A stretch of DNA of 64,000 nucleotides from Vallitalea pronyensis (lineage in GTDB: Bacteria > Bacillota > Clostridia > Lachnospirales > Vallitaleaceae). The number at the start of each line of letters is the position of its first letter. Position 1 is the stretch's first letter. Of the stretch, positions 1 to 64,000 are shown in pieces. Under the pieces are notes generated by a model. The model searched no databases, was not told the DNA's origin, and was given only the letters and a program-made list of their open reading frames with translations. The stretch spans positions 639,001 through 703,000 of the forward strand of contig NZ_CP058649.1 of the NCBI RefSeq assembly GCF_018141445.1, in the 5' to 3' direction. The position numbers and the translations under genes are program-made.

Positions 1-576
1 GTCCGTCAAGCCATTAATGAATTGGTTAAAGAAGGGAAATTATATCGTGAAAAAGGAAGAGGTACATTTGTATCGTCACCTCATTTTTTACAGAGGAATG
101 TTAAAAGTTTTACAGATACTCTGCGAGAAAGGGGATTTACACCTTGTACGCAGATTTTAGAATTTTCTACTGTTTTTAATCTAAAAGAGATTAGTAAACT
201 GATGGATGTGCCTTATGAGACCAAGTTCTATAAATTGAAACGTTTGCGATTAGGTAATGATTTGCCCATGGCTCTTGAAACCGTTTACATAGAAAAAGAA
301 AAATGCCCCGATTTGGACCAGTATGATGTTAAGGAATCACTCTATGAAGTATTAGAAAAACAGTATCATTATAAGGTGGAAAATATTTCCTGTGATATGG
401 ATGCATGTATAGCCAACACATTTATGATGAATACTTTTCATATGCAGAAAAAAGGTGCTCTGTTAAAAGTTACAGGCATCACCTATATAGAAGGTAATGA
501 AAAACTCTTCTTTGAAGAATCTTATTATCGCCCTGATCTCTATAAATATCATGTGGACATTTATCGGAGGGTATAA
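1..576 (+). CDS. GntR-family transcriptional regulator with UTRA ligand domain (5' partial)
   Basis: The reading frame is open from base 1, so the gene begins before the window. The first codons encode the end of a winged helix-turn-helix (VRQAINELVKEGKLYREKGRGTF is read from base 1), which is the recognition helix and wing typical of the GntR/HutC family. The rest (about residues 30-190) matches the UTRA ligand-binding domain, including the usual pattern of KLKRLRLGNDLPMALETVYI and a C-terminal FEESYYRPDLYKYH. Such proteins bind an operator as dimers and are released by a small sugar or amino-sugar effector; the ligand cannot be told from sequence. A good promoter for the next gene starts 18 bases after its stop, so the two are probably separate units. 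Confidence 0.9.
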   Translation, partial: VRQAINELVKEGKLYREKGRGTFVSSPHFLQRNVKSFTDTLRERGFTPCTQILEFSTVFNLKEISKLMDVPYETKFYKLKRLRLGNDLPMALETVYIEKEKCPDLDQYDVKESLYEVLEKQYHYKVENISCDMDACIANTFMMNTFHMQKKGALLKVTGITYIEGNEKLFFEESYYRPDLYKYHVDIYRRV

Positions 577-593
577 GTAAGATAAAATTATGT

Positions 594-622
594 TTGTCAA
601 TTAATTAAATATATATTATAAT
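594..622 (+). promoter_or_regulatory. Sigma-A type promoter for the DUF1858 gene
   Basis: TTGTCA (594-599), a 17-base spacer, then a perfect TATAAT (617-622). The start codon of the next gene is 34 bases further on, behind the ribosome site AAGGAGGT at about 641. Confidence 0.7.
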
Positions 623-655
623 GGGTATACCCTAGATTATAAGGAGGTCAAAGAT

Positions 656-859
656 ATGGCAAAAGTAACAAAAGATATGATTATTGCTGATATTATAGCG
701 GTAGATCAAGGTATCATACCGATTCTATTAGAAGCTGGGATGCATTGTGTTGGATGCCCTTCTGCTCAAGGTGAGACACTTGAAGAGGCTGCTTTTGTGC
801 ATGGCATGGATATAGACGATTTAATGGGAAAAATCAATGCACATTTAGAAGGCAAATAA
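656..859 (+). CDS. DUF1858 domain small protein
   Basis: A 67-residue protein covering one DUF1858 domain. It shows the family core: a short helix (TKDMIIADIIAVDQGIIPILLEAGMHCVGCP is the conserved part, shown here by its CxxC pair at about residues 31-34) and a C-terminal helix DIDDLMGKINAHL. Family members are often stand-alone or fused to ScdA/Ric-type or hybrid cluster proteins; a redox or metal-linked role is suspected from the CxxC pair, but no reaction is established. A strong ribosome site AAGGAGG sits 9 bases before the ATG. It has its own promoter and a terminator hairpin afterwards, so it is a single-gene unit. Confidence 0.85.
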   Translation: MAKVTKDMIIADIIAVDQGIIPILLEAGMHCVGCPSAQGETLEEAAFVHGMDIDDLMGKINAHLEGK

Positions 860-896
860 TCACATTAGAAAACTGTATAATTTTACAGCATAAATA

Positions 897-930
897 AAGG
901 GGTAGTCTTATGATCGTAAGGCTGCCCCTT
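897..930. terminator. Bidirectional terminator between DUF1858 gene and mecA
   Basis: A hairpin with arms AAGGGGTAGTCTTA and the partner TAAGGCTGCCCCTT (one G-T pair), tight loop, between two convergent genes. The tail on the plus strand is only moderately T-rich (CATTTCGTG). Confidence 0.65.
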
Positions 931-970
931 CATTTCGTGTATAATCTTTTAACTTTCTTCATCGTAAGCT

Positions 971-1621
971 TTATAGCTTGGATAACACTTGAATAGCTTT
1001 TTCTTTGATGATGACATCGTAGTGTTCTTGTAAAAAAGCTTCCATAACGTGGGAAACGGTTATTTTTTTTCCATATTCAGAGAGTAAGCCGTGAAGACCT
1101 ACAAAGGCATCTTGGGTATCCTCTGATTTACGCAATACTAAATAATACTCATTAGACTGTTCATTTTTATACAATGAATTGACACCATCATATATTGGTA
1201 ATATAATCTTAGCAATTTTTGTTACTTCATTAAGGGTTTTAAACATATAAATCAATTGTTTTATATCTGTCGACTTACCAGTATCAACAACCTCTTCTTG
1301 GTCTGATTCTTTCTTTTTGAACTTACGAACATTTTGTTTGGGTATGGATGCAAATTTGTCATCCAGTTCATCGGGGTTATCCACTTTGGTAATGACCAAC
1401 ATAATACTGTCACCTGATAGGGGTATGGCCTCAATCATTAAAGGTACATTCTCAGCTTCAAAACCAAATTCATCTGAAGCTTTAGCCATCATATCCTTGA
1501 ATAGTTCTTGAGCTTTTTCTGTACCATATGCTAGCTCACTAATTTTAATCTGTCTTGTTGACAAATCTGTTTTATTTAAAGTACACCGTATTTGCGCATT
1601 ACTGATTTTTTCAATTTTCAT
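971..1621 (-). CDS. mecA: Adaptor protein MecA
   Basis: A 216-residue protein that fits the MecA family. The N-terminal half starts MKIEKISNAQIRCTLNKTDL and continues into the region with helix pattern KAQELFKDMMAKASDEFGFE; an acidic linker around residues 100-118 (KKKESDQEEVVDTG) separates it from the C-terminal domain (residues about 120-216). MecA proteins bring substrates to the ClpC unfoldase for ClpCP proteolysis; in Bacillus the target is ComK, but in Clostridia the substrates are mostly unknown. Length is normal for the family. It stands alone, convergent with the DUF1858 gene. Confidence 0.88.
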   Translation of the reverse strand: MKIEKISNAQIRCTLNKTDLSTRQIKISELAYGTEKAQELFKDMMAKASDEFGFEAENVPLMIEAIPLSGDSIMLVITKVDNPDELDDKFASIPKQNVRKFKKKESDQEEVVDTGKSTDIKQLIYMFKTLNEVTKIAKIILPIYDGVNSLYKNEQSNEYYLVLRKSEDTQDAFVGLHGLLSEYGKKITVSHVMEAFLQEHYDVIIKEKAIQVLSKL

Positions 1622-1817
1622 AGTATCACTTCCTTCTATTTGACATATGGATGTCTAGGTGCTTACTAAAAAGAAAGTTGCAATGAGATTATTCTTTTAT
1701 AAATTGTTATGCCTAAGCGATTATCGTTGCATCAACCTTATTCTTTTTGACGGGCTATATATATTTGGAATACATGGGAATGTACAAAAGAATAGAGGAC
1801 ATAATCATAATGGAAAA

Positions 1818-1843
1818 TGCTTAGGTGCTAGAGTGCTTAGGTG
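1818..1843 (+). repeat. Short direct repeat upstream of the FAD gene
   Basis: TGCTTAGGTG occurs at 1818-1827 and again at 1834-1843, a 16-base period. A related TAGGTGCTTA lies at about 1653. It could be a regulator site for either the mecA or the FAD-purA unit, but nothing more can be said. Confidence 0.35.
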
Positions 1844-1925
1844 GGTTACAACATATAAATGATCTCTTATGTATAGTATAATAGAAAAGTGGGTAAAATG
1901 TAAAGAGGATATTGCTGTCATTTTG

Positions 1926-1967
1926 CAGTCGAATATTTTTTGAAAAAAAATAAAAAATGTTCGATTT
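1926..1967. promoter_or_regulatory. PurBox-like inverted pair upstream of the FAD-purA operon
   Basis: On the minus strand, AAAATCGAACATT (about 1955-1967) matches the Bacillus PurR PurBox AWWWCCGAACWWT at 12 of 13 positions. A weaker opposite-facing site with CGAA lies at 1930-1933; the distance CGAA-N26-TTCG is close to the 24-25 expected for paired PurBoxes. The pair sits just upstream of the -35 box of the promoter at 1972, as in PurR-controlled Bacillus promoters, and the operon contains purA. Confidence 0.4.
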
Positions 1968-1971
1968 TCTA

Positions 1972-2000
1972 TTGATTTTATGTTTTGAATCTGTTAAAAT
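1972..2000 (+). promoter_or_regulatory. Promoter for the FAD oxidoreductase-purA operon
   Basis: TTGATT (1972-1977), 17-base spacer, TAAAAT (1995-2000). The first gene starts about 57 bases downstream. Confidence 0.6.
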
Positions 2001-2056
2001 TTTAAAGGATTATGCCTATAAGGATGTTAATCCAACCATAATTGATAGAAGGTGAT

Positions 2057-4730
<2,674 letters not shown>

Positions 4731-4869
4731 TAGGAGTAGTGCACATAGTGGTTGTTGAGCGTTACCTAGGATTATAAGGTATTATGCTAAAATTAAGCAT
4801 GACTGGAAGTTTTATATGCTATAAAAAATAAAAGGGTTATTCTGCCCTTATAGTAAGATGATGTGTGAT

Positions 4870-4913
4870 AAAAGGGTATCTAAATAAGTTGGAACTTATT
4901 TAGATACCCTTTT
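4870..4913. terminator. Strong bidirectional terminator
   Basis: A perfect 21-bp inverted repeat (arms 4870-4890 and 4893-4913) around a two-base centre, beginning AAAAGGGTATC and ending GATACCCTTTT, with T-rich tails on both strands. It ends purA and also the minus-strand operon that finishes at 5013. Confidence 0.85.
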
Positions 4914-5012
4914 CTTCTATTATAGGAATTTATTTGTATAAACATGAAAGCTATTCTAATGCACGGTGTAAGTATTTTTTATGGAAAATCCCTTTTACTA
5001 TTTGGGTGGCTT

Positions 5013-8000
5013 TTACCACTTACGATGATACTTATAATAAGCATCACGGTCATCAATGGTAATGGTAACATTATGCTGTTTGACCGTTCCATTACTGTAG
5101 TAGACTGTAAATTGGAAAGTAAGGTCTTCAGGACTTGGCCTTCCCCAACGGTAAATCATCGTATTATTCCATAGTTCACCTGACCATCTATTGGTGGAGC
5201 TACTTAGTGGTGATAGATTCATTTGATAGGGTTGAGGTGATATTCTGGCAGGTTCAATGATATGAACACTTACTTTGGAAACCGTTAAACGGCTGTCTGC
5301 ATGGATAGCCGTTGTTTGAGCACTTAACATAAAGCGTTCCCCTGCCCAGTATGTGTCATAGGTTCTAGGGTCATCATCTTTACCTGTCATAGCAAGATTG
5401 TATTTTATACGATTATCATTCCACTGAGGATGATGGTCAACTTGACCAGTTATGGATAGTGGTGAAGGTGCAATGATGGCTGTATCTGTAGCTGTGCCGC
5501 CATTCTTGTCGTCCACTAACACATGAAGGTCATAATTACCTGGTGTCATATGATCCATAAGAAGTACTTCAAGAAGTTCATAGTTATTGGTTATATTGGG
5601 TGATTGGGTATAGGTCTTAGGATAACCCTCTCCTGTTAAGGGTTGACCGTCTTTGGACAGGTTTACGGTTACGCTTAATGTATCCAAATCCACATCGTTT
5701 ACTTGAATATTAGCATATACCTTGTCCCCCTCATAGATAAAGGATGGGTCTGTGCCTAAGATGTTAACTGTTGGAGGTGTATTACGGGTAAAGTAAAAGT
5801 TATGTGCATCTACTTCCCAATTACCGTTAGGTGTGGTAGCTCTAAATTCTGCCACATAGTTACCTTCACTAATATAACTTCGATCTTCTTTGTAATCCAG
5901 TGTCCAATATTTAGTATTACCCACTGTTTTTGAGTAGACTAAATTACTTGTTCGCTCATATGACGTACCTTTATATAAGGTTACCTTCACATCATTTACA
6001 TAAATACTTGTCGTGGCTGTCAGTGTCGTTGTACGGTCATAAGTGACTTTACTATCTATTGACCCTAGTAAATTAATAGGGGTACTGACAACAACTGTAA
6101 AGGCTTCCTGATCTGTTTTAAGAGCGTTACTAGCATCTGTAGCTTTTACAATGACCTTATACGTCCCATCTGCCAACGTTTCAGGGATGTTAATTGCCTT
6201 ATTTACCCAGTAAAACTTATTGCCGTTCTGCGATACATAGCTTGTGTTATTGGAGTGTGTACGTATTAAACTGGTGACTAGGCTATTTGAACTATTATAC
6301 AGTGCCATATCCACGTAATGAAGCTTATTGAATATGGTTTTAACATCATATGCTAATAAATTCTCTGATGCAGGAATGCTAGAAATTGAAAACGTGCTAT
6401 CTTCGGTCTTTAGAGAAGCGTCAAGCTCTATAGGTGGGTCTGCTGATATGATAAAGGTTACAGGTTCACTCCATGCCCCTTCAATGTCCTGTACTTTGTA
6501 CTTAACAATGTATTCCACGTCTTTTCCGCCTTCTACTGCTGCAAGGGTACTTGGTATCATACCAGGTGTGTATTGGCTATCTGTGATTCTTTTCCACTCA
6601 TACATATCATCTTGGATACCTTTGTTTGCCATGTCCATATGATCTAGGTCGTAACCTGTACCATTTACACCGTTAATAACCCATTGATTGTTGCTAAGAC
6701 TGGCATTAATGGTTAAGTTGGCGATTGGTGTACGGTGTACAAGAAGCTGTATAAGGTTCTTATTGCCCCATTTTCGATAGTTATCAAATCTAGTTTCACT
6801 TGCAGCAACAGGGGTGTCCTGTGCTTGGTATTCCAAGGTGTACTGACCAACTTCATGGAAGCCATTCTTTGTGCTTGCTGTTTGACCGATAATATCGGGG
6901 ATACCGTTAGGGTTGGTAAACATGCTGTTATCAAAGGCACTGAATACGAACCTGTCCGTGTATTTTTCATCACCTTCGTAGTCATCAAAGATAAATTCAT
7001 AATCCACATTGTCTTCATCTGCTAGGATGCAGACAGAGGATGCAACAACATTTTCTAGCGGTAGTAAATAGTCCGTACTTGTAGGTGCTTTACTATGGAT
7101 GGCATCATCATAAATAAATATCAGTTGGTTACCTTCCACGACAATGTCAATGATTTCAGGTTTAGAACTATCTATCTGGACGATACTTGATGATGGTTTT
7201 GACACATTTTTACCGTTATCTACTGCAAACAACCGATAGGAGCCATTCACATCCGGTACAGTAAACGTTGATTTGTTGATACCATCACCAATTTTTACAC
7301 CTTTATCATTAGATACAGCGTCTAAAACATCATTATAAACATTGTACGTCATAATATTTTTCAATAAATATACTTCACTTTGTTCATTGGTGGTAACCGC
7401 TAAATTGTTCCCCCCCTTCAGAACAAAGGTATCTTCTGTTGATATAGTAGGTTTAACTCGGTCAATATATATCGGAAATCTTTTATAAGTTCCACCTTTA
7501 TAGTGGTCGAAAATTCTCACATACATATAACCACTCGTATCGGTTGGTAACTCATTTGCATTAAATGTAAGGGTATAGTCATCACTCTGTCCACTTGTAG
7601 CGTTTGGTATAGCAATGAACTTCGATTTTTTAGCAATACTTTGATAACTGCTGTTCAATAATTCGGCTTCTATAGTGATATCATCTTGCTCAATATCCCA
7701 CACTTTGCCTTTAACGGTTATGGAATGGCTGTCGTTTCCATTGATGTAATTTCTGTCAAGTTCCGCTGTTAGGTTAGGTGAATTGTTGAGATAGATATAG
7801 TTGCTATGTTCTACGTGTGCTGACTTAGGATCACCATGAGAATAATACCCTCTGGTATAGACATAACACTTCACATACACATTTAATTTCATGGGATTAT
7901 TTTGGCTAGTGTAATCGTGTTTTCGTACGATGGTGGTTTTTTCTACGCCATCATAGTACTTGGTGTGTCCATCACCACGTGATGTTCCAGAAAATCTGTC

Positions 8001-8348
8001 ATAACTGATATTCGTCCCATTAATTCTAAAGTAGGTGTCATCACTACAACTATAATCATCATAGCTGTAGGCTCGTAGCTCTCCTTTTGCTTTGAATTTT
8101 ATTTCCCAATATGTATCATCACCATCATAGGTTCTTATGTCCAATATCTCTAAGGTGATACCTGTACACTCCGCAAATATTGTGCGACTGCCTTTTACAG
8201 CAGTTTTCTTCATGGCAGGTATGTTATAGGTATACTGGGTCTGTAGGGGTTCTCGACCTGTCCAAGTAATAGTACTACTGGCATACGAAGGTATATTGAT
8301 TGTTATAAAGATGATAAATAACATACCAATAAGAAGTTTATGCTTCAT
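5013..8348 (-). CDS. Large secreted protein, unknown function (1111 aa)
   Basis: An 1111-residue secreted protein. It has a clear signal peptide (MKHKLLIGMLFIIFITINIPSYA, cleavage near residue 24) and no further membrane segment. The rest is beta-rich and looks like a string of extracellular Ig/Cadherin/PKD-type domains: recurring patterns such as NSPNLTAELDRNYING, DRVKPTISTEDTF and TPPTVNILGTDPSFIYEGD begin successive units. No SLH, sortase motif or enzyme active site was found, so it is probably retained by binding to a partner. It is the last gene of a three-gene operon, 17 bases after the 1887-residue protein, whose own partner is SLH-anchored. A structural or adhesive role next to the pilus-like operon is an inference. 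Confidence 0.75.
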   Translation of the reverse strand: MKHKLLIGMLFIIFITINIPSYASSTITWTGREPLQTQYTYNIPAMKKTAVKGSRTIFAECTGITLEILDIRTYDGDDTYWEIKFKAKGELRAYSYDDYSCSDDTYFRINGTNISYDRFSGTSRGDGHTKYYDGVEKTTIVRKHDYTSQNNPMKLNVYVKCYVYTRGYYSHGDPKSAHVEHSNYIYLNNSPNLTAELDRNYINGNDSHSITVKGKVWDIEQDDITIEAELLNSSYQSIAKKSKFIAIPNATSGQSDDYTLTFNANELPTDTSGYMYVRIFDHYKGGTYKRFPIYIDRVKPTISTEDTFVLKGGNNLAVTTNEQSEVYLLKNIMTYNVYNDVLDAVSNDKGVKIGDGINKSTFTVPDVNGSYRLFAVDNGKNVSKPSSSIVQIDSSKPEIIDIVVEGNQLIFIYDDAIHSKAPTSTDYLLPLENVVASSVCILADEDNVDYEFIFDDYEGDEKYTDRFVFSAFDNSMFTNPNGIPDIIGQTASTKNGFHEVGQYTLEYQAQDTPVAASETRFDNYRKWGNKNLIQLLVHRTPIANLTINASLSNNQWVINGVNGTGYDLDHMDMANKGIQDDMYEWKRITDSQYTPGMIPSTLAAVEGGKDVEYIVKYKVQDIEGAWSEPVTFIISADPPIELDASLKTEDSTFSISSIPASENLLAYDVKTIFNKLHYVDMALYNSSNSLVTSLIRTHSNNTSYVSQNGNKFYWVNKAINIPETLADGTYKVIVKATDASNALKTDQEAFTVVVSTPINLLGSIDSKVTYDRTTTLTATTSIYVNDVKVTLYKGTSYERTSNLVYSKTVGNTKYWTLDYKEDRSYISEGNYVAEFRATTPNGNWEVDAHNFYFTRNTPPTVNILGTDPSFIYEGDKVYANIQVNDVDLDTLSVTVNLSKDGQPLTGEGYPKTYTQSPNITNNYELLEVLLMDHMTPGNYDLHVLVDDKNGGTATDTAIIAPSPLSITGQVDHHPQWNDNRIKYNLAMTGKDDDPRTYDTYWAGERFMLSAQTTAIHADSRLTVSKVSVHIIEPARISPQPYQMNLSPLSSSTNRWSGELWNNTMIYRWGRPSPEDLTFQFTVYYSNGTVKQHNVTITIDDRDAYYKYHRKW

Positions 8349-8365
8349 ATCTGTTCACCTTCTTT

Positions 8366-11300
8366 CTATAAGTTTTCGGCTTTGGCTTTCATGTAGCTGT
8401 AACGTATTGCTCTGTTCTCCGCATTAACTTCTACCACCCCAATATAGTAACCGTCTTGTACGGGTACAATGTCTAAGTCCTGTACATCTGTCCACGTGTC
8501 GTCCATGAGCTGATTGACCAGAATTTCCTCCACGGATGTTTTATCATCAGAAAATACCTTATACTTGTACGCAACCCCATCATCTAAGTGGTTACCAATA
8601 TGAAACTGTGTAGATTGTAAAGGCTGTATGGTTTCTACCATATCACTAAAACCACCGATATAATCTAATTGTACACCTGACGTTGTGATACAGGCTTTTT
8701 GAGTCGTACCTTTTAATTGTAGGGTGATAAAATCAGGTGCTATGAGCATGCCTTCATATGTTTCATATTGCTTGCCATCACCGTAATTAGATAATGTACC
8801 ATCTTTCTTTAAGTAAACAAGAGTGGTATCCAATGGAAACATATCTTCTACATCTGTTGCTAATAGTATTAGCCCACTTGGGTCTGTTCGCCAAAGATCC
8901 CCATTTGTATCTATGCCATAAAGATACTTTGAGCATGCAGCAAATTTCGATATGTTGTTATTTCTAAATTCCGAGTAGCCGTTTAAATTCTGTGAAAGAC
9001 TGTTTTTATAAATGGGGTTTATGTAATTATTCTCCCGAATAAGTAAAGGGATGCCATTACTTATAAGGATATCCTTAATGCCAGAATAATAAGTAGCATT
9101 ATTTAAATAGTTATAGTCGGAATTATCCTCTTTATAAACGGATGCTCTACCGTTTTTAATGCCTATCATGACACGAAATCCTAGATTAATAACTTTATCG
9201 AAATACGAGCTGATTTTTCGCCAATTATACCAAGAATGACTATTATAACTTGGTACAAGGGATGAATTAAAATAACCGTTGGAAGTCATATAGGCAACGC
9301 CCCTGCTGTCCTCAAAGTAATATATGGCATTGTTAGGGACTTTATAGGCATTGACATATTGATTCATGTCGTATCGTTTTCCATCTTTCATGATGACAAT
9401 CATACCAAGATTATTAGTGATAATATGGCTAATGTCATCTATTTTTAGGTAACGAGCGGTGTAGGTGTCATCTGCAACTCGATCCCCAAAAAAGAACTCG
9501 CCATTTGTACCTTGAAGCCATAAGCCATTTTCTATTTGGACAACATTCTTCAGTTTCCCTAAACTGTTCATTTTTGTCCATACTTCATAGTAATAACCAC
9601 CCGCTGTTGCATACGTATCCTTGACTGCTTTCGAAAAATACAAGGTATCATCTGATTTAACCGCAACGAATCCCCTGTAACCAACAGGGATTAATCTTTT
9701 GATGGACATACCATTTAGTTCATCTAGTGACTCTAAATGATTGTCGTAATTGCTTACAACACGATAATATTTCCCATTGAGTTGGACATAAATCGTGTAG
9801 TCAAGTGTATTACATATAACCTCATAGTTTGTTGTATGGTATAGTTCTTCAATGCGATAAGGGTAAAAAGTAATATGATTTCCAAATAATCTATGATAAG
9901 TCTTTCCATTATGACCAGACCGATACAATAGCATTATTGATTGTGCCACTACATGCCCCTCATAATAGGTATCGCTAGTAATTTCTTCATAATTATTGCG
10001 ATGATAAGTACTTGAATACTGTCGATAAGTCCCTATCATGATATAATTCCCATCATGTTTAATACCAATCAACAAGTTATTAAGGGATATTAATTGTTTA
10101 ATATTACGCCATTTGGTGGTATCAATTTTATAGCTTATATAACTAGTGATATATACATCACCATATGCTTTTATAGTTCCGTCGTTGTAAAGCATGACGA
10201 GTAAATTTGATATAGTATGTATATCCTTTACATTTGTATAGTCCATATCCTTAATGGCTCTTACACCATCTGCTGTAAACTTAGTGGTCGCCAAACTTTC
10301 GTCTGTAATGCTAACGTTTAGTTGGCCATCTTTTTTGTAAATGATTAATTCTTTGGTTCTTTTAATTATTTGTATATCATCTTTTAATAAATGTTGTGGG
10401 AGTGGGTTAGAAAAATACAAACTGGATAAGGGTTTAATGCCTTTATCCTCTACCTTAATGTCATATTCCATTTTAGGTAATTCTAACGTGTTCCCCACAA
10501 GGTCAGATATTTTAAACTCCTGTTGTAATAATGTCAAATCCAACTCTTGCCCTTCTGTAAAATCGTCATCAAAGGTTAAGCGCATGACGTTGTTGTCGAT
10601 GCTGACATTATTCGGCATGACCACATGTTTCCTCACCGTGAGCATGAGCTGATCCTTCCATAAATCACTACTTACATCCCCTATAATGTATTTACCACGT
10701 GTTGTTGAACAATGAGCGAGTTCTCGTAAGGTAGCGTATTGGCTGCTAATGTCTGAACTATGATTGTTGCTATCAAATTTTTTATCCAGTGTGGTTTCAT
10801 CCGGTGCTATTACATAGGTTTCAAAATCGTTGTAAATGAGATAGTCCATCAGGTCTTTATCAATACTTGATGCTGAATAGTTATATGCCTCATTTTCATA
10901 ATTTAACCCTATACCTTTAGTAAAGTATAAAAATACTTTTTTGCTATCCTTGGTATAAGGAACGTCTTCGACTTTAGAGAAATCCATGCCCTGTATATCA
11001 TAATAGAAATCATGAGGTGAAAAAGAGGATGTGCGTGTCCAGTGGTTCGTAACGTTCACGCTTTCCCCACCGATTCTTATATTTCCCCATATCTGACAAA
11101 ATCCAATCCCTTGATACCAACCATTTGTTGTAATCTGTCTGGTTGATAATGTGGCGATTTTATTGTCAGGGTTAAAAAACCGAAATTCTACCCCTGATTG
11201 TTCATATCCTCCATACATGTTTGAATCTGACCGATAAAAACTCCCTCTTTCCCATGACACGGTATTTCCTTTTTGAAATGGTATCGTTGGTGTTGTGTAC

Positions 11301-14029
11301 CCTTGGGTGGTTTCATATTGAATGGTTGATGAACGATAATCATTGTTATAATAATCCGTGAAGTCCCCTCCATTTGATATGGACTGTTGATATGAACCAC
11401 TCTCTAAATAGTACGACAAGTAAATGTTTCTTGCATAAGTATAATAATTCCTAACTTTGTGTTGTTGACCTGTTTTCTTGGTATCGGTCACCATATAAAT
11501 ATTGAAGTCTTTATTGTTAGCGAATGCTTCGGCTTTCAGTAAATTAAGTTCTGTTTGAAGGGTGATTAAATCCATATCTTTATAGTCCGTAACGACCACT
11601 ATATCATAGACTTCATCTTTGGATACATCCACTTTTACAGCTGTAACAGGGGCTATATTGTCTATTTCGGCAATGCATTCCTCACCTGGCTTGTCTGCGG
11701 TATCATCTGTTAAGATGTAAGAGGTATCCACAAATTCTAAAAGCCTGTTATCGTGTTCTTCGTAGACCTTTAGTTCAAACTTGTATCGACCTACATGAGT
11801 ACTTTCTACGGTTACATCGGTGAGATTGCCTGTGTCTACGGTATCAGCGAAGGTAAATAAATTAGAGTAAGCTGTACCAGAATCTACCCAACTTGTTCCG
11901 TTGTGATAATACCAAGTATCATCTGAAAAAATACCGTCGTTATCGCTGTCAAATGCGTAGAACCAAGCCCTTTTAGTAATGCTGTCACCATCAGGACTTG
12001 TTGATGCATCAAAGGCTTTTACAGTGGCTTTTTTATCGTTGTCCTTGTCCCGATAGACTTTTTTTATCAGTGTAAAATCTGCTATAGGCGGTGTATCGGC
12101 TAGAATTGTCCGCTCAATGGTTCTTGTGTTGGAATAACCAAGTGTATTGGTTACAGTAAGGGCTATTTCTACCTTACCAGACTTTTTAGACGTAAAAGCA
12201 ATCTCTTTGCTGTTAAGTTTTTTGGTATAAATATCATCACTTGTAAGGCTGTCAAGGGGTGTGATAGTCCAGTTGGTAAGTGTCCAATCAATGGGATAAG
12301 TTTTACTTACAGCCTTGGAGTTGGAACTATCTAAGACAACGGTTTGTCCTACTTTGTAATCCCCGTCTTCTGAAATAATGGCTAGGGGCTTTGGTGGACA
12401 CACTTCTATTTGCGTACTGGCACTATCGCTTTTACCTCCACTATCCGTTGCTTTGGCGGTAACGGTAAAGATACCGCTTTGCATAAATTTAGAGGTATTA
12501 TCGCCATTATGTACGGCACTACTTAACACCAAGGATGATGGTTTACTAAGGGTTGGTGTTAATGGTCCATCTTCTTTATCCGTTGCATCCACACGAAGGG
12601 TAAAGCTGTCACCCTGCATAACGATACTTGGTGCAGATAGGGTAACATCTGGTGACCAGTTGTGGGGTGGACTGGCTTTCTTAATCACTTTAACGTCCTT
12701 CATGGTAGTATCCGTCTTACCGTTACTATCTTCAACGGTTAAGGCTACCGTAACGGTCTTAGGTTCATCATAGGTTAATGTAATGCTTTTATTCCCTTCT
12801 TCCTTGGGTAAGGGTTCGCTCTCAACTTCCCAAGAATAATTAACTAGGGTTGCACCCTTTGGTGCGATCGATCCCGAACCATCGGCAAGGATTTCTTCGT
12901 CTACAAGTACTTGATCGGGTACGGATAGGATGGCTAAAGGGTCACCATCTGGGATAGGGGCTTTTTTAATCAGCTCGGCACTGGTCGAACCAGAACCATA
13001 CCCACGATAATGATAGAGATACCTTACTTCAACCTCACATGTATAATCTTTTGTAACACTGTCATCAAGGTCACTATCCCCATCTTCAATATCATTTGGT
13101 ACATAATCAAAAGTAAAATCTGCTGTTCCGCTCAAAGATGTGAGGTTTGTGATTGTTTTGGTTAGCTTCTTTTTACTTGTTTGTTCCTCTATTGTTATGT
13201 TCATAAATCTAATGTTACTTGGGTTATTTAAGTATTCCGTATAAATGCTTGTAATATTTTTAATATCAGCTTTTGCATGAATACGGACTTGTGCTGAACC
13301 TTCACCTTTTGACATATCAATGGTATGGTCATCAATGGATGACATTACTTCAAGGTCAAGGTCAATATTGAATGAAGCTTTATCAATTAAAGGTGGATAA
13401 TCATATGTCTTATTATAGTAATTAGGTAAATCTTTATTCTTTGTCGTATCGCCCCACGAAATACCATGGGGTAACCCGTTGATAATACCCGACGCATCAT
13501 TTGTAAAGAGCTGTACACGTCGATTTCCTAAAGAGGTGTTGTCATGACTATCCATAAGGATTTGTGTATCATTCTCCCAACCCATAATGGCATTGGTATC
13601 GACGGTTTTTTTGTCGTATGCCATAGGGACGCCATAGATGGTAATGATCTGTATGGCATCAATTTCAATTTTACCGCCCCTCATTTTATCTTCGTCAGGT
13701 AAATTTGTCCTATCGAAGATATCTTCCAGTTTGATGTCAACCCTATTTTGACTGACACTTTCAAAAGTATAAGGCATTGTACCAACGGCGGGTTCGCTTT
13801 TCCCTTCAGGAGTAAACTTCAATTTCCACCCAATGGTTTTGTATTTATATTTTGCATTACTTGCGGTGGCTGAGACATAAAAACGAAATACGGGTATTCC
13901 ATTTTTATTATCTACTATATCTGCGTTACTTCCTCCTGTATCAACAGCAAATACATTAGTAAATGAGTTCATTGTTAAACATAATATGATAAATAAACAT
14001 AAAATTCTATTACTACTAGCTTTTAACAT
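8366..14029 (-). CDS. Giant secreted protein with PKD-type domains and RCC1-like beta-propeller (1887 aa)
   Basis: Signal peptide at residues 1-29. Residues about 30-365 form an N-terminal region of unknown type. From about 365 to 790 there are four or so PKD/Ig-like domains, with starts such as GDPLAILSVPDQVLVDEEILADGSGS, SPDVTLSAPSIVMQGDSFTL and PPIADFTLIKK plus an acidic DSDNDGIFSDD stretch that may bind calcium. A Rossmann-like strand pattern (YDIVVVTDYKDMDLITLQTEL, near 800-850) hints at a vWA-like domain. From about 1240 to 1830 the protein repeats short 'DGT' blades (NDGTIKAYGD, HDGNYIMIG, NGDLWRTD, KDGTLSNYGD) as in RCC1-like propellers. Ten bases separate it from the SLH gene upstream. 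Function is unknown; adhesion or matrix binding is inferred. Confidence 0.78.
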   Translation of the reverse strand: MLKASSNRILCLFIILCLTMNSFTNVFAVDTGGSNADIVDNKNGIPVFRFYVSATASNAKYKYKTIGWKLKFTPEGKSEPAVGTMPYTFESVSQNRVDIKLEDIFDRTNLPDEDKMRGGKIEIDAIQIITIYGVPMAYDKKTVDTNAIMGWENDTQILMDSHDNTSLGNRRVQLFTNDASGIINGLPHGISWGDTTKNKDLPNYYNKTYDYPPLIDKASFNIDLDLEVMSSIDDHTIDMSKGEGSAQVRIHAKADIKNITSIYTEYLNNPSNIRFMNITIEEQTSKKKLTKTITNLTSLSGTADFTFDYVPNDIEDGDSDLDDSVTKDYTCEVEVRYLYHYRGYGSGSTSAELIKKAPIPDGDPLAILSVPDQVLVDEEILADGSGSIAPKGATLVNYSWEVESEPLPKEEGNKSITLTYDEPKTVTVALTVEDSNGKTDTTMKDVKVIKKASPPHNWSPDVTLSAPSIVMQGDSFTLRVDATDKEDGPLTPTLSKPSSLVLSSAVHNGDNTSKFMQSGIFTVTAKATDSGGKSDSASTQIEVCPPKPLAIISEDGDYKVGQTVVLDSSNSKAVSKTYPIDWTLTNWTITPLDSLTSDDIYTKKLNSKEIAFTSKKSGKVEIALTVTNTLGYSNTRTIERTILADTPPIADFTLIKKVYRDKDNDKKATVKAFDASTSPDGDSITKRAWFYAFDSDNDGIFSDDTWYYHNGTSWVDSGTAYSNLFTFADTVDTGNLTDVTVESTHVGRYKFELKVYEEHDNRLLEFVDTSYILTDDTADKPGEECIAEIDNIAPVTAVKVDVSKDEVYDIVVVTDYKDMDLITLQTELNLLKAEAFANNKDFNIYMVTDTKKTGQQHKVRNYYTYARNIYLSYYLESGSYQQSISNGGDFTDYYNNDYRSSTIQYETTQGYTTPTIPFQKGNTVSWERGSFYRSDSNMYGGYEQSGVEFRFFNPDNKIATLSTRQITTNGWYQGIGFCQIWGNIRIGGESVNVTNHWTRTSSFSPHDFYYDIQGMDFSKVEDVPYTKDSKKVFLYFTKGIGLNYENEAYNYSASSIDKDLMDYLIYNDFETYVIAPDETTLDKKFDSNNHSSDISSQYATLRELAHCSTTRGKYIIGDVSSDLWKDQLMLTVRKHVVMPNNVSIDNNVMRLTFDDDFTEGQELDLTLLQQEFKISDLVGNTLELPKMEYDIKVEDKGIKPLSSLYFSNPLPQHLLKDDIQIIKRTKELIIYKKDGQLNVSITDESLATTKFTADGVRAIKDMDYTNVKDIHTISNLLVMLYNDGTIKAYGDVYITSYISYKIDTTKWRNIKQLISLNNLLIGIKHDGNYIMIGTYRQYSSTYHRNNYEEITSDTYYEGHVVAQSIMLLYRSGHNGKTYHRLFGNHITFYPYRIEELYHTTNYEVICNTLDYTIYVQLNGKYYRVVSNYDNHLESLDELNGMSIKRLIPVGYRGFVAVKSDDTLYFSKAVKDTYATAGGYYYEVWTKMNSLGKLKNVVQIENGLWLQGTNGEFFFGDRVADDTYTARYLKIDDISHIITNNLGMIVIMKDGKRYDMNQYVNAYKVPNNAIYYFEDSRGVAYMTSNGYFNSSLVPSYNSHSWYNWRKISSYFDKVINLGFRVMIGIKNGRASVYKEDNSDYNYLNNATYYSGIKDILISNGIPLLIRENNYINPIYKNSLSQNLNGYSEFRNNNISKFAACSKYLYGIDTNGDLWRTDPSGLILLATDVEDMFPLDTTLVYLKKDGTLSNYGDGKQYETYEGMLIAPDFITLQLKGTTQKACITTSGVQLDYIGGFSDMVETIQPLQSTQFHIGNHLDDGVAYKYKVFSDDKTSVEEILVNQLMDDTWTDVQDLDIVPVQDGYYIGVVEVNAENRAIRYSYMKAKAENL

Positions 14030-14039
14030 GATTCACACC

Positions 14040-15404
14040 TCATTGTCCTTCTACTACTTTTAACTCACTTAGATAAGTATATGAATATAAGGTATAGCCA
14101 TAATATTTCCAATCACGTGGAGCATTTGACAGTGGACGATACATTGTTACATCTACATCTATATAGTACCATTTACTAAATTGCAGGTTAGGTATTTCAA
14201 AATTCATCTCTTCAACAATATTATCTGGGTTGTCATGACTATTGAATTTAAAATACATACGTCCTCTAATGGTTTTTCCTCTATTCGTACCGTAAACCAT
14301 GCGATAACTATCCGTAACGAAAATCATTTCTTGTTCAATTTTCCATTGTTCAATATCATTAACCCATTGAGTAATAAAATCTTTTGGTGCATACGTTTCA
14401 CCACGATACCCTACCCAATCATAAAACCACCAAAGTAGTTTAGTGATTTCCTTTTCTTTATCAAGATTTATGTAATTTTTACCATAAAAACTTTCAATAA
14501 ATTCTTTTGTATCTTGCGCCAATATACCGTACTTCTGTCTTTCAGATTCTTGGTCTGTATACATCCTGTTATTTTCTTCAAAATCATTAGAATCCATATT
14601 TTCTATAATAGGATACCCCTTCAATATCTCCATAATCTTCTCCGTACTATAAACAACCTTCCCGTTCTCAATCTTATGAATATACTCTATAGGGGTAGGT
14701 TCTTCTCCTGAACCACCATTATTATTACTGCCATCCCCTGACCCACTACCATCTTGACCATTATCATCTGTAGATGGTTCTGTAGGCTCAAATGGCTTCC
14801 TTTCCTTCTGATCTATCATCCGATGAATAATGGTACTTGCCTGAGCTCTAGTAGATTCATCTTGTGGTCTAAACGTATTGTCTGGCATACCTGTAATAAT
14901 TCCAAAGGCATATGCATCCTTTACATCCTCTACATACGTATAGGAAATAGATGAAAAATCATTGACACAGTTTTCTACTAGATTCCTGGTATCTGCTTTG
15001 GCTTCATCCTTAATCGCTTTGGCTATGATACTGGACATTTCTTCTCTTGTGATGGGTTCGGTATAAGAAGCAAATTGGTTTTCTTCAATAATACCAAGTT
15101 CCATAGCCTTATCAATAAACGGCTGCGCCCAATAAGGTGATCCATTTTCAATAGACTTATACCCAAGAGCAACGATGGTCATCTTAATAAATGCGTCCAC
15201 ATTCACGCTAAAATTAGGTTTAAAGGACCCATCAGGAAATCCATTGATAACGCCCATGTCCACAAGTTCTTGAATGTTGGGGATAGCCCAATGTTCTTCA
15301 GGAATATCTGTGAATAACTTTTTCTTACCCTCAGTTGCATAGGTGTATGTTGCATTCAAGGTTAGTGCTGCTAATAGTAGGATTGCTATTACTTTCTTTT
15401 TCAT
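14040..15404 (-). CDS. SLH-domain cell-surface protein
   Basis: A 454-residue secreted protein, first gene of the minus-strand operon. After a signal peptide (cleavage near residue 23) there are three canonical SLH motifs in residues about 28-195: FTDIPEEHWAIPNIQELVDMGVINGFPDGSF, a second around YWAQPFIDKAMELGII and a third with VKDAYAFGIITGMPDNTFRP. SLH triplets bind pyruvylated wall polymers. A Ser/Gly/Asn-rich linker (about 207-230) leads to a C-terminal domain of about 220 residues with no recognised family. It likely anchors the two giant proteins encoded downstream or a pilus-related structure. The ATG is preceded by AAAGGACG. Compared with the SLH-like proteins at 45099-61467, the SLH motifs here are the classic kind. 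Confidence 0.85.
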   Translation of the reverse strand: MKKKVIAILLLAALTLNATYTYATEGKKKLFTDIPEEHWAIPNIQELVDMGVINGFPDGSFKPNFSVNVDAFIKMTIVALGYKSIENGSPYWAQPFIDKAMELGIIEENQFASYTEPITREEMSSIIAKAIKDEAKADTRNLVENCVNDFSSISYTYVEDVKDAYAFGIITGMPDNTFRPQDESTRAQASTIIHRMIDQKERKPFEPTEPSTDDNGQDGSGSGDGSNNNGGSGEEPTPIEYIHKIENGKVVYSTEKIMEILKGYPIIENMDSNDFEENNRMYTDQESERQKYGILAQDTKEFIESFYGKNYINLDKEKEITKLLWWFYDWVGYRGETYAPKDFITQWVNDIEQWKIEQEMIFVTDSYRMVYGTNRGKTIRGRMYFKFNSHDNPDNIVEEMNFEIPNLQFSKWYYIDVDVTMYRPLSNAPRDWKYYGYTLYSYTYLSELKVVEGQ

Positions 15405-15941
15405 GATGAATACGTCCTTTCTCGTTTCTTTTGTGTTTTTTTGTGCTTTGTCTGAGTTGTGACAAAATCATTTAATAATATATTGCGCTATCAAGGTATG
15501 TCATTGTGGTACAATTTCCATTGTATATAGGTGACCATGATTGAATAATAAAATTCTATAAAGAAGGTGTAAATAAAATAATTACCAATATATGCGATAT
15601 TTCATCAATATTAGACACGTATTAATGTTATTTTATTATAATCATAGTATTTTTTCAATCAAATATTCTTAATTTTAGCATTAAATTTAATTAAAAACAT
15701 ACGAAGGTAACATTAATAATTGACAGTAAAGTTTAAAAATCATCAAAAACGTATTGCCAAACGCCATAATATCATATATAATACGATTATGTGTCAGAAA
15801 AATACAAAGAAATCAAATAAAATAAATAAATAAGTATATGTTTATGTTAGATAAGGATGGATTATAGTATTATCAACCAATAAACAGTCATATAGAAGAT
15901 ATTATCTATATACTTACTCATCATAAGGAGAGACACGTTTT
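15405..15941. other. AT-rich divergent promoter region
   Basis: A 537-base gap between the minus-strand giant-protein operon and the plus-strand pilus-like operon. It is very AT-rich. The only site I can support well is the plus-strand promoter at 15754-15782. No open frame or structured RNA was found; a minus-strand promoter must lie here but no box pair is convincing. Confidence 0.6.
15754..15782 (+). promoter_or_regulatory. Promoter for the Tad-like operon
   Basis: TTGCCA (15754-15759), 17-base spacer and perfect TATAAT (15777-15782). The kinase start codon lies about 160 bases downstream, leaving a long untranslated leader. Confidence 0.65.
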
Positions 15942-17510
15942 ATGGTAGGAAGTACACACTTTGGTAAATATCGGGTATTAGAAGAAATCGGAAGAGGCGG
16001 CATGAGTAGGGTATTTTTAGCTGAAAATGTAAAGCTTGGCAATAAGTGGGCAATAAAACGTATAGAGAAGAAGGATAGTGTCATTAATTTACTAGCTGAA
16101 CCCAGTATGTTGAAAGATCTGAATCATGCATTAATTCCACGTATTGTAGATATTGAAGAAGATGAGGACTACCTATATATTATTGAGGAGTATGTGGAAG
16201 GTGTAACATTAAAAGAATATCGACAACAGCATTCGACAATTGATGAGCCAACCATTATTCATTTTGGAAAATTATTGTGTCAAGTCTTAGACTATTTACA
16301 TAGTCGAAAGCCATACCCCATTATTTATCGTGATATGAAACCAGGTAATATTATGATTACAGAAAACCAGAGTATTAAGCTAGTGGATTTTGGTATAGCT
16401 AGAGAATATAAGAATCATGGTGATACGGATACTGTTCTTATAGGGACTCATGGGTACGCAGCTCCAGAGCAATATAATTCTGCTTGGCAAAGTGACGCTA
16501 GAACAGATATCTATAGTCTAGGGGTTACACTTTATTACATGGCGACAAATAGAAATCTATCCAAGCCGCCCTATAAGATATTACCACTTAGAGAATTTGG
16601 TCTGTACTCACAAGGTTTAGAGAGAGTTATCAGTAAGTGTACCAATTTTAATCCAGATGACCGCTATCAATCCATTGAAGAATTAGAACAAGATTTAGAC
16701 GCATTAGCTCAACCTAAAGAAGATAAGAAACAAACGCTTTATCAGGGTATCAAACCTCAAACAATAGGGGTTATATCGTTGACACCAAGAGCAGGTTCTA
16801 CTTTTCTGTCCGTTAATCTGGCTAGTGCTTTAGCCCATAGAAACATCTTAGTTTCTCTAATTGAATTTCCGTATAATGAACCGTATATATATGATCTTAT
16901 AGGAGTATCCAATTATACTACGATTTCTTATTATCCTGTTTTACAAGAGATCAATAACAATAACATGATCTATCGAGATGAAATAACTGTAATAGACGAT
17001 ATTATGTATTTGATTCATGATCCAACAAGAGAACCTATTGATCATTGGGACGATGATAAATCCACCAAATTATTGTATGCAGCAAAAGATTCTCTTATTT
17101 CCATTGTGGACATTGGTTATCATTATAGCCTTATAGAACCAATCTTACATGAATTTGACTTAATATTTGTGATGTATCATGCTATGCCTCCTGAAATTAT
17201 GGCTAATTACAGGCTATTTGAAAAAATAATGGCCTATGGTCGTAAGCGGAATAACGTTCGTTTTATTCTCAATAACGACAATGAAGGTATACACAAGAAA
17301 GAACTGCATCAGTATCTGGGGATAAAACCGGATTTATCCATACCAAGATTACCAGAAGAATGGATATACGGTTCAGCCTATAAGAAGAAAGTGCCTTATC
17401 AATTATCCAAGTATAGAGGGACATTTGATACATTATTTGATCCAATTTACAAAGAAATTATGCCGAAAGAATTATGGAAAAAGAAGAAGAGAAAACGAAA
17501 ATTATTCTAA
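15942..17510 (+). CDS. Ser/Thr protein kinase fused to a CpaE/MinD-like domain
   Basis: 522 residues, two domains. Residues about 8-255 are a Hanks-type kinase: glycine loop GRGGMSRV (17-24), invariant Lys39 in WAIK, catalytic loop YRDMKPGN with Asp131 (Tyr replaces the usual His of HRD), DFG at 149-151 and APE at 174-176. All catalytic residues are present, so it should be active. Residues about 272-510 resemble a MinD/CpaE ATPase fold (IGVISLTPRAGSTFLSVNLASAL), but the deviant Walker A has lost its lysines, so nucleotide hydrolysis is doubtful. There is no membrane segment and no PASTA domain, unlike the usual PknB/PrkC sensors. It heads the pilus-like operon behind AAGGAGAG. A role in controlling or positioning the secretion ATPase by phosphorylation is inferred. 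Confidence 0.88.
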   Translation: MVGSTHFGKYRVLEEIGRGGMSRVFLAENVKLGNKWAIKRIEKKDSVINLLAEPSMLKDLNHALIPRIVDIEEDEDYLYIIEEYVEGVTLKEYRQQHSTIDEPTIIHFGKLLCQVLDYLHSRKPYPIIYRDMKPGNIMITENQSIKLVDFGIAREYKNHGDTDTVLIGTHGYAAPEQYNSAWQSDARTDIYSLGVTLYYMATNRNLSKPPYKILPLREFGLYSQGLERVISKCTNFNPDDRYQSIEELEQDLDALAQPKEDKKQTLYQGIKPQTIGVISLTPRAGSTFLSVNLASALAHRNILVSLIEFPYNEPYIYDLIGVSNYTTISYYPVLQEINNNNMIYRDEITVIDDIMYLIHDPTREPIDHWDDDKSTKLLYAAKDSLISIVDIGYHYSLIEPILHEFDLIFVMYHAMPPEIMANYRLFEKIMAYGRKRNNVRFILNNDNEGIHKKELHQYLGIKPDLSIPRLPEEWIYGSAYKKKVPYQLSKYRGTFDTLFDPIYKEIMPKELWKKKKRKRKLF

Positions 17511-17536
17511 ATTAACAGGTCAAGGAGCGAGCTCAT

Positions 17537-18211
17537 ATGAAGAACATCGTAAAAGGCATCGTGGGATTATTGCTAATTGCTATATCTGTAGGACTTATCT
17601 TCTATTGGGAAATATATGGGCGTGAAAGTATCCTATACGATGATGTGTTAGTCTTGACACAGGATGTAAAAAAAAGTGATGTCATTACAGAAGATATGGT
17701 GGCTTATGATAAAAGAGAAGGTCATACGATTATTGATGGAGCAATTGTGAATTTAAGCGATATTATAGGCAAAGCTGCTAATTGTTATATCCCAGAAGGC
17801 GCACAATTGGTTCAAGAGTATTTTGAAGATACCGCATTGGTATTAAAAGAAGGTCAGTATATATTCCGATTACCTAATGAATGGTTAAGAGCATATCCTA
17901 ATTCCCTTAGACGAGGCGATACCATTTATTTTCATGAAATTAGTAAGGATATAATGACTCCAGTGTCTGGGGATGGGATAGATCATGTGGAACAATATAG
18001 ACCTCTGATTAAGGATGAGGCAATAGCAAGTGTAACAGTTGCTTACACGAAAGATAGCGCCAACCGAGAGGTTATTACATTAAGTGAAGAAGAACGATTT
18101 AATGGTTCCAGTAAAATAAATGAAATTGAAGTCATTGTAGACGTTGAAACCGTTAATACATTAAGAAAAAGTGTTGAAGAAGGGAAAGTTTTTATCCTTC
18201 TGTATCAATAA
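17537..18211 (+). CDS. SAF-domain protein, CpaB/RcpC-like
   Basis: A 224-residue protein with one N-terminal membrane segment (residues about 5-25) and then a SAF domain (DVLVLTQDVKKSDVITEDMVAYDKR ... IIGKAANCYIPEGAQL), the signature of Flp pilus assembly protein CpaB/RcpC. In diderm Tad systems CpaB lies in the periplasm near the secretin; in Gram-positive Tad-like loci it is thought to sit outside the membrane as part of the assembly platform. It is shorter than the usual 250-300 residues. Ribosome site AAGGAGCG precedes the ATG, 26 bases after the kinase gene. Confidence 0.78.
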   Translation: MKNIVKGIVGLLLIAISVGLIFYWEIYGRESILYDDVLVLTQDVKKSDVITEDMVAYDKREGHTIIDGAIVNLSDIIGKAANCYIPEGAQLVQEYFEDTALVLKEGQYIFRLPNEWLRAYPNSLRRGDTIYFHEISKDIMTPVSGDGIDHVEQYRPLIKDEAIASVTVAYTKDSANREVITLSEEERFNGSSKINEIEVIVDVETVNTLRKSVEEGKVFILLYQ

Positions 18212-18262
18212 AGATAGGTATACGTACACATCATTAAGTAAGCGGCTAGGTGGTGAACAATC

Positions 18263-19399
18263 ATGGAGACAACATATCAAGTATATCTTATTTCGGAAAA
18301 TGAAAACTTGAAAAGACAATTACAAGGTGTGGTATATTTTGATAAGGTTATGATGGATAGACAGTTTCAACAGGTACAAGCGGACATTACCATCATAGAT
18401 GATCAGATATGTTCCATTAATGATTTACTTAAGATCAGAGAAACGATAGAGTCGTCATACATTTTTTACCGTGTTCAAAAAAAGAATTTTAAGTTTTCCA
18501 CAAAAAGTGTTCTAGATACCAATGATATCCACATGTTGCAGCCTTACATGACCGATGAAAATGTTGTGGAATATATATGTTCTGAGGTCATAGAACGTTA
18601 CAAATATACTGTGAGTAAAAACATAATGACCTTCTTTGGAAGTGACACAAAAGTAGGAACAACTCAGATAGCTCAATCTGTAGCAGAGAAGATTGTAAGT
18701 AAGTCCCATGCAAAAGTATGTTTATTATATTTAGACGGAGAAGCGGGTACAGATTATATACAAGTGAATTGCCGACATAATATTGATACCATCAAAATAA
18801 AGCTTGTATCTGGGCTTGCAACAGTTGAAGAAATCTTTGATGTATCCGAAAAAATTAAAGATAATTTATATGTAATAGAAGGTAGTACATCCATTCTATA
18901 CCGAAAAGAATATCAGCCTGAACATATTATGCACCTATTAAGCGTCTTATCCGTTGCCTGTGATTTAGTTATTGTAGATGCAGGGAGTTATATGGATAGG
19001 GCCATGCCTATTGCCGCATTAACGGCTACCCATCATCGCTATCTTGTAACGACACAACAAGCCGTCAGTCTTAGAAGGTATTTATCTAAGAAGCCCATTC
19101 TCGAACGGTTATCCTTAGACGATTTCCAAGTGATTGTCAATAAGCATATTGCAGATGGGTCCTTGATGACGACCTATGATATTGCAAAGACCTATGGTCA
19201 TCCGCTATTAGGTAAAATAGAATTTTCCAAATATGCATTACAGGCAGAAAATGATAAAAAAGCACTTATTCATTATAAGGATAGAATCTTTAATAAAGAT
19301 ATGGATACCATTGTTGATACGATCATGGGTCAACTAAATATTAAAGGAAACAATACATCCAAAAAAAGAAAGTGGTTTGGTTTACAGGGGGTGGGATAA
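18263..19399 (+). CDS. CpaE/TadZ-like pilus ATPase
   Basis: A 378-residue protein of the MinD/ParA superfamily. Residues about 1-115 resemble a receiver-like domain without obvious phosphorylation site, as in CpaE. From about 120 the ATPase fold starts with MTFFGSDTKVGTTQIAQSVAEKI, a deviant Walker A of the CpaE kind (KxGTT, lacking the second Lys); LVIVDAGSY (about 233-241) fits the Walker B/switch region. TadZ/CpaE proteins place the Tad apparatus at the cell membrane. Its stop codon TAA is followed at once by the GTG of the next gene, so the two are translationally coupled. It probably partners the kinase-fused paralogous domain encoded at the operon head. Confidence 0.82.
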   Translation: METTYQVYLISENENLKRQLQGVVYFDKVMMDRQFQQVQADITIIDDQICSINDLLKIRETIESSYIFYRVQKKNFKFSTKSVLDTNDIHMLQPYMTDENVVEYICSEVIERYKYTVSKNIMTFFGSDTKVGTTQIAQSVAEKIVSKSHAKVCLLYLDGEAGTDYIQVNCRHNIDTIKIKLVSGLATVEEIFDVSEKIKDNLYVIEGSTSILYRKEYQPEHIMHLLSVLSVACDLVIVDAGSYMDRAMPIAALTATHHRYLVTTQQAVSLRRYLSKKPILERLSLDDFQVIVNKHIADGSLMTTYDIAKTYGHPLLGKIEFSKYALQAENDKKALIHYKDRIFNKDMDTIVDTIMGQLNIKGNNTSKKRKWFGLQGVG

Positions 19400-20887
19400 G
19401 TGATAGATAGCGGCTTATCAAATGCTAATAAAGAAGCTTTTTATAAAAACTATCCTTTGCCCGAATTTGACCTTAGTCAATATATTTATGCCCAAACAGG
19501 TGAAAACACAAAACAGGTGGTTCATATAACCCGGGATGAGTTAACAAGATTTTATGCTCTATGTGATACGATTTTTAAATACTTTCATAGCCAATGGGAT
19601 AAAGAAGGTTTAGAAACAAGTACCTTACTAAGACAAAAAAATGCCATACTAGGAAAAACCTTGGAGGTTAACTACTTTAAAGATAATATCGAAGATTACT
19701 TAAAAAGAAACAATAAATTATCAGAATGGTATCCCACATGGTATAAGGATATTGTTGACGCCATCTACCAAGAATGCTGGGGGCTTGGCGGTATATCCCA
19801 ATGGAAACATGATGAGGCATATACATATTCTCAATCTGCCAAAATAATTGGTGAACGTATCTATTTTATGGAAGACGGTAAAATGACTTTAAAGCCCCAA
19901 CGCATAAGTGATGCCAGACGAAAACAACTCATCAAAGCCCTCTTGTTAAATGAAAAGCATATACATTATGACGGAAAACATGCTGAAGTAGCCATGCATG
20001 ATGGTACTCGAATTACGATTTATGGTGAAAAACTTGTAAAAGAAAATCTAGAAGTGATTATTTTTAGAAAATATATCATACCCAAACTTTCATTTGAAGA
20101 ACAGGCAAAGCGTCATACCATACCAGAAGAACTGATACCGGTCTTAAAGGATATGGTCAAAGTGGGTTACAATATGTTATTTACAGGTGCCGTTAGAACA
20201 GGTAAAACAACATTTCTTGAAACATGGCAAATGTATGAAGATACGTCACTGGAAGGGGTTATGATTGAAACAGGGGCAGAAATACCTGCACATAAGCTGC
20301 AACCTCATGCACCAATTATGCAGTTGATAGCTGATGATGAACAATTAGGGAGTATCATTAAACCGCTCATGCGTTCCGATGCAGATTATATCATATCTGC
20401 CGAAGCAAGAGATGGACGGGCATTGAATGTATCCATGCGAGCAGCCAATAAAGGTACAAGACGTTGTAAAACAACCTATCATACTACAGAACCTATGGAT
20501 ATCTGCTATGACATTGCAGATGAGATTGTGAAATTCTATGGGGGAGATTTATACAATACCATCTATAAAGTAGCAAAATCATTTCACTATGTCTTTCATT
20601 TCGTCCAGCTTGCGGATAAGAGCAAAAAGCGTTTAAAAGGTATTTATGAAATACGTTTTAAACGTCACGAACATTGTATTAGTATGCACCCTATATGTAA
20701 GTATCTCTATCATGAGGATACTTGGCAGTTTAAGTATGATATAGGTGAGGATAAAATGGAGGTTGGTTTTGAAGAAGACCGAACTGCATTTGAAAACTTT
20801 GAAAGAGGTTTAAAAACATTGGAGAAAAAATTTCCCTATGATGACTATCAAGTTTATAAGCCAAAATATGACGGGTTAAAAAGGTGA
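19400..20887 (+). CDS. TadA/CpaF-like secretion ATPase
   Basis: A 495-residue member of the type II/IV secretion ATPase (VirB11/TadA) family that powers pilus assembly. Walker A is GAVRTGKT (residues 263-270); the Asp/Glu boxes follow at MIETGAEIPAHKLQ and the Walker B/ATPase region at SDADYIISAEARDGRALNVSMRAANKGT. The following His box reads TTYHTTEPMD where most CpaF proteins have a GSLSTVHAN-type sequence, so this is a divergent member. Residues 1-230 form the N-terminal domain. The start is GTG at 19400, directly after the previous stop and behind CAGGGGGTGGG. Only four bases separate it from the TadB gene. Confidence 0.88.
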   Translation: MIDSGLSNANKEAFYKNYPLPEFDLSQYIYAQTGENTKQVVHITRDELTRFYALCDTIFKYFHSQWDKEGLETSTLLRQKNAILGKTLEVNYFKDNIEDYLKRNNKLSEWYPTWYKDIVDAIYQECWGLGGISQWKHDEAYTYSQSAKIIGERIYFMEDGKMTLKPQRISDARRKQLIKALLLNEKHIHYDGKHAEVAMHDGTRITIYGEKLVKENLEVIIFRKYIIPKLSFEEQAKRHTIPEELIPVLKDMVKVGYNMLFTGAVRTGKTTFLETWQMYEDTSLEGVMIETGAEIPAHKLQPHAPIMQLIADDEQLGSIIKPLMRSDADYIISAEARDGRALNVSMRAANKGTRRCKTTYHTTEPMDICYDIADEIVKFYGGDLYNTIYKVAKSFHYVFHFVQLADKSKKRLKGIYEIRFKRHEHCISMHPICKYLYHEDTWQFKYDIGEDKMEVGFEEDRTAFENFERGLKTLEKKFPYDDYQVYKPKYDGLKR

Positions 20888-20891
20888 AGCC

Positions 20892-21833
20892 ATGATTGAA
20901 ACAGTAACCACGCTTATAACAATCTTACTTTATTGCTTAGCAGTATATGGTATATGGCTAATTTTTTCACGGGATATCTTATACATGTTGAAAGTCATGC
21001 GACCTCGTAAGACTTTTAGAAAAAAGAAAAGAACATCCTCAAGTGTATATAAACATATAAAAAGATTACTACAAGTTGTCTATGGTGACATCGATGACAA
21101 AAAAGTATCCACTTTCTTTGTTCTAAGTATCTTGTTATTTATGATTACTTTCTTAGTTGTATATCAGAGAACGACGGTAACCCGAAGTTTAGGTTTTGCA
21201 TCCATATTTGGTTTTCTGCCTTACTTTTATCTAAGAATGCAGCTTAAGCAAATCCGTGTCGACGGTAGCTACGAAGCCGACATATTGATTAATGAATTCC
21301 TCAATCAATACAAGCTCAATAACCATAATGTCTATGATACCATTGATGCAACCATTCATAAGATAAAAGAAGCACCCATGATGAAGCGTCAGCTTTTTCT
21401 CTTGTCACTAAAACTAAAAGAATACCGTAAAACAGAAGAGTTAGAAGACATAATAGATGATTTTATCTATGCCATAGACACGGAATGGATTGTGCTATTA
21501 GCCAACAATATGCTAATCAGTATTGAAGACCACGTGGACATTACATCAGGACTTGAGGATATACAAGCTGAGATAAAACAAGCCATAGCGGATAAAGAGA
21601 GAGAAAAAAGGATTAACTTAGAGAGCATTACCATTGTAAAATATTTGACACCAGGGCTCTATATCCTTTCCATTATATTAGCTAAGAAAGTTTTTAATAT
21701 TTCATTTAAAGAATTTATGCATTATCAATTAAACACGCCTACAGGATTTGACTACTTTATGGTCATTGTGTTATTAACGATATTTAATCACAGTATTCTC
21801 GTATATCTTAAGAAGCAAAAATTCGATATTTAA
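20892..21833 (+). CDS. TadB-like inner membrane platform protein
   Basis: A 313-residue membrane protein with a segment at about 5-27, a pair at about 75-115 and two more near 253-272 and 287-305, leaving a cytoplasmic helical domain of about 130 residues between them. This is the topology of TadB/T2SSF platform proteins, which connect the ATPase to the pilus. Sequence motifs are weak, so the assignment rests mainly on topology and position after the TadA ATPase and before a TadC-like gene. Confidence 0.72.
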   Translation: MIETVTTLITILLYCLAVYGIWLIFSRDILYMLKVMRPRKTFRKKKRTSSSVYKHIKRLLQVVYGDIDDKKVSTFFVLSILLFMITFLVVYQRTTVTRSLGFASIFGFLPYFYLRMQLKQIRVDGSYEADILINEFLNQYKLNNHNVYDTIDATIHKIKEAPMMKRQLFLLSLKLKEYRKTEELEDIIDDFIYAIDTEWIVLLANNMLISIEDHVDITSGLEDIQAEIKQAIADKEREKRINLESITIVKYLTPGLYILSIILAKKVFNISFKEFMHYQLNTPTGFDYFMVIVLLTIFNHSILVYLKKQKFDI

Positions 21834-21856
21834 AAAGAAAAGCCAGGTGTATATTC

Positions 21857-22723
21857 ATGAAAACCAATCTAATCATCTTGTTTTATCTACTGATTATGAT
21901 TTTACTTACAAGCGCTTATCAATTATTCAGCAGTATTGGCAGAGGGCGTCATAAGCAATATGCGTTTCGTTACACGACTATGAAGCGAAAAAAAGATACT
22001 TCTCATTATGAAATCATGCATAAGTATTTTTTTGACGCCGGTTGGCAGATTAATATGCAACAATACAACCGAATACGTTATATCCTCTTTGCAGCATTAA
22101 CACTCATCATAGGTTATACCTTTTATGAAAGTTCCAGGTTGCGGGTTATGGTTGCCTTATTGCTATCTATTTATTGGATATCAATGCCTGTATTGAAGTG
22201 GGGTAACAAGGATAGTCCCCTTGTCATGTTTTTAAAGTTTTTGCAAAAGATCTACAACAAGAAAAAAGATGTGGAAATCTATCGGATACTGATACAACTG
22301 AAAAACATTGCTGTAACCCAGCAAGAAAAACCCTATAGTGCAGACTATGTCATTAACCAGCTCATTAAATTTGCTGATACCACAAAAAATGGATTCATAC
22401 AATTTTTAATGTACTATAATACAGGAAGAGAAGAAGAGGCTTATGAAGGATTTTTAAGGCATATTCCTACTAAAATGGGAAGTGAAGTAGCTGCTATTCT
22501 ATTAAAGTTGGATAAGCTTCAACCCATGGAAATGGTTGAGCAGATTAACATGGTAAAAGAACGTATCCGCGAGAATCATATTACACAAAAACATAAGAAG
22601 CAAAATCAAATATCAGATTTAATTTATTTGCCAATAATTGCACCAGTTTTCATTCTGTTTTTAAACTTCATTATGATTTGTGTTTGGATACCACAGATTG
22701 AGAGTATTAATCAAATATTTTAA
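21857..22723 (+). CDS. TadC-like membrane platform protein
   Basis: A 288-residue membrane protein: one segment at residues about 4-22, a pair at about 72-115 and a C-terminal segment at about 258-280 with the pattern DLIYLPIIAPVFILFLNFIMICVW. The cytoplasmic domain between them is helical. It pairs with the TadB-like protein as the second platform subunit. The ATG at 21857 follows AAAAGCCAGGTG. Assignment is from topology and operon position. Confidence 0.7.
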   Translation: MKTNLIILFYLLIMILLTSAYQLFSSIGRGRHKQYAFRYTTMKRKKDTSHYEIMHKYFFDAGWQINMQQYNRIRYILFAALTLIIGYTFYESSRLRVMVALLLSIYWISMPVLKWGNKDSPLVMFLKFLQKIYNKKKDVEIYRILIQLKNIAVTQQEKPYSADYVINQLIKFADTTKNGFIQFLMYYNTGREEEAYEGFLRHIPTKMGSEVAAILLKLDKLQPMEMVEQINMVKERIRENHITQKHKKQNQISDLIYLPIIAPVFILFLNFIMICVWIPQIESINQIF

Positions 22724-22764
22724 CAAATATACAAATTAAAAACTATTTAAAAGGAGTTGTAATC

Positions 22765-22947
22765 ATGAAAGATTTTTTGATTTTAGTAGCTAAAATAGCA
22801 CTAGGACTGTTAATTGGGTTTTCAATTATTTTTGGAGGTGCTAGCTCTTTAAGAGGAAAGGCTGACAACTACGGTACTGGTATGACAAATGCATTGGATA
22901 CTATCAATTTTGAATCAACAAACTTAACGACGACAACTAGTCCTTAG
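22765..22947 (+). CDS. Small pilin-like membrane protein (60 aa)
   Basis: A 60-residue protein with excellent ribosome site AAAAGGAGTTG. It starts MKDFLILVAKIALGLLIGFSIIFGG, a hydrophobic helix right after the start, then a polar tail rich in Thr/Ser/Asn. Size and position (directly after TadC) are those of the Flp major pilin. It lacks the usual leader with a G/xxxxE-Y prepilin cleavage site, so either it is a pilin made without a leader or a small accessory membrane peptide. Shares its first residues with the next two products (MKDF). Confidence 0.72.
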   Translation: MKDFLILVAKIALGLLIGFSIIFGGASSLRGKADNYGTGMTNALDTINFESTNLTTTTSP

Positions 22948-22974
22948 TATTAATTTAGAAAGTGTGATGATACA

Positions 22975-23121
22975 ATGAAAGATTTTTTAATATTATGTGC
23001 TAAAATAGCACTGGGCCTTTTTATTGTAAGCATGCTCATTCTTGGTACTACGAATGATACTTTATACTCCAAGACAAAGAATATTATGCAACAAAGCTTA
23101 GAGTATCAAAAGAATTATTAA
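22975..23121 (+). CDS. Second small pilin-like membrane protein (48 aa)
   Basis: A 48-residue frame easily missed because of its size. It begins MKDFLILCAKIALGLFIVSM, 14 of its first 16 residues identical to the 60-residue protein just upstream, followed by a short polar tail ending QSLEYQKNY. The ATG at 22975 lies 27 bases after the previous stop, behind GAAAGTGTGATGAT. The strong N-terminal conservation with divergent tails marks it as a real tandem paralog, probably a minor pilin. Confidence 0.75.
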   Translation: MKDFLILCAKIALGLFIVSMLILGTTNDTLYSKTKNIMQQSLEYQKNY

Positions 23122-23238
23122 ATATACCATTGAACCAAATAGTAATAAAGTGAACTAAACGTATAATGACATTAGACATACAAGTCTTTATTACTTATAT
23201 GTGTTCTTTGAGAAAAGAATTAAAAGGATATGGTGTTC

Positions 23239-23655
23239 ATGAAGGACTTTATTGTGCTAATGGCAGTGCTTATTTTGTTATTACCCTTTCCCCTACAATA
23301 CGCATTAGAACAATACAACCATCACCAAAAAGCAGAAATCCAATCCTATGTCTATTCTGCAAAAGAAAAAGCTAGGCAGGAAGGTTATTTTACTACCGCT
23401 ATTAAAAAGGAATTAGTGGATAAGATTATTGCTAATTTTCATATTAATGAAAGTGAAATCCTCATTACAACAGATAACACAAGAAAATACAGAACCAACC
23501 AGTTCAATGAAGCAGAGCTTATATACTATCGCATTGAAGTGCCTATCAAAGGTATTATAGCTGCTCCAGCTATATGGGGTATAAAAGATGCGGATAATAA
23601 AGCAACCTATATTATTGAAGGCCATGCAACAAGTGAGGCGATTCCCTTACCATGA
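23239..23655 (+). CDS. TadE-like pseudopilin
   Basis: 138 residues from the ATG at 23239: MKDFIVLMAVLILLLPFPLQYALEQYNHH, one N-terminal membrane helix and an extracellular domain of about 110 residues, typical of TadE/TadF minor pseudopilins. The earlier ATG at 23230 is less likely because AAAAGGA ends only two bases before it; with the inner start the MKDF opening is shared with the two small pilin-like proteins. The last four bases overlap the next gene (ATGA-type overlap), so the two are coupled. Confidence 0.72.
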   Translation: MKDFIVLMAVLILLLPFPLQYALEQYNHHQKAEIQSYVYSAKEKARQEGYFTTAIKKELVDKIIANFHINESEILITTDNTRKYRTNQFNEAELIYYRIEVPIKGIIAAPAIWGIKDADNKATYIIEGHATSEAIPLP

Positions 23656-24143
23656 AACCCTTTCTATTTACGTTAGGTATGTTACTGCTTTATGTGGTTT
23701 TCTTAACCTATCAGAGTGATCATAATCTATATGTAAGGCAGCTAGAACAATTGAAACAAGTAGCAGATGAATGTTCATCGTCAGCAGGGATGTATTACGA
23801 TGAAGCACTTTTTTCAGAAGGGAAAACCATTTATAATCAGATAGAATGTGAAAAAGTCATTGACTATATCATCAAGGCTAATCTTCGTTTGGATAATAAT
23901 TTTGTCCCCATTTCGGACAGTTACTGGACGGATAAAGTCACCTATCGTGTTACTTATCTGGATCACAGTAACACGTCCTTTCCCTATAACTATATCGATC
24001 CAAATGGTAGATTTACCAAGACCGTAGCAGAGCCAACCATCATCGTTATTATTGATGCAGGTAAGCCGCCCTACCGCTTAACATTTCTGAAGCCAAAGCA
24101 TGCCATACGAACATCAGCCTATGAATATTGGCATAGCTATTAA
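23652..24143 (+). CDS. TadE/TadG-like minor pseudopilin
   Basis: 163 residues with an N-terminal membrane helix (MKPFLFTLGMLLLYVVFLTYQS) followed by a helix with Gln/Glu/Lys and an extracellular domain of about 120 residues with two Cys (C41 and C66 region) that could form a disulfide. It overlaps the previous gene by four bases and is the last gene of the pilus-like operon. No family was recognised with certainty; a minor pilin is the best guess from topology and place. Confidence 0.65.
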   Translation: MKPFLFTLGMLLLYVVFLTYQSDHNLYVRQLEQLKQVADECSSSAGMYYDEALFSEGKTIYNQIECEKVIDYIIKANLRLDNNFVPISDSYWTDKVTYRVTYLDHSNTSFPYNYIDPNGRFTKTVAEPTIIVIIDAGKPPYRLTFLKPKHAIRTSAYEYWHSY

Positions 24144-24279
24144 ATGGGTTACCAAGTGGTGTATAAAAATAATACAATATTCTTATAGTTGTATTATGCA
24201 TATTGCATAAAATTAGACAATAGTAGAAAATTCCATTAAACTTTGATAAAATATATACAAAGTATAAGCCTATACAAAT

Positions 24280-24320
24280 AAGCATGTAACGACTGCGATA
24301 AGCAGATGGTGTCATGCTTT
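24280..24320 (+). terminator. Candidate terminator of the pilus-like operon
   Basis: Arms AAGCATG (24280-24286) and CATGCTT (24313-24319) with an inner CTGC/GCAG stem and a GATAA loop, followed by TTTTG. It lies about 140 bases after the last stop codon, with a short T run, so the call is moderate. Confidence 0.45.
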
Positions 24321-24382
24321 TGTAAATTTAGCTAGTAGATGACAAGTTAAAATACAGTTAATTATTGTTAAAAAAATAACTG

Positions 24383-24432
24383 TGCATACAATGTACTTTC
24401 TATTGACATACTGTATGCATTAATGTTACACT
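24383..24432 (+). promoter_or_regulatory. por promoter with inverted repeat
   Basis: TTGACA (24403-24408), 18-base spacer, TACACT (24427-24432). Eight-base inverted arms TGCATACA (24383-24390) and TGTATGCA (24412-24419) straddle the -35 box and could be an operator. Confidence 0.5.
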
Positions 24433-24491
24433 AACAATGTTGAAATTTGTTAAAAAAAAATTTAAATATACATGAAGGAGGGAACTTGTCA

Positions 24492-25070
24492 ATGGGTAAC
24501 ATGTTAGAAATTCGTTGGCATGGTCGCGGCGGACAAGGTGCTAAGACTGCATCATTATTGTTAGCTGAGGCTGCGTTCGACACAGGAAAATTCATCCAAG
24601 GTTTCCCAGAGTACGGTCCAGAGCGTATGGGAGCCCCTATCACTGCATACAACCGTATTAGTGATGAAAGATGTCCAATTCATTCAAACATCTATGAGCC
24701 TGATTTTGTAGTTGTAGTTGATGAGACTTTAATCGACGTTGTTGATGTAACAGCAGGATTAAAAGAAACTGGTGGTATTATTATTAATACATCTAAGGCA
24801 CCAGAAGAAGTAATGCACAAATTAAAAGGTTACAAAGGTGGCGTGTATACAATAGACGCAAGAGAAATTTCTATGGCAACACTTGGAAGATATTTCCCAA
24901 ATACACCTATGCTTGCAGCAGTTGTTAAAGTAGCTAATATTATGGATGAAGAGACATTAATTACATCAATGGAGAAATCATTCCATCATAAATTTGCTAA
25001 CAAACCACATGTTATTGCTCCTAATATGGAAGCATTAAAGAAATCACTTACGGAGGTGAAAGGTGCATGA
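24492..25070 (+). CDS. 2-oxoacid:ferredoxin oxidoreductase gamma subunit (PorG type)
   Basis: 192 residues from the ATG at 24492, chosen because GAAGGAGGG lies 10 bases before it; the frame is open further upstream but without a ribosome site. The motif LEIRWHGRGGQGAKTASLLLAEAA and FPEYGPERMGAPI are typical of the gamma (PorC/PorG) domain of the four-subunit pyruvate/2-ketoisovalerate:ferredoxin oxidoreductases. With the three next genes it forms an enzyme that splits a 2-oxoacid with CoA to an acyl-CoA, CO2 and reduced ferredoxin. Its last codons overlap the delta subunit gene by four bases. Confidence 0.93.
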   Translation: MGNMLEIRWHGRGGQGAKTASLLLAEAAFDTGKFIQGFPEYGPERMGAPITAYNRISDERCPIHSNIYEPDFVVVVDETLIDVVDVTAGLKETGGIIINTSKAPEEVMHKLKGYKGGVYTIDAREISMATLGRYFPNTPMLAAVVKVANIMDEETLITSMEKSFHHKFANKPHVIAPNMEALKKSLTEVKGA

Positions 25071-25378
25071 GTAAAAAATTCGATCATGATATAATACCAG
25101 CTTATACGCCTTGGCAAGAAACAACTCCAGGTGGTGTTGTAACAGAGTCTGGTAACGCACATTATTTTAAAACTGGTGACTGGAGAGCGATGAAGCCTGT
25201 ATGGAAAACGGATCAATGTAAGCAATGTTTATTATGTTTCCCAGTATGTCCAGATAGTTCCATTATAGTAGAAAATAAAAAAATGACTGGAATAGATTAC
25301 GATCACTGTAAAGGTTGTGGCGTTTGTGTAAAAGCGTGTCCTTTCGGTGCATTTGATTTTGTACCAGAAGGCGAATAA
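25067..25378 (+). CDS. 2-oxoacid:ferredoxin oxidoreductase delta subunit (ferredoxin type)
   Basis: 103 residues carrying two 4Fe-4S motifs: CKQCLLCFPVCPDSS and CKGCGVCVKACPFGA. In the enzyme it passes electrons from the TPP site to external ferredoxin. A long N-terminal arm (residues 1-45) precedes the clusters, as usual for PorD. It overlaps the gamma gene by four bases and lies 21 bases before alpha. Confidence 0.94.
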   Translation: MSKKFDHDIIPAYTPWQETTPGGVVTESGNAHYFKTGDWRAMKPVWKTDQCKQCLLCFPVCPDSSIIVENKKMTGIDYDHCKGCGVCVKACPFGAFDFVPEGE

Positions 25379-25399
25379 TCGATAGGAGGGAAATGAAGA

Positions 25400-26584
25400 A
25401 TGGCAATTCGTGAAAAATTATCAGGTAACGAGGCTGTAGCCGTTGCTATGAGACAAATAAATCCTGATGTAGTAGCTGCATTCCCAATTACGCCATCAAC
25501 AGAAGTGCCTCAGTACTTCTCAGCGTTTGTTGCAAACGGTCAAGTTGATACAGAGTTCGTACCTGTTGAATCTGAGCATTCAGCCATGTCAGCATGTATT
25601 GGTGCTGGAACAGCTGGAGCTAGAACAATGACAGCAACATCCGCTAATGGTTTAGCATTAATGTGGGAGATGCTATACATAGCTGCATCTTGTAAAATGC
25701 CAATGGTATTATCCGTTGTCAACCGTGCATTATCAGGACCAATTAACATCCACAATGATCACTCTGACTCTATGGGTGCCAGAGATTCAGGTTGGATTCA
25801 ATTATATGGCGAAAATAACCAAGAAGCTTATGATAACTGTATCATGGCCGTTAAGATTGGTGAACATGCAGATGTTCAATTACCTGTTATGAACTGTTAT
25901 GATGGCTTTATTACATCTCACGCTGTTGAGAACATTGAACTTATTGAAGATGATAAAGTAAAAGCTTTTGTTGGTACTTACCAAGCGAATAACTTCTTAT
26001 TAAATAGTGATGAGCAAATCGCTGTTGGACCACTTGCTATTACAACACACTACTTCGAGCACAAGCGTCAGCAAGCAGAGAGTATGAGAAATGCTAAGGC
26101 TGTTATCTTAGATGTAGCAAAAGAATTTGAAGCCATGACAGGTCGTTCATATGGTCTTTTTGAATCTTATAAAATGGAAGATGCAGAGCGAGCAATTATT
26201 GTCATTGGTTCAACTGCTGGTACATCCAAATTCGTTGTAGATGCTCTTAGAGCAAAAGGTGAAAAAGTAGGTTTAATTAAACTTAGAGTATTCCGTCCAT
26301 TCCCAGCAGAAGAATTAGCAGAAGCTCTTGCAAATGTAAAAGCTGTTGCAGTTCTTGATAAGTGTGATGGATTTAACGCAAAAGGTGCTCCATTATTCAC
26401 TGAGACACTTAGTGCATTATATTTAGCGGATGCAAAACCTTTAACAGTTAACTATGTGTATGGTTTAGGCGGACGTGACGTAAGAACAGACAATATTGAA
26501 CAAGTATACGCGGACTTAGCGGAAATCGTAGCAGCTGGTAAAGTAGACGGACCTTACCGTTACTTAGGCGTAGTTGAAGCTTAG
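25400..26584 (+). CDS. 2-oxoacid:ferredoxin oxidoreductase alpha subunit (PorA type)
   Basis: 394 residues. The N-terminal pyrimidine-binding domain is visible in GNEAVAVAMRQINPDVVAAFPITPSTEVPQ and VESEHSAMSACIGAGTAGARTMTATSANGLALM; the transketolase C-terminal type domain follows from about residue 265 (AIIVIGSTAGTSKFVVDAL ... LRVFRPFPAEELAEAL). Ribosome site ATAGGAGGG is strong. Codon use is optimised and T/A-ending, suggesting high expression. Whether pyruvate or a branched 2-oxoacid is the substrate cannot be decided by eye. Confidence 0.94.
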   Translation: MAIREKLSGNEAVAVAMRQINPDVVAAFPITPSTEVPQYFSAFVANGQVDTEFVPVESEHSAMSACIGAGTAGARTMTATSANGLALMWEMLYIAASCKMPMVLSVVNRALSGPINIHNDHSDSMGARDSGWIQLYGENNQEAYDNCIMAVKIGEHADVQLPVMNCYDGFITSHAVENIELIEDDKVKAFVGTYQANNFLLNSDEQIAVGPLAITTHYFEHKRQQAESMRNAKAVILDVAKEFEAMTGRSYGLFESYKMEDAERAIIVIGSTAGTSKFVVDALRAKGEKVGLIKLRVFRPFPAEELAEALANVKAVAVLDKCDGFNAKGAPLFTETLSALYLADAKPLTVNYVYGLGGRDVRTDNIEQVYADLAEIVAAGKVDGPYRYLGVVEA

Positions 26585-26607
26585 AATAATTGGAGGTGAA
26601 ATAGAAG

Positions 26608-27540
26608 ATGGCATATAATTTAAAAGAATCAACAACAAAACCAGAGAGATTAACTGGTGGACATAGAATGTGTGCTGGTTGTGGTGCGCCTGTAGTCGTA
26701 CGTACAATCCTTAGAGCACTAAAAGAAGAAGATCACGCAGTCATTGGTGCTGCAACAGGATGTTTAGAGGTTTCAACATTCTTATATCCTTATACAGCAT
26801 GGAAAGATTCTTTCATTCATTCAGCTTTTGAAAATGCTGGTGCAACAGTTTCTGGTGCAGAGGCTGCTTACACAGCAATGAAAAGAACAGGTAAGATTGA
26901 TGATACGTATAAGTTCATCGCTTTCGGTGGAGACGGTGGTACTTATGACATCGGACTTCAATCCCTTTCAGGAGCAATGGAGAGAGGTCATGACATGGTT
27001 TATGTATGTTATGATAACGGCGCTTACATGAATACGGGTATTCAAAGATCATCAGCAACACCTAAGTATGCTGATACAACAACTTCACCAGCAGGTTCAG
27101 TGGTACCTGGTAAGCAACAATTTAGAAAAGACTTAACAACGGTTATGGTTGCACACGGTATTCCATACGTTGCTCAAACTGCTCCAATGAAAAACTTCAA
27201 GGACTTATATGAGAAAGCTGAAAAAGCAATCTATACACCAGGTCCAGCGTTTCTTAATGTATTAGCGCCATGTCCACGTGGATGGCGTTACGAGACAGAT
27301 CGTTTAATGGAGTTATGTGAGATTGCTGTTGATACTTGTTTCTGGCCAATGTTTGAAGTGGTTAATGGTGAATACACATTATCTTACAAGCCAAAAAACA
27401 AGCGTCCAATCAGTGATTGGTTAGAAGCCCAAGGAAGATTCAAGCATGTTGCTAAGAATCCTGAAGTCGTAGCTGAAATTCAAGCAGAGATCGACGCACG
27501 TTGGGAAAGATTATTAAAGCTTTGTGGTGAAGAAGCTTAA
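26608..27540 (+). CDS. 2-oxoacid:ferredoxin oxidoreductase beta subunit (PorB type)
   Basis: 310 residues, the TPP-binding subunit. HRMCAGCGAPVVVRTIL provides the first two Cys of the proximal 4Fe-4S cluster, GAATGCLEVSTFLYP the next, and FGGDGGTYDIGLQSLSGAMERGHDMVYVCYDNGAYMNTG is the TPP/Mg motif (GDGG..N). APCPRGWRYE near residue 220 holds a further Cys. It is the last gene of the four-gene operon in gamma-delta-alpha-beta order and is followed by a terminator hairpin. Confidence 0.95.
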   Translation: MAYNLKESTTKPERLTGGHRMCAGCGAPVVVRTILRALKEEDHAVIGAATGCLEVSTFLYPYTAWKDSFIHSAFENAGATVSGAEAAYTAMKRTGKIDDTYKFIAFGGDGGTYDIGLQSLSGAMERGHDMVYVCYDNGAYMNTGIQRSSATPKYADTTTSPAGSVVPGKQQFRKDLTTVMVAHGIPYVAQTAPMKNFKDLYEKAEKAIYTPGPAFLNVLAPCPRGWRYETDRLMELCEIAVDTCFWPMFEVVNGEYTLSYKPKNKRPISDWLEAQGRFKHVAKNPEVVAEIQAEIDARWERLLKLCGEEA

Positions 27541-27550
27541 GATATATTGT

Positions 27551-27588
27551 AAAAACATCCAATGACCTTATGGCTATTGGGTGTTTTT
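27551..27588 (+). terminator. Terminator of the por operon
   Basis: Stem AAAAACATCCAAT (27551-27563) with ATTGGGTGTTTTT (27576-27588), followed by T-rich sequence, 10 bases after the beta subunit stop. Confidence 0.8.
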
Positions 27589-27667
27589 TATATACCAAAC
27601 ATCCATCGGTTATGTACATAAAAAATTATATTTCATTTCTAACGATGGTTCTTTTAGCAAATAATGG

Positions 27668-27695
27668 TTGACTTAATCTGTGTAAAGGATACAAT
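27668..27695 (+). promoter_or_regulatory. Promoter for the rhomboid gene
   Basis: TTGACT (27668-27673), 16-base spacer, TACAAT (27690-27695), about 40 bases before the start codon. Confidence 0.55.
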
Positions 27696-27737
27696 AATAT
27701 TAACGTTGGGAAAATCTATAACAAACAGGGTGGGTCT

Positions 27738-28784
27738 ATGAAAACAATAATTAGTAATCAATTGTATCAACTATTCGAGCACTATAACTATCAACAACTA
27801 CCAACAGATAGCGAAAAAGTAAAGATGTATGGAACATTTCACGGTGGGTGCTTATACCTCATTAATGTGATCCAGTTAGATGATGATTATGCTTATCATA
27901 AAGAACGATTTATGCATTATAAAGAGATTACCAAGAAGCAATTTGGACATGTGGATGCCAGTAAAATTATCTTACTTAATCTCCTGATTACAAACAACCC
28001 AATGGCCATCTATGAAGATGTGAATTATATGCCTAATTTTGATGACGAACTGATTGATATTCAATGGCTTATTCATGAAGATAAACGACAACTCATTATT
28101 CCTAACGAACAAGTGAAACATGCTTTAGGACTAGAAAAAACAATACCAAAGCTCTTTAACAATCAAGAAGATATAACACATAAAAATACGAAGATTAAAA
28201 AGGATCATCAAGTACCTTACTTAACCTATGCTTTAATACTCACCAATATGGTTTTCTTCCTTGTCCTTGAACTGTCAGGAGGCAGTACAAACCTTAATAC
28301 GCTCATACGCTTTGGTGCCATTAATTCCATTACCTTCTTTCGTGGTAACGAGTACTATAAACTTATTACATCCATGTTCTTGCATATTGGTGGCGCTCAT
28401 TTACTCTATAACACCTTTGGGCTTTTTATATTTGGTTCACGACTGGAATTGTATATGAAGCCTTGGCAATTTCTCACCACGTATTTAGGTGCAGGTATTT
28501 TGGGTGGTTTACTCAGTGTAGGGATTCATCATATGTCCGATCAATTGGTGGTAGCTGCTGGTGCATCTGGTGCCATATACGGTATCATGGGTGCGTTATT
28601 GGTCTACTCATGGGTCTATCGACGACAATTTGATGGTTTAAGCACCTATACAATTCTTCTCATGTTAGTGATCGGTATTGCCATGGGGGCGGTGACACCA
28701 GGCGTAGGGAACCTGGCTCACTTAGGTGGTTTTATTGGTGGAGCCCTGATTACCTATGTACTCACACGGCTAAAAGTTGCATAA
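27738..28784 (+). CDS. Rhomboid-family intramembrane serine protease
   Basis: 348 residues. Residues about 1-150 form a soluble cytoplasmic domain with no recognised motif. From about 160 there are six or seven membrane segments. The catalytic Ser sits in AAGASGAIYGIMG (GxSG, near residue 281) and the catalytic His in NLAHLGGFIGGA (near 332); the GAINSITFFRGNEYYKLITSMFLHIGGAHLLYN loop with its His and Asn is also typical. Such enzymes cut membrane proteins inside or near the bilayer. The Bacillus homologue GluP (YqgP) has the same N-terminal extension and links to membrane quality control. It stands alone behind its own promoter. Confidence 0.93.
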   Translation: MKTIISNQLYQLFEHYNYQQLPTDSEKVKMYGTFHGGCLYLINVIQLDDDYAYHKERFMHYKEITKKQFGHVDASKIILLNLLITNNPMAIYEDVNYMPNFDDELIDIQWLIHEDKRQLIIPNEQVKHALGLEKTIPKLFNNQEDITHKNTKIKKDHQVPYLTYALILTNMVFFLVLELSGGSTNLNTLIRFGAINSITFFRGNEYYKLITSMFLHIGGAHLLYNTFGLFIFGSRLELYMKPWQFLTTYLGAGILGGLLSVGIHHMSDQLVVAAGASGAIYGIMGALLVYSWVYRRQFDGLSTYTILLMLVIGIAMGAVTPGVGNLAHLGGFIGGALITYVLTRLKVA

Positions 28785-28914
28785 CCACAAAAACATTTAT
28801 CAACCATCTTTCATTCAACTTTTATAAAATAAAATATTAGCAAGCGTCCAGTGAATAAAAGTCACCCTCAAAGAGAAAAATAAGGATACAATATCTTTTT
28901 GCGGTGGTGAAAGC

Positions 28915-29682
28915 ATGTTTTTTAGTAAGGAAATTTTGCAACAAGATTCTAGCATATTATACGACGATAAAGAAATTATTGAAGTACTACAGGACTATTA
29001 CAAGAACATCATTAAGCAGGAAGCTTCAGAAGATCAAGAACGAGACAAAGCATTCCATATAATTTTGAGGTATTGTCACAAACAGTATAAAAATCATCTG
29101 ATATCAAGCCTTGAGCAAAATTTTTATGATCATTTTATACTCACGTTCATGCCTCGATATAGCTTGACGTTGACAGAAAAAGAAATGCGTGTCTTAATTA
29201 AGGAGATGGGTAGATTCCTGGAATTTATTAACACCTATCATGGTATGGACTTATACCATCAATATAGGAAAAGTATGACAAGTAATCTTGATGAAGCCCT
29301 AAGAATTTTTTATATTACAAGGAATATCCAGAAACATACAGAATCCCCAGTCCTATGCCTTAATCCTATGATTATTGATATGAAGTGCTATAAGCAGAAG
29401 AAAAGCCACAATCAGATATCAAAGCGTGAGGTATTTGAGCAAGGGTTATTCGAGATTATCGATAAGATTGGCGGTGTTGTCATCCTGCGTCATTTAAAAT
29501 CACCGTCTGGGAGCAGCTATATTAAAATCAAAGTGGAAAATTCACTTGCAACCCATATGCGTGGAAAAGATGTGTTGAACATGCGTATCAAAAAAAGATT
29601 TTTTTATAGTACATGGGATATTATCCATCTTAAGGATTACTATTCCTATAAGGCTTATGATCATATTAAAACTTGTTTCTAG
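28915..29682 (+). CDS. Hypothetical protein (255 aa)
   Basis: A 255-residue soluble protein with no signal peptide or membrane segment that I can place. The first 150 residues are mostly helical and charged (LQDYYKNIIKQEASEDQERDK, LRYCHKQYKNHLISSLEQNFYDHF), the last 90 more mixed and basic (MRIKKRFFYSTWDIIHLKDYYSYKAYDHIKTCF). Gene quality is good: ribosome site GGTGGTGAAAG before the ATG, single open frame, terminator-like hairpin after it. No function is offered. Confidence 0.75.
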   Translation: MFFSKEILQQDSSILYDDKEIIEVLQDYYKNIIKQEASEDQERDKAFHIILRYCHKQYKNHLISSLEQNFYDHFILTFMPRYSLTLTEKEMRVLIKEMGRFLEFINTYHGMDLYHQYRKSMTSNLDEALRIFYITRNIQKHTESPVLCLNPMIIDMKCYKQKKSHNQISKREVFEQGLFEIIDKIGGVVILRHLKSPSGSSYIKIKVENSLATHMRGKDVLNMRIKKRFFYSTWDIIHLKDYYSYKAYDHIKTCF

Positions 29683-29748
29683 TCATTAAGTAGGGATAGA
29701 TATGTTCAATTGCTTATGATATAATGAATATAATTATCAGAATTATGG

Positions 29749-29787
29749 AGCAGTCATTTTAAATGGAAGTTTATGATGACTGCTTTT
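29749..29787 (+). terminator. Terminator after the 255-aa hypothetical gene
   Basis: Arms AGCAGTCAT (29749-29757) and ATGACTGCT (29776-29784), then TTTTAG. The T run is short. Confidence 0.5.
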
Positions 29788-29824
29788 AGAAAATAAAACG
29801 ATGACAGGAGTAGAGGGAGGACAT

Positions 29825-30859
29825 ATGGATATCATTATTATTTATGGTGGTAACGGATTAGCAGATGATTTATCACTGGCAGCCACTAAACGTATACATA
29901 CGGTATTAAAGGAATTAGAAGTTAATGTAAAAGAACATCATCTAAGCTTTGACGATAAAACCGAAGAGATTCTAAAGGAAATCAAGGATAGTCAAGGGGT
30001 GGTCATGGCCACAACCGTTGAGTGGATGGGTATCGGAGGACGGCTACAGACTTTTTTAGATCGTTGCTACCATGCAGGACAAAAAAGTGTATTTGCAGGT
30101 AAATACTTAATGTCTGTTGCATTAACACAAGTAAGTGGAGAATGTGATGCAAACGTCTATCTACAAAAAGCATGGGATATCCTTGGCGGACGAGAAGGGA
30201 TAAGTTTATATGGGCGAGTAGAAAAATTTGTTGATATCGAAACAGACCAGAACATAAGGTGCATTATTGATAAAAAGACAGAGGATTTCTATCGCATCAT
30301 TAATCAAAAGCGTCAATGTCTTCCTAACAGCATGAACAGCATACCTCAATCTTTAGATGCTTCCCATGCAGCTGCTACAGCAGAAAAGCATAACCTTTTC
30401 AATCAAGTGGTTAGTGATGATACCCCATTGCAACAAGCCCTTGAGCAAGACCCAATAAAAATGAAGCAAAGAAAAGACATAGAAGAACTTTCAGATTTGT
30501 TTAATACCAAGTTACAGACAGAAAGTGTTGTAACAGGGAACGCCAGTAATCATTATCTAAATAAATTGGAACAAGCTTATGTAGGACAAGACCAAGATCT
30601 ACATTGTACCTATCATATCTGTCTTACCGATAAGCCAAACAGTGATATGGTCCTAAAAGTACAAAATGGTAAGCTCATGACATACATGGGTAAAGAGCAA
30701 ATGGCCCAAGTTGTAATGGAAATGGATAGCATTACATTGGAACGTATTGTAACAGGTAAGCTTACTGCTCAACGAGGGTTCCTGACTGGACAGCTAAAGG
30801 CAAAAGGCAACTTTACATTACTCTACGAATTTGATCATTTATTTAAGCTGCAAAAGTAG
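29825..30859 (+). CDS. Flavodoxin-fold NAD(P)H oxidoreductase fused to SCP2 sterol-binding domain
   Basis: 344 residues from the ATG at 29825, which follows GAGGGAGGACAT; the upstream ATG at 29801 has no ribosome site. Residues about 1-150 look like the FMN-binding flavodoxin fold (MDIIIIYGGNGLADDLSLAA, then VVMATTVEWMGIGGRLQTFLDRCYHAG, as in NADPH-dependent FMN reductases). A charged linker follows (about 165-245), and residues about 255-340 resemble the SCP2 lipid-binding fold (DMVLKVQNGKLMTYMGKEQ, ITLERIVTGKLTAQRGFLTGQLKAKG). The fusion suggests reduction of a hydrophobic substrate held by the SCP2 pocket; this is inference. Confidence 0.78.
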   Translation: MDIIIIYGGNGLADDLSLAATKRIHTVLKELEVNVKEHHLSFDDKTEEILKEIKDSQGVVMATTVEWMGIGGRLQTFLDRCYHAGQKSVFAGKYLMSVALTQVSGECDANVYLQKAWDILGGREGISLYGRVEKFVDIETDQNIRCIIDKKTEDFYRIINQKRQCLPNSMNSIPQSLDASHAAATAEKHNLFNQVVSDDTPLQQALEQDPIKMKQRKDIEELSDLFNTKLQTESVVTGNASNHYLNKLEQAYVGQDQDLHCTYHICLTDKPNSDMVLKVQNGKLMTYMGKEQMAQVVMEMDSITLERIVTGKLTAQRGFLTGQLKAKGNFTLLYEFDHLFKLQK

Positions 30860-30890
30860 ATTTTAAAGCATATATGGTTATAAAACAATT

Positions 30891-30916
30891 AAAACTAAGG
30901 CTCCTACCTTAGTTTT
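30891..30916. terminator. Bidirectional terminator overlapping the CAP gene stop
   Basis: Arms AAAACTAAGG (30891-30900) and CCTTAGTTTT (30907-30916) with a six-base loop, between two convergent genes. The stop codon of the minus-strand CAP gene (30909-30911) is inside the right arm. Confidence 0.75.
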
Positions 30917-31661
30917 TATTATTCTGTATATACATTTGAACAAATACTTTTCCATACCGAGGATCATCCATGATACCGATACCCACATAATTATAGTCTG
31001 TGCTTATTATATTCGTTTTATGAGATGGACTATTCATTAAGGCGTTATGAGCAGCCTCAATGGTCTGATTACCTGCTATATTTTCGCTGGCTGCTGTGTA
31101 ATGAATGGAGAAATCCTGGAGCATCTTGAAAGGAGAGCCGTATACAGGGGATTCATGACTGAAGTATTGTTTCGCCGATAATTCTTCCGCTTTGATTCTG
31201 GCCACACGCATTAACTCCATATTTACTTCATAAGCTGGTAATCCTGCTTTTTTACGCTCTGTATTGATAAGATTCACCATAAGGGCTTCTTCTGCTGTAA
31301 GAGGACCAGCATAAGGGTCAGGCTTAGATGGTGTTTCTATAGGGTTATAATAAGCATATACACGTGTATACGTGCTGGATATAAGACCCACAGAACCGTC
31401 TTGCATATGAACCACATACCAGCCTTCTAAGGTGCCAAGCACATGAAGAACATGTCCTTTTGATACAGAGCCGATTTTCTGATAGGCTGTACTGGGACCT
31501 AGGCGTACATTGAGTTTATGAGCGGTTATTTCTACCTGTTTCACATTCGTCCATTTGAATACATAGGACGGTGCAGCAGATGAACGTATTGAAAAAGTAA
31601 GTGAAATTATCATGATAAAAGCTAATAGTAAGGCTTTTATATTCTTTCTCCTTCTTCCCAT
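30909..31661 (-). CDS. Secreted SH3b-CAP domain protein (YkwD-like)
   Basis: 250 residues from the ATG at 31661. The longer ATG at 31679 is itself part of the GGAAGGAAG ribosome site, so it is unlikely. A signal peptide covers about residues 1-33. An SH3b cell-wall binding domain spans about 45-98 (ITAHKLNVRLGPSTAYQKIGSVSKGHVLHVL), and the C-terminal 130 residues are a CAP/SCP domain (NLINTERKKAGLPAYEVNMELMRVARIKAEEL ... YFSHESPVYGSPFKML ... ASENIAGNQTIEAAHNALMNSPSHKTNI ... YVGIGIM) with the conserved His and Glu. YkwD-type proteins are common in spore formers; their biochemical role is not settled. Confidence 0.9.
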   Translation of the reverse strand: MGRRRKNIKALLLAFIMIISLTFSIRSSAAPSYVFKWTNVKQVEITAHKLNVRLGPSTAYQKIGSVSKGHVLHVLGTLEGWYVVHMQDGSVGLISSTYTRVYAYYNPIETPSKPDPYAGPLTAEEALMVNLINTERKKAGLPAYEVNMELMRVARIKAEELSAKQYFSHESPVYGSPFKMLQDFSIHYTAASENIAGNQTIEAAHNALMNSPSHKTNIISTDYNYVGIGIMDDPRYGKVFVQMYIQNNKN

Positions 31662-31787
31662 CCTGTCACTTCCTTCCAATATTATTATGGAAGTTATAAG
31701 AAAAGTCTATGCAATTTCAGCAGTGGTAATATCTAGTAACTTTCCATAACAAACATGTTGAGTTAGAAAAAAATGAAGGATAATATT

Positions 31788-31816
31788 TTGCTATGATGAC
31801 GAGTATATATTATAAG
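31788..31816 (+). promoter_or_regulatory. Promoter for the 150-aa hypothetical gene
   Basis: TTGCTA (31788-31793), 17-base spacer, TATAAG (31811-31816), about 33 bases before the start codon. Confidence 0.55.
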
Positions 31817-31848
31817 AGAGAACTAAGCAAAGGTAAAGAGGTGGGGAC

Positions 31849-32301
31849 ATGGAAAAGCCTTGGAATCAATCCGATAAAGCTATAAAAAAAGAACAACACG
31901 CATTATTATACGAGCAGCTAATTGATGATGGATGTGATCTCTATAGAGGCTACAAAGTCATCCATTGTCATCTTGGTACTCATATAACCAAGAGTATTGC
32001 ACAAGATTTAATGCTTCTGAAATTAACCCAATGTAAAGCCGTGATGCGTATGTATCATGAATTAAGTTCTGAGAAATATATGAGTAAGAAAATCAATATA
32101 AGAGGGGAATATTGGTTAACTGAGATGTTCGCATTAGAAAGTAAATATGCAGAGAGTTTGAATCATTTATATGCCAATACAATGGTCAGTGAAAAACAGT
32201 TTCAAATTATGCAGCTCATTAATAGCGAAAACTTATTGCTATTCCAATTATTGTACTTGCAAAGGCTGGTTGGTATCAACTGGAAGGCTGATAATAAATG
32301 A
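31849..32301 (+). CDS. Hypothetical protein (150 aa)
   Basis: 150 residues, all-helical in appearance, with a ribosome site AAAGAGGTGGGG. Helices around KSIAQDLMLLKLTQCKAVMRMYHEL and EMFALESKYAESLNHLYANTMVSEKQFQIM suggest a small helical bundle. I do not recognise a family. Its last 54 bases overlap the 3' end of the histidine kinase gene on the other strand, an unusual convergent overlap. Confidence 0.7.
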   Translation: MEKPWNQSDKAIKKEQHALLYEQLIDDGCDLYRGYKVIHCHLGTHITKSIAQDLMLLKLTQCKAVMRMYHELSSEKYMSKKINIRGEYWLTEMFALESKYAESLNHLYANTMVSEKQFQIMQLINSENLLLFQLLYLQRLVGINWKADNK

Positions 32302-32991
32302 TGTACCTTCGCCTACTTTACTTGTAACATCGATTTGTCCACCGTGTTGTTCAATGATAGCCTTCACGATAGGCAAACCAAGTCCTGTACCATTTTCCTT
32401 GTAGGTGACAAATGGCTTAAAGATATGTTCCAACTGCTCGTCGCTAATACCAGAGCCTGTATCATGAATGGTAACCAAAATAAGCGTATCTAAATATTTA
32501 GCATCAATAGATACAGTGCCGTTTTTATCTGTTGCTTCAATGGCATTTTTTATTAGATTCATAATGGCTTCTTTCAGCCTTATTTTATCGCCCAGAATAT
32601 TTGGCAAGTCTTGGGGTTTGGTTAAGTAAAAATCAATGTTCTTGTTATAAGCTGATGAATAAAAATAAGTGGCTACGGAATCCAGAAGGGTACCCATGTT
32701 GACGCAGTTTTTCTGAATATCATACGTGCAGTTTAATGTTTTGAAATCATTTAATAAAAGACATATATAGTCCAATTCATCGAATAATGAATGCCAATGT
32801 CGATTATCCTTAACCTCAGGCGTTTGTACTTCAATCAGTTGAAGTGTGCTGCGAATAAGAGAAAGGGGATTTTTAATTTCATGGACTATTTTTGCAATTA
32901 TTTCTGGTGTTTTAGCCTCTTGGTATAAGTTAATCCAATTATCAAGTAATACAGAAAAACTCTCAAGCATGTTTTTCTCTAGATGGTTCAT
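32248..32991 (-). CDS. Orphan cytoplasmic sensor histidine kinase
   Basis: 247 residues from the ATG at 32991, chosen because GGGAGGTG stands just before it; the frame is open 17 codons further. Boxes are complete: H-box KIVHEIKNPLSLIRSTLQLIE with the phospho-accepting His, N-box LIKNAIEATDKNG, G1 VTIHDTGSGISDEQLEHIFKPF and G2 NGTGLGLPIVKAIIEQHGG. There is no membrane segment and no sensory domain beyond about 45 N-terminal residues. No response regulator is adjacent. Small soluble kinases of this kind in spore-forming Firmicutes often feed the Spo0A phosphorelay, but this cannot be shown here. Confidence 0.92.
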   Translation of the reverse strand: MNHLEKNMLESFSVLLDNWINLYQEAKTPEIIAKIVHEIKNPLSLIRSTLQLIEVQTPEVKDNRHWHSLFDELDYICLLLNDFKTLNCTYDIQKNCVNMGTLLDSVATYFYSSAYNKNIDFYLTKPQDLPNILGDKIRLKEAIMNLIKNAIEATDKNGTVSIDAKYLDTLILVTIHDTGSGISDEQLEHIFKPFVTYKENGTGLGLPIVKAIIEQHGGQIDVTSKVGEGTSFIISLPVDTNQPLQVQ

Positions 32992-33042
32992 GGTTTCACC
33001 TCCCGTCGGTATTATTGTATCAAAGAAAGACAAATAATACAA

Positions 33043-33439
33043 TCAATATTCCAAAAAATACATCAAAAAATGGCAAAAATATTGCCATACACAAAAGTAT
33101 ATTAATTTTGGGAAATATAGCAATAATAGATGAATAATAATTCAAAAATTGACAAAAAGGTTCGATGGTCCAAAAAGCCTATCATTTTGTAGCATGATAG
33201 GACTATGGGGGAAGTAAATATACGCACTTAGACCTAAATGAATAACAACAAGTCAATAATGAAGTAAAATATTGGAAAAAACTGTGCAAAATTATCCTTG
33301 AAAAATATTCAGATATAGGTTAGTATAAACTAAGCAAGCTTAGTCATTAATCAACCCAAACTAGGTTTTTGTCAAAGTATATTGTCCCAAGGATATATAG
33401 GACTCCCTATAAGACAATAAGCTTTGGGAAGGAGAAATT
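33043..33439. promoter_or_regulatory. Divergent regulatory region between histidine kinase and HIT genes
   Basis: 397 bases without a gene. A hairpin CCTATCAT/ATGATAGG lies at 33178-33201. A promoter candidate for the HIT gene is TTGAAA (33298-33303), 17 bases, TAGTAT (33321-33326). A perfect palindrome ACTAAGC-AA-GCTTAGT (33329-33344) falls at the expected transcription start. In the leader, ATTGTC (33381-33386) can pair with GACAAT (33413-33418) around an inner TATAGG/CCTATA stem. Confidence 0.5.
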
Positions 33440-33856
33440 ATGATTAAACAAAATTGTTTATTCTGCAATGTTGCCAATGGAAATATGGCGTCATCTACCA
33501 TATTCGAAAACAGTGAGTTCCGTGTTGTTCTCGATCCATTTCCAGCATCAAAAGGGCATACATTGATTATTCCAAAAGAGCACATAGAGAATATCTATGA
33601 GTTGGATACAGAATCTGCATCACGTTTATTTGCACTAGCGACTCATATTGCTAAGGTACTTAAGAACATCTATCAATGTGATGGACTTAATATCATACAG
33701 AATAATGGTGAAGCTGCTGGTCAGACGGTATTTCATTTTCATTTACACCTTGTGCCAAGATATAAGGACGATCATGTGACCATTAAATGGGATACACTAA
33801 AAATGGATAAAACAGAATTGGATGAAATGGCTAGTCAGATTTCCATCAACTTATAA
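33440..33856 (+). CDS. HIT family protein
   Basis: A 138-residue histidine-triad protein. The triad is HFHLHLVP (near residues 98-105), preceded by INKAxxAGQTV-like GEAAGQTVFHFH. The N-terminal CNVANG with Cys (FCNVANGN) matches the zinc-binding start of Hit/HINT-like proteins. These enzymes hydrolyse nucleoside phosphoramidates or related adenylated compounds; the true substrate is unknown. Ribosome site GGGAAGGAG. Single-gene unit with a terminator behind it. Confidence 0.94.
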   Translation: MIKQNCLFCNVANGNMASSTIFENSEFRVVLDPFPASKGHTLIIPKEHIENIYELDTESASRLFALATHIAKVLKNIYQCDGLNIIQNNGEAAGQTVFHFHLHLVPRYKDDHVTIKWDTLKMDKTELDEMASQISINL

Positions 33857-33903
33857 AATGGACTACCATGTCCTATCAGTGAATGAATATTGCATATATA
33901 AGT

Positions 33904-33938
33904 AAAGCACTTTAGATTGAAATAATCTATAGTGCTTT
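33904..33938 (+). terminator. Terminator of the HIT gene
   Basis: Arms AAAGCACT (33904-33911) and AGTGCTTT (33931-33938), inner AGATT/AATCT, then TTTATG. About 45 bases after the stop codon. Confidence 0.7.
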
Positions 33939-34001
33939 TTATGCTATATAGGAAAATAACTTATTATATTCTTTTAACCTTTAAGTGATCATTAACACTT
34001 T

Positions 34002-35072
34002 TTAATCTTGAGTCATTAGCGTTTGTATAACATGTATAATGTTGCTTATACCATTACCTGACTTACTATGGGCCATATGGGAGATATAGTCACGCTTTTT
34101 GTTATAAGTTGAATCAATGGCATCCATAAGGTTAGCTGCTGTCATATCTTCCTCTTGGAGCACATGGCTGTAACCATGATTTTTAAAAGATGTGGCATTA
34201 AGAATCTGATCACCACGGCTGGCATTGGCAGGTAGTGGAATAAGTACGTTGGGTTTTCTAAGAGCGAGTAATTCCGATATGGTATTAGCACCAGCTCGGG
34301 ATATGACCACATCACTCATGGCTAACAGGTCAGCCATTTCTTCATGAACATATTCAAATTGCTTATAACCGTTTATATGAAGGAGGTCTTTGTTAATGTT
34401 TCCTTTACCGCATAAATGGGCCAGTTGATATTTTTTGAGGATGTGCTTAAGGGAATGGTGTAGTACTTGGTTAATTCGTACGGCTCCTAGGCTGCCTCCT
34501 GTCATGAGTAGTACGGGTTTTGAGCTATCAAACCCACAAAGTGACAAACCTCTATGACGTTCACCTTGAAGGATTTCCTCACGAATAGGCGTTCCTGTTA
34601 ACACGGCTTTGTTTTTTGGTAGGTGTTGCAATGTTTCTGCAAAGGTGGTACATATTTTTGTTGCAAAATTAATACTTATTTTATTGGCTAAACCTGGTGT
34701 CATATCGGATTCATGAATAATGGATGGTACACGGTTTAATTTTGCACCGATGATGACAGGCACCGTAACAAAGCCGCCTTTGGAAAAAACAAGGTCCGGC
34801 TTTAATTTTCGTATAAGTTTTGTGGCTTGGCCGACACCTTTGACAACTCGGAATGGATCGCTGATATTTTTTAGGTCGATATAGCGACGAAGTTTGCCAG
34901 AGGATATGCCGTAGTAGGGAATGCCTTCTTTCTCTACCAGTGTTTTTTCTATGCCGTTGTAGGAGCCTATATAAGCAATATCGTAACCTAATTTTTGTAA
35001 GTGGGGGACTAATGCTAAATTTGGTGTTACATGCCCTGCCGTACCTCCACCTGTTAACACAATTCGTTTCAC
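34002..35072 (-). CDS. murG: MurG-type UDP-GlcNAc:lipid I GlcNAc transferase
   Basis: 356 residues. Glycosyltransferase family 28: the N-terminal GGGTAGHVTPNLALVPHL loop, the lipid-side SKGGFVTVPVIIGA, the acceptor region HESDMTPGLANKI and the UDP-GlcNAc site LMTGGSLGAVRIN, AGANTISELLALRKPNVLIPLP. It turns lipid I into lipid II on the inner face of the membrane. It stands alone here, away from a cell-division (dcw) cluster, so it may be a second copy specialised for sporulation or another wall process; that is inference. Confidence 0.95.
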   Translation of the reverse strand: MKRIVLTGGGTAGHVTPNLALVPHLQKLGYDIAYIGSYNGIEKTLVEKEGIPYYGISSGKLRRYIDLKNISDPFRVVKGVGQATKLIRKLKPDLVFSKGGFVTVPVIIGAKLNRVPSIIHESDMTPGLANKISINFATKICTTFAETLQHLPKNKAVLTGTPIREEILQGERHRGLSLCGFDSSKPVLLMTGGSLGAVRINQVLHHSLKHILKKYQLAHLCGKGNINKDLLHINGYKQFEYVHEEMADLLAMSDVVISRAGANTISELLALRKPNVLIPLPANASRGDQILNATSFKNHGYSHVLQEEDMTAANLMDAIDSTYNKKRDYISHMAHSKSGNGISNIIHVIQTLMTQD

Positions 35073-35270
35073 TTTTTTAACCTCCAGTTGTCTTCATTTC
35101 TCTCTTGCTTAAGTCGGTTTACGTATAGGATTGACATAATTTATGTGCATTATGAATGTTGGACAAAAAAATATAGGGTATATGGTTGGTTCTACTATAG
35201 TGTATGTTAGTATTATTATCTCGTTAATGGTGGGGGTTGTCAATATGAAAAGATTGTGGTTGATAAGATT

Positions 35271-35464
35271 GTCCTGTGGGTCAAGGTGCTGTTTGGCTGC
35301 ATACGGATGGGGCTAGTGGGGGTGGGAGGATATCATGGGTTAAGCTTTTCGGTCACGCTAAACGTCCTTGTTTAGGGTGACCGCGCTCACCGTCCGTGGT
35401 TTGCTTGTCGCTTAACCCATGATATCCTCCTGGGATGTTGACGTTGTACGCAGGCTTACAGGAC
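35271..35464. repeat. Nested palindromic element 1 (core 35325-35430)
   Basis: The core is a perfect 21-bp inverted repeat: left arm 35325-35345 (begins GGAGGATATC), right arm 35410-35430 (ends GATATCCTCC). Inside sits a second hairpin, GGTCACGCTAAAC (35351-35363) with GTTTAGGGTGACC (35370-35382), one mismatch. Outside, CTGCATAC/GTACGCAG (about 35298-35305 / 35446-35453) and GTCCTGT (35271-35277)/ACAGGAC (35458-35464) extend the pairing to about 194 bases. It is GC-richer than its surroundings. It lies between murG and the LacI regulator. No open frame or terminal T run. Confidence 0.8.
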
Positions 35465-35600
35465 CTTTCGGTGGAGGGGGTTTTTGGGTTGTGGTATGGA
35501 GTGGTATGGATTTTGTAAAATTGGACCAAAAATTTTTGTTAGGCAGGGTTTGTGGAATGGTGTATAGAATAAAAAAATAAAAAATTTTATATACAGGGGG

Positions 35601-35651
35601 TTGCATTCGTTGGGGAGATGTCATATAATGAGGGTATAGAAAACCTTTTCT
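35601..35651 (+). promoter_or_regulatory. Promoter and operator of the LacI-type gene
   Basis: TTGCAT (35601-35606), 17-base spacer, perfect TATAAT (35624-35629). The palindrome TAGAAAACCTTTTCTA (35637-35652) overlaps the predicted transcription start. An 18-base match GTATAGAAAACCTTTTCT (35634-35651) occurs again inside the gene at 35881-35898. Confidence 0.65.
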
Positions 35652-35666
35652 ATTGGAGGTGGGAGA

Positions 35667-36701
35667 GTGGAGCAAAAGAGGGCAACTATTGGGGATGTGG
35701 CCAAGAGGGCTGGTGTTTCTATAACGACTGTTTCCCGTGTTTTGAATAAGAATTATCCTGTGAAGGAAGCGACACGGCAGAAAGTGGAAGAGGCTATTGA
35801 GATATTGGACTTTAAGCCTAATCTATTGGCTAGGGGCTTAATACATAATAGAACGCAGACCATTGGCATTCTTACGCCTAGTATAGAAAACCTTTTCTTT
35901 TCTGAAGTGGTAAAGGGTATTGATAGTGCTATTAAGGCTAATGGGTACACGGCATTCCTTGGTAATACGGAGGGGGATTCGGATCAAGAGAAGTTGATGA
36001 TTGATAATATGAAGAATCGAAGTGTGGATGGTATTATTGCCATTAATCCTCGTACCAATAATATTAAGTCAGGGTATTATGAAGCCCTTAGTAAACAGAT
36101 ACCTTTGATCATTATTAATGGGTATAATCGGGGTATTCATTGTAATTATGTGTTGAATGATGGTGAGGTTGGTGCATTAGAAGCTTTCAGATATTTGTAT
36201 GAATGTGGCCATCGTGAGATTGCTTTTCTTAGAGGTCAGGTGAGTTATTCCTATGATGTGAAGGAAGACATGTATAAGCAGTTTTGTAAAGATTATCATC
36301 TTACCTATCGTCATGAGAACATTTTGGTTGTTGAAGATGGTAATGGTTTGGAAACGGTAGAGCAGTCTAAGGCTTTGGTAGAGCAGATACTAAGGAAGCA
36401 AAGTGGATTGACAAGTTTATTTGCTTGTAATGATTGGATGGCAGTTGGTGCATTGAATGCCGCTAAGTCACTAGGCATAACGGTTCCGGATGATTTTTCA
36501 ATTATTGGGTTTGATAATACGATTATTAGTCAGATTACGGAACCTCGTTTGACAACCGTTGACCAGAGCATGAGCAGGTTAGGTCAGATATCGGGGAAAC
36601 GCATATGTGAGCTGATAGAAGGCAAGAGTAGTGAGAATAAGAAAATTGTAATTGAGACGAAGCTTTTAAAACGAGAGAGTGTTGGGCAGGTAAATCGCTA
36701 A
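35667..36701 (+). CDS. LacI/GalR-family transcriptional regulator
   Basis: 344 residues with GTG start at 35667 behind GGAGGTGGGAGA. The N-terminal helix-turn-helix (ATIGDVAKRAGVSITTVSRVLN) and hinge (KPNLLARGLI) are standard; the rest is the periplasmic-binding-like sensor (QTIGILTPSIENLFFSEVVKGI, MAVGALNAAKSLGITVPDDFSIIGFDNTIIS). It heads the gal locus and most likely senses a sugar to control it and itself. An operator-like palindrome lies at its transcription start and a copy within codons 72-78. Codon use is richer in G-ending codons than in the flanking genes. Confidence 0.92.
   Translation: MEQKRATIGDVAKRAGVSITTVSRVLNKNYPVKEATRQKVEEAIEILDFKPNLLARGLIHNRTQTIGILTPSIENLFFSEVVKGIDSAIKANGYTAFLGNTEGDSDQEKLMIDNMKNRSVDGIIAINPRTNNIKSGYYEALSKQIPLIIINGYNRGIHCNYVLNDGEVGALEAFRYLYECGHREIAFLRGQVSYSYDVKEDMYKQFCKDYHLTYRHENILVVEDGNGLETVEQSKALVEQILRKQSGLTSLFACNDWMAVGALNAAKSLGITVPDDFSIIGFDNTIISQITEPRLTTVDQSMSRLGQISGKRICELIEGKSSENKKIVIETKLLKRESVGQVNR
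35881..35898 (+). promoter_or_regulatory. Second copy of the LacI-gene operator-like site
   Basis: GTATAGAAAACCTTTTCT, identical over 18 bases to 35634-35651, about 247 bases downstream, inside the coding sequence. The core AGAAAA-CC-TTTTCT is an inverted repeat. Confidence 0.5.
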
Positions 36702-36786
36702 GTTAAGTTTGCAAAGAGTAGCTTTCATTAAAAAGGTGTTGCGTTAAAGGTAATGCATTATATATTCAAGGTAGGTGATGACATCT

Positions 36787-37527
36787 ATGGGTGAATTTGT
36801 TAGTGTTTTACAATCATCAAGTATTATTTTTTTAGCAAGTATTGTTCAAGGGAGTGTAGGATTTGGTTTTGCACTTATTGCGGTACCTTTGCTTACTTTC
36901 ATTTTACCTATGAAGGTCATTGTACCTATGGTGGTTGTTTATAGTTTGATTACCAATATAATGGTAATGATAACAGCTAGGCGACATATACGGTTATCAC
37001 AGATATGGATCATGATTTTTTGTGGTATTGCAGGTATTCCAATGGGTATATTAGGGTTGAAACATTTGAGTCCAGAGGGATTGAAAGTGATGCTTGGTTT
37101 ACTTATTTGTATCACAGCCATATCCATGGCTAAGGGGTATCGGGTGAAGTTCAAGCGTATGAAGATGGCTTATGGTGTAACAGGTTTTATCAGTGGTGTT
37201 TTAAATGGAGGTTTATCCATGAGCGGTCCACCTATTGTGTTATTCCTTAGTAATGAAGGATATGATAAGCATGCCTTTAGAGCTAATCTAACGGCATATG
37301 CCACTATTACTAATAGCATTACGATTGTCATGTTTATATGGCACGGTTTTTTAACGGTGGATATGGTAAGTATGATGGGTTCTAATATAGTAGCCTTGTT
37401 AGCAGGCGCTGTTGTAGGGATTAACGTAGCGAGAAAGATGGAAGAGAAGTATTTTAGGAAAATTGTACTAATGTTATTAATAACGGTAGGAGCCATAACA
37501 ATAATAAAGGCTGTTTTGAATAGTTGA
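36787..37527 (+). CDS. TSUP (TauE/SafE) family membrane transporter
   Basis: 246 residues from the ATG at 36787; the GTG/ATG at 36775-36780 lie too near the ribosome site AAGGTAGG. About eight membrane segments in two halves, each with the TSUP pattern: IVQGSVGFGFALIAVPLLTF at the start of half one and VTGFISGVLNGGLSMSGPPIVLFL in half two. Family members export sulfite, sulfoacetate or related anions, but many are uncharacterised. Located between the LacI regulator and galK with small gaps, so it is part of the gal locus; a role in sugar or anion export is open. Confidence 0.88.
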   Translation: MGEFVSVLQSSSIIFLASIVQGSVGFGFALIAVPLLTFILPMKVIVPMVVVYSLITNIMVMITARRHIRLSQIWIMIFCGIAGIPMGILGLKHLSPEGLKVMLGLLICITAISMAKGYRVKFKRMKMAYGVTGFISGVLNGGLSMSGPPIVLFLSNEGYDKHAFRANLTAYATITNSITIVMFIWHGFLTVDMVSMMGSNIVALLAGAVVGINVARKMEEKYFRKIVLMLLITVGAITIIKAVLNS

Positions 37528-37584
37528 CATGTATATAAAACATAAAGTAAAGCACATATTTTATAATAAGAGAGGAAGGTTAAG

Positions 37585-38745
37585 ATGCAAGGACAGATGG
37601 TTGAGAAGTTTTTAAAAATATACGGTGGTAGTGAAGAAGGTTTGAAGAAGTATTTTGCGCCTGGTAGGGTGAATCTTATTGGTGAGCATATTGATTATAA
37701 TGGCGGGTATGTCTTCCCATGTGCACTTGATTTTGGTACATATGCAGTGGCTAGAAAGCGTGAGGACAAGGTGGTACGCTTTGCTACCCTTAATTTTGAT
37801 CTTAGAGTAGAGATTAACGTGGATGTGATTGAATATGAGGAAGCTCATGATTGGACCAACTACCCTAAGGGTGTTATGAAGATGTTTAAGGATAAAGGTC
37901 ATGTGTTAGGTGGATTTGATGTTCTATATTATGGTAATATCCCCAATGGTTCAGGGTTATCTTCTTCAGCGTCTCTGGAAGTATTAACAGCGGTTATTGT
38001 GAATGATTTATTTGACTGTAAGGAAGACATGATTGAGATGGTGAAGATGAGCCAAAAAGCAGAGAATACCTTTAATGGGGTTAATTGTGGGATTATGGAT
38101 CAGTTTGCTGTAGGGATGGGTAAGAAAGATCATGCGATTTTATTAGATTGTGATACGTTGGCATATGATTATGCGCCCCTTGTGCTTGATGGGTATAAGA
38201 TTGTTATTGGGAATACGAAGAAGCGAAGGGGGCTTGCAGATTCTAAGTATAATGAGCGGCGTTCGGAGTGTGAGTATGCACTTGGATGTTTGCAGAAAGA
38301 GTTGGATATTCAGCATTTATGTGAGTTAGATATGGCTGGTTTTGAAGCAAACAAGCATCTAATCGATAGGGAGATTCCTAGAAATCGTGCGGAGCATGCT
38401 GTGGCGGAGAATGAGCGTGTGAAGAAGGCGGTTGAAGCGCTTAATACTGGAGACATTGCGACATTTGGTAAGTTGATGGATGCGTCTCATGTGTCCCTTA
38501 GAGATTTGTATGAGGTGACTGGGGTGGAGCTTGATACCATGGTTGAGGAAGCTTGGAAGATTGATGGGACCGTTGGTGCTCGTATGACGGGGGCTGGATT
38601 TGGTGGTTGTATTGTGAGTATTGTGAGGGAAGATTGTGTGGAGAGTTTTATTGAAGAAGTTGGGAAGAGGTATGAGGAAAGGATAGGGTTGAAGGGTGAG
38701 TTTTATGTTGCTAGTGTGGGGGATGGAGCTGGTGTTATAGGGTAG
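37585..38745 (+). CDS. galK: Galactokinase
   Basis: 386 residues, a GHMP kinase that phosphorylates galactose with ATP. The galactokinase signature is [22 protein letters not shown], the phosphate loop is [16 protein letters not shown], catalytic Asp lies in [13 protein letters not shown], and motif 3 is [16 protein letters not shown]. Length is normal. Ribosome site AGAGGAAGG. Coding strand is rich in G (AAG, GAG, TTG, GTG, GGG codons), unlike genes outside the gal locus. After the stop there is palindromic element 2 and then galE. Confidence 0.96.
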
Positions 38746-38772
38746 GTTGGTATTTGGGGTGTGCAAGACGGT

Positions 38773-38971
38773 GTAGGGGTATAGATCTAGGCATATGGTG
38801 TCTGTTAAATCGTTGGGGAAGTACTAAGCTCTCTGCGCAGCATATGGCTAAACTTTAGGAACTCCCGTTGGTCAGACACCTAAAGTTCTTAACGCCATAT
38901 GCTGCTTCGTTCGCTAAGTGCTTCTGGCCAAGGATTTAAAGGTCACCATATGCCTAGACCTATACCCCTAC
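38773..38971. repeat. Nested palindromic element 2 between galK and galE
   Basis: About 199 bases that fold back on themselves. Outer arms 38773-38800 and 38944-38971 match at 27 of 28 positions (left begins GTAGGGGTATAG, right ends CTATACCCCTAC). Next inward TTAAATC/GATTTAA, then AAGTACTAAGC against GCTAAGTGCTT (9 of 11), GCAGCATATGGC (38837-38848)/GCCATATGCTGC (38894-38905), and finally AACTTTAGG (38851-38859)/CCTAAAGTT (38879-38887) around a 19-base loop. No open frame and no terminal T run. It resembles element 1 at 35271-35464 in size and plan. Confidence 0.82.
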
Positions 38972-39182
38972 TTGGCTAGAGAGTTGAAATGGAAGAGTGT
39001 TAGAATGGATAAGTGTTAGGAAAATAACGCCAAAGGAATAAGAGATTTAGAGTTGGAGATGTGTGGATATTTATCCAGCGGAGCGGATAAATTGGATGAG
39101 GTTTGGTGGATTTAGAGTCATCATGTGTGGCTATGAAATAAAATTTTAGTTAAAAATTACTGTTAGAAGGGAGATATGTGTT
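38972..39182. other. Spacer before galE
   Basis: Besides the palindrome at 38773-38971, the gap before galE is G-rich, plain sequence with no promoter or gene that I can support. The only clear signal is the ribosome site GAAGGGAG before galE. Confidence 0.5.
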
Positions 39183-40172
39183 ATGGCAATTTTGGTTTGT
39201 GGTGGAGCTGGGTATATTGGTTCTCATACGGTAGCTCGGTTGATAGAAAAGGGTAAGGATGTTATTGTTTTTGATAATTTGCAGAAAGGACATAAGGAGG
39301 CTGTTCCTGAGGGTGTGGCTTTGTATGTGGGGGATCTTAGAGATCCTGAGGCTTTAGATAAGGTTTTTGGGGAGAATGATATTGAGGCGATTATTGATTT
39401 TGCGGCAGATTCTCTTGTAGGAGAGAGTGTGGGAGAGCCCCTTAAGTATTATCATAATAATGTGTATGGTACCATGTGTTTATTGGAGAAGATGAAAGCG
39501 TATGATGTGAAGTTTATTGTGTTTTCTTCTACGGCAGCTACATATGGTGAGCCAGAGCGTATCCCCATTGTGGAGACAGATAGGACCATGCCAACGAATC
39601 CTTATGGTGAGACCAAGTTATCGGTGGAGAAGATGTTGAAGTGGAGCGATCAGGCTTATGGTATGAAGTATACGGCGCTTCGGTATTTTAATGCGGCGGG
39701 TGCTCACGCGGATGGTCATATTGGTGAAGATCATGCGCCAGAGTCTCATTTGATACCGATAATTCTACAGGTAGCATTAGGGCAGCGTGAGAAGATTTCT
39801 ATATTTGGAAGTGATTATCCAACGAAGGATGGTACGTGTGTAAGGGATTATATTCATGTGACGGATTTAGCGGATGCACATATTTTAGCTCTAGAACGGT
39901 TGCAAAAGGGTGGTGACAGTGCTGTGTTTAATCTGGGTAATGGTACAGGATTTTCTGTGAAAGAGGTTATTGAAGTGACTCGAACAGTGACGGGGCATCC
40001 GATTCCTGTGGAAGAAGCGCCAAGACGTGCTGGTGACCCTGCTACCCTTATTGCTTCGTCAGATAAGGCCATGAAAGAGTTAAACTGGAAGCCCGCTTAT
40101 AATGGTTTGGAGCAGATTATCGCCAGTGCTTGGAAATGGCATGAGAGTCATCCTAATGGCTATGCAAAATAA
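39183..40172 (+). CDS. galE: UDP-glucose 4-epimerase
   Basis: 329 residues, short-chain dehydrogenase fold. NAD-binding [15 protein letters not shown] at the N terminus, [15 protein letters not shown] with the catalytic Ser/Thr, and the Tyr-Lys pair in [20 protein letters not shown] and the substrate loop [17 protein letters not shown] also fit. It interconverts UDP-galactose and UDP-glucose. 21 bases before galT with a ribosome site TTGGAGG between. Confidence 0.96.
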
Positions 40173-40193
40173 TGACCAATTGGAGGCAGAGAG

Positions 40194-41714
40194 ATGGAAA
40201 ATGTTAAGATGGCAATAGAGAAGTTAATTCAGTTTGGTTTATATAAAGGTATGATTGAGGCATGGGATGTGCCTCTTGTTAGGAATCAATTAATGGATAT
40301 TTTAGGTATAGACGAACCTGCTGAGGTTATTTATGAAGGTGCATTAGATGAGACACCTGTATTTATTTTAAATGAGTTGCTGGATTATGCAGTTGAAAAA
40401 GGGCTTATTGAAGATACGGTAACGTACCGAGATATGTTAGATGCTAGGCTCATGGCAACAATAATGCCCAGACCATCTGAGCTTGTTCATAAGTTTTATG
40501 ATATAGTAGATGATTCGGGCATAGAAGCCGCTACGAATTACTATTATCAGTTATCTAAGGATTCCAATTATATAAGAATGGACCGAATAGCCAAGAATGC
40601 TTATTGGTTAGCCAAGACAGATGTGGGAGAGTTGGAGATTACCATTAACTTATCCAAGCCTGAGAAAGATCCTAAGGAGATTGAGAAAGCCCGAAGTATG
40701 CCAAGTGCCAATTATCCTAAGTGTTTTTTATGCATCGACAATGTAGGCTATCCTGGGCGGTTAAATCATCCAGCTAGAAATAACCATCGTGTTATTCCCC
40801 TAAGGTTAAATCATGAAGATTGGTATCTACAGTATTCGCCTTATGTGTATTATAATGAGCATTCCATTATTTTTAATCATCAGCATGTACCCATGAAGAT
40901 ATCCAAGGATACATTTATTCGGTTATTGGATTTTGTGGAGCAGTTCCCTCATTATTTTGTAGGCTCTAATGCAGACCTGCCCATTGTTGGTGGCTCTATA
41001 TTAAGCCATGATCATTTCCAAGGAGGGCATCATACTTTTCCGATGGAGACTGCACCTGTTATAAAAACGTATAAGCGTGAAGCTTATCCAGAGGTGACAA
41101 TTGGTTTGGTTAAGTGGCCTCTATCCGTCGTGCGTTTAGCGTCCAAAGACAAAGTTCAAATGATTGAATTAGCTGGAGAGATATTAGCGAAGTGGCGTAA
41201 TTATTCTGATGAGAGTCTTGGAATCAGGGCTTATTCAGAGGTTGATGGTAAGCAAGTGCCTCATAATACCATTACACCAATAGCCCGTATGAACCAAGAT
41301 GGCGATTTTGAACTGGATTTAGTCCTTCGTAATAATAGACGTAGCGATGCCCATCCAGATGGTATTTATCACCCACATGCTCATTTACATCATATTAAAA
41401 AGGAAAACATAGGCTTAATCGAAGTGATGGGTCTTGCTGTACTGCCTGCTAGACTTAAGGAAGAGTTATCATTAGTAGAAGATGTTTTAATAGGTAAGCT
41501 GACAGAATATAGCCATGAAGAGAAGCTTGTGAAACACCAACCATGGATTAAAGGATTGGTGGAGCAATATGGTACAGCCATGACGCAGGAAGAAGCAGAG
41601 GCTGTTGTTAAAGCAGAAGTTGGGCATATATTTGCAGAAGTGCTTAGATGTGCAGGGGTTTATAAAATGGATGAAGCGGGGATTGCAGGGTTTGAGAGAT
41701 TTATTAGAGCATAA
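40194..41714 (+). CDS. galT: UDP-glucose-hexose-1-phosphate uridylyltransferase (class II)
   Basis: 506 residues, the length of the class II GalT found in Firmicutes (class I is about 350). Landmarks are PNYPKCFLCIDNVGYPGRLNHPARNNHRVIPL-type sequence (here SANYPKCFLCIDNVGYPGR), SHDHFQGGHHTFPME with active-site His residues, and HPHAHLHHIKKENIGLIEVMGLAVLPARL. It swaps UMP between UDP-glucose and galactose-1-phosphate. It finishes the gal locus and is followed by a terminator. Confidence 0.96.
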   Translation: MENVKMAIEKLIQFGLYKGMIEAWDVPLVRNQLMDILGIDEPAEVIYEGALDETPVFILNELLDYAVEKGLIEDTVTYRDMLDARLMATIMPRPSELVHKFYDIVDDSGIEAATNYYYQLSKDSNYIRMDRIAKNAYWLAKTDVGELEITINLSKPEKDPKEIEKARSMPSANYPKCFLCIDNVGYPGRLNHPARNNHRVIPLRLNHEDWYLQYSPYVYYNEHSIIFNHQHVPMKISKDTFIRLLDFVEQFPHYFVGSNADLPIVGGSILSHDHFQGGHHTFPMETAPVIKTYKREAYPEVTIGLVKWPLSVVRLASKDKVQMIELAGEILAKWRNYSDESLGIRAYSEVDGKQVPHNTITPIARMNQDGDFELDLVLRNNRRSDAHPDGIYHPHAHLHHIKKENIGLIEVMGLAVLPARLKEELSLVEDVLIGKLTEYSHEEKLVKHQPWIKGLVEQYGTAMTQEEAEAVVKAEVGHIFAEVLRCAGVYKMDEAGIAGFERFIRA

Positions 41715-41734
41715 TGCATTATATATACTAAAGG

Positions 41735-41773
41735 CATTTTACTACGAGGTTATGTGGTAAAATGCTTTTTTTC
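41735..41773 (+). terminator. Terminator of the gal locus
   Basis: Stem GCATTTTAC (41735-41743) with GTAAAATGC (41758-41766), then seven T bases. About 20 bases after the galT stop. Confidence 0.85.
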
Positions 41774-41799
41774 TATGTTATAGTATTTTTTCTGTGTAT

Positions 41800-41828
41800 T
41801 GTATGTGAAAATATGAAGTGATATAATG
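41800..41828 (+). promoter_or_regulatory. Promoter for the epimerase-like gene
   Basis: TTGTAT (41800-41805), 17-base spacer, perfect TATAAT (41823-41828). About 100 bases before the start codon. Confidence 0.65.
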
Positions 41829-41930
41829 CTATTATTGATAAGAAACAATGAGGTTTAAATTACTACCACTAACTTATACAATCAGAATGACCTATAACAA
41901 TATATATTTGCCATATGAAAGAGGGATGAT

Positions 41931-43337
41931 ATGCAAAAAAGACTATTAATCATACTCGTCGTAATAATACTAATAGGCGTCGTGTTGTACTTTACTAATC
42001 GTAAGGAAATAAATGAAGGCTATAAAAAAGATACCATTACGGTTAAACAAGATAACTTTACATACAAACAACAGAATATTACCTTTAACAAACAAGGCCT
42101 TTTTTTTAATAGAAGAATTGACTATGATACATTGGAAGGTCATTATACAGCTAAAATGACTATTTTAGGAAACAAAGGGATGTTATACTATTTTAATGAA
42201 AACAAAGAGTTAATCGCGGAGAAACTAAAAGAAGGCCCATTACCAATGAACACCATGTTCTACATAGAAACTGACGGAGATCACTATTTATCAGGACAGA
42301 ATTATACATATCGAGATCTTGGGAATGGTACAAAAGAGAGTATAGAAGAGCATGTAGTACCCGTACATTTAAGCCAACATGAAGATACATGGTTGGTTAC
42401 CTATACCTTTAAGCTAGAGAAGAATTGGCACGGTATCATGTGGGGACTTCAATCTCCTAATCAATTAATTGATTTAACGAATCCAGAAAATGTTCAATTA
42501 TGGTCCTACTATGATGTGGATAAAAAAGCTAGGTTTGGAGAAGATGGTTATTATTATAAAAGTCCTAATAGTTATAAACCAACAAGTAACCATGCTTTCT
42601 GGAAAAATCCTGCCATGTACATTGTCAGTTCCTTTACTGAAAAAGGCGGTTCATTGGCATCGGATTTATTAGCCCAGAGTTGGTTAATCATTGCAGCAGA
42701 TAATTTGAATGACCATGGTTATTTTCCTACATTGCCACAAAGCGATTGGCTTAAAAATGATTATGGGATAGGTGCTCACTTTTTTGATACACGTTTTAAT
42801 GCTGACATTATTGAAACATACTTAATCGCTTATCAAAAGTTTGGACATGATATTTTTCGTCAGGTGTATTTAGAAGCTGCTCATTATTATGTTGAACATG
42901 CAAAAAATAATCATTTTACATTTGACTCTGAAAAAAATGGTGAAGGATGGTTAGTGGAGGATTATTACCATGAAATAGATAATCTGAATCCAACCCATAC
43001 ATCGCTTAACCATCAACTTCAAGCAATCAATATGTTCTTATTATTATATGAAGAAGAAGAGAACCAAGAATATCTAGTAATTGCAGAATACATGCTAAAG
43101 GGTATAAAAAACACACTGGATTGTTGGATTATGGAGGATCATAATCTAGAATATGCTTATTTACCAGATGGTACCATGGGATTTGTTGATTATCCATATC
43201 TAACGTATAATGATTTGTTTAAGTCTCAAGAGCTGTTAACACGAATTAATGGAGAGGGAGATGAGGATTTGGATTATTTAATGAGAGCTAAGAAAATATG
43301 GATGGATGATAATGGAATAACAGGTTATGAACAGTAG
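41931..43337 (+). CDS. Membrane-anchored protein with D-glucuronyl C5-epimerase-like domain
   Basis: 468 residues. An N-terminal membrane anchor (MQKRLLIILVVIILIGVVLYF) precedes an outside part. Residues about 220-468 look like the alpha/alpha barrel of the D-glucuronyl C5-epimerase C-terminal family: SFTEKGGSLASDLLAQSW, YYVEHAKNNHFTFDSEKNGEGWLVEDYYHE, NPTHTSLNHQLQAINMFLLLYE. The middle region (about 60-200) is beta-rich and unplaced. Such enzymes change the sugar configuration in uronic-acid polymers; whether the active residues are all present cannot be judged here. It could modify a wall polysaccharide. Own promoter; no partner genes adjacent. Confidence 0.68.
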   Translation: MQKRLLIILVVIILIGVVLYFTNRKEINEGYKKDTITVKQDNFTYKQQNITFNKQGLFFNRRIDYDTLEGHYTAKMTILGNKGMLYYFNENKELIAEKLKEGPLPMNTMFYIETDGDHYLSGQNYTYRDLGNGTKESIEEHVVPVHLSQHEDTWLVTYTFKLEKNWHGIMWGLQSPNQLIDLTNPENVQLWSYYDVDKKARFGEDGYYYKSPNSYKPTSNHAFWKNPAMYIVSSFTEKGGSLASDLLAQSWLIIAADNLNDHGYFPTLPQSDWLKNDYGIGAHFFDTRFNADIIETYLIAYQKFGHDIFRQVYLEAAHYYVEHAKNNHFTFDSEKNGEGWLVEDYYHEIDNLNPTHTSLNHQLQAINMFLLLYEEEENQEYLVIAEYMLKGIKNTLDCWIMEDHNLEYAYLPDGTMGFVDYPYLTYNDLFKSQELLTRINGEGDEDLDYLMRAKKIWMDDNGITGYEQ

Positions 43338-43392
43338 CAATGAAACAAAGAACCCTTAAGCATAGTGATACGGGTGTTTGCATATTGTCATT

Positions 43393-43435
43393 ATTGTCAA
43401 AGAATATTGACAATTACTAGAATTACATCTAAAAT
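43393..43435 (+). promoter_or_regulatory. Promoter with overlapping palindrome, PrsA-like gene
   Basis: TTGACA (43407-43412), 17-base spacer, TAAAAT (43430-43435). The inverted repeat ATTGTCA (43393-43399)/TGACAAT (43408-43414) overlaps the -35 box and could bind a repressor. Confidence 0.55.
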
Positions 43436-43474
43436 AGGAGTAAGCCATAGATAAAAAATGGAGGAGAAGAACAG

Positions 43475-44782
43475 ATGAATAAATTCAAAGGATTTGTAGC
43501 AGGATTTTTAGTAGCTTGTTTGTTACTATCAGGGACATGGGTTAAAGCCGAAGACATCGTTAAGCATATTCAAGTACTTATTAATACGATCAATATTGAA
43601 TTAAATGGAGAACAAGTAGCTAAGGCAGGTGAGAGTTATACCTTAACCAATGGAAAAGAAGTTCCCAATAGCCTTGTATATGAAGAAACGACATATGTAC
43701 CTATTAGAAAAGTATCTGAGATATTAGGAAAAGATGTCGTGTGGGATGGTGTAACAAAAACCATTAAGTTAAGTGACCCAGGTTATGCAGACGTGGCTGA
43801 CCAAGTCATAGCAACGATTGGTCATGAAAAGATTCTTGTCAGAGAGTTAAAGATTTACCTTAATCAGATTGTTAACCAATATGAATACATGTACGGGCCA
43901 TCGGTATGGGAGCAAGAATTGGAAGAAGGAAAAACCGTTGAAGATTATGCAAAAGAAAGTGCTGTCAACACCATGGAAATTGTCAACATACTTTATCAAA
44001 TAGCGCTAAAAGATGGCACTAGTTTGGCAGAAGAGCAGCTTGAAGGCATTGATGATAAAGTCATACAGGCTATTGATGGTTATCCTAACGCAGATAAAGA
44101 CGGTGTAACACAGGCGTTCATGAAAGCACAAGTGATAAAAGAGATGACCAGTCAAATAGCTTATCATAAGATGATAGAAGCAATTGCTATAGATGAAACA
44201 ACATTGCAAGCAAAATTAGAACAAAACACACAGTATACCGATATACAGCAAAATGGATATACATATTATGCAGAGCAGGTAAGAGCAAGACACATATTAT
44301 TTTCTACAGCAGATGAAACAGGAGAGCCACTATCTGACGAGAAAAAAGCAGAAGTAAAGGCTTTAGCAGAAGAAGTACTAGCAAAAGCAAAATCTGGGGA
44401 AGACTTCCAAGCCCTTGTAAAAGAATATTCTGAAGACCCAGGCTCTATGGGTGCTGGGGGTGAATATACCTTCTCAAGAGGTCAGATGGTGAAACCTTTT
44501 GAAGAGGCTGCATTTGCTCTAAAGCCAGGTGAAATTAGTGACTTGGTTGAAACAGCCTATGGGTATCATATTATTAAGTTAGAAGAATTGCTACCACCAC
44601 TTGATAAAGATATAGAAGCTGTTAAGAATCGTGAGAAGATGATTATAGAAGATGTTAAGAATCAACTTAAAGAGGAAGGGTTCAAGCAACAGATTGAAGT
44701 TTTGCGCCAAGAATATTCAGTGGTTATGAATGAAGAGTTGCTTAAGACAATTAAGGTAAGAGAAGAGTCCGTAAAAGAATAG
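43475..44782 (+). CDS. PrsA/SurA-type foldase with parvulin domain and copper-amine-oxidase-like stalk domain
   Basis: 435 residues, exported. The N terminus is a signal sequence; LVAC at residues 12-15 resembles a lipobox but the stretch after it stays hydrophobic (LLLSGTWVKAED), so simple cleavage after VKA is as likely. Residues about 30-105 resemble the copper amine oxidase N-terminal 'stalk' domain (GEQVAKAGESYTLTNGKEVPNSLVYEETTYVPIRKVSEILGKDVVWDG). A SurA-N-like helical region follows, then parvulin at about 265-372 (QVRARHILFSTADE, YSEDPGSMGAGGEYTFSRGQMVKPFEEAAFALKPGEIS, GYHIIKLEE). It should help fold secreted proteins, a plausible need next to the S-layer genes. Confidence 0.9.
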   Translation: MNKFKGFVAGFLVACLLLSGTWVKAEDIVKHIQVLINTINIELNGEQVAKAGESYTLTNGKEVPNSLVYEETTYVPIRKVSEILGKDVVWDGVTKTIKLSDPGYADVADQVIATIGHEKILVRELKIYLNQIVNQYEYMYGPSVWEQELEEGKTVEDYAKESAVNTMEIVNILYQIALKDGTSLAEEQLEGIDDKVIQAIDGYPNADKDGVTQAFMKAQVIKEMTSQIAYHKMIEAIAIDETTLQAKLEQNTQYTDIQQNGYTYYAEQVRARHILFSTADETGEPLSDEKKAEVKALAEEVLAKAKSGEDFQALVKEYSEDPGSMGAGGEYTFSRGQMVKPFEEAAFALKPGEISDLVETAYGYHIIKLEELLPPLDKDIEAVKNREKMIIEDVKNQLKEEGFKQQIEVLRQEYSVVMNEELLKTIKVREESVKE

Positions 44783-44797
44783 ATAAGTACGTTAGCT

Positions 44798-44819
44798 GAA
44801 CCCCTTGAGAAAGGGGTTC
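44798..44819 (+). terminator. Terminator of the PrsA-like gene
   Basis: Stem GAACCCCTT (44798-44806) with AAGGGGTTC (44811-44819), GAGA loop, then TTAATTGT. T run is short. Confidence 0.7.
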
Positions 44820-44880
44820 TTAATTGTCTATGGAAAATAATAACATTTTATTACGTTATTATTACATTCAAGGAAAAAGC

Positions 44881-45024
44881 TTGTATTCATGGATAAAAAT
44901 GTATATAATATATTAGCAATACAATTATTATCCAGCATAATTGCCTTTTCCAGTAATAACTCTATTACAGATTTGTTACATCTAATTGATTCATATTGAC
45001 TGGAAAATAATGTAGTGCTATAAT
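44881..45024 (+). promoter_or_regulatory. Tandem promoters of the major S-layer-type gene
   Basis: Promoter 1: TTGTAT (44881-44886), 17 bases, TATAAT (44904-44909). Promoter 2: TTGACT (44996-45001), 17 bases, TATAAT (45019-45024), with an extended TG (TGC before TATAAT). Both are close to consensus and in line; the start codon follows behind AAAGGAGGAG about 75 bases later. Confidence 0.75.
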
Positions 45025-45098
45025 TTACCATGTGCTAGAAAGGTATCCAAACCTTTCCAATTAATTTAAGAAGCAATATAAAAGGAGGAGAAATATTA

Positions 45099-48000
45099 AT
45101 GAAAAACTTTAAGAAAGTTTTAGCATTAGTTCTTTCATTAGCAATGATTATATCTACTTTTACAGTTTCATTTGCTGCTGAACAAAAGACTGATGCAGAA
45201 ATTTGCGAAGCCTTAGATTTAATCAAAGGCGATGGCGATGGTGTAACTGATGAATATCTTGCATCTGAGAGTCCAAGATGGAAGATTGCTATTATGACAT
45301 TAAGATTAAGAGGGTTAGAGGATGAGGCTTTAGCTTTTGAAGGTACTGAAACTTTTGAAGATGCTGAAGAATTGACTTGGGTAGCTGGAAGATCAATTCT
45401 TGCTTACTTAAAAGCTAATCCAGAGTTAGGATGGATTGGATACGATAATAAAGTTGATCCTAATGGCATGATGACTGTTCAACAGTATTACAAAGTTATG
45501 CTTGAAGCATTAGGTTATGCTCAAGGAACTGATTTTGAGTGGGCTGAGGTTATGGACTTCGCTGCTGAAAAAGGTTTGGTAGCAGCTGCTAACGCTGAAG
45601 AACTTACAATGGCTGACGTTGCTGCAGTAACTGTTGAAGTATTAAAAGCTGAAAACAGTGATGGCATTGTTCTAGTTGATGCGTTAGTTGAAGCTGGAGC
45701 GATTGACCAAGATGTAGCTGTAGACCTTGACTTAGTGGAACCTCCAGTGGTTGCTAACTTAAATATTAAGTCAGTTAGAGCTATGAATGCATCTTATGTT
45801 AAATTAACTTTAAATGATGAAACGGATGTAGTTCCAAGTGCTGATGCATTTGCAATTGTTGATGAGAATGACAAAGTAGTAGAAGTTAAAGAAGTGTTAT
45901 TATATGGTTCTAAAGATGTAAGGCTTAAGACAGCTGCTCATACTAAGAACTTAAAGCACACAATAACTTATCAAGAAAAAGACTTTGATTATGTTGGCTT
46001 AGCTGCTGATACAACAGCTCCAAAAGTAACACTCACAGCTATTGCTAAAGGATATAAAACGGTTGAAATTTCTTTTGATGATGTAATGGAAAAAGCATCA
46101 GCAGAGATTGCAACTAACTATACTATCAAAGATAGAAATAACAATGCATTATTAGTTACTGCTGCTGAATTAACAGCAGATAAAACTGTAAGACTTACAA
46201 CCGCAGAGCAAAAACCTGGAGAGTTGTATACGATTACTGTAGCTGGAGTTTATAACTTAGAAGGCTTAGTTGTTGGAACTAGCGATAACACTGCTAAGTT
46301 TGGTGGGGTTGCAAAATTACCTGCTCCAAAAGTGTCTCAAACAGGTATTGCTAAATCTAATACAAAAGTCCAAATTATGTTTGATCAAGAACTGGATACA
46401 ACGACAGCAGAAGATGCTTCTAACTATACAATTAAAGATAGAAGTGGTAATGCATTTATCGTATTAGAAGCTAAAGTAGTTACAAAAGATCAAGATCCTG
46501 CTAATTATAACAAATCTGTATATTTAACAACTGCTGAGCAAAAAACAGGAGAACTTTATACAATAACTGTCGTAAATGTTCAAAATATTGATGGTGTTGT
46601 GGTTGATTCTTCTAATGATGAAGCTAAGTTTGGTGGTATTGCTAAAGATACAACAGCTCCAAAGGTAATGAAAACTGCAGTTGCAAAATCAAATTCAATT
46701 GTAGAAGCTACATTTGATGAAGAAATGGATTCAGAAACTGTTAATGATGTTGCTAACTACACTATCAAAGATAGAGATGGAAAAGAGTTAGCGGTATTAA
46801 ATGCTGAATTATTAACTGGAAATAAGGTAGTTAAATTAACAACAGCTGCTCAAGAAGCTTCTGAGTTATATAAAATTACAATTGTAAATGTTAAAGATAT
46901 TTCTGGTAATGTAATCAACTCAAGTGATGATGAAGCAAACTTTGGCGGTATTCCTCTTGATACAACTGCACCAAAAGTTGTAAATGCATATGCTCAAATC
47001 GAAAATGGCGAAACTTATGTTTACGTTGATTTCGATAAGAACCTTGACACAGATACAGCTACTGTATTTGCTAATTACAAATTTGATAATGGTCTTGGTT
47101 ATGGATTGGATGCTGAGGTTCAGACTGATGGAAGTATCGTTAAGGTTCTAACCAATGCTCAAGGATTCAACACAATGTACAAAGTAACTGTAACAGGTGT
47201 TAAATCTGCGGACAATGTAGTTATTAGTTCTGATAATACTGCTTCATTTGCAGGCGTTGGTGCTGATGTAAGACCAGAGGTAGGATCAGCTTATGCACTT
47301 AATATAAGAACGGTAGATGTATACTTAAATACAACAGTTGCTGATTCAGCAATTGAACCTAGTGATTTTACTGTTTCTAAAAATACTGATTCAACTCAAA
47401 GAATTACAGTTAATGCGGTAATTCAAGATAAGAAAGAAAAGAAAGTAACGCTTTACCTAGCTAGCGACTTAGCAAGTGGTATTCTATATGATGTTGAGAT
47501 TACTACAGCTGGAGACCAGTTTATAAACGAAAGAGGTACTGCTCAAACAGATTCTGCAAAAGCAAAAACACAATTTGCAGGTACAACAACTTCTTATGCG
47601 TTTAAAGTAGAATATATTATGCCAGTTGATAATAAAACAATTGATATCTATTTCAATGGTGCATTGAAAGATGAAACACCTTCAGTACAACCAGCTGTAG
47701 GAGCTGTACGTATTTCAGGTGGAAACACTGGTGAATCGTTTAGTAATTCAAATGGTGATGCAGTAAGTTCAGGTGCAACACTAAAAGTATTACCTACTAA
47801 CAAATCTGTTTTAAGATTAACATTAAGCTCAAGTGATACATTAGTACCAGGTAGAGTATATTACTTATGGTTTGTTGGAGCGCAACCAATAAATGCTGGT
47901 AATGTTTCTATGGCTCTTGATAGTTCAAGCAATCCTGTTAAAACGCAATTTGCAGGTAGCTCAGTAGCTCAAGGAAAACCAGCTATTGATTATATTTTAC

Positions 48001-49328
48001 CAATTGATAATAAATCATTTACAGTTAAATTTAAAACACCAGTAACTAGTTTTACTGCTGCTAATCTTCAAACTACAATTAGCTCAGATACCTATTACTC
48101 AAGTACTGCAGTTCACTTAATTGAAGAAAATTCAGCTTCAGATGGTAGTGAGTTTACAGTTTACTTAATTAATCCAACTACTCCAGGTACAGTTTATACT
48201 TTGACTATACCTAATGGAACGAATGTAGCAAACGCTGCAGGAACTCAAGATGCTAATATTACTGCTACATTAGCAGGAAGTAGTGTTACCCATGCTAAAC
48301 CAGCAGTAGCTACAGCAAGTATTGATAATGAAAGAGAAATTGTTACTGTTACATTAAATCATGCAGTAGCTACAGCTAGTGGAGTGGCTCCTGGCAATGA
48401 TTTAACAGCAGTTCAATTATCAGCATTATTTGATATAACTGGTATATTTGAAGATGGTACAGCAGTTAATGGTACTTATATTATGGAATTACCTGCCGCT
48501 GCTAATGATGATGAATTTGTTGATTCAAAAACGATTAAGTTTAAGTTAAGTAAAAAACTTAAAGCAGCTTCAATATTTAAAGTTAGAAGTAAAAACAATT
48601 TATTAGTTGACAAGACTGGTACAACAAGTAAAGTTGATACAGATGTTAGCGATTCAGATTACATGCAAGTATCTGTTCCGAATGTTGATTCAACTGTAGC
48701 TGCACCAACTGTAGTTAAGACTAGTGCTGTTACAGCAGTGACAGGAGTAAAAGCTTCATTAGACTTGCTTGCAGATACAGTTACAGTTGTTGCTAAGAAT
48801 GAGGGTGTAGCTGGAAATAGTACTAATGTAGAAGTTTTAGCAGCACCAGGTTCATCAACAACAGCAGTAGGATTCAATGAAACAGCAAATACACTTACAA
48901 TTACCTTATCAGATGAAGCTATAGATAATGTAGGTAATGCTATAGTAACAGCAGCAGCAGCAGCAGGATTAACGCTTGTTGATATTAATGTTTTAGGTAA
49001 CGGTAATGCTACATTAACAGCATCATCTTCAGCCCCTCTTACAGGTGGTGTAGATGCAGTAGCAGCAGCACCTGGTACAGTTACTTTAACCTTTGCAGAA
49101 CAAATGGATAAATCTTTAGATACTATTTCTGAATTAGGAATAACATTCACAGATAGTTCCGCTGTTGCAAAATCAGCTGGAAATACAGCAGTTTCTTGGA
49201 ATACTGCTGGTACAGTATTAACTGTTACTTTAGATGCTTCAATCGTTACAAATGATATTCTTGCGACATTAACGGTTAGAGATCTAAAGGGTAATACTTA
49301 TAGTTCTAGTGCAATAACAATTAACTAA
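45099..49328 (+). CDS. Large S-layer-type protein, SLH-like N terminus and Ig-like domain array (1409 aa)
   Basis: Signal peptide with cleavage after FAA near residue 27. Residues about 30-215 form an SLH-like region of divergent type (ALDLIKGDGDGVTDEYLASESPRWKIAI, LRLRGLEDEALAFEGTETFEDA, YKVMLEALGY). From residue 304 there are about eight units of 95-105 residues resembling Big_5/SbsC Ig-like domains; the first four start DTTAPKV or APKV and carry NYTIKD and GELYTITV patterns. Residues about 1215-1324 hold a different insert (see finding). The product is very probably a main S-layer or wall-coat protein: tandem promoters, strong ribosome site and biased codons suggest high expression. It stands alone, ended by a terminator. 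Confidence 0.88.
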   Translation: MKNFKKVLALVLSLAMIISTFTVSFAAEQKTDAEICEALDLIKGDGDGVTDEYLASESPRWKIAIMTLRLRGLEDEALAFEGTETFEDAEELTWVAGRSILAYLKANPELGWIGYDNKVDPNGMMTVQQYYKVMLEALGYAQGTDFEWAEVMDFAAEKGLVAAANAEELTMADVAAVTVEVLKAENSDGIVLVDALVEAGAIDQDVAVDLDLVEPPVVANLNIKSVRAMNASYVKLTLNDETDVVPSADAFAIVDENDKVVEVKEVLLYGSKDVRLKTAAHTKNLKHTITYQEKDFDYVGLAADTTAPKVTLTAIAKGYKTVEISFDDVMEKASAEIATNYTIKDRNNNALLVTAAELTADKTVRLTTAEQKPGELYTITVAGVYNLEGLVVGTSDNTAKFGGVAKLPAPKVSQTGIAKSNTKVQIMFDQELDTTTAEDASNYTIKDRSGNAFIVLEAKVVTKDQDPANYNKSVYLTTAEQKTGELYTITVVNVQNIDGVVVDSSNDEAKFGGIAKDTTAPKVMKTAVAKSNSIVEATFDEEMDSETVNDVANYTIKDRDGKELAVLNAELLTGNKVVKLTTAAQEASELYKITIVNVKDISGNVINSSDDEANFGGIPLDTTAPKVVNAYAQIENGETYVYVDFDKNLDTDTATVFANYKFDNGLGYGLDAEVQTDGSIVKVLTNAQGFNTMYKVTVTGVKSADNVVISSDNTASFAGVGADVRPEVGSAYALNIRTVDVYLNTTVADSAIEPSDFTVSKNTDSTQRITVNAVIQDKKEKKVTLYLASDLASGILYDVEITTAGDQFINERGTAQTDSAKAKTQFAGTTTSYAFKVEYIMPVDNKTIDIYFNGALKDETPSVQPAVGAVRISGGNTGESFSNSNGDAVSSGATLKVLPTNKSVLRLTLSSSDTLVPGRVYYLWFVGAQPINAGNVSMALDSSSNPVKTQFAGSSVAQGKPAIDYILPIDNKSFTVKFKTPVTSFTAANLQTTISSDTYYSSTAVHLIEENSASDGSEFTVYLINPTTPGTVYTLTIPNGTNVANAAGTQDANITATLAGSSVTHAKPAVATASIDNEREIVTVTLNHAVATASGVAPGNDLTAVQLSALFDITGIFEDGTAVNGTYIMELPAAANDDEFVDSKTIKFKLSKKLKAASIFKVRSKNNLLVDKTGTTSKVDTDVSDSDYMQVSVPNVDSTVAAPTVVKTSAVTAVTGVKASLDLLADTVTVVAKNEGVAGNSTNVEVLAAPGSSTTAVGFNETANTLTITLSDEAIDNVGNAIVTAAAAAGLTLVDINVLGNGNATLTASSSAPLTGGVDAVAAAPGTVTLTFAEQMDKSLDTISELGITFTDSSAVAKSAGNTAVSWNTAGTVLTVTLDASIVTNDILATLTVRDLKGNTYSSSAITIN
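46008..47590 (+). repeat. Tandem Ig-like repeat array in the S-layer gene
   Basis: Five successive coding repeats of about 95-110 codons within the 1409-residue protein. The first three share nearly the same strings (NYTIKDR, LTTAEQK or LTTAAQE, FGGI/FGGV) and are recent duplicates; the fourth and fifth are more diverged. Confidence 0.75.
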
Positions 49329-49330
49329 TA

Positions 49331-49391
49331 AACGAGCAAGTTAACTTGTGCGTTTTGGATAAGAAGTGGGATTTCCCACTTCTTATTTTTT
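49331..49391 (+). terminator. Terminator of the 1409-aa S-layer gene
   Basis: First a palindrome CAAGTTAACTTG (49337-49348) flanked by AACG/CGTT, then a strong stem AAGAAGTGGG (49361-49370)/CCCACTTCTT (49375-49384) followed by ATTTTTTT. Confidence 0.85.
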
Positions 49392-49565
49392 TGTGTGTGC
49401 CCAGCATGGGCACAATCTAATCGGAAAAGAAGATATATTTAGGAGAACGATTAATCAACAATTAATTTTAATGATACTTGCTAAATTTATTTTAATTGTA
49501 ATATTATACCAAGATAAATATGATATAATGATTAGTAGTTAAGTATAATTAAGGGGGAATGAAAT

Positions 49566-51818
49566 TTGAAAAAATTTATTATTACTATGTTTATATTGGT
49601 GCTATGTATGAATTCTGTTACTTTAAGTCACGCATCTATGACGATAGATGACAAAGCTAATACTCTTCATGATTTTAATATTATCATGGGAAATGGAAGA
49701 GACTTTAATCTAGAGGGAACACTAACAAGAGCCGAAGCAGCAACTTTTATTGTTAGACTATTAGGTCAAGAAGCTCTAGTTAAAAAGGATGCAATCAATT
49801 ATAGAAACACTGGATTCTTAGATGTTGAAATGAAACAATGGTATGCCCCTTATATAGGGTATTGTGTAAGCCAAGGGATTATTGATGGATTTAGTGACGG
49901 TAATTATAAACCTAAAGAACCAATAAGTGAAAGAGCTTTTATTAAGTTAACAGCTGAAGCATTAGGCTATAAGAAGGATATTGATTTTTCTTGGAGTAAT
50001 TTATTTGTATTTGCATACAAAAAAGGAATTGTAATCGATGGTTCGTATTTAAGTAAAAACAATGATAACTTAAATTATAAAAGGAAAGATGTTATTAATG
50101 TTTTATATAATATTTTAAATAAAGAAATTAAGGATGATGGAAGAACAGCCATAGAACGTTTAATTGATAATAAAGTTATTAACCCCAGTATTGCAGAGAA
50201 ATATGGCTACATTATAGATAAAAACCCAACAAAAATAAAACAACTAAACGTACAATCTAAAACACGTATTGAGATTGAGTTTAATGAAAATATTGAAGAA
50301 ATAAAAGAAAAAAATATAAGTATTATAAGTAACAATAATGATCAAAAGCTTGATGTAAGCATTAATAAGATAGAAAAAAATAAACTTATCTTAGATACCA
50401 GTAATCAAGAAAGTAAGGTGACATATACCATACAACTTATTGATATAGTAGATGAAGATGGTTTTACTAAAACAATTGATGACGTTAAATTTGTAGGATA
50501 TAGCATTATTGCTGTTGAGTCTGAATATTTTCACTTAAGTAAGATAATACCGATAAGTAAAAATCAGATTCAAATATATTTTACACAACCAATAAATGCT
50601 GTAGCAACTATTGAAAATTATTATATTATTAAACAAGATGGAAAACCAATTATTAATGGTAATCCTTCTAATATGGAAATAGCATTAAATCCTACAGACA
50701 ATAAGAGTATTACAATGCGTTTAATAAATCATGAGTTTGATCTGTCTATGGATTATGAATTAGTAGCTAGATCCTTGCTTGTTGATAAAAAAGGTGCTCC
50801 TATTAATAACAGACAGAATGAAACGATGGCTTTTGAACCAATTTATTTGGAGAATAAGAAACTAGAATATGTTTCTGCAACTGCAGTTGATAAGCAGACT
50901 ATAGAGGTTCAATTTAATATGCCTCTAGATAAACAGAGTGCAGAAGAAATATCTAATTATATTATTAAAAGTCCTGAAGGTCAAATTGTACCTATAATAA
51001 AAGCTAAGTTGTTAGGAGAATATGGTGGAAACATTGTTCAGCTAGGGGTTCCATTACCAATGTCAGGTAATGTAAACTATCCGATAACAGTAAAGAATAT
51101 AAATGATAGTTTAAGACAACATTCTATATATGAAACAGATTCTTATGTTTATGTAATGGATGTAGATCATGCAGAACTTAATGCAGATCTCGTGTATCCA
51201 ATTAATGACAGAGAAATAGCCATATACTTTAACCAACCAATTGATGAATCAACAGCTACTTTACAGGCTAACTATTTAATTTCAGGGGTAAATGACCATT
51301 CGTTTAATACAATAAATCCTGTTGCAATTTATTTTAATGAAAAAGAGAATAATAGTATGGTTAAGATTATGTTACCTGTAGGTGTAAAGTATAAAGATGG
51401 ATTTACATATAGGGTAACACTAAATCAGAATATAAGAAATGCATTATTCTTATCAAATACCACTAGCAAAGATATAGAGTTTAAGGGACTTGGGTTTGAT
51501 GGGTCTAAACCTATAATAACTCAAGCCAGAATGGTAACAGATGATACTATTATTGTTGAGTATAATACAGAGATAGCAAATATGGCACCAACATCATCGG
51601 CAGGTAATTATACCCTTAGTTACTCAGATGGTAGTACTGAAAGAACTGAAAGCCCATCATCAATAACTATCATTGATAACAAATATGTAGTTATGCAGTT
51701 TAATGATTTAAGTGATTCTATCACATACACAATAGAGGCTAATACTATTCAAGATTTTAGCAATGTCGGTTATTCTGTTGTAGGTGAGAGAACACAAGTA
51801 ATTAATTATAAAGAATAG
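49566..51818 (+). CDS. SLH-domain secreted protein with Ig-like domains (750 aa)
   Basis: Signal peptide to about residue 24 (LSHA). Residues about 25-205 hold SLH motifs of the more classic type (LTRAEAATFIVRLLGQE, QWYAPYIGYCVSQGIIDGFSDGNYKP, SERAFIKLTAEALGY). After that come about five diverged Ig-like units (KIKQLNVQSKTRIEIEFNENIEE, LSKIIPISKNQIQIYFTQPINA, EYVSATAVDKQTIEVQFNMPLDKQSAEEISNYII, DADLVYPINDREIAIYFNQPIDE-like and ITQARMVTDDTIIVEYN). It is a clear paralog of the 761-residue protein at 54059. Ribosome site AAGGGGG. Only 11 bases before the next gene: one operon. More AT-rich than the gene at 45099. Confidence 0.85.
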   Translation: MKKFIITMFILVLCMNSVTLSHASMTIDDKANTLHDFNIIMGNGRDFNLEGTLTRAEAATFIVRLLGQEALVKKDAINYRNTGFLDVEMKQWYAPYIGYCVSQGIIDGFSDGNYKPKEPISERAFIKLTAEALGYKKDIDFSWSNLFVFAYKKGIVIDGSYLSKNNDNLNYKRKDVINVLYNILNKEIKDDGRTAIERLIDNKVINPSIAEKYGYIIDKNPTKIKQLNVQSKTRIEIEFNENIEEIKEKNISIISNNNDQKLDVSINKIEKNKLILDTSNQESKVTYTIQLIDIVDEDGFTKTIDDVKFVGYSIIAVESEYFHLSKIIPISKNQIQIYFTQPINAVATIENYYIIKQDGKPIINGNPSNMEIALNPTDNKSITMRLINHEFDLSMDYELVARSLLVDKKGAPINNRQNETMAFEPIYLENKKLEYVSATAVDKQTIEVQFNMPLDKQSAEEISNYIIKSPEGQIVPIIKAKLLGEYGGNIVQLGVPLPMSGNVNYPITVKNINDSLRQHSIYETDSYVYVMDVDHAELNADLVYPINDREIAIYFNQPIDESTATLQANYLISGVNDHSFNTINPVAIYFNEKENNSMVKIMLPVGVKYKDGFTYRVTLNQNIRNALFLSNTTSKDIEFKGLGFDGSKPIITQARMVTDDTIIVEYNTEIANMAPTSSAGNYTLSYSDGSTERTESPSSITIIDNKYVVMQFNDLSDSITYTIEANTIQDFSNVGYSVVGERTQVINYKE

Positions 51819-51829
51819 GAGTAGTAAAG

Positions 51830-53980
51830 ATGAGGACACAAATGAAAATTATAATGGGTTTATTAATAATGACATCCTTAGTATTATTGACCGAACCAAT
51901 ATCAGCTCAAGAATCAAAGGATGAGATTGAAACAGTGAAGAGACTTGGTTTGATGAAGGGATATACAGGTGAATTAACAGATGAGTACTTATCTGAACAT
52001 GCTACAAGATTACAAGTTGCTATCATCTTTTTAAGGCTAAAAGGGTTAGAGGATGAAGCAAAATATTATAAAGGAACTAATAGTTTTGTTGACTATAAAG
52101 AAGTAGCTTGGATTGGTGGTCGTAATATATTATCCTATCTGAAGGATAATCCTAACTTAGGTTGGTCAGGACATAAAAATATGTTTAGGCCAAATGATGT
52201 AATTGATGCACAAGCGTTCTATAAGATTATGTTAGAGGCATTAGGGTATCGTTTAGATAAAGATTATAAATGGTCAGAAGTTATTACATTTGCTAAGAAT
52301 AAAGGGCTTAGTAAAGTAGCAGATATAAAGGAAATGACTAATAGGCATCTAGCTATAGCTTTAGTTGAAGGTTTACAAGCCTTAACTACTGATGGAGTAA
52401 AATTAATTGATTCGTTAGATGCAGATGGTATAATTAGTGAAAATAGCACTAATATTGGATTAGAGAATACGATAGTTAAAGGTAATATGATTAGTGCAAG
52501 GTGTATTGATACTACTGCGATATTAGCTTTATTTAATCAAGAAGTTTCATTAGATATTGAAGATTTCAATCTGAAGGATATTGAAGGTAAAAAATATAAC
52601 CTTAAATATATTGAAAAATTGCCAAATGAAAGAGGAGCATTACTAATCTCAGAGCAATTGGAAAAGGGTATGTTATATACATTGACGTATAAAGATAACA
52701 ATATTGATATTGTTCCAATTGTTGAAAAAGATACAGTTGCTCCAAAGATTGAATCCGCTGTTTCACTAGAAGGTGATCTTGTACGTGTTATATTTAATAC
52801 AAGGAATATCAGAAAGAATACATTGGGTGTTGATTATTTTACAATAGATAGTACATTAGATAAGGATGCAATGGTAACTGATGTTCAACTTGATGATGAT
52901 GAGATGAAAAAAGATAATAATCGTAATAAAACAGTTGTTTTACTTCGAATTGAGGGTTTGGATTCTGGTAAAGTGTATACAGTTTCATCTCAGCAAGTTG
53001 AAAGTTATAATAATGAAATAGCTGCAATCGGAGAATCAAAATGCATCTTTGGTGCAATTCAAATGGATAACAAATCGCCAGAGCTAAAGTCTGTATCATC
53101 TGTATTTGGGAATAAAGTAGACTTGGTCTTTGATGAAAACAATCTATTAGATGAAGCTACAGCATTAAACAAAGATAATTATAAAATCGTTCCACATCTA
53201 GAAATACTAGATATAATAATTGAAAGAAATACATTAAATGATGATAATATTATTAGATTAACAACTTCGAATCAGCAAAATACTGTATATACAATTGAAG
53301 TGAAAAACATATCTGATGGTATGAACGTAATGAATCAATCAAAATCAATGGTATTTGCCGGTCAAATTAAATCAGATTACCAATCAGTAAATGATGTGAA
53401 AGTTATTGATTCCACTACGATAGAGATTACGTATGCTTATGACGGTAATGAGACAGTATTAGATATAGCTAATTATATGATAGACAATGGAGTGTTAGTA
53501 GTTGATGCTGAATATAAAGTTAACACAGCTAATAATAATGTAGAGTATTCAAAAGTAATTTTGACCACTACTCCCATGCAGTCAAAACTGTATCAATTGT
53601 CAATAAGTGAGACTGCTCAAGATCAATTAGGTCAACCTTTAAGAGAAAAGACTAAATTAACGTTTGCTGGTTTACCACTTGATACAATATTTGATGATAA
53701 TATCACAGCATTAACATTGGATACATTTACTGTCAAGTTGACATTTAATGAAGTCCTTGATGAAACGCTAGCAACCAATATTAGAAATTATTATATTGAA
53801 GGGTTAGGTTATCCTGCACAGGCTTGCCTTAGTATTGATGGTAAAGAAGTAGTCTTAACAATTCCAAAGCAACAATCGGATATTTACAAAGTTAGAATAA
53901 ATAATCTTGTTGACAAATTTGGTAATCTAATTAAGAATAATACAGTTGTAGTATTTGCTGGGATTGCTGATATTAAATAG
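51830..53980 (+). CDS. S-layer-type protein with divergent SLH-like N terminus (716 aa)
   Basis: Signal peptide to about residue 25 (ISAQ). Residues about 28-210 match the divergent SLH-like region of the proteins at 45099 and 58099 (VKRLGLMKGYTGELTDEYLSEHATRLQVAI, LRLKGLEDEAKYYKGTNSF, YKIMLEALGYRLD). Then a short unit and about four Ig-like domains with starts DTVAPKIESAV, DNKSPELKSVSSVFGNKVDLVFDE and units ending FAGQIK, FAGLPLD, FAGIAD. Ribosome site AGGAGTAG. It lies between two SLH proteins of the other kind, so the operon alternates N-terminal types. Confidence 0.85.
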   Translation: MRTQMKIIMGLLIMTSLVLLTEPISAQESKDEIETVKRLGLMKGYTGELTDEYLSEHATRLQVAIIFLRLKGLEDEAKYYKGTNSFVDYKEVAWIGGRNILSYLKDNPNLGWSGHKNMFRPNDVIDAQAFYKIMLEALGYRLDKDYKWSEVITFAKNKGLSKVADIKEMTNRHLAIALVEGLQALTTDGVKLIDSLDADGIISENSTNIGLENTIVKGNMISARCIDTTAILALFNQEVSLDIEDFNLKDIEGKKYNLKYIEKLPNERGALLISEQLEKGMLYTLTYKDNNIDIVPIVEKDTVAPKIESAVSLEGDLVRVIFNTRNIRKNTLGVDYFTIDSTLDKDAMVTDVQLDDDEMKKDNNRNKTVVLLRIEGLDSGKVYTVSSQQVESYNNEIAAIGESKCIFGAIQMDNKSPELKSVSSVFGNKVDLVFDENNLLDEATALNKDNYKIVPHLEILDIIIERNTLNDDNIIRLTTSNQQNTVYTIEVKNISDGMNVMNQSKSMVFAGQIKSDYQSVNDVKVIDSTTIEITYAYDGNETVLDIANYMIDNGVLVVDAEYKVNTANNNVEYSKVILTTTPMQSKLYQLSISETAQDQLGQPLREKTKLTFAGLPLDTIFDDNITALTLDTFTVKLTFNEVLDETLATNIRNYYIEGLGYPAQACLSIDGKEVVLTIPKQQSDIYKVRINNLVDKFGNLIKNNTVVVFAGIADIK

Positions 53981-54058
53981 TGTATAAAGTATAGAGTGAA
54001 CTATGCTGTTCCACTTTGTTGATAACTATTAAAATACTAAAAATTAGGAGATGATAAG

Positions 54059-56344
54059 ATGAAGTTAAATAAAAGGCTGCTTGTGGTAGTTTTGTTGGTA
54101 TTTGTATTGCTTAATAATAGTTTATGTAGTTTTGCAGCTGAAAATAAACTTGATTTAAATAGTAAAGTAGATATACTTAATGAGTTAAATATAGTCAAGG
54201 GTAATGGTGTTAGCTATGATCTTGATAGTCAGTTATCAAGAGCTCAAGCTGCTGCTTTTATCGTTAGATTATTAGGTGAAGAAGAAGAAGTTCAAGATAA
54301 TAAGTTGAAATATATGACGACTAAATTTTCAGACGTCTCTAAAGAGAAGTGGTATGCGCCCTATATTGGTTATTGCGCTGAGAAGGGTATTATTAACGGG
54401 TACTCAAATAGTTCATTTGGACCAGATGATACAGTTGGAGAACAAGCGTTTTTAAAATTAGTATTAGTAGCATTAGGTTATGTATATAATGATGATTTTA
54501 CTTGGTCTGATGTTTTTGCATTCTCTTATGGAAAAGGATTAGTAAAGGATGTGAGTTATTCAAACGGATATAAAGGGAACCCTAAATTTAATAGAGGAAA
54601 TGTTTGTGAGTTGATTTTTACTGCATTAAGCATGAAACATGCAGAAACAAATATGAGGATGATCGAAAGATTTATTGGCAAATATATCATAACAAAAGAT
54701 AAAGCAACAGAATATAAATTAGTAGATGATGTACTAGAAACAAGTATTACAAGTATTAAAGCAGTTAGTGAAAATAGAATTGAAGTTTCATTTAATGAAT
54801 CTATTCATGATTTTACAACAGATAATCTATTGATATATAAAACGAAAGATGGTCATACGCTACCAGTAACTAGTATTAATAAAAAAGAGGATCAAAATAC
54901 TTATATTATAGAAATAAGTAAAAATCAAGAAGTTGATGAAGAATACACATTACTGATTGACCGAGTAGTTGACTTTAAAGGAAATTCTTCAACATCATTT
55001 AGTAAAAAATTTCTTGGGTTTAGAGCAGAAGAAGTTCAATCTGATTTTTTTAAAATAAGTAAAGTTGTACCTGTAAGCAATAATATTATTTATGTGTATT
55101 TTACTCAACCAATAAACGATAATGCATTACAAACGTCCTATTACACGTTATTAAAAGATGATATAGATGTTGTAAAAGGTAATAATTCTAATATAGAAGT
55201 AAATAAATTATCTACAAGCGATAATGCAGTAGCAATTTATTTTAGTAACTATATATTTACAGATGAAGAGTATTTTGCGATTGCCATTGATGGTAACATA
55301 AATAGTAGTTATGCAGTAAAATTAAACGATGGAAAAGGTGATAAGGTTAAATTTAAGTCGGTAACTGTGGCAAATACACCATTTGAAGTTGATAATTGCA
55401 TACAATTAAATAATAAGACAGTTGAAATAAGATTTAATAAACAAGTCAATCCTATTATAGCCAAGCAAGTTTTTAGTTATTACATAACGGATGATACAGG
55501 CTATGCCATAAGAGTTAATAATGCAATAGTTGTGAATGAAGGTCAAGGGGCGGGTAAAATTGTTCGTTTAGAACTAGAGGAAAATTTAAAAGTGAATAAG
55601 CAGTATAATGTCATGATTAATAATATGCAGGATATTTCAAGGCAATTTACCATTAATTTTAAAGAATATAATTTCACGAGTTTCTATTATAGTGCAAAAG
55701 ATATTGTTATTGATGCTGTCATACCACTAGATGAGAGTACATTGATAGTATACATTGATGAACCTGTAGAACAAGAATCTGCTCAAAGTATTGCTAATTA
55801 TCAGATACATGGAGTTACAAATACATCATACGTGGCTATTCCATCTGGTGTATATTATAACAAATTGGAAGATCCTAATAAAATCAAGATATATCTACCA
55901 GCTGACAAGAAGTTAAAAGCATCTTATACATATAATTTTAGAATATTAACCTCATTAAAAGACTCTATGGGAAATTATCAGTCAACACTTAAGAACTATA
56001 AATTTGTACAAAATACATCTATCTCTATGGATACTAAAATATCTGAAGCAAAAGTTGTTGGAGAAAATACGATTAAATTAAGTTTTAGTAAAGAAATCGC
56101 CAAAAATTTCATTAACGTAAATAATTCAAATTATACTTTAACATATATTGATAATGGTTTAGAGTATAATAAAATACCAATTAGTACAAGTTATATAAAT
56201 CCTACTACAATCATACTAAAATTTGATGCATTGGATATAGAACGACAGTATACTATAACATATGGTAAGCTTGTTGATTTTGGTAATAACGAAACGATAA
56301 ATACCAATAAAAAGAACAAAATGGTAGTAACTATTGGTAATTAA
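54059..56344 (+). CDS. SLH-domain secreted protein with Ig-like domains (761 aa)
   Basis: Signal peptide to about residue 27 (SFAAE). SLH motifs: LSRAQAAAFIVRLLGEEEE, KFSDVSKEKWYAPYIGYCAEKGIINGYSNSSFGPDD, EQAFLKLVLVALGY. The remaining 550 residues are diverged Ig-like units (SIKAVSENRIEVSFNESIHD, KVVPVSNNIIYVYFTQPIND, CIQLNNKTVEIRFNKQVNP, DAVIPLDESTLIVYIDEPVE, EAKVVGENTIKLSFSKEIA). Order and wording of units follow those of the 750-residue protein, so the two arose by gene duplication. The 78-base gap before it has no clear terminator, so it may be co-transcribed with the two genes upstream. Ribosome site TTAGGAGATG. Confidence 0.85.
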   Translation: MKLNKRLLVVVLLVFVLLNNSLCSFAAENKLDLNSKVDILNELNIVKGNGVSYDLDSQLSRAQAAAFIVRLLGEEEEVQDNKLKYMTTKFSDVSKEKWYAPYIGYCAEKGIINGYSNSSFGPDDTVGEQAFLKLVLVALGYVYNDDFTWSDVFAFSYGKGLVKDVSYSNGYKGNPKFNRGNVCELIFTALSMKHAETNMRMIERFIGKYIITKDKATEYKLVDDVLETSITSIKAVSENRIEVSFNESIHDFTTDNLLIYKTKDGHTLPVTSINKKEDQNTYIIEISKNQEVDEEYTLLIDRVVDFKGNSSTSFSKKFLGFRAEEVQSDFFKISKVVPVSNNIIYVYFTQPINDNALQTSYYTLLKDDIDVVKGNNSNIEVNKLSTSDNAVAIYFSNYIFTDEEYFAIAIDGNINSSYAVKLNDGKGDKVKFKSVTVANTPFEVDNCIQLNNKTVEIRFNKQVNPIIAKQVFSYYITDDTGYAIRVNNAIVVNEGQGAGKIVRLELEENLKVNKQYNVMINNMQDISRQFTINFKEYNFTSFYYSAKDIVIDAVIPLDESTLIVYIDEPVEQESAQSIANYQIHGVTNTSYVAIPSGVYYNKLEDPNKIKIYLPADKKLKASYTYNFRILTSLKDSMGNYQSTLKNYKFVQNTSISMDTKISEAKVVGENTIKLSFSKEIAKNFINVNNSNYTLTYIDNGLEYNKIPISTSYINPTTIILKFDALDIERQYTITYGKLVDFGNNETINTNKKNKMVVTIGN

Positions 56345-56391
56345 TAATTGTTATAAAATCTACAGTTTTTCTATGAAAATATATGATTTTA

Positions 56392-56420
56392 TTGTATTAG
56401 ATTGTCTATAATGGTATAAT
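56392..56420 (+). promoter_or_regulatory. Promoter of the single-Ig mini protein
   Basis: TTGTAT (56392-56397), 17-base spacer, perfect TATAAT (56415-56420), about 37 bases before the start codon. Confidence 0.65.
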
Positions 56421-56457
56421 TTAGTAGAGATACTTATTTTGAGAAGGAGAAAAAAAT

Positions 56458-56838
56458 ATGAAAAAAATTATAGCTTTAAGTACGCTAGTAATGGTAGTCA
56501 TGATAATTAATTCAATAAGTATTTTTGCTAATAATAATCAAGACATGCCTCATGTTTTAATGGTATGGGCACCATCTAACACATCTATAGAGATTGTTTT
56601 TAGCGAAGAAGTAACACAGGAAAGTGCTGAAAATGAAGATAACTATATTATCAATGAGTTATATGGTCCATTGGACTTAATTGTTGTGGATGCTCAGTTA
56701 GATGAGTCTAAGACAAAAGTATTATTAACTACCGCTAACCAAAAAGTTCCTATGCTTTATCAAGTAAGTGTTAGCAATGTATATGATATGAATGGTAATG
56801 TCATTAAAGACCAAAAAATATTTACAGGCAGAAATTAA
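56458..56838 (+). CDS. Small secreted protein made of one Ig-like S-layer domain (126 aa)
   Basis: A signal peptide of about 25 residues (MKKIIALSTLVMVVMIINSISIFA) and then a single unit of the same Ig-like family found in the neighbours: HVLMVWAPSNTSIEIVFSEEVTQESAENEDNYIINE ... VLLTTANQKVPMLYQVSVSNVYDMNGNVI. No SLH region. It has its own promoter, strong ribosome site GAGAAGGAG and terminator, so it is a functional gene, not a fragment. It may cap, regulate or fill gaps in the lattice; function inferred only. Confidence 0.85.
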   Translation: MKKIIALSTLVMVVMIINSISIFANNNQDMPHVLMVWAPSNTSIEIVFSEEVTQESAENEDNYIINELYGPLDLIVVDAQLDESKTKVLLTTANQKVPMLYQVSVSNVYDMNGNVIKDQKIFTGRN

Positions 56839-56852
56839 ACATATTATATGAT

Positions 56853-56880
56853 AAAGAGGCAATCTAAAGATTGCCTCTTT
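56853..56880. terminator. Bidirectional terminator
   Basis: Perfect arms AAAGAGGCAATCT (56853-56865) and AGATTGCCTCTTT (56868-56880) with a two-base centre, between two convergent genes. Confidence 0.85.
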
Positions 56881-56896
56881 ATTAATATACCTATAC

Positions 56897-57697
56897 TCAA
56901 TTACCTACGAACAATGTATACGGAACGTTAGACATATAATCATAATTAGCACCATAGATAAGAACGGTGTATTCATGTCCAGCTACAGCATTAAAATTAA
57001 CATAGTCTGTTTTTCCAGCTCCAAGGAAACTGGAGCCAAGCGTTGTTCCAGTTGCACGATCTAGAACATGCATATCATAATTTTTATTACTTGGGCTAAT
57101 AAGCTGTAACTTCATAGGTCCACTGTTATTAGCGGTAAATTTATACCAATCCATATCATTAGGTGATGATATGCTAGCATTAACGTTTGAATAAATATCT
57201 ACATCAAATGCAAGATGATTCTCATTATTATTCTCATATGCAGCATCTAATGAGTTACTAAAATTAGTTTGCTTTAGTTCATATTGCTCTGTTGAGAAAC
57301 CATAGCTTGGTGAGTAAACAAAAAAATAGTATTCATAATTTTTAGTTACTGGAATTTTTATAGTGTCAGTACCACCTACACCAGCATTGTTAACTACTGC
57401 AACTCTCTCTAGATCACCTTGTGGGTCTTTGTAATGAATAATTAAGCAATAGTCTTGTCCTGCTGGTGAATCTAGTGCAAATGAAGCATATCCATTTGAA
57501 TAGTATTGTGTTTTAAACCAATCTTGGTCATATTGTTGGTAAATAGCTGATTTAATAGGCATAAACTGTAGTGGTACAGATGCTGCCGTTGCAATTGAAT
57601 TATTTGGTTCGTATGTATCCCCAGAAGCCATTATAAAAGTAGTATTAGAAAAAATTAAAGCTATACATATTATTCCAGTTATTAATTTTTTTATCAT
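56897..57697 (-). CDS. Secreted protein with two pre-peptidase C-terminal-type (PPC) domains
   Basis: 266 residues from the ATG at 57697; the frame is open 15 codons further but the ribosome site GGGAG precedes the inner ATG (MIKKLITGIICIALIFSN, a signal peptide, cleavage near residue 25). Two similar domains follow: the first from EPNNSIATAASVPLQFMPIKSAIYQQYDQDWFKTQYYSNG, the second from AYENNNENHLAFDVDIYSNVNASISSPNDMDWYKFTANNSG. Both carry the EPNN/ENN start and DxDWYKF pattern of PPC domains, which are usually attached to secreted proteases; here no protease is present. Probably a surface or matrix protein. Confidence 0.8.
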   Translation of the reverse strand: MIKKLITGIICIALIFSNTTFIMASGDTYEPNNSIATAASVPLQFMPIKSAIYQQYDQDWFKTQYYSNGYASFALDSPAGQDYCLIIHYKDPQGDLERVAVVNNAGVGGTDTIKIPVTKNYEYYFFVYSPSYGFSTEQYELKQTNFSNSLDAAYENNNENHLAFDVDIYSNVNASISSPNDMDWYKFTANNSGPMKLQLISPSNKNYDMHVLDRATGTTLGSSFLGAGKTDYVNFNAVAGHEYTVLIYGANYDYMSNVPYTLFVGN

Positions 57698-57742
57698 ATG
57701 TAAATCTCCCATCAATTTTATTGTAAGGTGAATACTGTGCAC

Positions 57743-58098
57743 AGAATACCCATTACTATATCTATTATATCAATAAAATTAAAAATATTATGTCAAAATA
57801 TGATGAAAAATTAAAAATTAATAATTATATAATGTATCTAATCTTAATTTAATAATTATATAATGAAAAATAAATGAAATAGTTTAAAAAAAGCACAAAT
57901 ATCAATACTTTTACTTTTTGTGGGTTAACTTCTGTTTTGTGTTGTATTACATTGTTATTCTTTCACTTTGTGGTTGGTTAAATTTTTTTATAGGCATATA
58001 CCTTAACAGATTTATACAGAAAAGGAGCAAAATTCATAAAAGAATCCTGCTCCTTTTTTTAGATATTTGATCCCTGCTATTTTAATGTTTCAAACAAA
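57743..58098. other. Very AT-rich spacer between the PPC and S-layer genes
   Basis: Extremely AT-rich. Contains a 17-base direct repeat TTAATAATTATATAATG at 57818-57834 and 57849-57865 (period 31) and the terminator at 58021-58056. No gene. Confidence 0.6.
58021..58056. terminator. Terminator of the 1122-aa S-layer gene
   Basis: Arms AAAGGAGCA (58021-58029) and TGCTCCTTT (58048-58056) with an inner ATTC/GAAT stem. T runs on both strands. Confidence 0.75.
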
Positions 58099-61000
58099 TT
58101 ACTTAGCAACAAATTTAGCAGTTTTATCTGTATCTACACTACCCACATTAGCTTCATCTTTGATATCGGAGCTTGATTGGATAGATACTACAAGTAACTC
58201 ACCAGTTGTTGTATCTGTATCTAGTGTAAGTGTATATGTTTTATCATCTACTTTTGCTACACTATCAACGGTATAACCATCAATTGAGAAGTCAGAACTA
58301 TCAACGCCTTGAACAAACTCACTGAAAGTCACTTTTACTGTATCTGAAGAAGTAGCTACAGCTGTTAACAATCTTGGCGCTGCATTTTCAGTTGTTACAG
58401 ATACAAATTTAGAAGTATTATCGTCCATTACAAGACCATTTTTATTAATAACATGATCTTTATTTAACTCAACATCATATACAATTGAGCTATCAAATGG
58501 TGTACCGGAGAAGAATACACGTACTTTGTTACCATCGCTACCTTCTGCACGAACAAGTACAGGTGTAATTTCTGTGCTATCTTTTTTAACTTTTACATCT
58601 GTGTTAACTAAGGAAGCTACATCAACGATTTGATCGAAGATGATATCAAATGTATTGTTATCAATGGATACGATGTTAGAAATTTTAGCACCTTTTACTT
58701 CTGTGTTAATACCACCGAATAATACTTTATTATTATCATTCTCTGTATCAAGCATTACTAAGCCAAAAACATCTTTTACTTTAGCTGATTCAACTTCTGC
58801 AGTGTATAAAACAGCAGATTCAAATGTATCACCTGTGTAGTAAATGGTTAAGGACATTTTGTCACTTGCAAGTACAGTGTTTTGGATTGTACCTGTGAAT
58901 TCATCTACACCAGTTTTATCATGGGTGATTGTAACATCATCAGTATCAATAGAACCGTCAATCATGATTGGCTCACTGAACATTATTTTTAATGTTTGGT
59001 TGTTAAGCAGCATAGCTGAAGTAACTTTTGGAGCAGGATTTGATACGGAAGTTGAAGCAAATAATGCACTGTTGTTTGTAGTGGCGCTAACAGCATTACC
59101 AGCTGCATCTGTAACATTTGCAACAGTAACTTTGTAGATGACACCACTCTTCATGGTTACACCACTAAATAATAAGGTAGCTGTACGCTTATCATCACTT
59201 AATATTACTTTAGTAGCATTTTCAGGAAGTTTATGTGAAGCATGCTCATTACCTGATGAATAAGCAAATGTGAAGTTTCCTTCTACAACGGTAGCAGGAT
59301 CCAATTCTTCGCTGAATGTTACAACAACTGTATTGTTGTTAAGAGCTACTGCAGAATTAACAGCTGGAGCTGATGTGTCATCAGTACCTATACCTGCAAA
59401 TTCAGCTGTGTCTTTATCTTCATTTAATACGTTACCACTTAGATCGGTAACACCTGTAACATCAACAGTATAAACTTTAGAAGCTTGCTTAGCAGTTGTT
59501 AAAATCCATACAGTACCATCTGTTACGGTTGTATCTTTCACAACTTTTGTTGGGTACCCAAGTTCTGCACCTAAGTAATAGTTATATGGTAACTCAGCAA
59601 ACTCTTTGTCCATAGGCTCATTAAAGGTTACCTTTACGGACATGTTACCAAGAGATTGAGCATCTTTGACTTCTGGTTTTTGAGTATCAACAGCTTTACC
59701 AGCAAATGCTTTATCATCATGGTCACTATCAATTACATTACCAACTAAGTCTGTTACGTTTTCTACTTTTACAGTGTAAACGTGAGGAGAAGATTGAGCA
59801 CTAGTTGTTAATACCACTTCCGCTTCATTATCTTGACGCTCAGCACTTGTAATTGTTAAGCCATCAATTGTATAGTTTGCTGCGTTTTCTGCTGTTACTT
59901 CGTCCACTTTTTCATCAAAGATAACTTTAACAGTTGTATTTGTTAATGGAGTTGCAGCAACTAAACGAGGTTTAGTAGAATCTGGAGCGATACCAGCAAA
60001 TAATGATTCATCATGATCAGAGTCAATCATATTGCCTTCAAGGTCAGTTACACCTGTAACCACAACTTTGTAGATTGTTGTTGTTTGTTGAGCACTGGTT
60101 GTTAAAATAACACGTGATTTATCTGTTTGTCTTTCAGCTTTAAGAACATCAAGACCTTCAATACTATAGTTAGCTACGTTTTCAGCTTTTGCTTCATCCA
60201 ATGCTTCTGAGAAGATTAATTCAACAGAAGTATTCGTTAATGAAACGGTTGATTGAAGCTCAGGCTTATCTTCGTCTTTTGGAAGTCCACCAAATTGATA
60301 CTCATCATGATCAGTACTAATGACATTCTCTGATAAGTCAGTAACGTTTTTAACAACTACTTTGTATATAGTACCTTGCTCTTGAGAAGAAGTCGTTAAA
60401 ATAATAGTTGTTTTGATTGGATTATCATCAGCATCTACTTCATAAGCAGCACTTGATACAGTAAGACCATCAATTGTGTAGTTAGAAGCTATAAGAGCGT
60501 TAGCATCAACTTCTTCACTGAAGTTTAATTGTACAGTTTTATTAGCAGTAGCTACAGCAGAAGTTAACTCAGGTTTATCTGTATCAGCAGCTTTTGCTAC
60601 AAATTTGTAAGCTGTACCATCATAAGTTAATGTATACAATGCATTAGCTTTTAAAGCATCTGTCTTAAGTCTTATGGTTGTACCGTTATCTCTAATATGA
60701 GCACTTTCAATAGCAGCTTCTTTGTTATCACTATCTACAAGTTTAAATACACTTGTTGATGGTGCAACAACAGTTGTTTTATTTAACTTTACATCTTGAA
60801 TAGATGAGTTAACTGATACAACAGATTTTACATCAAGTTTCGTAATAACAATAGGCGTTCCAAGCTCTTCACCCAATGTTACATCAGAACCTTTTGCAAA
60901 AAGTGTTAAAGCATCATAAGTGAATACAGCAAAGTGTAACTCTTTAATGATTGTAGCCATGTTCACGTCGCTTGCATCTCCAACTAAACCGATTTCAGCA

Positions 61001-61467
61001 GCTTTTGCAGGAACAGTTCCCCAAGTGTAGTCAGCTGGGTCTTCGTAGTTAAGAGACTCAAGTAATACTTTAGCATATTCTTGAGAGTTAATCTTTTGAT
61101 AAGGTCTGAACGTACCATCTGGGTAACCAGCTACCCCTATCTCTGGATTAGCTTTTAAGTATGCCATTAATCGTTTTTGGTAATCGTTTTGTCCTTCAGC
61201 ATCTGCGAAAGTATCTTTACCTTCGAAATCAAATGCCAACATGTCGTCCTCTAGACCCTGAAGTCTAAGTAACATGACGATAGAACGATATCTCGTCATT
61301 TCTTTTGTTCCGTCAACGCCGTGGCCTTCGCCTTTTAAGACGCCAAGCTGTACGAGTTTGTCAAGTTTAGCTTGATCGTTTACTGCACTAGCAAAACTCG
61401 GTACAGTAGAGAATAATACGCATGCAGCAAGTGCAAACGCTACAATTTTTCTCATTGCTTTTTTCAT
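58099..61467 (-). CDS. S-layer-type protein with SLH-like N terminus and eight Ig-like domains (1122 aa)
   Basis: Signal peptide to about residue 26 (SFAS). Residues 30-210 are the divergent SLH-like region (LVQLGVLKGEGHGVDGTKEMTRYRSIVMLLRLQGLEDDMLAFDFEGKDTFADA, AYLKANPEIGVAGYPDGTFRPYQKI, YAKVLLESLNY). After one linking unit, eight tandem Ig-like units start at residues about 295 onward (DTDKPEL, DEDKPEL, DSTKPRL, DTQKPEV, DTSAPAV, NPAPKV, EVKGAKI, ENAAPRL). Four of these contain an acidic DSDHDE-like loop that could bind calcium. Strong ribosome site AAGGAGG, long leader. With the gene at 45099 it is a main S-layer candidate. Confidence 0.9.
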   Translation of the reverse strand: MKKAMRKIVAFALAACVLFSTVPSFASAVNDQAKLDKLVQLGVLKGEGHGVDGTKEMTRYRSIVMLLRLQGLEDDMLAFDFEGKDTFADAEGQNDYQKRLMAYLKANPEIGVAGYPDGTFRPYQKINSQEYAKVLLESLNYEDPADYTWGTVPAKAAEIGLVGDASDVNMATIIKELHFAVFTYDALTLFAKGSDVTLGEELGTPIVITKLDVKSVVSVNSSIQDVKLNKTTVVAPSTSVFKLVDSDNKEAAIESAHIRDNGTTIRLKTDALKANALYTLTYDGTAYKFVAKAADTDKPELTSAVATANKTVQLNFSEEVDANALIASNYTIDGLTVSSAAYEVDADDNPIKTTIILTTSSQEQGTIYKVVVKNVTDLSENVISTDHDEYQFGGLPKDEDKPELQSTVSLTNTSVELIFSEALDEAKAENVANYSIEGLDVLKAERQTDKSRVILTTSAQQTTTIYKVVVTGVTDLEGNMIDSDHDESLFAGIAPDSTKPRLVAATPLTNTTVKVIFDEKVDEVTAENAANYTIDGLTITSAERQDNEAEVVLTTSAQSSPHVYTVKVENVTDLVGNVIDSDHDDKAFAGKAVDTQKPEVKDAQSLGNMSVKVTFNEPMDKEFAELPYNYYLGAELGYPTKVVKDTTVTDGTVWILTTAKQASKVYTVDVTGVTDLSGNVLNEDKDTAEFAGIGTDDTSAPAVNSAVALNNNTVVVTFSEELDPATVVEGNFTFAYSSGNEHASHKLPENATKVILSDDKRTATLLFSGVTMKSGVIYKVTVANVTDAAGNAVSATTNNSALFASTSVSNPAPKVTSAMLLNNQTLKIMFSEPIMIDGSIDTDDVTITHDKTGVDEFTGTIQNTVLASDKMSLTIYYTGDTFESAVLYTAEVESAKVKDVFGLVMLDTENDNNKVLFGGINTEVKGAKISNIVSIDNNTFDIIFDQIVDVASLVNTDVKVKKDSTEITPVLVRAEGSDGNKVRVFFSGTPFDSSIVYDVELNKDHVINKNGLVMDDNTSKFVSVTTENAAPRLLTAVATSSDTVKVTFSEFVQGVDSSDFSIDGYTVDSVAKVDDKTYTLTLDTDTTTGELLVVSIQSSSDIKDEANVGSVDTDKTAKFVAK
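58102..60585 (-). repeat. Eight tandem Ig-like coding repeats
   Basis: About 300-base coding repeats, the first four very alike in protein (LTTSAQ, VTDL.GN.I.SDHD, FAG), the last four diverged. They code for domains of residues 295-1122 of the 1122-residue protein. Confidence 0.75.
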
Positions 61468-61953
61468 TGCTTAAAATCCTCCTTATTGAATTATAATTTT
61501 TCCTGCTCATTGAACGTAACTCTCCAAACCAGAAGAGGGTTCAAGTTTTTTCATATAAGTTGCTTTGCATAAGGTTGAGGATTTCATTTGGACATTCCGT
61601 CAATTATTGACACAATAAGAAAGCTCGTTCTTTTTATCCATGTAAAAAAACGTGGTGCGCCTATAGAAGGGAATATAATGTTATGAAATTTTTCTCAAAT
61701 AAATGACTTCACCTTGTCATCTCATATGTACAACTTATATGTGCTGACTGCTTGATTAAAGCAATCAATAACTGGTTATTATGTAGACTAATTATGTCAA
61801 CCATTACAGTAATATTGTAGCGAAGAGAAAATAAAATATCAACGCATAAAATCTTCCAAAAAAAGAGAGGATTTTAAATAAAAGACACCTGTTTAAAATT
61901 GGTAAGAAGTTGAAATGGATTAAAAACCGTTTAAAATGGGGAAAATATAAACT

Positions 61954-62103
61954 ATGAGTGTTGAAATGAACGAAGAAGGTGATAGCTTTATTGGAGAAAT
62001 CAAGAGATGTTTGAAATATAAATGTAACTTTTTACAATATTGTGACAAACCAAAGATGCGTATTTATCCTGTGTTTTTAAATAAAAGCCTTTACAATTAC
62101 TGA
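61954..62103 (+). CDS. Possible 49-residue peptide
   Basis: ATG at 61954, stop at 62101-62103; begins MSVEMNEEGDSFIGEIKRCL and has three Cys. A GGGGA lies 10 bases upstream. It overlaps the -35 box of the M23 promoter. No family recognised; could be chance. Confidence 0.22.
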   Translation: MSVEMNEEGDSFIGEIKRCLKYKCNFLQYCDKPKMRIYPVFLNKSLYNY

Positions 62104-62118
62104 GCAATTTGGTAAAAT
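62090..62118 (+). promoter_or_regulatory. Promoter of the M23 peptidase gene
   Basis: TTTACA (62090-62095), 17-base spacer, TAAAAT (62113-62118), about 66 bases before the start codon. Confidence 0.6.
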
Positions 62119-62184
62119 TAAGTTAATTTATTACAAAAATATTACATGAGGATTGAAAAAGTATTACTTGGAGGATTAAAAGAA

Positions 62185-63801
62185 ATGAATGGAGCGCCAA
62201 AATATCGAGAGATACTACCGGTTAAATATAGAAAAGAAATTATATTAATATTATGTTCGTTATTTATATTCTTTACAATAGGCAATGTGTTTGTTCCAAC
62301 AGAAAATATTCAAACCAAAGCCAACAACATACCTAACGCCTATAATGTCGTGTACAATGGCAAGAGTTTAGGTATTGTAGATAATCAGTCTACGGCTAAT
62401 AGAGCTTTTCAACTTGCTAAGGCTAAAGTAGTCGATGCTGACGGTAATCGGCTTAAGGTGACAACAGACCTTAAATTTTATCTGGAATATGCCGATCCAT
62501 CTGAAATAACAGAGAACGATATACTCGTTATGAATATGCAGGATGCATTGAATGCAGATAAAGCATCTTTCTTAGTTTCAGGCTATGTACTTGAAATTGG
62601 TGATGAGTTCAAGGTTGTACTAGAAGATCAAGAAGCTGTAAAAGAAGTTTTAAAAAGAGCACAGCAGCTCTATGTCAATGCAGAAGAAGGCTATCGGGTT
62701 GATTTAGTAAGGGTACCTTATACGTCAGCTGTTAGTATGCCTGTCATTGTTAAAGACGATACAGCTGTTGGCAGCATAAGTACACCGGAAAGAACGTTTC
62801 AGACTTCAACAAATACAGCTACAAAAGCTGTGAATGCTGCATCTGAGGCTGTTGCGGATGAAGAAGCTGATAATGGTGAAATACCTGTTGAAACAGTTGG
62901 TGTTTCTTTTGCTCAAAAAATACAAGTGGTCAAACAATATGTACAGCAAGATGATATAAAAAGCATTGCTGTGGCTACAGAAATGATTACAAAAGAAAAT
63001 GAAAAAGAAAAAACATATGCTGTTGAACAAGGGGATACATTATCAGGTATTGCCAGCAAAAACGATATGAAGCTTCAAGATCTACTAAAAATGAACCCTG
63101 GTGTAGAATCTCAAAAGTACATTAATATTGGGCAGCAAATAATTGTAACCGTACCAGAACCTGAATTATCCGTAGCTACAAAAGAAAAAATTGCTTATAC
63201 AAAACCGATACCACGTTCTGTGACGAAGGTTGAAAATAAAGACAAATACAAAGGCACCAATACCATATTGGATAATGGGGCCGATGGTGAGATGTTAGTA
63301 ACAGCTATTGTAACCAAAGTGAATGGTTATGAGGAGTCAAGAGAAGTCGTTGATGAAAAAGTTGTAACAGAACCAAAAGATAAAGTGTTGGAAGTAGGTA
63401 TTAAACCATTCCCATCAAAAGGAGCAACAGGTAATTTTGTTTATCCAGTTGTGGGCGGAACATTTTCATCACCATTTGGCTATAGACGTGGTGGTTTCCA
63501 TCATGGTATTGATTTAGCCATTAGCACAGGTACACCTATTCGTGCATCTGATGGAGGACGAGTTATCTTTGCAGGCTGGAAGAACTCTACTTATGGTTAT
63601 GCGGTGGATATTGACCACGGCAATGGTGTTTTAACACGTTATGCTCACTGTAGCAGAATTCTTGTTAAATCAGGACAATCTGTTTCTCAATATCAAACAA
63701 TTGCTAAGGTTGGCAGCACAGGTAAAAGTACAGGACCACATGTCCACTTTGAAATTCGTTTCAACGGTGTAGCAGCTAATCCCATGAAATATATTAATTA
63801 A
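62185..63801 (+). CDS. LysM-G5-M23 peptidoglycan endopeptidase
   Basis: 538 residues from the ATG at 62185, behind TTGGAGGA; the ATG at 62146 has no ribosome site. A membrane segment at about residues 17-37 anchors it (EIILILCSLFIFFTIGNVF). Residues about 40-265 are unplaced. LysM at about 277-325 (YAVEQGDTLSGIASKNDMKLQDLLKMNPG) binds glycan, a G5-type domain follows at about 325-405, and the M23 domain covers about 415-535: GYRRGGFHHGIDLAISTGTPIRASDGGRVIFAG with zinc ligands His and Asp, and HVHFEIRFNG with the last His pair. It should cut peptide bonds of peptidoglycan outside the cell. Placed just before a response regulator start, so it may belong to a wall-stress or WalRK-like unit. Confidence 0.92.
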   Translation: MNGAPKYREILPVKYRKEIILILCSLFIFFTIGNVFVPTENIQTKANNIPNAYNVVYNGKSLGIVDNQSTANRAFQLAKAKVVDADGNRLKVTTDLKFYLEYADPSEITENDILVMNMQDALNADKASFLVSGYVLEIGDEFKVVLEDQEAVKEVLKRAQQLYVNAEEGYRVDLVRVPYTSAVSMPVIVKDDTAVGSISTPERTFQTSTNTATKAVNAASEAVADEEADNGEIPVETVGVSFAQKIQVVKQYVQQDDIKSIAVATEMITKENEKEKTYAVEQGDTLSGIASKNDMKLQDLLKMNPGVESQKYINIGQQIIVTVPEPELSVATKEKIAYTKPIPRSVTKVENKDKYKGTNTILDNGADGEMLVTAIVTKVNGYEESREVVDEKVVTEPKDKVLEVGIKPFPSKGATGNFVYPVVGGTFSSPFGYRRGGFHHGIDLAISTGTPIRASDGGRVIFAGWKNSTYGYAVDIDHGNGVLTRYAHCSRILVKSGQSVSQYQTIAKVGSTGKSTGPHVHFEIRFNGVAANPMKYIN

Positions 63802-63814
63802 ATCAAAACAATGT

Positions 63815-63843
63815 AAGCTCACCAATTTTGGTGGGCTTTTTAT
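63815..63843 (+). terminator. Terminator of the M23 gene
   Basis: Stem AAGCTCACC (63815-63823) with GGTGGGCTT (63830-63838), then TTTTATTT. Confidence 0.75.
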
Positions 63844-63966
63844 TTACATTAACCTTGTAATTTGATAGAATAGACTAATAGGATAATAGGCTATTATAAG
63901 ACAACGCATCCACATGTGTTGTTTATACATATAAAAAAGGGAGTTATATAAGAGAGGAGCAATAAA

Positions 63967-64000
63967 ATGTCAAAAATACTTGTTGTTGATGATGAGAAGG
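63967..64000 (+). CDS. Response regulator, N terminus only (3' partial)
   Basis: Only 11 codons are in the window: MSKILVVDDEK, the start of a receiver domain with the first acidic pair (DD). GAGAGGAGC lies 8 bases before the ATG. The output domain and partner kinase are beyond the window. Confidence 0.8.
   Translation, partial: MSKILVVDDEK

Follow-up and report, generated by a model that had tools for sequence, protein, structure and literature searches.

A divergent Tad-like operon of Vallitalea encodes pilin-like proteins without a prepilin leader

Can a pilus-type machine bypass the enzyme that usually processes its subunits? This question is raised by an operon of Vallitalea, a marine anaerobic bacterium, that lies within a 64,000-nucleotide stretch of the V. 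pronyensis genome (hereafter the window). To our knowledge, the type IV pilins known so far are thought to need a leader that is cut off, and the canonical Flp pilin carries a class III leader with a G/XXXXEY cleavage site. Prepilin processing has been taken as obligatory, minor pilins being functional only if processed (PMC12075869). In the window, ten open reading frames at positions 15942-24143 were confirmed, all on the plus strand, and the gaps between them are, in order, 26, 51, 0, 4, 23, 41, 27, 117 and -4 bases. An earlier note on this DNA, made from its letters without database searches, had described a compact operon running in one direction, and the ten co-directional frames, spaced by -4 to 117 bases, bear this out. 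All ten genes were found in the same order in each of the six Vallitalea genomes searched, with identities of about 50-78%; the scattering that the note had named as a ground for refutation was not seen there. The dN/dS was 0.41 in the gene of the first tiny pilin and 0.02-0.10 in the other nine, and the operon is under purifying selection. Given this synteny and the low dN/dS, the operon is not a product of chance.

Searches against known families clearly supported the kinase, the SAF protein, the ATPase and the CpaE/MinD protein, and nothing useful was found in Pfam, NCBIfam or PHROGs for the TadB, TadC, tiny and TadE-position proteins. The second gene (17537-18211, plus strand) encodes a CpaB/RcpC-like SAF protein with one N-terminal transmembrane (TM) segment (Pfam SAF, 5.5e-5; NCBIfam pilus_cpaB, 0.0074, under the model cut-off), which matched SAF proteins of the plasmid-borne relatives described below at E=7e-36. 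The third product (18263-19399, plus strand) is a TadZ/CpaE-like P-loop protein with an atypical Walker A, TKVGTTQ (NCBIfam minD_arch, 6e-9); it matched plasmid CpaE at E=1e-47, and plasmid CpaE matched canonical CpaE at 8e-12. The CpaF/TadA-like secretion ATPase (19400-20887, plus strand; 495 aa; Walker A GAVRTGKTT; Pfam T2SSE, 3.4e-8) had GspE2, FlaI, VirB11 and CpaF as structure matches in the PDB. In a CpaF tree, the members from the window, f26, f50 and the plasmids formed a clade apart from canonical CpaF (100/100), and a gap of 435 versus 177 bits was seen in the scores across 398 genomes.

The two membrane platform proteins were recognised through their relatives. The TadB-like (T2SSF-type) protein (20892-21833, plus strand) matched plasmid TadB at E=5e-41, and the combined profile matched canonical TadB in a profile-profile comparison (E=6e-7, probability 92); against Pfam T2SSF, plasmid TadB homologues scored below the gathering threshold (8e-5 and 4e-4). 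Likewise, the TadC-like protein (21857-22723, plus strand) matched plasmid TadC at E=3e-29 and, as a combined profile, canonical TadC at E=1e-5, and the TadB-like and TadC-like profiles matched each other at E=1e-9. An AlphaFold model of TadB from four close sequences (pLDDT 44) was discarded. In our judgement the ATPase, both platform proteins, the TadZ/CpaE-like proteins and the SAF protein truly belong, if as distant members, to the type IV filament/Tad group. The components by which a Tad-type machine is recognised (TadA/CpaF ATPase, TadB with TadC, TadZ/CpaE and RcpC/CpaB SAF protein) are present, and an ATPase, an F-domain platform and single-helix pilins, the last identified by anatomy only, occur together as in type IV filament machines. 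The earlier suggestion of a divergent Gram-positive Tad-like machine is thus well supported by the T2SSE ATPase, the TadB/TadC pair, the TadZ/CpaE-like proteins, the SAF protein and the conserved operon.

The last four genes encode the putative filament proteins. Tiny protein 1 (22765-22947, plus strand; 60 aa) starts MKDFLILVAKIALG, its TM segment begins at residue 3, and its start reads MKDF or MKDL in six of six species. Its gene is preceded by the Shine-Dalgarno (SD) sequence AAAAGGAG, and the codons upstream are unconserved in the six Vallitalea species; in a pair of genomes whose other operon genes are 93-98% identical, this protein is 73% identical. Tiny protein 2 (22975-23121, plus strand; 48 aa) starts MKDFLILCAKIALG, has orthologues in all six species and is homologous to tiny protein 1 and to the tiny proteins of f50 and G285. 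TadE-position protein 1 (23239-23655, plus strand; 138 aa; MKDF start in six of six species) matched its plasmid counterparts at E=2e-15. We moved its start from the mechanically called 23230 to 23239, because AAAAGGA is too near the first ATG but lies at a suitable distance from the second, and five of five orthologues begin MKDF. TadE/F-position protein 2 (23652-24143, plus strand; 163 aa; MKPF; six of six species) matched plasmid counterparts at E=1e-19 and TadE-position protein 1 at E=9e-6. A model of TadE-position protein 1 from four close sequences (pLDDT 78.5) has an N-terminal helix of ~47 residues and a three-stranded sheet. Foldseek and VIA-align searches with it gave no trustworthy relative and no clear pilin match; the EpsJ pseudopilin (Z 4.1) and the TCP pilin (Z 3.0) appeared among unrelated rows. 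A role as pilins is therefore putative for the tiny and TadE-position proteins and is suggested by position, size, hydrophobicity and this model.

All four proteins begin directly at the TM helix, and so do their counterparts in nearly every relative read. Leaderless starts were found in the six Vallitalea genomes, in 11 loci on Bacillales plasmids, and in f50, G285, G681, G646 and G545. In the leaderless proteins measured, the TM segment starts at residue 1-4, whereas it starts at 16-27 in pilins with a leader, canonical Flp among them, and a class III leader with a G/XXXXEY site was found on none of the pilin-like proteins of the six Vallitalea genomes or the relatives. The earlier note had also remarked that the operon has no prepilin peptidase, and we likewise found no A24 peptidase gene within it. 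The check elsewhere in the genome that the note had proposed revealed three outside the operon, the nearest on the chromosome about 450 kb away. In G285 and G468, a single peptidase gene lies amid unrelated genes. Genome-wide absence of the peptidase failed as a proof of independence, at least one such gene being present in 12 of 12 genomes; since none of the genomes checked was without it, the argument for peptidase independence comes from the missing leader by itself. The missing peptidase in the operon fits the leaderless genes, and the machine may be independent of the enzyme.

The operon opens with a kinase gene (15942-17510, plus strand). As the earlier note had proposed, its product is a kinase-CpaE fusion: a Hanks-type Ser/Thr kinase (residues ~8-260; Pfam Pkinase, 1.5e-46) is joined to a degenerate TadZ/CpaE-like domain (~262-522) that has lost Walker A (LTPRAGSTF). 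The Hanks hallmarks (VAIK Lys, HRD Asp, spelled YRD here, DFG and APE) are all present, and K39, E53, D131, K133, N136, DFG 149-151 and APE 174-176 are invariant in six Vallitalea species (dN/dS of the gene, 0.08). The C-terminal part matched plasmid gene-1 proteins at E=2e-32 and plasmid CpaE at E=1e-7. On plasmids, this non-kinase half consistently lies beside the machine, and where the Vallitalea protein has the kinase, the majority of the family carries a receiver-like domain; we read gene 1 as a TadZ-like protein in which the kinase has taken the place of that domain. Just one other locus of the kinase type was found, in G681, a lineage outside the class of Vallitalea. There, a full-length orthologue (36% identity over ~550 aa) is again gene 1 of the leaderless operon and stands, in one run, between that operon and a canonical Tad operon that includes genes for FHA and PP2C proteins. 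The idea that assembly is under Ser/Thr phosphorylation remains plausible, if indirectly so, in view of the intact kinase residues, the TadZ-like fusion and the pairing with PP2C, FHA and canonical Tad genes in G681; against it, G015 and G016 (two of the six Vallitalea genomes) keep the kinase without a Tad-linked PP2C, and the wider family is mostly kinase-free. On account of these two genomes we rejected a strict pairing of kinase and PP2C, and a PknB-PP2C pair upstream in L080 was put aside as a housekeeping locus. We infer that the kinase may exert phospho-control over the machine.

Three surface-protein genes lie on the minus strand, divergent from the operon across an AT-rich intergenic region (15405-15941). 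From its position, this region is presumed to be a two-way promoter region; a scan found promoter-like matches no more numerous in it than in shuffles. The SLH (S-layer homology) protein (14040-15404; Pfam SLH, 1.5e-22) has a homologue of 75% identity beside the host's second Tad-like locus, which lies on its contig C2; in f50 and on a plasmid of Cytobacillus, further homologues adjoin leaderless loci. A giant secreted PKD-type protein of 1887 aa, a putative adhesin (8366-14029; Pfam PKD, 1.2e-4, just below gathering), is 63% identical to a giant protein of C2 and matches that beside a Cytobacillus leaderless locus at E~1e-27. The second giant secreted surface protein (5013-8348; 1111 aa) is 56% identical to the second giant of C2 and matches the giant of f50 at E 1.7e-58. 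Both giants begin with ordinary hydrophobic signal-like segments. Homologues of the SLH and giant proteins adjoin leaderless loci from Clostridia to Bacilli, although no such pair was seen beside the operon in G285 and G468. The stretch 5013-15404 is a cassette of this kind, with the wall-binding and giant secreted proteins usual beside loci of the leaderless family.

A first scan of the contigs had matched Vallitalea only, because its peptide patterns were narrow; a wider genome search afterwards reached distant members. The Vallitalea operon, judged by sequence, represents one branch of a wider family of leaderless loci; the family is also found on Bacillales plasmids, where the loci lie mostly beside conjugation genes. 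The relatives on plasmids and in f50 are accompanied by coupling-protein, TrbL, VirB4, M23 and FtsK-type genes, and a wall-binding (often SLH) protein and a giant secreted protein usually adjoin the leaderless loci. G646, G545 and G737 likewise have a canonical Tad operon close to the leaderless one, as does G580 more loosely. No VirB4 ATPase, coupling protein or relaxase was recognised among the window genes scanned. An f50-type VirB4 was found neither on the Vallitalea chromosomes G000 and G016-G018 nor in G285; its only match in the host was on C2. The leaderless pilin-like proteins, the wider plasmid-linked family and the divergent SLH and giant genes as partners were absent from the earlier note.

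Our preferred explanation, which we hold to be probable as a full mechanism, is a Tad-type type IV filament machine of a single-membrane (Gram-positive) cell whose subunits have no prepilin leader. The four single-helix proteins (MKDF/MKPF) would insert with the N-terminus inside and retain it. Pulled by the ATPase and platform, they would assemble into a short filament in which the tiny pilins form the body and the two TadE-position proteins the cap, and prepilin peptidase would be unneeded. The wall-binding SLH and giant PKD proteins would be surface partners, probably adhesins at or around the fibre. Carried by the pseudo-TadZ domain docking on the machine, the kinase would phosphorylate machine parts; FHA would read and PP2C reverse this phosphorylation, both being encoded in Vallitalea in a second, canonical Tad locus, and the kinase may thereby switch or coordinate two Tad machines. 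Since the relatives lie in conjugation clusters, the chromosomal form is best read as a stand-alone version for contact or adhesion. Filament formation is predicted from the genes. The broader claim, that a chromosomal and plasmid-borne branch of Bacillota builds Tad-type fibres from leaderless pilins that never meet prepilin peptidase, tied by the kinase-pseudo-TadZ protein to a canonical Tad machine in Vallitalea and one other lineage, stands in our view at about even chances.

Alternatively, the machine might be something other than a pilus: a short pseudopilus or secretion complex across the envelope, similar to a T2SS or T4SS, whose task is to export the giant SLH/PKD proteins or mount them, or to move DNA in the case of plasmids, with the tiny proteins as a membrane collar or short piston. 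The conjugation-type neighbours of the relatives, the giant secreted proteins beside the operon and the size of the tiny pilins (just 48-60 residues) speak for this, and yet we consider it rather unlikely. Sec export of the giants suffices because their N-terminal signal-like segments are ordinary, Caulobacter Tad fibres form from a mature pilin of 45 residues (PMC11067988), and the neighbourhood of the operon showed no recognisable T4SS channel gene, nor the chromosome an f50-type VirB4. We regard as very improbable that this is an ordinary Tad pilus whose starts were misread, or whose true Flp pilin, with a leader, has its gene elsewhere and is cut by one of the three peptidases. Peptidases are indeed present elsewhere in the genome and are known to be common to several systems (PMC6668835). 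However, mis-called starts were rejected, since the codons upstream of MKDF are few, carry the SD and are unconserved in six species, as in the 11 plasmid loci; moreover, tiny frames occupy the pilin position in most leaderless loci read, and in G681 and G646 the canonical Flp pilins adjoining the leaderless operon do bear leaders.

A further alternative concerns the kinase step only and is compatible with the leaderless filament machine: a general Hanks kinase, fused by chance to gene 1, would sense envelope stress and have its targets elsewhere. The receiver-like domain of most family members and the loose PP2C pairing agree with it. The fusion is kept, however, as gene 1 from Vallitalea to the distant G681 lineage, its catalytic residues are invariant within Vallitalea under a low dN/dS, and its other half constantly accompanies the machine on plasmids; an unrelated kinase is therefore unlikely.

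Because its pilin-like subunits have no leader to be cut off, this putative filament machine may bypass the usual processing enzyme. If the proteins polymerise unprocessed, type IV filaments can be assembled without the peptidase step, whose real role could be tested directly; the leaderless branch would then break a rule used in defining the type IV filament superfamily. As far as the account in PMC3244431 goes, pilin finders such as PilFind use the N-terminal prepilin signal, and the leaderless family would therefore escape them. The family also ties Tad-type machines to conjugation gene sets on Bacillales plasmids, and its kinase version would be a defined phospho-signalling route to a pilus.

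Compared with known systems, the locus shares with the Tad/Flp (type IVb) pilus the CpaF/TadA-type ATPase, TadB/TadC, TadZ/CpaE, the CpaB/RcpC-like SAF protein, a tiny single-helix pilin, two TadE/F-position proteins and a similar gene order. Unlike that pilus, which has TadV and Flp1, it has no TadV and all its subunits are without a leader; its ~495-aa ATPase forms a clade of its own, its TadB/TadC resemble the canonical ones only weakly, and it has an extra, kinase-fused pseudo-TadZ gene and the SLH/giant surface genes. Gram-positive tad-like loci without a prepilin-motif protein and with genes distant from other tad loci were reported in C. kluyveri, C. cellulolyticum, C. bolteae and D. 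hafniense as 'no Flp_2' (Imam et al., 2011; PMC3244431). In the description given there, these loci include tadV and leaderless tiny pilins are not described, which sets them apart. On Cutibacterium acnes linear plasmids, tad genes lie beside VirB4, FtsK and TcpC-like genes and TadE2-4 are reported without signal peptide, whereas these plasmids are actinobacterial, one pilin (TadE1) has a cleavage-like motif, and the portion of the report that deals with these genes describes no kinase, SLH or giant cassette (PMC5696575). Kinases, PP2C/PPM phosphatases and DUF6382-FHA proteins also occur in Bacillota T7SS clusters, and some Tad loci stand beside type VII variants (PMC11217815); the kinases there belong to the T7SS clusters, whereas no T7SS gene was recognised beside the Vallitalea operon. 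The Myxococcus Kil Tad pilus similarly combines a Tad machine with interchangeable surface or tip modules; processing sites are predicted in the minor pilins that form its tips (PMC12075869), whereas the Vallitalea cassette consists of SLH and giant Sec-type proteins.

Ten open reading frames on the + strand filled 15942-24143 of the window almost without gaps. Four products had hmmscan matches (Ser/Thr kinase, SAF domain, MinD/CpaE-type P-loop protein and T2SSE ATPase), and the other six had no meaningful hmmscan family match. The comparison with related genomes that the earlier note proposed showed that the ten-gene order was identical in all six Vallitalea genomes examined. Orthologues within the genus were ~50-78% identical, and dN/dS was 0.02-0.10 for all genes except that of the first tiny protein (0.41). 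In other genera of the Vallitaleaceae, matches reached only 21-25% identity and were mostly canonical ~400-aa CpaF proteins. About 3.6 kb past the 3' end of the operon, a gene for a rhomboid-family membrane protease (27738-28784) occupied a position that it also holds in other Vallitalea, within a conserved downstream block.

The N-terminus was MKDF or MKDL (two orthologues with a TTG start) in the two tiny proteins and the first TadE-position protein of all six species, and MKPF in the second TadE-position protein. All four began directly at their transmembrane segment, that is, they were leaderless; the in-frame codons upstream were few or unconserved and contained the Shine-Dalgarno site. 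Eleven Bacillales plasmid loci likewise encoded tiny and TadE-position proteins without leaders. An apparent exception, L120, reflects a start taken from the longest ORF, and an internal MTKVLAF start is present; the first tiny ORF of P. sonchi (L135) has an annotated extension ahead of an internal MKKDSISAG start. Leaderless starts were also found in f50 (relatives with chromosomal leaderless loci) and in genomes G285, G681, G646 and G545. When leaderless and canonical pilins were measured by one hydropathy rule, the helix started at residue 16-27 in the canonical Flp pilins of G681, G646, G545, G580 and G474 and in the pilin of C2, the host's second contig. G681 and G646 carried both kinds of pilin within one locus. 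A prepilin peptidase, which the earlier note suggested seeking elsewhere, was present outside the operon in every genome examined. Thus, what is absent is substrates for the peptidase rather than the enzyme itself.

The operon ATPase profile matched structures of GspE2, FlaI, VirB11 and CpaF. In a tree, this ATPase formed a separate clade (support 100/100), and when 398 sampled genomes of the phylum were searched, only six exceeded 430 bits (next best, 177). The TadB-like and TadC-like proteins matched the family's canonical TadB and TadC weakly at first (E=0.009 and 1e-4); after relatives were added, the values were 6e-7 and 1e-5, and TadB-like matched TadC-like at 1e-9. Plasmid TadB relatives matched Pfam T2SSF at 8e-5 and 4e-4, under the gathering threshold, and one was annotated as type II secretion system F. 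Further, the window CpaE-like protein matched plasmid CpaE proteins (1e-47), which matched canonical CpaE (8e-12). These ATPase, TadB/TadC and CpaE matches place the machine in the type IV filament superfamily, with Tad as its closest kin but with an ATPase in a clade of its own; the proposal of a divergent Gram-positive Tad-like machine was upheld. Two features that define the Tad pilus, a leader on the subunits and TadV in the locus, were absent; therefore the machine is not, strictly speaking, a member of the Tad pilus family.

That a protein kinase leads the operon was confirmed by the hmmscan match and by catalytic residues invariant among Vallitalea species. The C-terminal half of gene 1 matched that of plasmid gene 1 over its full length (E=2e-32) and is a degenerate TadZ-like domain. 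The plasmid N-terminus, read from sequence with no family match, seems receiver-like instead of a kinase. G681, from outside the class, encoded a full-length orthologue of the kinase fusion (36% identity over ~550 residues). There, a single co-directional run held a canonical Tad operon (Flp, peptidase, DUF6382-FHA protein and PP2C), then the kinase fusion and leaderless operon. In Vallitalea, a DUF6382-FHA protein was encoded in or near the canonical Tad locus, as was PP2C in four of six genomes; in G018, PP2C and canonical CpaF were on different contigs. The canonical locus lay ~475 kb from the kinase gene in the host genome (6.33 Mb; contigs of 6.25 Mb and 78.6 kb). The simplest reading would be a circuit linking two Tad machines. 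A canonical Tad operon was directly beside, or at most ~25 kb from, the leaderless operon in several unrelated lineages (L170 in G646; L172/L180 in G681; L173/L174/L181 in G545 and G737; L182/L171 in G580), which suggests that the two machines work together.

The window ATPase matched 28 plasmid records, nearly all from Bacillales. The plasmid loci read (L118-L120, L131-L139) shared the order gene 1, SAF, CpaE, ATPase, TadB, TadC, tiny ORFs and two TadE-position proteins. In most, this block was followed by genes for a wall-binding or SLH protein and for a giant secreted one; the A. acidocaldarius, Metabacillus and Aeromonas loci were less complete or interrupted. Several adjoined coupling-protein genes (L118: Pfam TraG-D_C, T4SS-DNA_transf), and the f50 chromosomal loci were flanked on either side by TrbL (1.6e-78) and a VirB4-type ATPase. 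A VirB4 of the f50 type was not found on the Vallitalea chromosomes of the host and G016-G018 nor in G285. Because relatives adjoin conjugation genes while these genomes lack such a VirB4, the window locus may be interpreted as an independent form of a module that in other settings is accompanied by conjugation genes. Plasmid pNe-1 of a record labelled Aeromonas sp. Ne-1 (L139) carried SAF-CpaE-ATPase-TadB, a block whose family is otherwise from Bacillota; this reflects either horizontal transfer or a mislabelled or contaminated record.

A gene for an SLH protein (14040-15404) diverged from the operon, with genes for two giant secreted proteins beyond it (8366-14029 and 5013-8348); the three products matched three C2 neighbours in order (75, 63 and 56% identity). 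The divergent site held the same cassette type in G016 and a different SLH/giant type in G014 and G017. Leaderless loci of f50 and of plasmids from Cytobacillus and Paenibacillus also had cassette homologues beside them. The C2 locus encodes a distinct Tad-like system, whose pilin bears a leader, and C2 has its own peptidase gene. Since matching cassettes adjoin different loci, types differ among Vallitalea and the C2 system is of another Tad-like kind, the cassette looks like an exchangeable surface partner, with a probably adhesive role. The plasmid-like C2 (L042, L088, L097) combined its Tad-like locus with a VirB4-type ATPase and two consecutive SLH/giant cassettes, one being the match to the window's cassette. 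The divergent site of G015 (L094, around 2792-3196) retained only short giant-protein fragments, as if the cassette were lost or under replacement. Large surface proteins bearing SLH and Big_5 Ig-like domains also formed a second cluster at 45099-56344 (1409, 750 and 761 aa, plus an intervening 716-aa ORF); the checks made showed no relation between this cluster and the pilus operon.

According to Imam et al. (2011; PMC3244431), certain clostridial tad-like loci lack any prepilin motif, as the window operon does, yet, unlike it, retain tadV. C. acnes plasmids carry tad and conjugation genes together, with TadE-like proteins without signal peptides (PMC5696575). Bacillota T7SS variants have kinase, phosphatase and DUF6382-FHA parts, and some adjoin Tad genes (PMC11217815). 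A search of literature that included few subscription journals turned up no description of the leaderless family, of the SLH/giant cassettes linked to it or of the fusion between kinase and TadZ-like domain.

With the parts and their conservation established, we propose that the subunits would insert in the membrane unprocessed, the ATPase and platform would stack them into a fibre, and the TadE-position proteins would prime its tip; the SLH and giant proteins may give wall anchoring and adhesion, and the kinase may set machine activity. The first TadE-position protein, modelled with AlphaFold (pLDDT 78.5), had a pilin-like layout of a long N-terminal helix and small sheet, but fold searches with this model did not establish kinship to pilins. 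On Planococcus plasmids L118 (18424-19350) and L134 (18186-19085), the second TadE-position protein included a fused M23 peptidoglycan peptidase, so that a putative pseudopilin-like helix bears a wall hydrolase.
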